A stretch of 32,169 nt of DNA, from positions 1 through 32,169 of the forward strand of contig NZ_CYSG01000026.1 of NCBI RefSeq assembly GCF_001457775.1. Reading direction: 5' to 3'. Of the stretch, positions 1 to 32,169 are shown piece by piece. Below the pieces are notes generated by a model, which was not told where the DNA came from, ran no database searches, and saw nothing but the letters and a program-made list of their open reading frames with translations. Origin of the DNA: Phaeobacter sp. CECT 5382. Lineage in GTDB: Bacteria > Pseudomonadota > Alphaproteobacteria > Rhodobacterales > Rhodobacteraceae. Each line of letters opens with the position of its first letter. Position 1 is the first letter of the stretch. The position numbers were made by a program, and so were the translations under genes.

Positions 1-55
1 ATTCCGTCCGGGGAAAGGGGAAGTCCCCTCAGAAACCGATTTGTGCAACAAAGCC
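1..55 (+). mobile_element. Right end of an IS5-like insertion sequence (partial)
   Basis: The last 18 bases (38-55), GATTTGTGCAACAAAGCC, match the end at 13963-13980 with one difference. Their reverse complement matches the left end at 10941. The preceding stretch with AAGGGGAAG also resembles 13935-13950, which lies just after an IS5-type transposase stop. The transposase belonging to this end would lie left of the window on the plus strand. Confidence 0.75.
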
Positions 56-625
56 ATGCCCCACCCTCATTTTCCAGCTTCTGTTTTAGCGGCCCAAGTC
101 GCCATGATGCGAGGTTTAGCCCGCTTGCTCTGTCTAAGTGGTCTCTGTGCTGACATCGTAGGAAATGCAGGATCATGTCCGTAAGTCCGTCTCGCACAGG
201 TAAGGTCGGCCCAGACCTGCCGTCGGTGCCAAACACGTCTAACGGCGGCTCCCAGCCCAAAGCAGACCCGTCTGATCCCGGCTCTTGCCTATGCAGCATC
301 TGCAGGACGGGCGGAAAGCAGAAGTTCGCTGCAGGTGAAAGGTTGGGCGTCAGACAGGCAGAAGCGGCCATTCAGGCCCGCGCAGACCGAAACCCATATG
401 CTTTCTGCGCACCAAGGTCGGCTGTGCGCAAAAAGCAAACTTAAGCATTTGAGTTCATTGCTAACGCAGAAATCGTTGGCGCTTGCGGCACACCATATTC
501 GGCAATGCAGTGCATTTCGCCTAAACAGTCATTCGGGAAAAATGGATTTTCCTGCCGTGCGCTGACCCAACAATCGGGTCAACGCCTTTGTAGATTTCCT
601 TGCCACGACGTTGCGCGGTGAGTTG
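56..625. other. Gene-free stretch between the IS end and the catabolic operon
   Basis: I see no convincing gene here. The open frames are short, lack ribosome-binding sites and have no recognisable protein features. A weak 6-bp inverted repeat, TGACCC/GGGTCA (563-581), lies downstream of the operon's last gene but has no T-run in the minus direction, so it is not a clear terminator. The stretch is probably degenerate intergenic DNA left around the IS insertion. Confidence 0.5.
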
Positions 626-1453
626 TTATGTGATCCTCAATATGCAACGCGCTTCGCTTGGTGTTGCGACCGGTCGCTGATGTTGCGCGCAGATATCAGC
701 GACACGTTGCACCAGCGCGGCATTCGAAGGAGCAAGCTGCGTCTTGTTGAAGCGGATGTTGTCCTCAAGCCCTGTGCGCGCATGGCCCCCCGACGACACC
801 GACCATTCATTCAAAACCATCTGATTTGCACCAATCCCGGCTGCACACCACTGGGCATCTTCGCCAAACAGGCGTTTGACGGTCTGTACGTAAAAGTCGA
901 ACACTTGGCGATCTGCAGGCATGGCGTTTTTTACCCCCATCACGAATTGTACATATGGGGTATCTTTGATCTGACCGCGTCTGTGCATGTCTGCGGCCTT
1001 CAGAATGTGGGACAGATCAAAGGCTTCGATCTCCGGCTTGATAGCATGGGACATCATTTCAGCCGCGAGCCAGTCCACAAGGTCAGGTGGGTTTTCATAA
1101 ACCCGCTTGGGGAAATTGTTTGACCCCACCGAAAGCGAGGCCATGTCGGGGCCCAGTGGCAGCATGCCCCCCCGTGTTTGGCCTGCCCCTGACCGCCCCC
1201 CCGTAGAGAACTGGATGATCATGCCGGGGCAATGTTTTTCGACACCTTCTTTCAGCGCTGCGAATTTTCCAGGGTCACTGGACGGGGTTTCGTCGTCATT
1301 GCGCACATGGGCATGCACGATGCTTGCCCCCGCCTCAAAAGCCGCATGTGTGCTTTCAATTTGCTCGGAGACAGTGATCGGGACGGCCGGGTTATCCACC
1401 TTGCGCGGCAAGCTCCCGGTGATCGCGACACAGATGATACAAGGCGCGTTCAT
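626..1453 (-). CDS. BKACE / DUF849 beta-keto acid cleavage enzyme
   Basis: This 275-residue protein belongs to the BKACE (3-keto-5-aminohexanoate cleavage enzyme-like) family. These are zinc enzymes that react a beta-keto acid with acetyl-CoA to give acetoacetate and the CoA ester of the shortened acid. The sequence shows the zinc motif HAH (His47, His49), the FSTGGRSG substrate loop (82-89), and GGHARTGLEDN (222-232), which supplies Arg226, zinc ligand Glu230 and Asp231. Length and C-terminus (ATPSEARCIL) look complete. Its ATG overlaps the dioxygenase stop as ATGA, so the two are translationally coupled. It is the last gene of an operon that makes 3-oxoadipate, itself a beta-keto acid. I therefore infer that 3-oxoadipate is the substrate, yielding succinyl-CoA and acetoacetate. 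The family call is firm; the substrate is inference from context. Confidence 0.9.
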   Translation of the reverse strand: MNAPCIICVAITGSLPRKVDNPAVPITVSEQIESTHAAFEAGASIVHAHVRNDDETPSSDPGKFAALKEGVEKHCPGMIIQFSTGGRSGAGQTRGGMLPLGPDMASLSVGSNNFPKRVYENPPDLVDWLAAEMMSHAIKPEIEAFDLSHILKAADMHRRGQIKDTPYVQFVMGVKNAMPADRQVFDFYVQTVKRLFGEDAQWCAAGIGANQMVLNEWSVSSGGHARTGLEDNIRFNKTQLAPSNAALVQRVADICAQHQRPVATPSEARCILRIT

Positions 1454-2334
1454 GTGTTTGGGGCCAATACAAAATCATGGACCACTTCGTAGTAAGGGCC
1501 ATCAAAGCCAGCCTCTGCGATGCGGGCCGGGTCTTTGACCAACTCAAACTTGGCGAGCAGGCTTTCTTTCACGCCAAAGACCGCATCCGAATGGATGTAA
1601 GGATCGTCAGGATCAAAGATATGTGTGATCAATGTCTCAAATCCATCTGCCTCGAGAATGTAGTGCAAATGCGCAGGCCTGAAGGGATGGCGCCCAAGTT
1701 TTTCGAGCATTTGGCCAACAGGACCATCATCGGGAATGGGGTAGAATTTTGGCTTTACCCCTTTGAAATGATATGTGCCATCCGACCCAGTGCGAAACAC
1801 GCCGCGCAGATTAAAGTCGGGCTGAAGTCCTTTTTGCTGAACATCATAAAATCCCTCGTCATTTGCCTGCCAGACATCGATCTTAACGCCCTTGATCGGA
1901 GCGCCATCGGTACCAAGGATGCGGCCCTTGACCAACATTGGTTCACCCTTTTCGTCAAGGCAGATGTCAGACCCCATGGGCAACTCTGGTGCATCCGGCA
2001 CATGAAACGGGCCAAGCACGGTGGATTCTGATGCGCCTGATGGCTTGCGGTTGTTGATGGCATCGACCAGCATTGACACCCCAAGGCTATCTGACAGCAG
2101 GATAAACTCTTGTCGCCAATCATCGCAGGTGTGCCCTACTTTAGTGAGGAACTGGATCGCTTCGAACCATTCTTCCTGCGTCGGCTCGATCTCTTTTACG
2201 GCAGCGTGCAGATGTTTGGTGATCGCACCCATAACTTCAGCAAGGCGTGCGTGTTTTGCCTCTGCATTGCGACTGATCACAACCTCGGCGGAATTTTCTT
2301 CGGTGAAATAACCCTGTTCTTGTGTGGACATCAT
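1450..2334 (-). CDS. Intradiol ring-cleavage dioxygenase, probably hydroxyquinol 1,2-dioxygenase
   Basis: This 294-residue non-haem Fe(III) intradiol dioxygenase has an N-terminal helical dimerisation domain (about 1-105) and a catalytic beta-sandwich. The expected iron ligands are visible: Tyr163 (EGFYD), Tyr198 (KFYPIPDDGP), and His222 and His224 (RPAHLHYI), at nearly the classical catechol-dioxygenase spacing. The ESTVLGPFHV and PFRPAHLHYIL segments resemble hydroxyquinol dioxygenases more than catechol ones. Hydroxyquinol cleavage gives maleylacetate, which fits the maleylacetate reductase at the operon's start. Two adjacent ATGs are possible starts (2334 or 2331); an AGGA sits just upstream, and the second ATG has the better spacing. 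The gene begins 6 nt after the monooxygenase stop. Chlorocatechol or catechol activity cannot be excluded from sequence alone. Confidence 0.9.
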   Translation of the reverse strand: MMSTQEQGYFTEENSAEVVISRNAEAKHARLAEVMGAITKHLHAAVKEIEPTQEEWFEAIQFLTKVGHTCDDWRQEFILLSDSLGVSMLVDAINNRKPSGASESTVLGPFHVPDAPELPMGSDICLDEKGEPMLVKGRILGTDGAPIKGVKIDVWQANDEGFYDVQQKGLQPDFNLRGVFRTGSDGTYHFKGVKPKFYPIPDDGPVGQMLEKLGRHPFRPAHLHYILEADGFETLITHIFDPDDPYIHSDAVFGVKESLLAKFELVKDPARIAEAGFDGPYYEVVHDFVLAPNT

Positions 2335-2340
2335 GTTTTC

Positions 2341-4095
2341 CTATCGTGCCAGAATTGAAGTCAGAACGCGGGTCAGCTCCGCTACTGGATCATCCGCCAT
2401 CGCGTCATTGCGCCAGCAGACATGTTGATCGGGTCGGGTCAGAATGCAGCCCGCATCGCCCACTTCACGCGCGCGGGCCCAATCGCCAGTGTGATCGACA
2501 TATTCCTGACGCGGGCCAATAACATGCGCCTCTAGTTTGATGCCCAACTCCTTGGCAACTTTTTCTGCAGCCTCTGCCCAGCCTTTGCCGCCAAGGCCAG
2601 TGAAGAGCGTGAACGCCCCACTACCCGCGAGGTCAAGCGTTGAGTGCTTGTCGCCTTTTTCGTCAAAGAGCCAGGCATGTGGAATACGTGCGCCGGGCCA
2701 TGTGGTTGGCTGATAATGAAGGTCCGCATCCAAGGCAAAATCGGGTTCGATTTGGCCATCCGTCACAGCCGCAGCTGAGGCATAGCGCTGGTTCATTTCA
2801 ACACCATGCGCATCAAATTCGTACTTCTTGAACGCAATGGCTGAATTCAACGCAGCGCGTTGTCCCTCTGCCTCAGGTGTCGTGTCACATCGCGCATCCA
2901 TGTTGGCTTTGATCTGCTCAATGTCCGCCCCGCCCGTCATGCCGAGCGCCTCAAAAATTGGACCGAATTCACCGATAGACTGGTTTGCTCGAGTCACGAT
3001 CTGTTTTGCCACAGGCGCGCGCTCGGCCGTGTAGCTGTCTAGCAAACTCTCGCCTGCTTCACCTTTGACCACGGCGGCCATTTTCCAACACAGGTTGAAT
3101 GCGTCTTGAATGGAGGTGTTCGAGCCAAGCCCATTTGAAGGCGGATGCCGGTGCGCCGCGTCACCCATGATGAACACGCGCCCTTTGGACATTTCAGTCG
3201 CGTAGGTATCGTTTACCGTCCAGGTGTTGGCGCTGATGAGATCAATCTCAAGCTCTGGATCACCAACCAATTGGCGGGCCACATCTGTCGCCATCGCCTC
3301 GTCCACCACAGGAGCGGGTTCGTTGATATCGTAGCCCCAAACGATCAGCCATTCGTTCCAGGGGCGGATCGCGCGGATCAGACCCATGCCGATCCCACCG
3401 ACATTCGCGCCGGGCTGCATCACCCAATAAAGCACCGAAGGGCGATGGGCGACATATTTGGTCAGGTCAGCGCGGAAGTAGATATTCATCGACCCGCCAA
3501 CACCCATTTGGCCTTCGAAAGGCAAACCTTCGTTCTCAGCCACCAGTGAATTGCCACCATCTGCACCAATTAGATATTTCGAGCGAATGGTGATTTCCTT
3601 GCCCGTCATGCGATCAAGGCAGGTGGTTGTCACGCCCTCTGCATCTTGAACGTGAGATTTGTATTCCGTGCTCATCCGGGCTCGGGTGCCGCGCTTGCAG
3701 GCCGTTTTGAACAGAATGGGTTCCATGAAGGTCTGCGGCAGATCGTTCATGAGGCTGGGCGAGGACAGCAGGTGTTCCGCCTTGGACAAGGGATGCGTCC
3801 CCCAGGATTTCATACGCCCAATTTCTTCGCCTGCAAGGCTTTCGCAGAACACGTTTTCGCCCATAAGGCTCTGGTCCATTGCATTGAGGTAGACCTCGTG
3901 CTCCACCTCTTTGCCCAGATCCCGCAGCACTTCCATCGTGCGTTGGTTGGTGATGTGCGCGCGTGGCGTGTTTGCCAGCCAGTGATACCGGTTGATGACG
4001 ATATTCTCGACACCGTAGCTGGACAACAGGGCTCCGCTTGTGGAGCCAGCAGGCCCGGTACCGATGATCAAAACCTCTGTCGTGATATCTGCCAT
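2341..4095 (-). CDS. FAD-dependent aromatic monooxygenase (phenol hydroxylase / TfdB-like)
   Basis: This 584-residue single-component flavoprotein hydroxylase has the dinucleotide motif GTGPAG (12-17) near the N-terminus, the NADPH/FAD DG motif in IGADGGNS (176-183), and the second FAD motif MGDAAHRHPP (310-319). A C-terminal thioredoxin-like domain is typical of the phenol-hydroxylase branch. I chose the ATG at 4095 over an upstream in-frame start because GAGGAGA lies just before it and the longer start would run into livM; the gap to the livM stop is 4 nt. By context it should produce hydroxyquinol for the next enzyme, for example from resorcinol or by decarboxylative hydroxylation of a dihydroxybenzoate. 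The transporter in the operon favours an acidic substrate. The exact substrate cannot be read from the sequence; a chlorophenol role has no other support here. Confidence 0.85.
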   Translation of the reverse strand: MADITTEVLIIGTGPAGSTSGALLSSYGVENIVINRYHWLANTPRAHITNQRTMEVLRDLGKEVEHEVYLNAMDQSLMGENVFCESLAGEEIGRMKSWGTHPLSKAEHLLSSPSLMNDLPQTFMEPILFKTACKRGTRARMSTEYKSHVQDAEGVTTTCLDRMTGKEITIRSKYLIGADGGNSLVAENEGLPFEGQMGVGGSMNIYFRADLTKYVAHRPSVLYWVMQPGANVGGIGMGLIRAIRPWNEWLIVWGYDINEPAPVVDEAMATDVARQLVGDPELEIDLISANTWTVNDTYATEMSKGRVFIMGDAAHRHPPSNGLGSNTSIQDAFNLCWKMAAVVKGEAGESLLDSYTAERAPVAKQIVTRANQSIGEFGPIFEALGMTGGADIEQIKANMDARCDTTPEAEGQRAALNSAIAFKKYEFDAHGVEMNQRYASAAAVTDGQIEPDFALDADLHYQPTTWPGARIPHAWLFDEKGDKHSTLDLAGSGAFTLFTGLGGKGWAEAAEKVAKELGIKLEAHVIGPRQEYVDHTGDWARAREVGDAGCILTRPDQHVCWRNDAMADDPVAELTRVLTSILAR

Positions 4096-4099
4096 GAGT

Positions 4100-5155
4100 T
4101 TATTTCTCCTCAAGTTTGAGTCTGCCACCACTCAGGCGGCGGCGTATTGGAAAAAGGTGAAGCCCGGTGCGTTCGGAGACGAGCCCCCAAAGGCCACGTG
4201 GGGCGACCAGCATGATCGCGATGGCCAGCACACCAAGGGTCATAAGATACCAGCTGCCAAAATCAGCGAGCAGGGATTGCAGCGCAAAGAACACAAGCAC
4301 TCCGAGGATCGGGCCCTCAATGGTGCCGATGCCGCCGATGACAACAATGAAAATCACATAGGCCGTCCAGTCGGTGACGCTAAAGGCCGCGTCTGGGCTG
4401 ATGCGGGCTTTTTGCATATAGATCAGCCCCCCTGCGAGCCCGGTGCCAAAAGCGGAGCTCAGGAACACGATCCATTTCATCCGCCCTGCATCCACACCAA
4501 CGGATTCTGCAGCCTGGGTGTTGTCACGCACTGCGGCCAAAGCAAGCCCGCGCCGCGTGCGCAGCAACCAGTAGATGCAGCCGATTGTCACAAGAGCCAG
4601 CACCAGTGCCAGCCAATAGGCCAGGATATCGCGTGCCGCGGCTGAGCGCACATCAAGCGTCTCTTTGATGAGATCAACGAACCACATGTCGCGGGTTGCG
4701 TCACGGGGCAAGGATGTACCGGTTCCGCCGCCCAGGGTTTTCCATTGGGCAACCAGCAAGCGCACCACTTCGGCGATGACCCAGGTACCGATGGCAAAAT
4801 AGGCGCCATTGAGGCGGAAAGCGAAAAACGCGGTGGGTACAGCGATCACTAGTGCTGCGATGCCTGCAAAAAGGATCGCGGGAACTGGATCAACGCCCCA
4901 AAGGATCACCGCGCCGAACAGCGCGTAGGCGCCGATGCCGACCAGGGCCTGTTGTCCAATGCTGACGAGCCCGCTGTATCCTGCAAGCAGGTTCCAGAAC
5001 TGAGCCAGAACCAGCATCGTTAGGATGAAAAACATGTCCTGAATGGTGCTGCGACCTGCAAAGAACGGCAGCGCGATCAAAACGACGATCACGACGATGC
5101 CAAGGAGCGCAGCAATCCGTGAGGCGGGGGTTTGGATTGTTACAGAATATGCCAT
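4100..5155 (-). CDS. livM: LivM-type ABC transporter permease
   Basis: This 351-residue inner-membrane protein has about nine to ten hydrophobic segments. It carries the LivM-family features GYSGLVSIGQQALVGIGAY (near residue 60) and GGIGTIEGPILGVLVFF (near 275), the cytoplasmic loop that contacts the ATPase. It pairs with LivH to form the channel of a HAAT (branched-chain amino acid type) importer. Its ATG overlaps the livH stop as TGATG. Members of this family often carry aromatic acids when encoded beside aromatic catabolic genes, and I infer that here. The symbol denotes the family and does not imply leucine transport. Confidence 0.92.
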   Translation of the reverse strand: MAYSVTIQTPASRIAALLGIVVIVVLIALPFFAGRSTIQDMFFILTMLVLAQFWNLLAGYSGLVSIGQQALVGIGAYALFGAVILWGVDPVPAILFAGIAALVIAVPTAFFAFRLNGAYFAIGTWVIAEVVRLLVAQWKTLGGGTGTSLPRDATRDMWFVDLIKETLDVRSAAARDILAYWLALVLALVTIGCIYWLLRTRRGLALAAVRDNTQAAESVGVDAGRMKWIVFLSSAFGTGLAGGLIYMQKARISPDAAFSVTDWTAYVIFIVVIGGIGTIEGPILGVLVFFALQSLLADFGSWYLMTLGVLAIAIMLVAPRGLWGLVSERTGLHLFPIRRRLSGGRLKLEEK

Positions 5156-6018
5156 CAGTCACTCGCTCTTGGAAATAGGCCACGGGGTCGAATAAGGAGC
5201 ACCAAAAGAAACGCTATATGCCCGGAAAGGATTTGCCATTCGGGATTGATGGCCGCGCCCAGTGTTTGGGCCACCCCAATGATGACCCCGCCCAGTAGCG
5301 TGCCCCAGAGCGAGCCAAGACCACCGATGATAACGGCCTCGAAGGCATAGATCAGGCGGGCAGGACCGATATTGGGGTCAAAATTTGCACGCAAGCCAAG
5401 GTAGAGCGCCGCGATTGTGACGATCACTAGGGCAATGCCTGTGGCGGTTGCAAAGATGTTAGCGGGCTTGATGCCCATCAGGCTTGCGGTGATCGCATCA
5501 TCGGATGTCGCACGAAAGGCGCGGCCAAGCTCGGTTCGATAAAACAGCTGGTTTAGCCCAACGATCACCAAAACAGCAGAGCCAAAGGTCAGCAACGGCA
5601 TGACACCCAGAGTGATTGGCCCAATATCAAGAGAGGCCGTTGTCAGCGCATTTGTCGGCAAGCGTTGGCTATCAGCAGAGAAGCCTTCCAGAAGTGCGTT
5701 TTGCAACGCAATCGACAGACCAAATGTCACCAGAAGGGGCGGCAGGATATCATCCCCCAGAGTTCGGTTCAGCAGGTGCTTTTGCAGAACATAGCCAAAC
5801 ACAAACATCAGAGGCATTGCGATGAGAACAGCGATAAAAGGGGAAATGCCCAGCAAGGTCACCAGCACTAAAATGAGGTAAGCGCCCATCACAATCAGAT
5901 CGCCATGCGCGAGGTTCACCAGGCGCATGATGCCGAACACAAGGCTCAGACCTGAGGCGAAAAGTGCGTAAAGGCCACCCAAGAGGATGCCTTGAATGAT
6001 TGTATCGATCCAGATCAA
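5155..6018 (-). CDS. livH: LivH-type ABC transporter permease
   Basis: This 287-residue permease has the classic LivH N-terminus (GGLYALFASGLSLVFGIMR, then LVNLAHGDLIVMGAY) and the conserved GGLGSLWGTLLGGVIIG loop near the C-terminus. The start appears to be TTG at 6018, overlapping the livF stop (TTGA). GGAG lies 7 nt upstream, and no ATG occurs in frame before the conserved MRLVNLAHG motif. It forms the second half of the transport channel with LivM. The weak start codon and overlap suggest translation is coupled to livF. Confidence 0.92.
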   Translation of the reverse strand: MIWIDTIIQGILLGGLYALFASGLSLVFGIMRLVNLAHGDLIVMGAYLILVLVTLLGISPFIAVLIAMPLMFVFGYVLQKHLLNRTLGDDILPPLLVTFGLSIALQNALLEGFSADSQRLPTNALTTASLDIGPITLGVMPLLTFGSAVLVIVGLNQLFYRTELGRAFRATSDDAITASLMGIKPANIFATATGIALVIVTIAALYLGLRANFDPNIGPARLIYAFEAVIIGGLGSLWGTLLGGVIIGVAQTLGAAINPEWQILSGHIAFLLVLLIRPRGLFPRASD

Positions 6019-6722
6019 TGGCCTGCTCCGAAATATGCGTCGTGAATGTCGTCGCGCGAGAGGCTATCGGGCGTGCCCGTCAGGGTGACGCGCCCCTCCA
6101 TCATGCAATAGACACGGTCGGCGACGGCCATGGCCTGCGCGATGTCCTGTTCCACCACGATCAACGATGCGCCCGCCGTTTTGATCTGTGGAATGGCTTG
6201 GTAAATGTCCTTGATGACGACGGGCGCAAGGCCGAGACTGATTTCATCGCAAAGAAGCACGCGCGGGTTGCTCATCAGGGCGCGGCCAATGGCGACCATC
6301 TGTTGCTGACCACCTGATAGCGCCGTCCCCGGGTTGTTACGCCGCTCGCCCAGGATCGGGAACAGCTCATAAACAGTGTCCAGCGTCCAATGCCCCTTGA
6401 TTTTGCGCCCGTAGGTGCCGATCAAAAGATTCTCTTCGACGCTGAGAGACGGGAAAAGCCTGCGCCCTTCCGGCACCATCGCGACGCCTTGGGACATGAT
6501 CTCATCTGCGGGGGACGCGCCAATTGGGGTGCCATCATAGGTGACCGCATTGGGATCATTGCGCAAAACGCCAGAGATCGAACGCATGAGCGTTGTCTTG
6601 CCGGCCCCATTCGCGCCGATGATGGCAATGGTTTCAGCCTCACCCAATTCGATATCGACGCCAAAGAGCGCTTGAAAATCTCCGTAGTGGGCGGTCAGCT
6701 CTTTTGTTTGCAAAAGACTCAT
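6015..6722 (-). CDS. livF: LivF-type ABC transporter ATP-binding protein
   Basis: This 235-residue cytoplasmic ATPase shows Walker A GANGAGKTT (about 35-43), the ABC signature LSGGQQQM (about 135-142) and Walker B VLLCDEISLGLAP, followed by the conserved switch region. The length is normal for LivF. The ATG overlaps the livG stop as TGATG and its stop overlaps the livH start, so livG-livF-livH-livM read as one coupled block. It energises the importer together with LivG. Confidence 0.93.
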   Translation of the reverse strand: MSLLQTKELTAHYGDFQALFGVDIELGEAETIAIIGANGAGKTTLMRSISGVLRNDPNAVTYDGTPIGASPADEIMSQGVAMVPEGRRLFPSLSVEENLLIGTYGRKIKGHWTLDTVYELFPILGERRNNPGTALSGGQQQMVAIGRALMSNPRVLLCDEISLGLAPVVIKDIYQAIPQIKTAGASLIVVEQDIAQAMAVADRVYCMMEGRVTLTGTPDSLSRDDIHDAYFGAGH

Positions 6723-7441
6723 CAGACGTCGATCCCCAGGTAAATTTCACGAACTTCACGGCTTGCCATGATTTCTTCCGGGTCACCCAGGCCGATGACT
6801 TTGCCGAAATCCAGCACCAGTAAGCGCTCAACCACCGAGGTCAGCGCGTGTAGAACATGTTCAATCCAGATGATTGTGACGCCCTGGGCATGGATGTCTT
6901 TGATTGTACGGATCAGGGCCTGACACTCGCCTTCCGTCAAGCCGCCTGCAATTTCATCCAGCAACAACAGTTTGGGCTGCGTCGCCATGGCGCGTGAAAG
7001 CTCCAGACGCTTGCGTTCCAGCAGCGACAACTGGCCTGCAGGCCTGTTCGCTTGGGCGATCAGTTCCGTACGCTCCAACACCTCGGCGCAATCATCACGC
7101 ACCGCCGCTTCGGACATGTTGCGTCCATGGGTCGCGGCGACCAGGAGGTTCTCGTAGACTGTCATTTTTCCAAAGGGCTGCGGGATTTGAAACGACCGTC
7201 CGATCCCTGTCAGGCAGCGTTCCATCGCAGAGACTTTGGTCACGTCGCGCCCTTCAAAATGAATGCTGCCCTGATCGGCGCGGATGTTGCCGGTGATGAG
7301 ATTAAACAGGGTCGATTTACCCGCACCATTTGGCCCGATAATCCCGAGCGCCTGGCCCTGAGGGACATCAAAGCTGGCATCGTTGGTGACCGTCAATGCG
7401 CCAAAGCTTTTGGAAACGGATTGGAGTGATAGGATCGACAT
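6722..7441 (-). CDS. livG: LivG-type ABC transporter ATP-binding protein
   Basis: This 239-residue ATPase has Walker A GPNGAGKST, a Q-loop region GIGRSFQIPQPF, a signature helix around LSLLERKRLELSRAMA (a LivG-style variant in place of LSGGQ) and Walker B LLLLDEIAGGL. The start is taken at the ATG at 7441 (MSILSLQSV) because GGAAAA precedes it. A longer in-frame start at 7474 would add an unconserved leader. A 93-bp gap with a GC hairpin separates it from the binding-protein gene, the only sizeable gap inside the operon. Confidence 0.92.
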   Translation of the reverse strand: MSILSLQSVSKSFGALTVTNDASFDVPQGQALGIIGPNGAGKSTLFNLITGNIRADQGSIHFEGRDVTKVSAMERCLTGIGRSFQIPQPFGKMTVYENLLVAATHGRNMSEAAVRDDCAEVLERTELIAQANRPAGQLSLLERKRLELSRAMATQPKLLLLDEIAGGLTEGECQALIRTIKDIHAQGVTIIWIEHVLHALTSVVERLLVLDFGKVIGLGDPEEIMASREVREIYLGIDV

Positions 7442-7493
7442 AGCATTTTCCAAGACCCGAAAACCTGGGGCCATCTAACAAAAGAGAGAGGGA

Positions 7494-7521
7494 TGCGCCC
7501 CGACAAGAGCAGCGGGGCGCA
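7494..7521 (-). terminator. GC-rich hairpin between the binding-protein gene and livG (attenuator or mRNA stabiliser)
   Basis: The arms TGCGCCCCG and CGGGGCGCA form a perfect 9-bp stem with a 10-nt loop, just downstream of the solute-binding protein stop. In the minus direction it is followed by the T-rich but imperfect run TCCCTCTCTCTTTTG. Binding proteins are usually needed in excess over their membrane partners. A partial terminator or 3'-end stabiliser at this place would give that ratio, but the function is inferred. Confidence 0.55.
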
Positions 7522-7534
7522 GGCTTGGCAGACC

Positions 7535-8809
7535 TCAGGAGATTTCTTCCATCGCGCCGCCTGCCGGAATGATTGGATGATCGGAGTTGTCCACAATCAC
7601 TAGATCGTAGCCGCCGCCGTCTTTAAGGCGCCATTGCCCTCCCACGAGCGGGGTCTTGGCAACGTTCTGCGCCGCGATAGGCGGCAGGCCTGCGCCATCA
7701 AAGGCGATGCGGCCAACCATTGTATCCAGTTGTGTTGCGGCGATTGCAGAGGTGACTTCATCAGGATCACGGCTGTCTTTTACACGCCCCATGACATTTG
7801 CTGCCATCTCGAACAGGGCATGTACAAAGCCTATTGGCTGGGTCCAATGCTTGCCAGTCGCAGCCGAATAACCTGCGGCAAGATCGCCTGCGGATTGACC
7901 TGTGAGTGAAGACGTAAAGGGATGCGACGGCGACCACCAGACTTCCGAACTCAGGTTGTGACCGTGAGCGCCGAGTGACTCGACGGCTTGCGGGAACAGG
8001 ATCGCTTTGCCGATGCTGGCGGCCTTTGGGTTGAACCCCTGCTGTTTGGCCTGTGTCCAGAAGGTGGTGAAATCTGGCGGAATGGGAACGCCGGTGACGA
8101 TCTCGCAACTGGCTGCCTTGAAAGCATTGATTTGCGCGCTGAAGTCATCGGTGAGGTTCTGATAACGGCCCGTATCGGTCAGGTTAAACCCCTGGGCATC
8201 CAGCACCGGTGGGAAGCCTATATTTGGATCCCCCCAGGCATTGCCGTCCCCATCATTTGGGAAAATGGCCCCGACCGATTTATTGGTATCGAGCTGGTTC
8301 CACATGGCAGTGAAGGTGGAAATGACATCCTCCAGCCCCCAGAAGAAGTGGAAGCTGAAATCAAACGGCCGCCAGCTATTGGGATCGCCAGGGTTGCCCT
8401 GCTGACCGATAAAATAGGGCTGCCAAGGCGCGACGGTGGAGATCACAGGGATCTCTTCTGACTCGCAGGTCGTTGCGACCGGATTTGTCGTTTCCGGTGT
8501 CGAAGCCACAAGCATCATGTCGATTTCGTCGTCGATAATCAGCTCTTTGGCGACTTCGGCGGCGCGGTTTGGGTTGGACTGGCTGTCCTTGACGATCACT
8601 TCGAAGTTGGCACCGGCATCAGAATTCAGGAACCCGTCGATGATGAATTTATCGGCATCCGAAAAGGCCGCTAGTGGACCCGACTGTGGGCTGACATAGC
8701 CAAGGCGGATTTTTGCACCCTGCGCCAGGGCAGGAGCAGCAAGCCCTCCTGCAGCCAGCGTGAGACCTGTTGCGGCGGATGATTGAAGTAGCTTACGGCG
8801 TGATAGCAT
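7535..8809 (-). CDS. Periplasmic substrate-binding protein of the Liv-type ABC transporter (Tat-exported)
   Basis: This 424-residue protein has a twin-arginine-like leader (SRRKLLQSSAATG at 3-15, hydrophobic stretch, cleavage near APALAQ at 30). The mature part is a type I periplasmic binding fold beginning IRLGYVSPQSGPLAAF. GGGAGGACATT precedes the ATG. It should capture the imported substrate and deliver it to LivHM. Tat export implies folding in the cytoplasm, common for binding proteins in this order. It sits between maleylacetate reductase and livG, so the ligand is likely the aromatic precursor of the pathway; the ligand is not identifiable from sequence. Confidence 0.9.
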   Translation of the reverse strand: MLSRRKLLQSSAATGLTLAAGGLAAPALAQGAKIRLGYVSPQSGPLAAFSDADKFIIDGFLNSDAGANFEVIVKDSQSNPNRAAEVAKELIIDDEIDMMLVASTPETTNPVATTCESEEIPVISTVAPWQPYFIGQQGNPGDPNSWRPFDFSFHFFWGLEDVISTFTAMWNQLDTNKSVGAIFPNDGDGNAWGDPNIGFPPVLDAQGFNLTDTGRYQNLTDDFSAQINAFKAASCEIVTGVPIPPDFTTFWTQAKQQGFNPKAASIGKAILFPQAVESLGAHGHNLSSEVWWSPSHPFTSSLTGQSAGDLAAGYSAATGKHWTQPIGFVHALFEMAANVMGRVKDSRDPDEVTSAIAATQLDTMVGRIAFDGAGLPPIAAQNVAKTPLVGGQWRLKDGGGYDLVIVDNSDHPIIPAGGAMEEIS

Positions 8810-8834
8810 AATGTCCTCCCAAACATCGTGATGC

Positions 8835-9899
8835 TTATTGAATCGGTGCGTCCCCGGCCCACGCCGCCTGCAAGAGCGCGCGAATGTCGACGCGCGTTAC
8901 GGGCCGTGGGTTTGGATAGGGTTTTGTGGTTGCCAGATCTGCAGCGCGATCAAGATCGCTCTCTTGCAGGCCAAGATCGCGCAATGCGGTTGGCGCGTTC
9001 ATTTGTTTGGCGAAATCGTGAAGCGCTGTTCCAGCGTTATCGCCGCCCAAAAGATCACAAATTGGCTGCAATTCTCTCGCGGCGGCGCGTGCATTGTAGG
9101 CAATGGCATGAGGCAAAACGATCGCATGAGTTTCTGCATGCGGCAAATTGAAAGAGCCTCCCAGCGTGTGGCAAAGCTTGTGATGTAAGGCCATGCCGAC
9201 CTGCCCCAAAACGGTCCCGCAGGCCCAGGCGCCGCGCTGCGTCGCTTCGCGCGCGTCCAGATCAGACGGGGTCGTCAGAACTTTGGGCAGACCCTCTATG
9301 AAGGATTCAAGGCCCTGGATCGCCATTGCGGTTGTTCCGCCTGTTCGATTAGTTCCATAGAGCGCCTCTGCCGCGTGGGCCATCGCATTCAGCGCCGATG
9401 TGACAGTCATTGGAACAGGAAGAGTCATCACCAATTCAGAATCGTATAGAATGACCTCTGGCAAAATGCTTGGGTCGCTCAGCGTGGTTTTGACGCCATT
9501 TTCCGTTTGGCCGAGGATGGGCGTGCATTCACTGCCTGCGTAGGTGGTTGGGATCACGATCTGTGGCAGGTTGGTTCTAAAAGCAATCGCTTTTCCTAGC
9601 CCTGTGGTTGATCCGCCACCGATGGCAATCAGGCAATCTGCCTGCGTTTCTGCAACATGTGTCATAGCGTCCTCGGTGACATGAACCGGGGTGTGCATTT
9701 CGGCTTTGCAAAAGACCCCGACCGCCAAAGAACCAAGCAGTTCGGCTATCTCCAACGCCGCGCCGCTCTGTTGAGGCGTGGAGAGAACCAGCGCTTTGGT
9801 GACCCCGAGCCGCCGAGCTTCGGCGGCGATGGAAATGCGCCTTGCCGCCCCAAAGACGACGCGAACAGCTTGGTCTGAATTCTGAGTTGGCTGTGCCAC
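8835..9899 (-). CDS. Maleylacetate reductase
   Basis: This is an iron-containing alcohol dehydrogenase-family enzyme of 354 residues that reduces maleylacetate to 3-oxoadipate with NAD(P)H. Visible motifs are VRVVFGA (12-18), the nucleotide loop GGGSTTGLGKA (94-104), PTTYAGSECTPILGQTENG (117-135), and HHKLCHTLGGSFNLPHAETH (239-258), which is very typical of maleylacetate reductases. I favour the GTG at 9899 because GGAGAAG lies 5 nt upstream and the resulting length fits the family. An ATG at 9929 would add ten residues. It is the first gene of the catabolic operon and works directly after the ring-cleavage enzyme encoded near the operon's far end. Confidence 0.92.
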   Translation of the reverse strand: MAQPTQNSDQAVRVVFGAARRISIAAEARRLGVTKALVLSTPQQSGAALEIAELLGSLAVGVFCKAEMHTPVHVTEDAMTHVAETQADCLIAIGGGSTTGLGKAIAFRTNLPQIVIPTTYAGSECTPILGQTENGVKTTLSDPSILPEVILYDSELVMTLPVPMTVTSALNAMAHAAEALYGTNRTGGTTAMAIQGLESFIEGLPKVLTTPSDLDAREATQRGAWACGTVLGQVGMALHHKLCHTLGGSFNLPHAETHAIVLPHAIAYNARAAARELQPICDLLGGDNAGTALHDFAKQMNAPTALRDLGLQESDLDRAADLATTKPYPNPRPVTRVDIRALLQAAWAGDAPIQ

Positions 9900-9975
9900 G
9901 ATGTCTTCTCCGCTCTTTGTTTCCTCCATAGTAGATGCAAAAACTGAGTGGTTGATCGAATTGGCGGCAAACAAT

Positions 9976-9990
9976 ATAACTTGATGTTAT
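9976..9990. promoter_or_regulatory. Candidate LysR-type operator over the regulator's start codon
   Basis: ATAAC-TTGAT-GTTAT is a 15-bp interrupted palindrome that contains a T-N11-A arrangement, the usual core of a LysR-type box. It lies between the divergent lysR and maleylacetate reductase genes, and its right arm includes the first two bases of the lysR ATG (9989-9991). Binding here could repress lysR and activate the catabolic operon. No clear Shine-Dalgarno sequence precedes the lysR ATG. Confidence 0.55.
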
Positions 9991-10939
9991 GAAAATTGAT
10001 CCAAATCACCTACATATGCTGTCTGCAATCATCGACTCCGGTGGATTGGGCGAAGGTGCTGCCGCATTAAACAAGTCCCAACCAAGCGTTTCTCGCTCTT
10101 TGGCGATGCTGGAAAAGAGGCTTGGTGCGCGGTTATTCGAAAAAGGGAAAAGACCCCTGAGACCGACAGAACTTTGCCAGACGCTGGCTGAACAGGGAAG
10201 GGTGGTCGCAAATGCCAGTGAGGCAGCCCAAACTGCTGCGGAGCTTTATTCCGGAGGGAAGGCTGGAACCGCACGCATTGCGGGCACACCAATATTTATG
10301 GACGGCGTTATTTCGGGGATGCTTGCTTCATTTCAATCTGCCTTTCCCGATGTTACTATTCATCAAACCTATGGTTATCTACCAGAGCTCTGCGAACAGC
10401 TCAGCGTTGGCAATATCGATTTGGCAATATGCCCGGTCAAAACAAATGCGGTGCCACCTAAATTGAGTTTCAAACCAATTTTGCGCGGTAGAAATGTCAT
10501 TGCATGTGCGCCGTCTCACCCTCTAGCACGTAAATCAGCGTTCAAGCTGGAAGATATAGCCGCCTACCCTTGGATTGCGCCACCTGCTGGAAGTCCACTC
10601 TATGAAGACCTGCGCATGGCTCTCCAGAGTATAGGGATCACGGACTTCCGAGTTAGCTTCACAGGTGGATCTCTCGCTTCAATATTTAGCGTGATGGCTG
10701 GATCAAATTCTCTCACTGTTTTGCCGTATTCAGTCGTATTCATGCAAAGCACTACGAAGATCATCACAGCACTCCCGGTGAAACTGGAACATCCGGAAAG
10801 AGAACTTGGGCTTTTGTGGGACGCTGACCGCCCCCTTCGCCCGGCAGTTAAACGGTTCCATAAGTTCCTAGAGGCTGAGTTTACAGACTTGGCGCAGCGC
10901 ATTGATGAAAAAGGTCGCCAAGACGTTTGGCGACGTTGA
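9989..10939 (+). CDS. LysR-type transcriptional regulator of the catabolic operon
   Basis: This 316-residue protein has an N-terminal winged helix-turn-helix (about 5-65, including QPSVSRSLAMLEKRLGARLFE) and a LysR effector-binding domain (about 95-300). It is divergent from the nine-gene aromatic operon with only about 90 bp between the starts, the classical layout for a pathway-specific LysR activator. The effector is probably the imported aromatic compound or a ring-cleavage intermediate. The stop lies 1 nt before the left end of an IS5-like relic at 10941, so the insertion landed right behind the gene without disrupting it. Confidence 0.9.
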   Translation: MKIDPNHLHMLSAIIDSGGLGEGAAALNKSQPSVSRSLAMLEKRLGARLFEKGKRPLRPTELCQTLAEQGRVVANASEAAQTAAELYSGGKAGTARIAGTPIFMDGVISGMLASFQSAFPDVTIHQTYGYLPELCEQLSVGNIDLAICPVKTNAVPPKLSFKPILRGRNVIACAPSHPLARKSAFKLEDIAAYPWIAPPAGSPLYEDLRMALQSIGITDFRVSFTGGSLASIFSVMAGSNSLTVLPYSVVFMQSTTKIITALPVKLEHPERELGLLWDADRPLRPAVKRFHKFLEAEFTDLAQRIDEKGRQDVWRR

Positions 10940-10940
10940 T

Positions 10941-11122
10941 GGCTTTGTTGTACAAATGCGGTGAGAGATTTCTATCGTGTTTCTAGGTCGATAGCTGGAT
11001 GGCATGAGCAGTTGGCCCCTTACGAAGTACGAGACCAGGAACTGGCCTTCGTACAACACCGTACCACCGCCGAAGCCGCGTCGAAACAAAGATGCACTGT
11101 ATGAAACTGATGGGCCAATGCC
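10941..11122 (+). mobile_element. Internally deleted IS5-like relic with its left end
   Basis: The left terminal sequence GGCTTTGTTGTACAAAT (10941-10957) is the inverted counterpart of the right ends at 38-55 and 13963-13980. From 11004 the first residues of an IS5-type transposase read MSSWPLTKYETRNWPSYN. Around 11061 the sequence jumps, out of frame, to the transposase's C-terminal part YHRRSRVETKMHCMKLMGQ (about 11062-11118). Most of the gene is therefore deleted. It then runs into an IS3-family fragment near 11120. The element is non-functional. Confidence 0.75.
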
Positions 11123-11505
11123 TGCGAGGCGGGCCAAGCGTGCAACGCGGTTCTCTGAGACGGCCTCGCCGATGTCGCTGAGATCATCGTGGATCTTGCG
11201 GTAACCGGAGACCTTGCCGCTGTCTTTCCACGCTTTCTCGACCAGCTTGGTTTGACGTTCACCTTCGAGCGCACGCTGGCTCAACGGCTCTTTTACCCAT
11301 GCATAAAAAACGCTCGGGTGAACGCTGAGCATTTTGCAAAGAACACGGACGGGATGCAGCAGTCGATGCGCGTCGATGAACGCGTATCGACTGCTGCATC
11401 CCTGGCGAAGTACGCGGTGGCCTTTTTTAGGATGTCACGTTCCTCCGTGACCCGATCCAGCTCCTTCTTAAGGCGGCGAACCTCTCCTTCTTGGTCCGTC
11501 TGCAT
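11120..11505 (-). pseudogene. IS3-family transposase fragment: 3' end of orfA and 5' part of orfB
   Basis: Reading leftward from 11505, the orfA tail (EVRRLKKELDRVTEERDILKK) is followed in the -1 frame by the orfB start region (YAFIDAHRLLHPVRVLC), then SVHPSVFYAWVKEPLSQRA and GKVSGYRKIHDDLSD, ending at RLARLAGI near 11122. The sequence then changes to the IS5-like relic on the other strand. The N-terminus of orfA and the whole DDE integrase domain are missing. It is not simply the other half of the orfB piece at 13046-13425: both lie on the minus strand in the wrong order to be one split element, so two copies or a rearrangement is implied. Confidence 0.8.
11351..11430 (-). promoter_or_regulatory. 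IS3 programmed -1 frameshift signal (slippery heptamer plus hairpin)
   Basis: On the minus strand the orfA codons CTA AAA AAG (11430-11422) contain the slippery heptamer A AAA AAG in the correct phase. About 20 nt downstream is a long hairpin (11351-11402): a 17-bp perfect stem built on GATGCAGCAGTCGAT and its complement, one mismatch, five more base pairs and a 6-nt loop. A -1 slip joins orfA to the orfB frame with no intervening stop. This is the standard recoding device of IS3 elements, preserved here in a dead fragment. Confidence 0.75.
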
Positions 11506-11911
11506 TCTTGTACGTCCGCTTTGTGGAAGCTGCGTTGCAGAAACTCCACGGACGACGAGTGACCGCTATGGGCCGTTCTCGTCGTTGAGGCCGGTCACGA
11601 GATATGGGGCAGAAATCTAGCTTTCGCTGGACCAGGCGTGGACGTCGGCTCTGCGCAGAAAGTGACATTTGCAAAGTCGGTGCTTCGGATTGATCCAATG
11701 GGCCTGTACGGCCCTCACCTGCCTTTGGGCGACTGGCCAGGTTCTGCGATGCAGCTTCACCAAACCAGCCATTCGTCCTCAGTTCAACGCTGTGATGGCT
11801 TTTAGATCGGCGGTGGGTGCAAAACGGCGCGGACGATGCGAGTTACTTTCCGCTTTCACAAAGCCACGCTGCGCTCTAGAGATCCCTATCTTCGCTAGTT
11901 CGGGAAAAACC
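11506..11911. other. Gene-free stretch between IS3 fragment and yaeQ
   Basis: I see no supported gene. An in-frame upstream extension of yaeQ to 11669 exists, but it has no ribosome-binding site and is not protein-like. A Ser/Arg-rich minus-strand open frame (11468-11698) also looks random. The region is probably scarred intergenic DNA carrying the yaeQ promoter. Confidence 0.45.
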
Positions 11912-12454
11912 ATGGCGCAAAAAGCCACCATTTATAAAGCTGAGCTTTCCGTTTCAGATATGGATCGCCACTATTATGAGACCCACAAGTTGACCGTCGC
12001 CAAACATCCTTCGGAGACGGATGAGCGGATGATGGTGCGTCTTCTCGCATTTGCTCTGAATGCCCATGAACAATTGGAGCTTACCAAGGGCCTTTCAACT
12101 GATGATGAACCTGATATTTGGCAGAAAAGCCTGAGTGGTGAACTTGAGTTGTGGGTGGCGCTGGGGCTTCCAAGCGAGAAGACTGTTCGTCAATCTTGTG
12201 GCAAAGCCAAAGAGGTGATTGTCTATAGTTATGGCAGGACGGCTGAGGTGTGGTGGGAAAAGATCAAGAACGGCACCACCCGGTTTGACAACCTTAAAGT
12301 TGTCAATTTTTCTGAGACGGATACCCGTGACTTGGGAAACTTAGCAAGTCGATCAATGAAGCTGCAGGTCAACATTCAGGATGGCGATGTAATGGTCAGT
12401 GTTGATGATAGCATCGTTTACGTGACCCAGACCGAATGGAAAGATGCGGTGTAG
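11912..12454 (+). CDS. yaeQ: YaeQ family protein
   Basis: This 180-residue protein matches the YaeQ family along its whole length. Recognisable blocks are KATIYKAELSVSDMDR (5-20), KHPSETDERMMVRLLAFAL (33-51), GLSTDDEPDIW, WVALGLPSEKTVRQSCGKA and the C-terminal LQVNIQDGDVMVSV. YaeQ has a compact PD-(D/E)XK nuclease-like fold; its function is not established, and old links to haemolysin transcription are weak. The length equals the family norm, so the gene is intact although it lies between IS3 fragments on both sides. The start is set at 11912 by family length; the upstream ribosome-binding site is weak. Confidence 0.9.
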   Translation: MAQKATIYKAELSVSDMDRHYYETHKLTVAKHPSETDERMMVRLLAFALNAHEQLELTKGLSTDDEPDIWQKSLSGELELWVALGLPSEKTVRQSCGKAKEVIVYSYGRTAEVWWEKIKNGTTRFDNLKVVNFSETDTRDLGNLASRSMKLQVNIQDGDVMVSVDDSIVYVTQTEWKDAV

Positions 12455-12694
12455 GCACTGCAGATCGGGCATCTGCTTCACCTCTGGAGGATGCCTCTTC
12501 TAAGCGCCGCGACCCGCTCCCCCAAAGCGAACGGCCCAGAGCCGACCTTGCCCAAACCTTTTAGATGCTGCGGTGCAGCCTGTCTTAGGAGACATTCAAG
12601 GCAAGAGATCAATGGCAGCGAAGTGTAAGAACGCTAGCGCTCCCGCCAACTATCCCTGGTTGCATGATGAAAGCGAGAATGTTTTCATGAGATC

Positions 12695-13015
12695 ATGGAG
12701 CAAACACAGAATTTTGCCCCCGTCGCATTTGTCATAATCATTTTGATCTTGGCGCTTTTGTCGCCGTTCTTCTACTTTCGATTGCGCCGCGCCAAGAAGA
12801 AAGAGCTAGCGACTGCCCAAAAGGCAGAGCAAGACATTGCCCAACTTCAAGAGGACTGCGGCGCACGGTTGAGCGAAGCGCGGGCTGAGGCCGAAAGAAA
12901 GGCTGAAACGGCACACGCTGAGCATAGCAAAGCATTGGAACGCTATGCCGCAATAGTTGATATGGAAGCCGTGTCCGTCGTCAGGGTTTTTGGGACCAAT
13001 GGCGGCCTAAACTAA
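12695..13015 (+). pseudogene. Membrane-anchored coiled-coil protein truncated by an IS3 end
   Basis: The frame encodes an N-terminal transmembrane segment (about residues 9-27, followed by the basic stretch RLRRAKKK) and then an Ala/Glu/Lys-rich coiled coil to about residue 85 (KALERYAAIVDMEA). At 12972 the sequence becomes TGTCCGTCGTCAGGG, which I take as the terminal repeat of the IS3 element to the right. The last residues (from VSVVRVFG) are therefore IS-encoded read-through. The coiled-coil to ...YAAIVDMEA pattern recalls the start of DUF4041 / T5orf172 proteins, but this is only a guess. The rest of the gene is not in the window. Confidence 0.55.
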
Positions 13016-13430
13016 GAGAGAGTTTGGCTCATCTGGTTGGTTTGATTATGCGGCGTGCAGTCGGTGATGCAAGCGTCGCGCTTCGAGTGTCTTTCGTTTG
13101 ATCCTTTCCCTTTGCTGTAGAATGGCTTTGTCACGTCCGAAGTAGACGTCGGCGGGTGTGACGTTGTTCAGGCCCTCGTGGTAACGCTGATGATTGTAGT
13201 GATCGACGAAGGCTTCGATTTGCGCTTCGAGGTCACCCGGCAGGAAGTAGTTTTCCAGCAAAATGCGGTTCTTCAATGTCTGGTGCCACCGCTCAATCTT
13301 GCCCTGCGTTTGGGGATGATACGGCGCACCGCGCGAGTGCTTCATGCCCTTGTCTTTCAACCATTCTGCCAGGTCGCCTGAGACATAGCTGGATCCATTA
13401 TCTCTGAGCAGACGTGGCTTAAGTTCAAAC
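12972..13430 (-). mobile_element. 3' half of an IS3-family element
   Basis: The left boundary is inferred from TGTCCGTCGTCAGGG at 12972. IS3 termini begin with TG, and the change coincides with the break in the adjoining gene. The element holds the C-terminal part of orfB and about 70 bp of downstream sequence. On the right it is replaced near 13430 by an IS5-like transposase fragment, so its 5' half is lost. Confidence 0.65.
13046..13425 (-). pseudogene. IS3-family orfB transposase, C-terminal fragment
   Basis: Reading leftward, it starts within the rve integrase core (KPRLLRDNGSSYVSGDLAEW). This includes the second catalytic Asp (RDNG) and the catalytic Glu region HPQTQGKIERWHQTLKNR. It continues through FVDHYNHQRYHEGLNNVTP to the natural stop at 13046. 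The first catalytic Asp and everything upstream are absent. The HNQRYHE-type tail is typical of IS3-family OrfB. There is no start site of its own, so it is inactive. Confidence 0.85.
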
Positions 13431-13980
13431 AGTTGAGGTCACCAGCAGCACCATCGGTGATGCTCCCATGCTCCCATGCTCCCTGAACTCTTGAACCAAA
13501 CCCTGCCCGATCAGGACATCGGCAGCGTCACCGCAGACGGGGCGTATGACACGCGCAAATGCCACGAGGCGATTGCTGTCAGAGACGCCCATGCCGTCAT
13601 CCCACTGCGCAAAACGCAAAGCCCTGGAAACCGACGAGCGCCGGAGCGATTGCCCGCAACGATGCGGTCAATGCACAACGTTATCTGGGCCGCACCGTGT
13701 GGCGGCGCTGGAGCGGATACCACCGCCGAAGTCGCGTTGAAACGAAACCTCTCGGGATCATGCTGCGCATGACCCTACCGGTCAGTGGATACATTGTATA
13801 AAACTACTCGGCCAATCGTTGATGGCGAGGGGTTTTGATCGGCAGGTCGCCGAAATCCAAATCCGCTTCGCGGTGCTGAACCGCTACACCGCCCTTGGTA
13901 TACCTGTCACGGAACCTGTAGGCTAAATCCGGCTGGGGTAAGGGGAAGCACGTCCAAACCCTGATTTGTGCAACAAAACC
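13431..13980 (+). mobile_element. IS5-like element, 3' part with intact right end
   Basis: The right end GATTTGTGCAACAAAACC (13963-13980) matches the element end at 38-55 and, inverted, the left end at 10941. The upstream part carries a broken IS5-type transposase. The left end is missing where it joins the IS3 fragment around 13430. Confidence 0.75.
13438..13926 (+). pseudogene. IS5-type (DDE) transposase with several lesions
   Basis: The reading can be followed through three frames. VTSSTIGDAP (from 13438) is broken by an extra copy of the 8-bp unit ATGCTCCC (three copies, 13460-13483). The frame continues as MLPELLNQTLPDQDIG and SVTADGAYDTRKCHEAI to about 13610, where one A appears lost. 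It continues as NAKPWKPTSAGAIARND and RRWSGYHRRSRVET to about 13745. About 45 foreign bases with an in-frame stop follow, then KLLGQSLMARGFDRQVAE and YTALGIPVTEPVG to a stop at 13926. These lesions make it clearly non-functional. Confidence 0.8.
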
Positions 13981-14208
13981 CGCCGAAGGCAGAAAAATTG
14001 TTCCAAAGACTGTGAAAGAAAGAAATTTTTAGCAAATTTATTCTTAACTGCAGAACAGGCAGGTGACCCAGATCCAAACCGGTTCCTGCAAGGGATGCCA
14101 TACAAGGGTATGACCAGGCACTGATACGGCAGGACTCTGTATGGCGGATTTGTCTGTGAAGGACCTGAGTACGACGGGCCGGGGCAGGGCAGTCTGAGGA
14201 GGTGAAAG

Positions 14209-16029
14209 TTGACCAAGGAATTTCGCATTCACAAGTCTGGGCAGTCCCATTCTTTGGCTTACAATTCGGGCGCAAACGCTGCATCGACAAAGGCCGCTGG
14301 TCTAGGTTTTAGGGGACCTCGAAACAGGAATGCCGCTGGGAAATCAGCCAAAACTGTTTCGGAAAAGGATCTTCTGCTTCGAGATATTTTGCGAGCCATC
14401 GTCAAAAACAGCCGTGACGAGGCACTCAAACTATTGGACATCGCGGTGCGCCAATACCCTGAGGATGCCTCGTTTCACATGTATCGCGGCGAAGTCTTGC
14501 TGCGCCAGAGCAATTTCAACCAAGCGCTGACCTGTTTTGCCGTCGCGTTGAAGTTGCAACCATCCAATGCTCGCATTCTGGCCTCGATTGGCGGCGCGCT
14601 TTACATGATGAAACGCAACAGTGAAGCCAAAGAGTTCTTTCAGGCGGCCAATCTCCTTGATCCGACACTTGTGATTGCAGCATCCAATCTGGTTCATACG
14701 TCGCTTACGGAAAGCGACTGGGGGTTCTATTCCAACATCGATCAAATGATCAAGGTTCTGGCTAGTGATCCCGTCGAAGGCAGCCCTTTCAACCTTCTGG
14801 CTCTTGTCGATGATGCTGCGTTGCAAAAGAAAAGGCTGGCTGAACGGGATCGCCTGTTGCGAAAAACCGTTGTTGCAAACAAACACTTCAAACGGAAAAA
14901 AGTGAAAGAGCGTCGCATTCGTCTGGGGTATTTCTCATGCGACTTCTTCGACCATGCCACGATGTTTCTGCTGGGGCAGGCCTTTGCGCGGCATGACCGG
15001 GATCGCTTTGAGGTTTTCGTCTATGATTACGGGCCCGACAAAGGTTGCGCTGAACAACAACTGGTGCGCAAAGCTGCAGATACCTATCGCCAGGTTAACA
15101 AGCTCAGCGATGAAGGTCTGGCTAAACTGGCCCGCGAAGATGGCATCGATATTGCCATTGATCTGAAGGGGCATACCAATGGCAATCGCTTGCCCGTCTT
15201 TGCCTTTCGTGCTGCTCCCGTTCAGGTTAGCTATCTTGGCTTTCCCGGAACCACAGGGATGAAGGACATGGATTATTTCGTTGCAGATCCGGTCAGCATC
15301 CCGACAGATCAGCGTCAGCATTTTTCTGAAAAAATCCTCTATATGCCAGATAGCTATCAGATCAATGACAACACGCGTCCGCATCCTGAAACGGTGCCAA
15401 CACGGGCAGAACTGGGACTGCCCGAAGAGGCTTTTGTCTTTTGTAGTTTGAACAATCCTAACAAAGTGACGCCTGCTGAATTCGATGTCTGGATGCAGCT
15501 TTTGCATGAGGTTCCTGACAGTGTTTTCTGGCTCCTGGCTCCGGATCAGAACCTAAGAGACAACCTGCTGAAAGAAGCGCAGGCGCGCGGGATAGGTCCT
15601 GATCGCATTGTCTTTGCCGGTCGGGTGAGCCCGTCGCAGCATCTGGCACGTCTTCCGCAGGCGGATCTTTTCCTGGATGCGTTTAATTGTAACGCGCACA
15701 CCACTGCGAGCGAAGCCCTGTGGTCCGGTGTGCCCTTGGTCACCAAGATGGGTAAACAATTTGCAGCGCGCGTGGCCGCCAGCGTGCTGACGGCGGTCGG
15801 CTGCCAGGATCTTATCACCGAAACGGTCGAAGACTATCATGATCTGGCACTCAAACTGGCGCAGGATCGCGCAGCACTTGATGCGATCCGGGCTCGGCTC
15901 AAAGGCAACATCACCACAACGCCGCTTTATGATACCGAGACTTTTGTGAAGAATTTCGAGGATCTGATGGAAAAGGCGATCCAACGCTATGATGCCGGGC
16001 TGAAGCCGAAGCATATTTCTCTGGGATAA
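14209..16029 (+). CDS. TPR-containing O-GlcNAc transferase-like (SPINDLY/GT41) protein
   Basis: This 606-residue protein has a basic N-terminal tail, TPR-like helices (about 55-180, with ASFHMYRGEVLLRQSNFNQA and ARILASIGGALYMMKRNSEA) and a C-terminal glycosyltransferase family 41 region (about 225-600). Family marks include RIRLGYFSCDFFDHATMFL, DIAIDLKGHTNGNR, APVQVSYLGFPGTTGMKDMDY, FCSLNNPNKVTP and the late sugar-nucleotide segment FNCNAHTTASEALWSGVPLV. It probably adds a sugar to protein Ser/Thr residues, or acts in surface glycan synthesis. The start is TTG at 14209, supported by AGGAGG exactly 6 nt upstream. It stands alone, directly after an IS element, with a terminator-like hairpin behind it. 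The target protein is unknown. Confidence 0.87.
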   Translation: MTKEFRIHKSGQSHSLAYNSGANAASTKAAGLGFRGPRNRNAAGKSAKTVSEKDLLLRDILRAIVKNSRDEALKLLDIAVRQYPEDASFHMYRGEVLLRQSNFNQALTCFAVALKLQPSNARILASIGGALYMMKRNSEAKEFFQAANLLDPTLVIAASNLVHTSLTESDWGFYSNIDQMIKVLASDPVEGSPFNLLALVDDAALQKKRLAERDRLLRKTVVANKHFKRKKVKERRIRLGYFSCDFFDHATMFLLGQAFARHDRDRFEVFVYDYGPDKGCAEQQLVRKAADTYRQVNKLSDEGLAKLAREDGIDIAIDLKGHTNGNRLPVFAFRAAPVQVSYLGFPGTTGMKDMDYFVADPVSIPTDQRQHFSEKILYMPDSYQINDNTRPHPETVPTRAELGLPEEAFVFCSLNNPNKVTPAEFDVWMQLLHEVPDSVFWLLAPDQNLRDNLLKEAQARGIGPDRIVFAGRVSPSQHLARLPQADLFLDAFNCNAHTTASEALWSGVPLVTKMGKQFAARVAASVLTAVGCQDLITETVEDYHDLALKLAQDRAALDAIRARLKGNITTTPLYDTETFVKNFEDLMEKAIQRYDAGLKPKHISLG

Positions 16030-16081
16030 CAGAGCAAACCTTCGAGATCTCCACGGCGCCATAGTGCTTCAATCAAAACGT

Positions 16082-16119
16082 AAATGCCCTTGACGCGGAC
16101 CGCGGTCGGGGCATTTTGT
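16082..16119. terminator. Intrinsic terminator between the GT41 gene and the L,D-transpeptidase gene
   Basis: AAATGCCC and GGGCATTT form an 8-bp stem. The palindrome GACCGCGGTC lies in the loop and TTTT follows on the plus side. An AAAA stretch upstream could serve the minus-strand gene, so the site may work in both directions for the two converging genes. Confidence 0.6.
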
Positions 16120-16190
16120 GTTGGTTGGACGTCTGTTGCTCACTATCAGCGGGATGCGGGAGAGATAGCAAAATCTCCGAAGTTTCCGGG

Positions 16191-16805
16191 TTACAGTATG
16201 CGCACCTGTGTGCCGATTTTCACCATCTCAAACAACTGTTCAACATGCTGATTATAAAGACCAATACAGCCGGATGAGCTTTGACGTCCGATCTTGCGGG
16301 TGTCGTGGGTGCCATGCACCAGATAGGCAGGCCATGTGAGATACATCGCGCGTGTCCCCAGTGGATTGCCGGGGCCGCCATCCATGCGCTGCGGCAGACT
16401 TGGGTCACGTTCACGCATCGAGGCAGTGGGCGTCCAGCTGGGGTTTTTAGCCTTGCGCACCACTTTTGTATACCCGCGTTTGGTCAGCTCTTCAGACATG
16501 GGAACGGAAGAGGGGAACAGTCGGTAGGTCTCACCATCGCCATCCCAGAAATGCACGGCGCGAGAGGTCACATCGGCCAGCAGACAGCCGATGCCAAGTT
16601 CGTCAAAGTGATCCTGCCAATGCTGTTGCCGGAACGAAGAGATATTGCGCTGAACCACAGGCTGGTCACTGATTGGCGGCTCTTCCGACGGAAAGGCATC
16701 GGTGGATTGCGCACGCAACAGGCTGGGCGTGAACAGGCTGGGCGTAGCGAGGGCAGCACCCAATCCGAAAAGGGCGGCGCGGCGATGGATAGGTTTTGGG
16801 GGCAT
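16191..16805 (-). CDS. L,D-transpeptidase (YkuD domain), Tat signal
   Basis: This 204-residue exported enzyme has an HRRAALFGLGAAL leader resembling a twin-arginine signal, with cleavage near residue 33. The mature part contains the YkuD catalytic motif: His164 in YLVHGTHD, then GRQSSSGCIGLYN with catalytic Cys180. Such enzymes form 3-3 cross-links in peptidoglycan or attach lipoproteins to it. The small size without LysM or PG-binding domains is common in alphaproteobacteria, which carry many paralogues. A 15-bp tandem duplication in the signal peptide encodes TPSLF-TPSLL. It converges with the GT41 gene and is monocistronic. Confidence 0.9.
   Translation of the reverse strand: MPPKPIHRRAALFGLGAALATPSLFTPSLLRAQSTDAFPSEEPPISDQPVVQRNISSFRQQHWQDHFDELGIGCLLADVTSRAVHFWDGDGETYRLFPSSVPMSEELTKRGYTKVVRKAKNPSWTPTASMRERDPSLPQRMDGGPGNPLGTRAMYLTWPAYLVHGTHDTRKIGRQSSSGCIGLYNQHVEQLFEMVKIGTQVRIL
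16717..16746. repeat. 15-bp tandem duplication in the L,D-transpeptidase signal peptide
   Basis: AACAGGCTGGGCGTG is followed directly by AACAGGCTGGGCGTA (14 of 15 identical). It is in frame and lengthens the hydrophobic/C-region of the leader by five residues. Confidence 0.8.
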
Positions 16806-16985
16806 GGAAGACCTGCGAGACGGGAAAGTTCATTATATGCTCTGGTTCCCAACTATATGGGGATCAGGATGGAACTTCCTAGGGAGCAGAAGGTCACATT
16901 TTCGTTTTTCTCCCTGTCTCTGGCTGGAGGGCTAGTCAGTTCCTGCAGGCGCCTGAGAGTAGAAAAAAAACCTGCGTTGGAAACG

Positions 16986-17014
16986 AAAATGGCCCCGAAA
17001 AAAATCCGAGGCCA
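16986..17014 (-). terminator. Intrinsic terminator of mmsA
   Basis: Read on the minus strand, TGGCCTCG, an AT-rich loop and CGGGGCCA form an 8-bp stem including one G-U pair, followed by TTTT. It lies about 25 bp past the mmsA stop. Confidence 0.65.
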
Positions 17015-17040
17015 TTCCATTTCATCTACAAAACAAAGTG

Positions 17041-18540
17041 TTAGTCCATGGCTTTGAAGTTGAACTCGCCACCTTCGCGAATGCCCGAGGGCCAACGCGA
17101 GGTGATGGTTTTGGTGCGTGTGTAGAATTTGAACGCATCAGGACCGTGCTGGTTCAAATCGCCAAAGGCGGATTTCTTCCAGCCACCAAAAGTGTGATAG
17201 GCAAGTGGAACCGGGATTGGCACGTTGATGCCGATCATGCCGATGTTGATCCGGTTTGCAAAGTCACGCGCAGTGTCGCCATCGCGGGTATAGATGGCAG
17301 TGCCGTTGCCGTACTCATGATCCATCGCATAGGACAGCGCTTCTTCATAGGTTTCTGCGCGCACAGTGGACAGAACCGGGCCAAAGATTTCCTGCTTGTA
17401 GATGTCCATGTCGGTGGTGACATTGTCAAACAGGCTTGGGCCGACAAAGAAACCATCCTCATAGCCCTGCAGGCTGAAATCACGACCGTCGACAACCAGA
17501 TCGGCGCCCTGATCAACACCGGTTTGAACCAGGCGTTCGATGTTGGCCTTGGCAGCAGCAGTTACAACCGGGCCGTAGTCGACATCATCGCCGGCAGTGT
17601 AGGGACCAACCTTGAGGGTTTCTACGCGGGGGATCAGTTTTTCGATCAGCTTGTCAGCTGTCTCTTTGCCAACAGGAACCGCAACCGAGATCGCCATGCA
17701 GCGTTCGCCGGCAGCACCGTAGCCAGCGCCGATCAGCGCGTCAGCAGCCTGATCAAGATCGGCGTCGGGCATGATGATCATGTGGTTCTTGGCGCCACCA
17801 AAGCACTGAACGCGCTTACCCTGGGCGCAGCCAGTTCCGTAGATGTATTCAGCGATGGGCGTAGAGCCAACAAAGCCAACCGACTGGATGGTGTCGTCAA
17901 ACAGGATCGCGTCAACGGCTTCTTTGTCACCGTTCACAACCTGGATGATGCCTTTGGGCAGGCCTGCTTCTTCCAGCAGCTCTGCCAGCATCAAGGGCAC
18001 GGATGGGTCGCGCTCGGAAGGCTTCAGGATGAAGGCGTTGCCGCAAGCAATCGCAGGGGCAAACATCCACATGGGGATCATCGCCGGGAAGTTGAACGGG
18101 GTGATACCCGCGGTTACACCCAGGGCCTGACGCATGGAATACATGTCGATGCCGGGGCCGGCGCTGTCGGTGAATTCACCTTTCAGCAGCTGTGGCGCGC
18201 CGATGCAGTATTCCACAACTTCCAGACCGCGCTGGATGTCGCCTTTGGCGTCGGGGAAGGTCTTGCCGTGCTCGCGCGACAGGGTTTCGGCCAGCTTGTC
18301 CATATCACGGTTCAGCAGGTCGACGAATTTCATCATCACGCGGGCGCGACGCTGGGGGTTCACTTTTTCCCATGCTGGCTGGGCGGCGGCGGCAAAGGCG
18401 ACGGCCTGTGCCATCTCGTCTTTGCTGGCCAGCGGGCACTTGGCCTGAACTTCGCCGGTGGCGGGGTTGAAAACGTCGGAGAACCGGCCGGATGTGCCTT
18501 TGACGTGTTCGCCGTTGATGTAATGGGTGAGCTCTTGCAT
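17041..18540 (-). CDS. mmsA: CoA-acylating methylmalonate-semialdehyde dehydrogenase
   Basis: This 499-residue aldehyde dehydrogenase-superfamily enzyme converts methylmalonate semialdehyde (valine, thymine and inositol breakdown) or malonate semialdehyde to propionyl-CoA or acetyl-CoA with NAD+ and CoA. Diagnostic features are ITPFNFPAMIPMWMFAPAIA (146-165), the MMSDH-specific FGGAKNHMIIMPDAD (247-261) in place of the usual ELGGK with its general-base Glu, and catalytic Cys281 in AAGERCMAIS. The length is typical. GAGGAGG precedes the ATG. It is divergent from a LysR gene that probably controls it, and a terminator follows it. Confidence 0.95.
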   Translation of the reverse strand: MQELTHYINGEHVKGTSGRFSDVFNPATGEVQAKCPLASKDEMAQAVAFAAAAQPAWEKVNPQRRARVMMKFVDLLNRDMDKLAETLSREHGKTFPDAKGDIQRGLEVVEYCIGAPQLLKGEFTDSAGPGIDMYSMRQALGVTAGITPFNFPAMIPMWMFAPAIACGNAFILKPSERDPSVPLMLAELLEEAGLPKGIIQVVNGDKEAVDAILFDDTIQSVGFVGSTPIAEYIYGTGCAQGKRVQCFGGAKNHMIIMPDADLDQAADALIGAGYGAAGERCMAISVAVPVGKETADKLIEKLIPRVETLKVGPYTAGDDVDYGPVVTAAAKANIERLVQTGVDQGADLVVDGRDFSLQGYEDGFFVGPSLFDNVTTDMDIYKQEIFGPVLSTVRAETYEEALSYAMDHEYGNGTAIYTRDGDTARDFANRINIGMIGINVPIPVPLAYHTFGGWKKSAFGDLNQHGPDAFKFYTRTKTITSRWPSGIREGGEFNFKAMD

Positions 18541-18622
18541 CAGAAAAACCTCCTCATGGATGACTTGCCGAAAGCTTAGTCTTGCAAAAAGAGGTGGAAA
18601 AGGGGAAAGATTTCAAAGAGGG

Positions 18623-18638
18623 TTTGCAGGAACGCAAA
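18623..18638. promoter_or_regulatory. Candidate LysR operator in the mmsA-lysR intergenic region
   Basis: TTTGC-AGGAAC-GCAAA is a 5-bp inverted repeat with a T-N11-A core. It lies about 48 bp before the lysR start and 82 bp before the mmsA start, a normal position for a divergent LysR binding site. Confidence 0.45.
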
Positions 18639-18686
18639 TGATTAACAGGGATAAAATCTCTGAGGCAAGCAGAGGGGATCGTGCGG

Positions 18687-19583
18687 ATGGATGCTCAATG
18701 GGATGATATGAAAGTGTTTTTGGCAGTTGCCCGCGAAGCGAGCCTGTCAGGTGCCGGTCGTATTCTTAAGATGGATCCAGCCACTGTCGGGCGCAGGATT
18801 GCGCGTTTTGAAGCTGCATTGGAAACCCCTCTTTTTGTTAAATCCCCACAGGGTTACGCGCTGAGCGCCGCAGGCGACCGTCTTTTGGTACATGCCGAGG
18901 CTGCGGAACAGGCGATGCGGGCAGGGGCCGAGGCTCTGACCGGGCCCAGCGATACCCTGTCGGGGCAGATCCGCATTGGCGCGCCGGATGGCAGTGCCAA
19001 CTATATTCTGCCCCAGGTCTGCGCGCAGATCTGCGAGGAGCACCCAGATCTGGATATCCAGATCGTCGCTTTGCCCCGCGTGATCAACCTCAGCCGACGT
19101 GAGGCGGATATGGCTGTCACCGTCAGTGCGCCCACGGCAGGGCAGTTGCTGGTGCAAAAGCTGACAGACTACAAACTGCATATGGTGGGCTCACATCACT
19201 ATCTGCGCAAACATCCCCCGATCAAAAAGCTCGAAGACCTCAAGGGTCACAAGATGATTGGTTATATTCCGGATATGATTTTCGACCGGGAGCTGGATTA
19301 CCTCAGCAATCTGGGGGTGGACCGAGTAGCGCTGGCCTCCAATTCCGTTTCTGTCCAGATCAAACTAGCGGCCCAGGGCACAGCGCTTTGTGTGGCGCAT
19401 GATTTTTCCCTTCCGGCGCATCGGATGCTGCGCAAGGTGTTGACGGATCAGATCAGCCTCACGCGCAGTTTCTATCTGGTGCGCCATCAGGGGGACCAGC
19501 GTAGTGAGCGGCTCAACCGGTTTGCGCAGGCGCTGACCAAAGGGATCCGTGACGAGGTCGCCCGGCTGGAAGCTCTAACCTGA
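18687..19583 (+). CDS. LysR-type regulator, probably of mmsA
   Basis: This 298-residue protein has an N-terminal helix-turn-helix (SLSGAGRILKMDPATVGRRI, about residues 18-37) and an effector domain to the C-terminus. I chose the ATG at 18687 over the GTG at 18681 because GAGGGG is 9 nt from the ATG but only 3 nt from the GTG. The divergent position suggests control of mmsA, with a branched-chain or semialdehyde catabolite as effector. That link is inferred. Confidence 0.88.
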   Translation: MDAQWDDMKVFLAVAREASLSGAGRILKMDPATVGRRIARFEAALETPLFVKSPQGYALSAAGDRLLVHAEAAEQAMRAGAEALTGPSDTLSGQIRIGAPDGSANYILPQVCAQICEEHPDLDIQIVALPRVINLSRREADMAVTVSAPTAGQLLVQKLTDYKLHMVGSHHYLRKHPPIKKLEDLKGHKMIGYIPDMIFDRELDYLSNLGVDRVALASNSVSVQIKLAAQGTALCVAHDFSLPAHRMLRKVLTDQISLTRSFYLVRHQGDQRSERLNRFAQALTKGIRDEVARLEALT

Positions 19584-19648
19584 CTTGACTTGACGTGGCG
19601 TTGCGGCAACCCTTGGTAATACGAAATAAAATTACCAAAGGAGCGCAT

Positions 19649-20083
19649 ATGCTGGTTCAATTGATTCTGAAGTCCAAGGCGGGCGCCGCCGTCGTAACAG
19701 TTGCCCCCGATGCGTCCGTTGCTGATGCAGCAAATCTGCTGTCGGACAAGGGGATCGGGACCGTTGTGGTGTCGTCTGACGGGCAGAGTGCTGACGGGAT
19801 CCTGTCAGAGCGCGATATCGTGCGTGAACTGGGCAAAAGCGGGTCGGGCTGTCTGGCAAAACCGGTCAGCGCCTATATGACCACCAAGCTTGTGACCTGC
19901 ACGCTGCAATCCAACGTTGAAGATGTGCTGAAGCAGATGACCAAGGGCCGCTTCCGTCATATGCCTGTGGTCGAAGACGGCAAAATGGTCGGGCTGGTGT
20001 CGCTGGGCGATGTGGTCAAGGCACAGCTGGCGGAGATCGCTATGGAGAAAGACGCTCTCGAAGGGATGATCATGGGGCATTGA
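19649..20083 (+). CDS. CBS-domain pair protein
   Basis: This 144-residue cytoplasmic protein is made of two CBS repeats (about 10-65 and 75-135). Marks are VADAANLLSDKGIGTVVV, GILSERDIVREL, then the second copy VEDVLKQMTKGRFRHMPVV and GLVSLGDVVKAQL. Such stand-alone pairs bind adenine nucleotides and often sense energy state. The start at 19649 is fixed by AAGGAG 6 nt upstream; longer in-frame starts lack this. It follows the LysR gene by 65 bp. The partner is unknown. Confidence 0.9.
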   Translation: MLVQLILKSKAGAAVVTVAPDASVADAANLLSDKGIGTVVVSSDGQSADGILSERDIVRELGKSGSGCLAKPVSAYMTTKLVTCTLQSNVEDVLKQMTKGRFRHMPVVEDGKMVGLVSLGDVVKAQLAEIAMEKDALEGMIMGH

Positions 20084-20245
20084 CCCCTTGTCGGGGCGGC
20101 ATTTAGGCCGTTCCGCATCCAAACGCGACCAGATGACGCGTCGGAAGGGGGACTTGCGTATTTTCCCCCTCTTGCACCTCCGGCTGGAAACATGTTTGCC
20201 TGCGCAAGAGCTTAGACTGAAGCATGTATAAGGCAGGAGGAGCCT

Positions 20246-20743
20246 ATGCGTATCGGCTTGTATCCAGGTACTTTTGATCCGATCACATTGGGGCATATCG
20301 ATATTATTCGCCGTGCCAGTGCATTGGTGGACAAATTGGTCATCGGGGTTGCGATCAACCGCGACAAAGGACCCTTGTTCACGCTTGAAGAACGCGTCGC
20401 CATGATCGAGGCGGAATGCGCTGTTCTCAGCGAACAGACTGGCACCGAAATTGTTGCCCATCCGTTTGAGAATCTATTGATCAACTGCGCCCGTGATGTC
20501 GGCGCTCAGATCATCGTGCGGGGGCTGCGCGCAGTTGCGGATTTTGAGTATGAATACCAGATGGTCGGTATGAACCGTGCATTGGACAGTTCGGTTGAAA
20601 CCGTCTTTTTGATGGCCGAGGCCCGCCATCAGGCAATTGCCTCCAAACTGGTCAAGGAAATCGCGCGTTTGGATGGAGATGTGTCCAAATTTGTGACACC
20701 TTTGGTTCTCAAAGAACTGACTAAGCGTCTCGGCAAGGTCTGA
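20246..20743 (+). CDS. coaD: Phosphopantetheine adenylyltransferase
   Basis: This 165-residue nucleotidyltransferase catalyses the penultimate step of coenzyme A synthesis, 4'-phosphopantetheine + ATP to dephospho-CoA. Visible are the GTFDPITLGH motif (8-17), FENLLINCARDVGAQIIVRG, RGLRAVADFEYEYQMVGMNR and the C-terminal ASKLVKEIARLDGDVSKFV. The length is exactly typical. AGGAGG lies shortly before the ATG. It appears monocistronic with its own terminator. Confidence 0.96.
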   Translation: MRIGLYPGTFDPITLGHIDIIRRASALVDKLVIGVAINRDKGPLFTLEERVAMIEAECAVLSEQTGTEIVAHPFENLLINCARDVGAQIIVRGLRAVADFEYEYQMVGMNRALDSSVETVFLMAEARHQAIASKLVKEIARLDGDVSKFVTPLVLKELTKRLGKV

Positions 20744-20764
20744 ACACACGGAAATATTAAATTC

Positions 20765-20796
20765 GGGCGTGGCGACAAAGCCGCGCCCTTTTTGTT
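20765..20796 (+). terminator. Intrinsic terminator of coaD
   Basis: GGGCGTGGC and GCCGCGCCC form a 9-bp stem (one G-U pair) with a 6-nt loop, followed by TTTTTGTTT, 21 bp after the coaD stop. Confidence 0.85.
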
Positions 20797-20844
20797 TGGA
20801 AGCTCCGCTTTTGTTGGTGCAAGGACGAAAGATTCAATCTGGTC

Positions 20845-20988
20845 CTAGCGCCAGAAGGCGACCCAATCCAGCAGCTCAAACAATTTTTTGCCCAAAAATA
20901 CCATATGAACCGGCCCATAGGTCAGCACGTCAATCACGATGGCAGCAATCAGGATCAGGCCCAGCCAGATCGCAAGCTTGTTGGTCAT
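20845..20988 (-). CDS. Small membrane protein (47 aa) downstream of GAPDH
   Basis: The frame begins MTNKLAIWLGLILIAAIVID, has one clear transmembrane helix (about residues 5-22) and a short aromatic C-terminal part ending DWVAFWR. GTGAGG lies 6 nt before the ATG at 20988. A strong terminator separates it from gap, so it is either expressed by read-through or has its own promoter inside the terminator region. The length and composition suggest a real small inner-membrane protein; no function can be assigned. Confidence 0.7.
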   Translation of the reverse strand: MTNKLAIWLGLILIAAIVIDVLTYGPVHMVFLGKKLFELLDWVAFWR

Positions 20989-21000
20989 TGTGGCCTCACC

Positions 21001-21039
21001 AAAAAAGAAAAACGCCCGCTCAGATATGCCTGAGCGGGC
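21001..21039 (-). terminator. Intrinsic terminator of gap
   Basis: On the minus strand GCCCGCTCAG-GCATAT-CTGAGCGGGC is a perfect 10-bp stem followed by GTTTTTCTTTTTT. It lies about 47 bp past the GAPDH stop and ends only 12 bp before the start of the 47-aa ORF. Confidence 0.92.
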
Positions 21040-21086
21040 TCGAAATCTCAAGGGTGGCTTTGACTTAGCCTCTGCCGTTGAAGTCT

Positions 21087-22088
21087 TTAGGTCAGGCGAC
21101 CCATGGCAACGGCGACATCCGCCATGCGCACGGAGAATCCCCATTCATTGTCATACCAGGCCAGAACGCGTACCATGCGGCCTTCGACCACGCGGGTCTG
21201 ATCGGGCGCGAAGATCGAGCTTTCGCTCGAATGGTTGAAATCGGTCGAAACCAGCGGCGCGGGCTCATAGCCCAAAACACCCTTCATTGGGCCAGAGGCC
21301 GCTTCTTGCATCGCAGCGTTGATCTGATCCGCAGTCACATCGCGGCTGGCACGGAAGGTGAGGTCAACGGCCGAAACATTCGGCGTGGGAACGCGGATGG
21401 CGGAGCCGTCGAGACGTCCCTTCAGGTTGGGCAGAACTTCACCCAGGGCCTTGGCGGCACCGGTGGAGGTCGGGATCATCGACATCGCAGCAGCGCGCGC
21501 ACGATAAAGGTCAGAGTGACGGCGGTCGAGCGTTGGCTGATCGCCGGTGTAGGCGTGAATCGTGGTCATGATGCCATGCTCGATACCAAATGCCTCGTCC
21601 AGAACTTTGGCGATGGGGGCCAGGCAGTTGGTGGTGCAGGACCCGTTGGAGATCATGGTGTGACCGGCTTGGAGCTCATTGCTGTTGACGCCAAAAACGA
21701 TGGTCTTGTCGACGTTCTTGCCGGGAGCCGAGAGCAGAACCTTTTTGGCACCGCGCTCAAGGTGCGCCTTGGCTTTTTCTCCATCGTTGAACTTGCCGGT
21801 GCATTCCAGAACCACGTCACAGCCGGACCAGTCGAGCTCATCCATGTTGTAGGTCGAATACATTTGCATATCGCCACGGCCGAGGTTCATGGTGCCTTCG
21901 CCGGTGGTAACCTCGCCGGGGAAACGCCCATGCACAGAATCGTATTTGATCAGATGCGCAGCTGTGTCCAGTGGGCCAGTGGCGTTGACTTTGATCACTT
22001 CGATGTCGTCGCGGCCAGAGGCGGCGATATGTGACAGGGTGCAGCGGCCGATACGGCCAAAACCGTTGATCCCGACTTTGATGGTCAT
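21087..22088 (-). CDS. gap: Type I glyceraldehyde-3-phosphate dehydrogenase, likely NADP-preferring
   Basis: This 333-residue enzyme catalyses reversible oxidation/phosphorylation of glyceraldehyde 3-phosphate. It shows the Rossmann start KVGINGFGRIGR (4-15), catalytic Cys151 in SNGSCTTNC and His178. NAD-specific enzymes have an Asp after beta-strand 2 that binds the adenosine ribose; here that place is Ala36 (KVNATGPLD). The usual Leu-Pro of the NAD type is replaced by Arg189-Arg190 (TLDRRHSDL). Both changes resemble NADP-using photosynthetic/GapB forms, so a gluconeogenic or NADPH role is likely. I chose the ATG at 22088 because GGAGAC lies 6 nt before it; an upstream start would add 16 unrelated residues. 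Confidence 0.95.
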   Translation of the reverse strand: MTIKVGINGFGRIGRCTLSHIAASGRDDIEVIKVNATGPLDTAAHLIKYDSVHGRFPGEVTTGEGTMNLGRGDMQMYSTYNMDELDWSGCDVVLECTGKFNDGEKAKAHLERGAKKVLLSAPGKNVDKTIVFGVNSNELQAGHTMISNGSCTTNCLAPIAKVLDEAFGIEHGIMTTIHAYTGDQPTLDRRHSDLYRARAAAMSMIPTSTGAAKALGEVLPNLKGRLDGSAIRVPTPNVSAVDLTFRASRDVTADQINAAMQEAASGPMKGVLGYEPAPLVSTDFNHSSESSIFAPDQTRVVEGRMVRVLAWYDNEWGFSVRMADVAVAMGRLT

Positions 22089-22178
22089 GAGCATGTCTCC
22101 AAGCGAGCTAATCTTGCTGTCGCATATAGACGTCATTGGTTTCCTGCTAAAGGGGCAAAAACGGCGAAAACACAGTCT

Positions 22179-22265
22179 GTTAGCGCAAAACCCTACCGGT
22201 GGCGTTAACGATTTTGCCCGGTGGCGTTAACGGAATGAGGCGGAAGATAGTCGGTGGCGCTAACG
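22179..22265. promoter_or_regulatory. Three phased operator-like repeats plus an inverted half-site upstream of gap
   Basis: CGGTGGCGTTAACG occurs at 22197-22210 and 22219-22232, and CGGTGGCGCTAACG at 22252-22265. Spacings are 22 and 33 bp, both multiples of 11. An opposite half-site GTTAGCGC is at 22179-22186. The GCGYTAAC core looks like a LacI-family half-site (central CG flanked by TAAC). The cluster lies between gap (minus) and the DUF808 gene (plus). It could control either, most likely gap as a central-carbon gene. Confidence 0.6.
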
Positions 22266-22330
22266 CTTGTCACCCGTCACAGATAGGGTAGGTTGCTGAC
22301 AAATATGTGCCGGGGATAAGGGTTTTCAAA

Positions 22331-23290
22331 ATGAGCGGTTTGCTGGCTTTACTGGATGATGTGGCGGGAATTGCCAAGGTGGCGGCGGCCTCGGTCGATG
22401 ATGTTGCGGCAGCGGCCGGTAAGGCCGGGGCGAAAACTGCCGGGGTAATCATCGACGATGCCGCAGTCACGCCGAAATATGTTCAGGGATTTGAGCCGGC
22501 ACGCGAGCTGCCGATCATCTGGCGGATCACCCGTGGTTCTCTGTTTAACAAACTGATCCTGCTGTTGCCGGTGGCGATGCTGCTGGCGAATTTCGCCCCT
22601 TGGGCGATCACGCCCTTGTTGATGCTCGGCGGTAGCTATCTGTGCTTTGAGGGCGCGGAAAAGATCTTTCACGTGTTGTTCCCGCACGCCAGCCACGAGA
22701 TCGAAGCGGATATGAGCATCAAAGATCCTGGCCATCTTGAGGAACAAAAGATCAAGGGCGCCATCAAGACCGATTTTATCCTGTCGGCAGAGATCATGAC
22801 AATCGCGCTGGCCGCGATCGAGGTTCCCAATGTCTGGATGCAGGCCGCTACGCTGGCCGTTGTGGGCATTGGCGTTACCGTTGCCGTTTATGGCTCAGTC
22901 GCGCTGATCGTGAAGATGGACGATGTGGGTCTGTATCTCACCAAGAATGCGCCCACTCCTGTGGGGCGTGGGTTGGGGCGCGGGCTGGTGAAATTCATGC
23001 CGGTGCTGATGTGGATCCTGTCCGTTGTGGGCACCGCCGCCATGCTTTGGGTTGGTGGGTCGATCATCATCCACGGGTTAGAGGTTCTGGGCTTTGGCCG
23101 GTTGGGCCACCATATTCACGACTGGGCCTATGCCGTGGGTCATATGGCTCCTGTGGGCTGGATCGGATTTGTCGAATGGAGTGCCAAGGCAACAATGGAT
23201 GGCGTCTTTGGCGTGGCTTTGGGATTGGTGTTGATCCCATTTGTTCTGGGCCTGACCAGAATTTTTAAACCCGCTGGATCGCAGCAATAA
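22331..23290 (+). CDS. DUF808 family membrane protein (YedI-like)
   Basis: This 319-residue protein begins with the family signature SGLLALLDDVAGIAKVAAAS (2-21) and DDVAAAAGKAGAKTAGVIIDD, which are soluble. Several transmembrane segments follow, for example LILLLPVAMLLANFAPWAI, VLMWILSVVGTAAMLWVGGS and a last one near VALGLVLIPFVLGL. GGSYLCFEGAEKIFH is also family-typical. The function is unknown. I chose the ATG at 22331, with AAGGG 9 nt upstream, over a GTG at 22307. It is divergent from gap and shares its operator-rich upstream region. Confidence 0.9.
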   Translation: MSGLLALLDDVAGIAKVAAASVDDVAAAAGKAGAKTAGVIIDDAAVTPKYVQGFEPARELPIIWRITRGSLFNKLILLLPVAMLLANFAPWAITPLLMLGGSYLCFEGAEKIFHVLFPHASHEIEADMSIKDPGHLEEQKIKGAIKTDFILSAEIMTIALAAIEVPNVWMQAATLAVVGIGVTVAVYGSVALIVKMDDVGLYLTKNAPTPVGRGLGRGLVKFMPVLMWILSVVGTAAMLWVGGSIIIHGLEVLGFGRLGHHIHDWAYAVGHMAPVGWIGFVEWSAKATMDGVFGVALGLVLIPFVLGLTRIFKPAGSQQ

Positions 23291-23321
23291 AACCACAAAA
23301 ATTTGGAATTGGGAGAAGGCG

Positions 23322-24152
23322 ATGCTTGTCGATTGGATCAGGGGCAAGCTGCGTGCGCGGCGGGGGCGCCGTATTCATCAGCGCTCAGCAGTTGAAACAC
23401 AGTTCGGCTTCAAATTCATCGGGCCGGAAGTCATGCAATCGGGCGATTTCGAGGAGGTCGAGACCAAGCTTATTCGCGGCTTTCTAAAGGAGGCGGATCT
23501 CTTCGTAAATGTGGGGGCAAACTATGGGTATTATGTTTGTCTGGCGCAAAGCTTTGGCGTGTCGGCAATTGCGGTTGAACCAGTCCCCGACAACCTCAGG
23601 CTGCTTCGGAAAAACCTAGAGATAAATGGCTTTGAGGCCGACGTCACGGTTCTTCCAAACGCTTGTGGAAGCGCGACCGGTGAGGCCGAAATTTTTGGAG
23701 TTGGCACCGGGGCCTCGCTTGTAAAAGGGTGGGCGCGCAATCCCAAAAGCCTGTCATTTAAGGTGGATGTCCGACGTCTTGACGATCTGGTGACAGCCAA
23801 AGCCCTAACCGGCCGCAGCTTTTTCCTGATTGATGTAGAAGGTTTTGAGCTTGAAGTGTTGAACGGAGCCAATGGCATTTTTCAGGCCAGGCAAAAACCG
23901 GTATTTCTGATCGAAAGCGGACTTTCGGATCTTCGCGCGGGAGGTGAACTGAACAAGGGTTTTCTGGCTGTCTTTGACCTTTTCTCGGCTGAAGGCTACC
24001 AAATGTATGGGATCAATGACCTGAAATCGGCCGTTGAGCGGGCAACAATTTCAAAAAGTCTGGAAACGGGAGAGGACCTGGTGAAGGGGTATAATTTCCT
24101 CATGGTACCAACGGATTTTGACTTGAAGGCTTTCACTGAAGGCCGTCTTTGA
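23322..24152 (+). CDS. FkbM-family SAM-dependent methyltransferase
   Basis: This 276-residue protein has the SAM-binding motif LFVNVGANYGYYVCLA (about 64-79), an acidic post-motif AIAVEPVPDN, and FkbM-type blocks VDVRRLDDLV and FFLIDVEGFELEVLNGA. Such enzymes O-methylate sugars or small metabolites, often in surface polysaccharides. GGGAGAAGGCG precedes the ATG. It follows DUF808 by only 31 bp and may be cotranscribed with it. No other glycan genes are adjacent, so the substrate is unknown. Confidence 0.88.
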   Translation: MLVDWIRGKLRARRGRRIHQRSAVETQFGFKFIGPEVMQSGDFEEVETKLIRGFLKEADLFVNVGANYGYYVCLAQSFGVSAIAVEPVPDNLRLLRKNLEINGFEADVTVLPNACGSATGEAEIFGVGTGASLVKGWARNPKSLSFKVDVRRLDDLVTAKALTGRSFFLIDVEGFELEVLNGANGIFQARQKPVFLIESGLSDLRAGGELNKGFLAVFDLFSAEGYQMYGINDLKSAVERATISKSLETGEDLVKGYNFLMVPTDFDLKAFTEGRL

Positions 24153-24166
24153 AAAAATCGAGCGTC

Positions 24167-24271
24167 ATGGCTGAATGGATTGCAACGGGTTGCGGCCATC
24201 TCACGCGTCCAAAGCTGGAGTGGGATGCCATTGGAAAGCACTATGATCTGCGGCTCGACCTGTTAGGTTGA
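24167..24271 (+). CDS. Possible 34-aa ORF or gene remnant
   Basis: The frame starts MAEWIATGCGHLTR, continues EWDAIGKHYDLRLDLL and ends at a normal stop, 14 bp after the FkbM gene. Composition is protein-like, but there is no clear ribosome-binding site. It may be a remnant of a longer gene lost behind the methyltransferase. The call is weak. Confidence 0.25.
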   Translation: MAEWIATGCGHLTRPKLEWDAIGKHYDLRLDLLG

Positions 24272-24317
24272 AATTCGTTTCCGCAGCATGTCATTTTTGG
24301 AGAATTTTGGAGCCAAA

Positions 24318-24734
24318 ATGTCAGATCGACCTAAAAATCCATTTCTCAAGGTCAAGTCAGGGCCTTCCCCAACAAGGACCGGGGTCTCAAATGCCGTTAC
24401 AGAGGGGCTGGCCTCGCCGCTGTCGGCTATGAGCAAAGCTGCCGATCTGATGCCAATGGATTCAGAACAACTCAGAGGCTTTCTTCACTTTCGCCTGGCT
24501 TCAGCGCAGGCTGCGCGCAGTAGAGCGAGTTGGATCGGCGGACGTTTGTACAATAAGTTTTCGGGGGAAACGCCAGACTATGTTCCTCTGTCTGGCACAC
24601 AGCTGAGGCAGGCCTTTTTGGCGATGCGAGTTGAGACTCCTGCTTTTGTCGTAGCACGCGGTGAGTACGAACTTCGGATCGACTATGCAGAGAAAGCTTT
24701 GGCTGCGTTAAACGAAGACAAGAAGCGGGCATGA
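24318..24734 (+). CDS. Unrecognised 138-aa protein
   Basis: I do not recognise this family. The protein is basic at the N-terminus (SDRPKNPFLKVKSG), has a Ser/Ala-rich linker (about 20-50) and a helical C-terminal part (QLRGFLHFRLASAQAARSRA, then ELRIDYAEKALAALNEDKKR). There is no signal peptide or transmembrane segment. I chose the ATG at 24318 because GGAG lies 5 nt upstream; an in-frame ATG at 24288 has no ribosome-binding site. A perfect bidirectional terminator starts at its stop codon. Confidence 0.65.
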   Translation: MSDRPKNPFLKVKSGPSPTRTGVSNAVTEGLASPLSAMSKAADLMPMDSEQLRGFLHFRLASAQAARSRASWIGGRLYNKFSGETPDYVPLSGTQLRQAFLAMRVETPAFVVARGEYELRIDYAEKALAALNEDKKRA

Positions 24735-24762
24735 AAAAGGGCGCCAGTTGGCGCCCTTTTTG
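24735..24762. terminator. Bidirectional terminator between the 138-aa gene and tkt
   Basis: AAAAAGGGCGCC-AGTT-GGCGCCCTTTTT is a perfect 12-bp hairpin with A and T runs on the two sides, placed between converging genes. Confidence 0.92.
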
Positions 24763-24784
24763 ATTAGTTATTGCTGTTGGGGCG

Positions 24785-26806
24785 TTAACCCAGCAGTTCT
24801 TTGACCTTGGCGACGGTGGCCTCGGCGGTGATGCCGAATTTTTTGAACAACTCACCTGCCGGGGCAGAGGCACCAAAACGGTCCATGCCGATGAACCCGG
24901 CCTTTTTGTCCTGGCCGCGCTCGCCCATCAGCCAACGGTCCCAGCCACCGGCGCGCATGGCGGCCTCGATGCCGACGCGTACGGGGCCTGCGGGCAGGAC
25001 CTTGCGGCGGTAGGCTTCGTCTTGGGCGGCAAAGAGCTCCATGCAGGGCATGGAAACCACCCGGGTGCCGATGCCTTGGGCTTCCAGCTTGGCCTTGGCT
25101 TCCATCGCCAGTGACACCTCGGAACCGGTGGCGATCAGGATCGCCTGACGCTTGCCCTCGGCTTCGGCCAGCACATAGGCACCTTTGGCGGTCAGGTTGT
25201 TCAGCTTGTGTTCAGTGCGCAGTGTTGGCAGGTTCTGGCGGGTCAGGGTCATCACCGAAGGTGTGCCTTTGGCGGTGAGGGCCACTTCCCAGGCTTCAGC
25301 TGCTTCAACCGCATCCGCAGGGCGGAACACGTAGGTGTTGGGGGTCGCACGGCAAATCGCCAGATGTTCGACCGGCTGGTGGGTCGGGCCATCTTCGCCA
25401 ACGCCGATGCTATCGTGGGTCATCACAAACACTGTCGGGATTTTCGACAGGGCCGCCAGACGCATGGCAGGGCGGGCGTAGTCGGTGAAGCAGAAAAAGG
25501 TGCCGCCATAGGCGCGGATACCGCCGTGCAGCACCATGCCGTTCATCGCAGCGGCCATGCCGTGCTCACGGATGCCCCAATAGACGTAGCGGCCTTTGCG
25601 ATTGTCGGTGTCAAACACACCCAGATCACTGGTCAGGGTATTGTTGGAGCCGGTGAGATCGGCAGAACCACCAACGGTTTCATGCATGATCGGGTTGATC
25701 ACCGCCAGCGCCATTTCGGACGCCTTGCGGGTCGCGACCTTTGGCTGGTCTTCCGAAACCTGTTTTTTCAATGCCTTAATGGCAGCCGAGAGCTTCTTGG
25801 GTGCCTCCAGCGCATAGGCGCGGTTGAAACGGTCCTGTTTCTGCTGCGACATTTCGCCGAAGCGGCCTTCCCAAGCGCTGCGATCCGCAGCACCACGGGC
25901 GCCAATCGCTTCCCACTGGGATTTGATGTCAGCGGGGACTTCAAAGGGGGCGGAGGTCCAGCCATAGGCCTCTTTGGCAGCGGCCATCTGTGCGGGGTCG
26001 GTGAGGGCACCGTGACCTTTGGAGGTATCCTGCGCCGCGTGACCTAGGGCGATATGGGTCTTGCAGGCGATCATCGAAGGCTTCTTCGATTTCTTGGCGG
26101 CCTCGATGGCCTGATCAATGGCAACAGGGTCGTGACCGTCGATTTCCAGAACCTGCCAGCCGGAGGCCTTGAAACGCTGAACCTGATTGGTGCGATCCGA
26201 CAGCTCGACCGTGCCGTCAATGGTGATGTTGTTATTGTCCCAGAATACGATCAGCTTACCGAGGGAGTGACGCCCGGCAAGGCCGATGGCCTCTTGGCTG
26301 ATGCCCTCCATCAGGCAGCCATCACCGGCGATCACATAGGTGTGGTGATCCACAACCTTGCGGCCATAATCGGCGCGCTGCATTTCTTCGGCCATGGCAA
26401 AGCCCACAGCATTGGAAATACCCTGACCCAAGGGGCCGGTGGTGGTCTCAACGGCGTCGAGTAGGAAGTTTTCCGGATGGCCCGCTGTCAGCGCGCCCAT
26501 CTGGCGGAAGTTCTTGATCTGCTCCAGTGTCACCTGCTTGTCACCGCAAAGGTACAAAAGCGAATAGATCAGCATCGAGCCATGGCCTGCGGACAGGATA
26601 AAGCGGTCACGATCTGGCCACTGTGGTGCAGCAGCGTCAAATTTCAGGTGCTTTTCAAACAGCACGGTGGCGACATCGGCCATGCCAATGGGCATGCCTG
26701 TGTGGCCGGAATTGGCGGCGGCGACGGCGTCAAGGGCGAGGGCACGAATGGCGGCGGCCTTGTTCCAATGATCGGGGTTGGCGGTGCGCAGGGCTGTCAG
26801 ATCCAC
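24785..26806 (-). CDS. tkt: Transketolase
   Basis: This 673-residue ThDP enzyme transfers two-carbon ketol units in the pentose phosphate pathway. Seen in order: the N-terminal [20 protein letters not shown] (33-52), the ThDP/Mg motif [13 protein letters not shown] to DNNNITIDG (about 155-190), the pyrimidine-domain [33 protein letters not shown], and a C-terminal domain ending in VKELLG. The start is GTG at 26806 with AAGGA upstream. Length is normal. Its nearness to gap and zapA is a layout I associate with alphaproteobacteria. Confidence 0.96.
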
Positions 26807-27112
26807 TGAAGTGTTCCTTTGGGTTACCAGGCTGGTCAGGCGCTCAATAGCAGTGACAGCCCAAAGATCAAGCTTTCTGCGCCATTCCTTGCCAACAGCG
26901 CGAAGTCAGCGTTGCAAGTGCTTGAAAGCAAAGGGGGGGTGTTTTACGCCAGCTTTGGTTAAACTGGTGTCACCGTGAAGGGTTGAAAACGATTCGTAGC
27001 GGCAAGCAACGGGCCCACTGGCAGCAGGTGCGGCAGAATGCGTGCCATGGTGCGCAAAAGACCGCAACAAGAACCGGTGAGGGGCAAGACCCATGAGGGA
27101 TGAGGGACAGGC
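26807..27112. other. Divergent intergenic region between tkt and the zauP-like gene
   Basis: About 305 bp without a supported gene. It should hold the tkt promoter on the minus strand and the promoter of the coiled-coil/zapA operon on the plus strand. A G-run (26932-26938) is the only conspicuous feature. I looked for a 6S RNA, which sits near zapA in some bacteria, and saw no convincing structure. Confidence 0.4.
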
Positions 27113-28021
27113 ATGACGCAGATCGAGGAGTTGCAGGGACGCATTCTGACCGCGATGGAGCGGATCGGTGTCGGCGTCGGCAAGCTGGAACAGGCGAGGG
27201 CGGTAGCTCTCGAAGAGGCAGAGGCGGCCGCTGATACCTCTGTGCTTGAACAGGCGCTGGACGAAGAAAAGACCGCAAACGCTCAGCTCGAGGAGCGGGT
27301 GAAGGTCTTGCATGCCCGTATGAAGGAGCTGGAGCAGGCAGCTCCGGCAGCCAGTGGCGATGCTGCGGCTGAAGGCGATATGGACGCTTTGCAGGCCGAA
27401 TTGGAGCTGCTGCGCAACGAAGTTGGCAACACTGATGAAAAAGACGCGCTGAAGCTGGAAGTGACCCGGCTCAAAGGGGCCTTGGAAAACGCTAGCAACG
27501 GCTTGGCGGCTGAAAAGGAAGCGCTGGAGGATCAGGTTTCCGAACTGACAGAGCAGAACCAACAGCTTCAATCTCAGCTCGAAGAGACGGCCTCGACTGC
27601 TGAGGGCGATGTCGAAGGCGATATCGGTGCGGCGGTGGATCAGGCGGCACTCGAAGCAGAGGTCGCCGCGCTGAAAACTGCGCTGGAAGCAGCTCAGGCG
27701 AGCTCGGCGGATTCCACCCCAGCGTCAACCGAAGCTACTGAGAACGAGATTTTAGTGCGTCTGGATACAGAGCTGCAGCAATTGCGACTGGCCAATGAGC
27801 AGTTGCGCAGCTCGAATGCGGCGCTTCGCGATGCCAATGCCGAAGGCTTGGCGGATGCAGATCTGATCAACGCAGCCCTGCAGGCAGAAATCGAAGCTCT
27901 GCGTGCAGCCCAAGCCAGCGATCAGGCACAGGTGAATGCGGTGCTCGCCAAGCTTGAACCGCTGCTGGCCAATGCGCAGTCCCTGCCGGAACACAACTTG
28001 CCCGAAGGGGAGGAAGTCTGA
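27113..28021 (+). CDS. Coiled-coil protein upstream of zapA, ZauP-like
   Basis: This 302-residue protein is almost entirely coiled coil (Glu/Ala/Leu-rich heptads from about residue 5 to 290), with low-complexity Ala/Glu linkers around 75-90 and 160-180 and no membrane segment. Its stop overlaps the zapA start (TGATG). In Caulobacter a coiled-coil protein encoded just upstream of zapA (ZauP) is recruited with ZapA to the Z-ring. The operon position and structure here suggest the same role. Coiled coils are poor for homology calls, so the identity rests mainly on context. AGGGA precedes the ATG. Confidence 0.7.
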   Translation: MTQIEELQGRILTAMERIGVGVGKLEQARAVALEEAEAAADTSVLEQALDEEKTANAQLEERVKVLHARMKELEQAAPAASGDAAAEGDMDALQAELELLRNEVGNTDEKDALKLEVTRLKGALENASNGLAAEKEALEDQVSELTEQNQQLQSQLEETASTAEGDVEGDIGAAVDQAALEAEVAALKTALEAAQASSADSTPASTEATENEILVRLDTELQQLRLANEQLRSSNAALRDANAEGLADADLINAALQAEIEALRAAQASDQAQVNAVLAKLEPLLANAQSLPEHNLPEGEEV

Positions 28022-28419
28022 TGCCCGAAGTCACCATTCATATCGGCGGACGCGGCTTTGAAGTGTCCTGCCAGTTGGGCGAGGAAAGCTATCTGCACTC
28101 CGCGGCCAAGATGCTCGATGACGAAGCACAGGTGTTGTCTGATCAGATTGGCCGCATGCCCGAAGCACGGATGCTGCTTATGGCGGGCCTGATGCTGGCC
28201 GACAAGACAGCAGCTGTCGAGGATCGCATCAAAGACGTCGAAGCGGAACTGGCTGAGCGCGAAGCAGAGCTGGAAGCCCTGAAGAACACCCCTGCACCAG
28301 AGCCGGAGCGGATAGAAGTGCCGATTGTGCCGCCGCAGGTGCCGGAAGCCCTGGCCGAGGTCGCCGCCCGCGCCGAGGCACTGGCGCAGCAGCTAGAAGA
28401 AAAGACCGCCGCAGAGTAA
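28021..28419 (+). CDS. zapA: Cell division protein ZapA
   Basis: This 132-residue FtsZ-associated protein begins with the ZapA globular head (PEVTIHIGGRGFEVSC, then EESYLHSAAKMLDDEA) and continues into a dimerising/tetramerising coiled coil (about 45-90, KTAAVEDRIKDVEAELAERE). A Pro/Glu-rich segment (PAPEPERIEVPIVPP) and a final helix follow. ZapA cross-links FtsZ filaments at the division site. It is translationally coupled to the upstream coiled-coil gene. The C-terminal extension beyond the coiled coil is longer than in E. coli ZapA. Confidence 0.92.
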   Translation: MPEVTIHIGGRGFEVSCQLGEESYLHSAAKMLDDEAQVLSDQIGRMPEARMLLMAGLMLADKTAAVEDRIKDVEAELAEREAELEALKNTPAPEPERIEVPIVPPQVPEALAEVAARAEALAQQLEEKTAAE

Positions 28420-28487
28420 TTGCGCTGTCAGCTGACGTGTATTTGTCTTGGCTTGATGGACTGTTCCCGATGAACCGTCAATTGGCC

Positions 28488-28532
28488 AAATAAAAGCCCC
28501 TTCCAGCGGAAAACTGGAAGGGGCTTTTATTT
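28488..28532. terminator. Bidirectional terminator between zapA and grxD
   Basis: A perfect 19-bp stem (AAATAAAAGCCCCTTCCAG and its complement) with a 7-nt loop and flanking A/T runs lies between the two converging genes. Confidence 0.95.
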
Positions 28533-28571
28533 ATAGATGCTGCGCCGAGGGTCGAAGTCAGCCGACTCAGC

Positions 28572-28934
28572 TTAGCCGTTGGCTTCGCGGATCTTGTCTG
28601 CCGCGTCCTTGTCAAAGGCGATCTCATTGTCGGCGAACATGCCGTCCAGCTCGCCCGAAAGAGTCATCTCGGTGATGATGTCGCAGCCGCCAACAAATTC
28701 GCCCTTGATGTAGAGCTGTGGAATGGTCGGCCAGTCGGAATACTCCTTGATGCCTGCGCGGATCTCTTCGTCGGCCAGCACGTTGACGTCGGTATATTCA
28801 ACACCGATGTAGTTCAGCACACCAGCCACGCGGGAAGAAAACCCACACTGCGGCATGTCCTTGGAACCCTTCATGAAGAGCACCACGTCACTGGATTTTA
28901 CGGTTTCGTCGATGCGGGATTGTGCGTCGCTCAT
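28572..28934 (-). CDS. grxD: Monothiol glutaredoxin (CGFS type, Grx4)
   Basis: This 120-residue protein has the single-cysteine CGFS site (Cys30 in DMPQCGFSSRV), a conserved KG before it (MKGSKD), WPTIPQLYIKGEFVGGCDI (about 68-86) for glutathione binding, and a normal length. CGFS glutaredoxins hold a [2Fe-2S] cluster with glutathione and pass clusters on, commonly in a complex with BolA. bolA lies just upstream in the same operon here. The ATG overlaps the stop of the 41-aa ORF (ATGA). Confidence 0.95.
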   Translation of the reverse strand: MSDAQSRIDETVKSSDVVLFMKGSKDMPQCGFSSRVAGVLNYIGVEYTDVNVLADEEIRAGIKEYSDWPTIPQLYIKGEFVGGCDIITEMTLSGELDGMFADNEIAFDKDAADKIREANG

Positions 28935-29056
28935 TTTTCCATGTCCTTTTGGCGTATCCGCCTGTGGCGGTTTTGTTCGATATACGGCAGGAGCTCAAGA
29001 AAAGTCCAGATCGCCAAAAGCGCAAGGGTCATCGCGACGATCAGGAATTTAATCAC
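28931..29056 (-). CDS. 41-aa membrane microprotein between bolA and grxD
   Basis: A GTG start (29056) overlaps the bolA stop as GTGA, and its TGA overlaps the grxD ATG as ATGA. It fills the gap exactly. The protein reads MIKFLIVAMTLALLAIWTFL (one transmembrane helix) and then a charged tail ELLPYIEQNRHRRIRQKD. Overlaps at both ends strongly suggest translational coupling and a real gene. It could tether BolA/Grx4 to the membrane, but no function is known to me. Confidence 0.72.
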   Translation of the reverse strand: MIKFLIVAMTLALLAIWTFLELLPYIEQNRHRRIRQKDMEK

Positions 29057-29289
29057 TCCGGCGCTTTGGTTGTCAGGGCCAGGGCGTGCAGTTCACCATT
29101 GGCGCCATCCATCTTGCCCTTGAGGGCGGCATAGACGGCACGCTGCTGTTGCACCCGGTTCTTGCCACGAAAGCTCTCGTCTACCACCATAGCAGACATA
29201 TGCACGCCATCATGGCCTGCAACCTGAATATCTGCGTCAGGAAAGGTCTCGCGCAGAAGGTCTTCGATTTCTTGGGCTTGCATGGGCAT
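29053..29289 (-). CDS. bolA: BolA family protein
   Basis: This 78-residue single-domain protein contains the BolA helix-turn and conserved GHDGVHMSAMVVDESFRGKN (about 25-44), RVQQQRAVYAALKGKM and a C-terminal LHALALTTKAP. BolA proteins bind CGFS glutaredoxins through a shared [2Fe-2S] cluster and act in iron homeostasis. The start is taken at the ATG at 29289, with AAGGA about 8 nt upstream; a second ATG at 29283 is possible. It is first in the bolA - microprotein - grxD operon. Confidence 0.9.
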   Translation of the reverse strand: MPMQAQEIEDLLRETFPDADIQVAGHDGVHMSAMVVDESFRGKNRVQQQRAVYAALKGKMDGANGELHALALTTKAPE

Positions 29290-29405
29290 GGTTGCTGTCC
29301 TTGGCGTTGGTCTTGAATGGAACTTAGGGTGGCCTTGGGGGCAGTGCAAGCACTCAAGGCATCTGGTTCAACCTCAGCATTCGGCTGTCAAAGGTTGCAG
29401 AAAAG

Positions 29406-29432
29406 TAAAAGGCGCGCAATGACTGCACGCCT
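29406..29432 (-). terminator. Intrinsic terminator of purL
   Basis: On the minus strand AGGCGTGCA and TGCGCGCCT form an 8-pair stem with one mismatch, followed by TTTACTTTT. It lies about 30 bp after the purL stop. Confidence 0.7.
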
Positions 29433-29459
29433 CTCTCTCAATGTTTCAAGGCTCTGTTC

Positions 29460-31625
29460 TTAGGCCACAGCAGCGGCAAAGCCGGAGCGGAAGACCTCTT
29501 GCAACTCGGCCAGAGGCGCCTCAGAGCCGCCAATCTTGATGCAGTCACCGGTGAAACGGCCAACGGTTGTCAGGGTTACTCCTGCCTGTCCGGCCGCCAG
29601 CATCAGACCTTCGGCCTGATCAAAGTTGCAGGCAACCAGATAGCGCGCCTGATCTTCGCCAAACAGGGTCGGAGTGTCGCCCGCATCAATCTGAACGCCA
29701 ACGCCACCTTCTTCGGCCAGCTCAAAGGCGGCCAGTGCCAGGCCACCATCGCTGAGGTCGGTACAGGCCTTGATCAGATCGCGGTTGGCGCGGATGAATT
29801 CACCGTTGCGCTTTTCGGCTTCCAGATCGACCGCAGGCGCGTCGCCATCTTCACGGTTGAAGACCTCGGCCAGCAGGGCGGATTGGCCAAGATGGCCAGC
29901 TGTTTCACCGATCAGCAGCGCGATATGGCCTTCGCGGGCTTCGCCTGTGATCGCATCTTCGCCTGCGGCGATCAGGCCAACGGCACCGATTGTTGGCGTC
30001 GGTAGGATGCCTTGTCCGTCGGTTTCATTGTAAAGCGAGACATTGCCGGAAACGATAGGCATGTCGAGTGCTGCGACAGCTTCGCCGATACCCTGGATGG
30101 CGCCCACGAACTGACCCATGATTTCGGGCTTTTCGGGATTGCCAAAGTTCAAGTTGTCTGTTGTTGCCAATGGTTTGGCGCCAACAGCTGTGAGGTTGCG
30201 ATAGGCTTCGGCGACGGCCTGTTTGCCGCCCTCGACCGGGTTCGCCTTGACGTAGCGCGGCGTCACATCCGAGGTGAAGGCCAGACGTTTGTCGGTGCCG
30301 TGTACGCGGATAATGCCAGAGCCAACACCGGGACGGCGGGCGGTATCGCCCATGACGGTGGTGTCATACTGTTCGTAGACCCACTGTTTGCCGGCATAGT
30401 TGGGGGAGGCCAGCAGGGCTTTCAAACCATCAATCGGGTCGATCGTAGGCACGTCTTCGTCTGTCAGTGGCTCTGCCGCCGGGGTTGCGACCCAAGGGCG
30501 GTCATATTCCGGGGCGGAAGACGCCAATTTCGACAGTGGCAGATCCGCCATGGTGATGCCATTGTGCTGGATCAAAAAGCGATCCTCGGCGATGGTTTCA
30601 CCGACGATGGCGAAATCCAGATCCCATTTCACAAAGACAGCCTTGGCTTCAGCTTCCATGTCGGGCTTCAGCACCATCAACATGCGTTCCTGCGACTCGG
30701 AAAGCATCATCTCGTAGGCGGTCATGTTTTCTTCGCGCTGTGGCACGTCTTCGAGGTTCAGCTTGATCCCCAGCTGGCCTTTGTCGCCCATTTCAACGGC
30801 GGAACAGGTCAGGCCTGCAGCCCCCATATCCTGGATCGAAATCACGGCACCGGTTTGCATCAGCTCAAGCGTTGCTTCCATCAGACGCTTTTCGGTGAAG
30901 GGGTCGCCGACCTGTACGGTGGGGCGCTTTTCCTCAATCGTGTCGTCAAATTCAGCCGAGGCCATGGTGGCGCCGCCAACGCCGTCGCGACCAGTTTTGG
31001 CGCCGAGATAAACCACTGGCATGCCAACGCCGGATGCGGCGGAATAGAAAATACCATCGGTTTTTGCCAGGCCCGCCGCAAAGGCATTGACCAGACAGTT
31101 GCCGTTATAGGCGGGGTGGAACCGCACTTCGCCGCCCGCGCAGGGCACGCCAAAGCAGTTGCCATAGCCGCCGATGCCTTCGACCACACCGTTGACCAGT
31201 TGACGGGTCTTGGGGTGCGAGGGCTCACCAAAGGAGAGCGAGTTCATCGAGGCGACGGGCCGCGCGCCCATGGTGAAGACATCGCGCAGAATGCCGCCAA
31301 CACCGGTGGCAGCCCCCTGGTAGGGTTCGATGTAAGAGGGGTGGTTATGGCTTTCCATTTTGAAGACCACCGCGTCGCCGTCGCCAATATCGACGATACC
31401 GGCGTTCTCGCCGGGGCCACAGATGACTTGTGGACCGTCGGTGGGCAGCGTTCGCAGCCACTTTTTGGAGGATTTATAAGAGCAGTGCTCGTTCCACATG
31501 GCCGAGAAGATGCCAAGTTCGGTGAAGCTGGGTTCGCGTCCAATGATCTCGAGGATCATGTTGTATTCTTCGGCGTTCAAGCCGTGGCTTGCGATCAGTT
31601 CGGATGTGATGGCTGGTTCTTGCAT
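29460..31625 (-). CDS. purL: Phosphoribosylformylglycinamidine synthase subunit PurL
   Basis: This 721-residue small-type PurL catalyses ATP-dependent conversion of FGAR to FGAM in purine synthesis, with PurQ and PurS supplied from elsewhere. Seen: N-terminal [14 protein letters not shown] (about 50-63), the ATP/FGAR region [20 protein letters not shown] (about 86-105), [17 protein letters not shown], and a second AIRS-like half with [16 protein letters not shown] and [18 protein letters not shown]. Length is typical. It appears monocistronic in the window. Confidence 0.96.
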
Positions 31626-32023
31626 GGCGCGATATGGCCCCCCATGGTGCTACTGAGGCGGCTTTTAGAGCAAGCCTGCCTGATGGGGAAGGGGGTTTCT
31701 CCAGGTGGTATCGCGTCGAAACAGCCCAGTTGCCGAACTGTTGCGAATATCCTTAGCGCAGAGACGCAGCCTGAATGCGGTGTCGGATGCTGCCACGGGG
31801 GCGTGTCGTGTTGCGCCAAAACGTGCCGCGGCAGGTCGGGTCGTGGGTAGATCGGGGCAGGGCAGATCGGGACAGGTCATGCGCTTCTTGCTTGAGGTCT
31901 GCGCAGGCGAGCATGAAGAGTGCTTAAAAATGTGGCAGGCGATTGAGTGGGGATAGTCTTTTCACTGTTCTTTTGCAGATGTGCTTGATGCAGGGAGAGT
32001 GATGCGCAACAAAACTGATAAGC
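31626..32023. other. Gene-free region upstream of purL
   Basis: About 400 bp without a supported gene. Arg/Gly-rich open frames on both strands lack ribosome-binding sites and domain features. The purL promoter should lie near its left edge. A 15-bp tandem repeat is at 31849-31878. Confidence 0.45.
31849..31878. repeat. 15-bp imperfect tandem repeat
   Basis: AGATCGGGGCAGGGC is followed directly by AGATCGGGACAGGTC (13 of 15 identical). Confidence 0.7.
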
Positions 32024-32053
32024 AAAAAAAAAGGCCGAGCACTAAGCTCGGCC
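32024..32053 (-). terminator. Intrinsic terminator of a minus-strand gene to the right
   Basis: On the minus strand GGCCGAGC-TTAGT-GCTCGGCC is a perfect 8-bp stem followed by nine T. It belongs to a gene entering from beyond the right edge. The bases 32054-32169 may include its 3' end, but I cannot choose the frame. Confidence 0.9.
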
Positions 32054-32169
32054 GAAGTCCAACAGGGAGGTATGAAGTGAGGCGCTAGCCTCCGTCTTCA
32101 TGCGCTCCATTTAGCCCCTATCCCGCAGGCGATTGCCGGGACTTATGATTTGCGCATGGCCAATGCCTT

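Follow-up and report, generated by a model that had tools for sequence, protein, structure and literature searches.

A BKACE gene at the end of a hydroxyquinol operon of Phaeobacter sp. CECT 5382 as a predicted replacement for PcaIJ and PcaF, with counterparts on the catechol and protocatechuate branches

In the pca operons of Methylobacterium, a BKACE gene (DUF849, kce) has been proposed to take the place of pcaI, pcaJ and pcaF (accessible parts of PMC8963497 and PMC12379598). M. extorquens grew on protocatechuate with cloned pcaHG-kce-pcaBL and van genes, which is an effect of the whole set (PMC12379598, same part). In Cupriavidus (Ralstonia eutropha) H16, a BKACE-type gene (COG3246) is regulated with the catechol operon as catBCD-COG3246 and is suggested to cleave beta-ketoadipate (PMC6449761, in its available text). 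BKACEs are described as promiscuous enzymes (PMC4922564). Activity of a BKACE on 3-oxoadipate has already been proposed, and is named as an NCBIfam equivalog; BKACE genes in pca and cat operons are in print, and the pcaHG-BKACE linkage in roseobacters may be as well. A hydroxyquinol operon with a BKACE (DUF849/COG3246/Kce) was not found in a literature search that had most subscription journals outside its coverage, which agrees with an earlier note on this DNA, made from the sequence alone, that knew of none.

The locus described here lies in the window, a stretch of 32,169 nucleotides from Phaeobacter sp. CECT 5382 (contig NZ_CYSG01000026.1) that was analysed as a whole. Like the Methylobacterium pca operons, its operon has a BKACE where pcaI, pcaJ and pcaF would be expected. 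However, the Methylobacterium case, as far as the accessible text goes, concerns the protocatechuate branch only, whereas in the Phaeobacter genome the setting is the hydroxyquinol branch, with further copies on the catechol and protocatechuate branches, and the relatives of the window BKACE are set apart further by their linkage to scoAB. The H16 system, in the part of PMC6449761 available, differs in belonging to the catechol branch and to a betaproteobacterium. What is new is the presence of three BKACEs on three branches in one genome, the linkages in relatives, a survey of the family, and clusters in which one ending is swapped for the other.

The genes of the operon and its neighbour are as follows.
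626..1453, minus strand: BKACE, predicted 3-oxoadipate:acetyl-CoA acetyltransferase (275 aa; NF053568 485.5 bits, PF05853 302 bits)
1450..2334, minus strand: intradiol ring-cleavage dioxygenase, hydroxyquinol 1,2-dioxygenase type (PF00775 + PF04444)
2341..4131, minus strand: class A FAD aromatic hydroxylase (PF01494 + PF21274)
4100..5155, minus strand: Liv-type ABC permease, LivM-like (PF02653)
5155..6018, minus strand: Liv-type ABC permease, LivH/UrtB-like (PF02653)
6015..6722, minus strand: Liv-type ABC ATPase, LivF-like (PF00005; top NCBIfam match LivF, under cut-off)
6722..7474, minus strand: Liv-type ABC ATPase, LivG/UrtD-like (PF00005)
7535..8809, minus strand: periplasmic substrate-binding protein of the importer (PF13458)
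8835..9974, minus strand, from TTG: maleylacetate reductase, Fe-ADH family (PF00465/PF25137)
9989..10939, plus strand: divergent LysR-type regulator (PF00126 + PF03466)

The genes from 9974 to 626 form one operon on the minus strand, which runs from the maleylacetate reductase through a five-gene Liv-type ABC importer (4100-8809) and the FAD phenol hydroxylase to the hydroxyquinol dioxygenase and the BKACE. At the eight junctions, neighbouring genes either overlap or stand 6, 25 or 60 bp apart. The earlier note had placed reductase, dioxygenase and BKACE in one operon, with the BKACE start overlapping the dioxygenase stop, and both statements are borne out: every gene lies where it was said to lie, and the overlap is the four bases ATGA at 1450-1453. 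The note began the reductase at 9899, which is indeed an in-frame GTG, but the frame is open from the TTG at 9974; the true start may be this GTG or the internal ATG at 9929. The hydroxylase and the importer, which belong to the same operon, and the divergent LysR gene are absent from its text. The LysR gene (9989-10939) is likely to be the regulator of the operon. A divergent LysR gene is also seen at the loci L024, L027, L033, L038 and L074 of relatives.

Assignment to the hydroxyquinol branch is made by similarity to solved structures, which identifies both a hydroxyquinol-type intradiol dioxygenase and a maleylacetate reductase. The closest structures to the reductase, 3w5s (416.3 bits) and 3hl0 (410.3 bits), are both maleylacetate reductases. 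The dioxygenase passes no NCBIfam cut-off; its top PDB match is 8r2x, a 6-chlorohydroxyquinol 1,2-dioxygenase (324.7 bits), followed by 3n9t, PnpC (264.8 bits), and 1tmx, hydroxyquinol 1,2-dioxygenase (240.8 bits). The hydroxylase, with 2-hydroxybiphenyl 3-monooxygenase (588.9 bits) and 2,4-dichlorophenol 6-monooxygenase (455.4 bits) as its top PDB matches, presumably makes hydroxyquinol, for which resorcinol or a dihydroxybenzoate would fit as the upstream substrate.

The window BKACE matches NF053568, "3-oxoadipate:acetyl-CoA acetyltransferase", over its full length at 485.5 bits against a cut-off of 350. It resembles this subgroup of BKACE/DUF849 (PF05853) in residues and predicted reaction; we found no difference at the level of the enzyme, and it is the operon setting that differs. 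Its closest solved relatives are 3fa5, 3chv and 3no5. His47, His49, Glu230, Arg226 and Asp231, which we take to be the BKACE metal and catalytic residues, are all present, as the earlier note had it, and are found in 89/89 subfamily rows. Arg87 is also invariant in these 89 rows, some of which are near-identical, whereas Met, Ile and Ala stand at this position in the genome's two other BKACEs and in Kce. Arg87 is thus a candidate for the cation that binds the distal carboxylate of 3-oxoadipate. Genes that by similarity produce 3-oxoadipate, the dioxygenase and the maleylacetate reductase, share the operon, and the same neighbours are found in relatives. The prediction that this BKACE cleaves 3-oxoadipate at the end of the route, in place of PcaIJ and PcaF, is well supported at the level of sequence.

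From these genes we infer the enzyme activities, flux and regulation of the following scheme. The importer would take up an aromatic compound, which the hydroxylase would convert to hydroxyquinol; this would be cleaved to maleylacetate and then reduced to 3-oxoadipate. The BKACE would convert 3-oxoadipate and acetyl-CoA to succinyl-CoA and acetoacetate, and acetoacetate would yield two acetyl-CoA through scoAB, a SCOT-like pair on contig C5, and an ordinary thiolase. The net reaction would be 3-oxoadipate + CoA to succinate + acetyl-CoA. We put the probability of the whole scheme, in which the operon yields 3-oxoadipate, the BKACE cleaves it, and scoAB and a thiolase recover acetyl-CoA, at roughly 0.88.

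The one-step formation of succinyl-CoA and acetoacetate proposed in the earlier note fits the NF053568 match, but the saving of an activation step that it also proposed does not stand. Because the net reaction equals that of the PcaIJ/PcaF route, the BKACE would reorder activation and skip none of it. The idea of an activation-free shortcut was rejected: acetoacetate still needs a CoA-transferase and a thiolase, and scoA follows the BKACE in relatives. Activation would be moved to acetoacetate, and scoA behind the BKACE in relatives, together with scoA-scoB on a plasmid, points to where.

Gene content, gene order, family membership, the one copy per branch and the alternative endings were read directly from the sequences. 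Three BKACEs of the genome pass the NF053568 cut-off, one each in a hydroxyquinol, a catechol and a protocatechuate cluster; the genome's two remaining BKACEs fall under it. The second copy, on C27, lies beside a catechol-type dioxygenase and catD (491.7 bits), and the third, on C15, lies in pcaC-pcaH-pcaG-BKACE (495.2 bits). The BKACE ending is therefore not peculiar to hydroxyquinol, since the same gene is found in the clusters of all three branches. A broken CoA-transferase behind the C27 BKACE was considered as a dead pcaI and rejected; because it matches the genome's scoA at 73% over 108 residues, and an intact scoA stands at this place in relatives, it is a scoA relic.

The classical ending, PcaIJ plus a dedicated PcaF, found no match in this genome for either part. 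The statement in the earlier note that PcaIJ and PcaF are missing holds among the genes identified in the window. The genome has one intact CoA-transferase pair, scoAB, and no PcaI-type transferase: the best match to a PcaI, scoAB subunit A, is 45% identical and falls in the SCOT-like group. The sole PcaF-family thiolase adjoins paaA and shares its cluster with paaC and paaE as well, so that a PcaF dedicated to the 3-oxoadipate pathway is unlikely, although this thiolase could be shared with 3-oxoadipate breakdown.

It could be asked whether the classical route is simply shared, with scoAB acting as PcaIJ, PaaJ or beta-oxidation thiolases acting as PcaF, and the BKACE being auxiliary. Roseovarius nubinhibens has been interpreted in this way in print (PMC12442348, available part), where inactivation of the CoA-transferase gene ISM_RS03130, whose product is up on 4-hydroxybenzoate, abolished growth on that substrate. 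ScoAB could also accept 3-oxoadipate directly, and a PcaF-family thiolase is present in the Phaeobacter genome and in 5/6 other genomes searched. However, the same phenotype is expected if ISM_RS03130 is scoA, because the BKACE would spend one acetyl-CoA per turn, which scoAB would regain. In the same part of that study, pcaF was unresponsive to 4-hydroxybenzoate, and the pcaF/ISM_RS10035 double mutant had merely a lower final OD. Neither a PcaI-type match (best 44%) nor a PcaF-family match at 1e-150 was obtained in Roseovarius sp. 217, whose three BKACEs include one in pcaCHG-BKACE-pcaD-pcaB. A shared route also leaves the BKACE in the clusters of three branches unexplained, and we consider it improbable.

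A still less probable reading is that the substrate of the window BKACE is a different beta-keto acid, made from intermediates of the operon, such as a substituted 3-oxoadipate from chlorinated or alkylated hydroxyquinol. The HbpA/TfdB-like hydroxylase and the 6-chlorohydroxyquinol dioxygenase as closest solved relative make substituted substrates possible, and loop position 17 is Arg in 12/16 hydroxyquinol-linked rows against 16/73 others, which kinship may explain; but at the remaining columns checked, hydroxyquinol-linked and other BKACE copies differ little or not at all, and all three branches lead to 3-oxoadipate. Dechlorination is also a frequent activity of maleylacetate reductases and would yield 3-oxoadipate anyway.

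Cleavage of 3-oxoadipate by the BKACE can be set against the neighbours of its close relatives, of which there are at least 80. Among the 80 listed, a hydroxyquinol dioxygenase lies within 4.5 kb in 11, ten of these within 17 bp; catD is a partner in 21, pcaH/pcaG in 27 and scoA in 14 (12 within 42 bp behind the BKACE, ten with scoB too). The order maleylacetate reductase, importer, hydroxylase, dioxygenase, BKACE is kept in 6/80 listed loci, and its recurrence argues that the grouping is not chance. In Ruegeria pomeroyi, a BKACE stands behind pcaHG. At 20 of the 80 none of the tested partners lies within 4.5 kb, so some BKACEs would be solitary or do something else.

The endings also appear swapped. 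One of two Phaeobacter plasmid stretches has pcaIJF without BKACE, and the other BKACE-scoAB without pcaIJF. Genome G099 has a hydroxyquinol cluster similar to that of the window (hydroxylase 76%, dioxygenase 57%, maleylacetate reductase 64% identical) but differs in carrying pcaIJF on the same contig, about 24 kb from the hydroxyquinol genes, and no BKACE over the NF053568 cut-off. Five further stretches (L112, L117, L118, L119 and L120) have a hydroxyquinol-type dioxygenase and no BKACE.

A survey was made of 110 genomes, one per genus, within the Rhodobacteraceae in the wide sense, including the Roseobacter group. BKACE and pcaH occur together (63 genomes with both, 14 with BKACE only, 6 with pcaH only, 27 with neither; Fisher p 3.5e-10, uncorrected for kinship). 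Among the 69 pcaH genomes, 67 carry BKACE or PcaI, and the two avoid each other: 8 have both, 55 BKACE only, 4 PcaI only and 2 neither (p 0.007). No PcaI-type gene was found within 8 kb of pcaH at any of 71 pcaH places. A BKACE lies within 5 kb of a hydroxyquinol dioxygenase at 5/15 places, in 4/14 genomes, the window counted. The earlier note had suggested looking for BKACE genes beside hydroxyquinol dioxygenases, and for the absence of pcaIJF with them. The pairing is present in the 11 listed relatives, but at only these 5 survey places; no PcaI-type gene is present in the source genome, but five named hydroxyquinol-BKACE genomes do carry a PcaF-family thiolase.

We consider it probable that the default of the family on all three branches is a BKACE with an acetoacetate transferase, often with several BKACE copies, and that PcaIJF is the minority ending. 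A BKACE would offer engineers a one-gene terminal module, and annotations of the kind 'pathway incomplete, pcaIJF missing' may be false negatives. If the proposal is true, roseobacters recently described as 'missing pcaIJ' or 'pcaF-deficient' would be explained, and what was annotated as pcaIJ in them would be scoAB; a re-reading of the 2025 roseobacter study is suggested. Textbooks treat the end of aromatic catabolism as constant, and in the Rhodobacteraceae these last steps seem to have been replaced branch by branch by another chemistry with the same net reaction.

The window spans contig C26 from end to end. It belongs to the 4.11 Mb, 56-contig genome of Phaeobacter sp. CECT 5382 (G000) and carries the following features.

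9974 to 626, minus strand: operon of maleylacetate reductase, periplasmic binding protein, two ABC ATPases, two permeases, FAD hydroxylase, intradiol dioxygenase and BKACE (DUF849 beta-keto acid cleavage enzyme)
Divergent from the operon: LysR gene
10868-11332, minus strand: short ORF that overlaps the LysR gene at its 3' end and has an HTH_21 domain (IS3-type transposase)
14209-16029, plus strand: TPR protein that also has a glycosyltransferase domain of family 41 (O-GlcNAc transferase-like)

Genes within the operon overlap, or are separated by gaps of 6, 25 and 60 bp, and an ATGA at 1450-1453 is common to the dioxygenase stop and the BKACE start. Judged by their solved relatives, the dioxygenase is of the hydroxyquinol type and the Fe-ADH is a maleylacetate reductase. 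ORFs, domains and solved relatives confirm the operon of these two enzymes and a BKACE described in the earlier note, including the start/stop overlap and the catalytic and metal residues, all of which are found. The solved proteins nearest to the hydroxylase are 2-hydroxybiphenyl 3-monooxygenase and 2,4-dichlorophenol 6-monooxygenase. A Liv-type importer (4100-8809) lies within the operon, and suggests that an acidic substrate, perhaps a dihydroxybenzoate, is more likely than resorcinol in free form; in that case decarboxylation would also fall to the hydroxylase. The HTH_21 ORF is probably an insertion-sequence remnant, and no ORF of at least 150 residues was found wholly inside 1-625, at the contig end.

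The BKACE scores 485.5 bits against NF053568, the NCBIfam model for 3-oxoadipate:acetyl-CoA acetyltransferase, the next model being the lysine-fermentation Kce (245.8, cut-off 382). The proposal that it cleaves 3-oxoadipate is thus probably correct, but the reaction already has a curated name and is not new. The nearest solved relatives (3fa5, 3chv, 3no5) are named merely DUF849 or uncharacterized protein. In an alignment with Kce (2y7d), Leu15 shares a column with a Kce glutamate, which we take to be Glu14, the residue that binds the amine of the substrate; Arg87 is matched by an alanine. Column 87 is Arg in 89/89 subfamily rows and column 15 is Leu in 70 and Val in 19, some rows being near-identical or one gene met twice; the two other BKACEs of G000 have Met and Ile at column 87. 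This is a sequence pattern of the subfamily, with Arg87 as a candidate contact. Residue 17 (window about 1403-1405) is Arg in 12 of the 16 hydroxyquinol-linked rows compared to 16 of the 73 other subfamily rows, where Thr predominates, a bias that kinship may explain.

PF05853 matches occur at five places in G000, three of which exceed the NF053568 cut-off. Each of these three belongs to the cluster of a separate branch, namely the window operon and two others.

Contig C27: muconate cycloisomerase (over cut-off), benzoate dioxygenase (over cut-off), Liv-type importer (by eye), intradiol dioxygenase, enol-lactone-hydrolase-like gene, BKACE
Contig C15: pcaC-pcaH-pcaG-BKACE

The C27 intradiol dioxygenase passes no cut-off, its best models being chlorocatechol/catechol. 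The hydrolase-like gene overlaps the BKACE; it has no NCBIfam match at 1e-40, and its name comes from position and inspection by eye. Of the two BKACEs from other subgroups, the one on C7 (locus L018, 8119-9120) adjoins a hydroxyacyl-CoA-dehydrogenase-like gene and the one on C8 (L020, 8161-8937) lies between aminotransferase-like genes, both judged by eye.

The PF01144 CoA-transferases of G000 consist of one intact pair, on contig C5, and a broken copy (L017, about 16640-17100; 73% over 108 residues against the C5 scoA) that directly follows the BKACE of C27, at a place where relatives have an intact scoA. The C5 pair belongs to the pcaI/scoA and pcaJ/scoB subfamilies, its subunit A being 45% identical to genuine PcaI. 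The general thiolase model recognises six proteins of G000. One thiolase exceeds the cut-off of the PcaF model (685 bits against 597) and adjoins paaA, paaC and paaE, where PaaJ is usually found.

Named genomes were scanned for relatives using two short peptide patterns, and the best 80 of at least 592 stretches were compared, counting neighbours on the same strand within 4.5 kb of the BKACE and hydroxyquinol dioxygenases at >55% identity. Among these best 80, a hydroxyquinol dioxygenase is found in 11, catD in 21 (11 with scoA) and pcaH/pcaG in 27 (2 with scoA); scoA is the sole tested neighbour in one, and 20, such as L026, L083 and L050, whose BKACEs belong to the same subgroup, have no tested ring-cleavage neighbour or scoA. 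Within the same set, the dioxygenase match is at most 17 bp from the BKACE in 10 of the 11 hydroxyquinol loci (2.9 kb in L034), and scoA lies at most 42 bp downstream in 12/14 scoA loci (1.35 kb in L079 and L093). scoB is seen in 10 of these 14, the stretch soon coming to its end in L028, L058, L073 and L077. The full window gene order is repeated in L024, L027, L033, L038 and L074, and in L098 without a LysR match.

A tree of 90 rows, including one outgroup, was built by a quick method and has many weak forks; rows from L108 onward are matched stretches only, L113 fell beside the outgroup, and L095 and L116 represent a single gene. One group (SH-aLRT 93, not starred) holds 13 of the 16 hydroxyquinol-linked rows, with 3 unlabelled rows. 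The hydroxyquinol label requires 4 changes on the tree, compared to a shuffled mean of 14.5, and starred branches force 2 changes, so that the linkage probably arose at least twice. The row closest to the window BKACE is L026, yet it seemingly stands alone. Of the 11 hydroxyquinol-linked loci in named genomes, five (L024, L033, L038, L074, L103) were traced to their genomes, each of which has at least two BKACEs over cut-off and a PcaF-family thiolase; a PcaI-type match was sought in these five and none was found (46% at best).

The classical ending is seen in Phaeobacter piscinae pP18_a, where pcaI-pcaJ-pcaF adjoin pcaD-pcaC-pcaH-pcaG-pcaB, with no BKACE within the 12.7 kb examined. P. inhibens pP88_d has pcaC-pcaH-pcaG-BKACE-scoA-scoB-pcaD-pcaB, with no pcaIJF within the 16.8 kb examined, and the Ruegeria pomeroyi megaplasmid carries pobA-pcaC-pcaH-pcaG-BKACE. 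In survey genome G099, which has no NF053568 BKACE over cut-off, pcaI-pcaJ-pcaF are about 24 kb from hydroxyquinol genes on the same contig (the dioxygenase, maleylacetate reductase and hydroxylase being 57%, 64% and 76% identical to those of the window). Loci L112, L117, L118, L119 and L120 have a hydroxyquinol-type dioxygenase with no BKACE nearby; among their genomes, G027 and G068 have PcaI, G043 and G086 a BKACE elsewhere, and G013 neither.

The family was surveyed using 110 genomes, one per genus and at least 95% complete, G000 included. The criterion for PcaI was ≥55% identity with its P. piscinae counterpart, a threshold of our own (values drop from 55 to 50, with none between). A BKACE over cut-off is present in 77/110 genomes and pcaH over cut-off in 69/110, the two being associated (63/14/6/27, Fisher p 3.5e-10, not corrected for kinship). 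The 69 pcaH genomes divide into BKACE only (55), PcaI only (4), both (8) and neither (2: G013 and G052, where a search with PcaI at 1e-20 found no CoA-transferase), giving p 0.007 for BKACE against PcaI (8/55/4/2, likewise uncorrected). In 47 of the 69, pcaH has a BKACE at most 5 kb away; PcaI is within 8 kb at 0/71 pcaH places. Hydroxyquinol dioxygenases, called at ≥56% identity (also our own threshold), occur at 15 places in 14 genomes, and the match in G052 has five stops. With a BKACE within 5 kb at 5 of the 15 places (4 genomes), direct linkage is a minority arrangement in this branch, where having either ending is usual: BKACE only in 7 genomes, PcaI only in 4, both in 1 and neither in 2. 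G104 has two scoA-like pieces, one adjoining a BKACE and the other at a contig start (C13:119226-119540 and C13:7-417), probably a contig break through scoA and not decay.

Parts of this picture appear in published work. DUF849 is present and pcaIJF absent in Methylobacterium pca operons, for which a novel variant was raised as a possibility (PMC8963497); transfer of a kce-containing set to M. extorquens gave growth (PMC12379598); COG3246 occurs with catBCD in R. eutropha H16 (PMC6449761); and BKACE groups and promiscuity have been described (PMC4922564). For R. nubinhibens, one account has pcaI/J unidentified and assigned to ISM_RS03130/35, with pcaF unresponsive, and treats Roseovarius sp. 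217 as pcaF-deficient (PMC12442348). The latter genome has three BKACEs, one in pcaC-pcaH-pcaG-BKACE-pcaD-pcaB, with no PcaI-type match >44% and nothing matching PcaF at 1e-150, which suggests that ISM_RS03130/35 may be the acetoacetate CoA-transferase SCOT (scoA/scoB). A literature search covering few subscription journals found no paper joining hydroxyquinol with DUF849, BKACE, COG3246, the Kce name or 'beta-keto acid cleavage'. What is new is the occurrence in a hydroxyquinol operon and the recurrence on three branches; the reaction itself is already named.

The idea of a shortcut without activation needs correcting. In deoxyribonate catabolism, acetoacetate from the BKACE step requires activation and thiolase (PMC6365646). 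Here, BKACE would convert 3-oxoadipate and acetyl-CoA to succinyl-CoA and acetoacetate, SCOT would convert acetoacetate and succinyl-CoA to acetoacetyl-CoA and succinate, and thiolase would convert acetoacetyl-CoA and CoA to two acetyl-CoA. By arithmetic from known reactions, the sum would be 3-oxoadipate + CoA to succinate + acetyl-CoA, identical to the net reaction of PcaIJ plus PcaF. The pathway parts are seen in the sequence, from which BKACE activity and flux are predicted. Each branch would then end in one gene in place of three, with transferase and thiolase turned into shared housekeeping enzymes. This would explain both the scoA-scoB behind BKACE in relatives, and how one scoAB can suffice in a genome that has three copies of BKACE.
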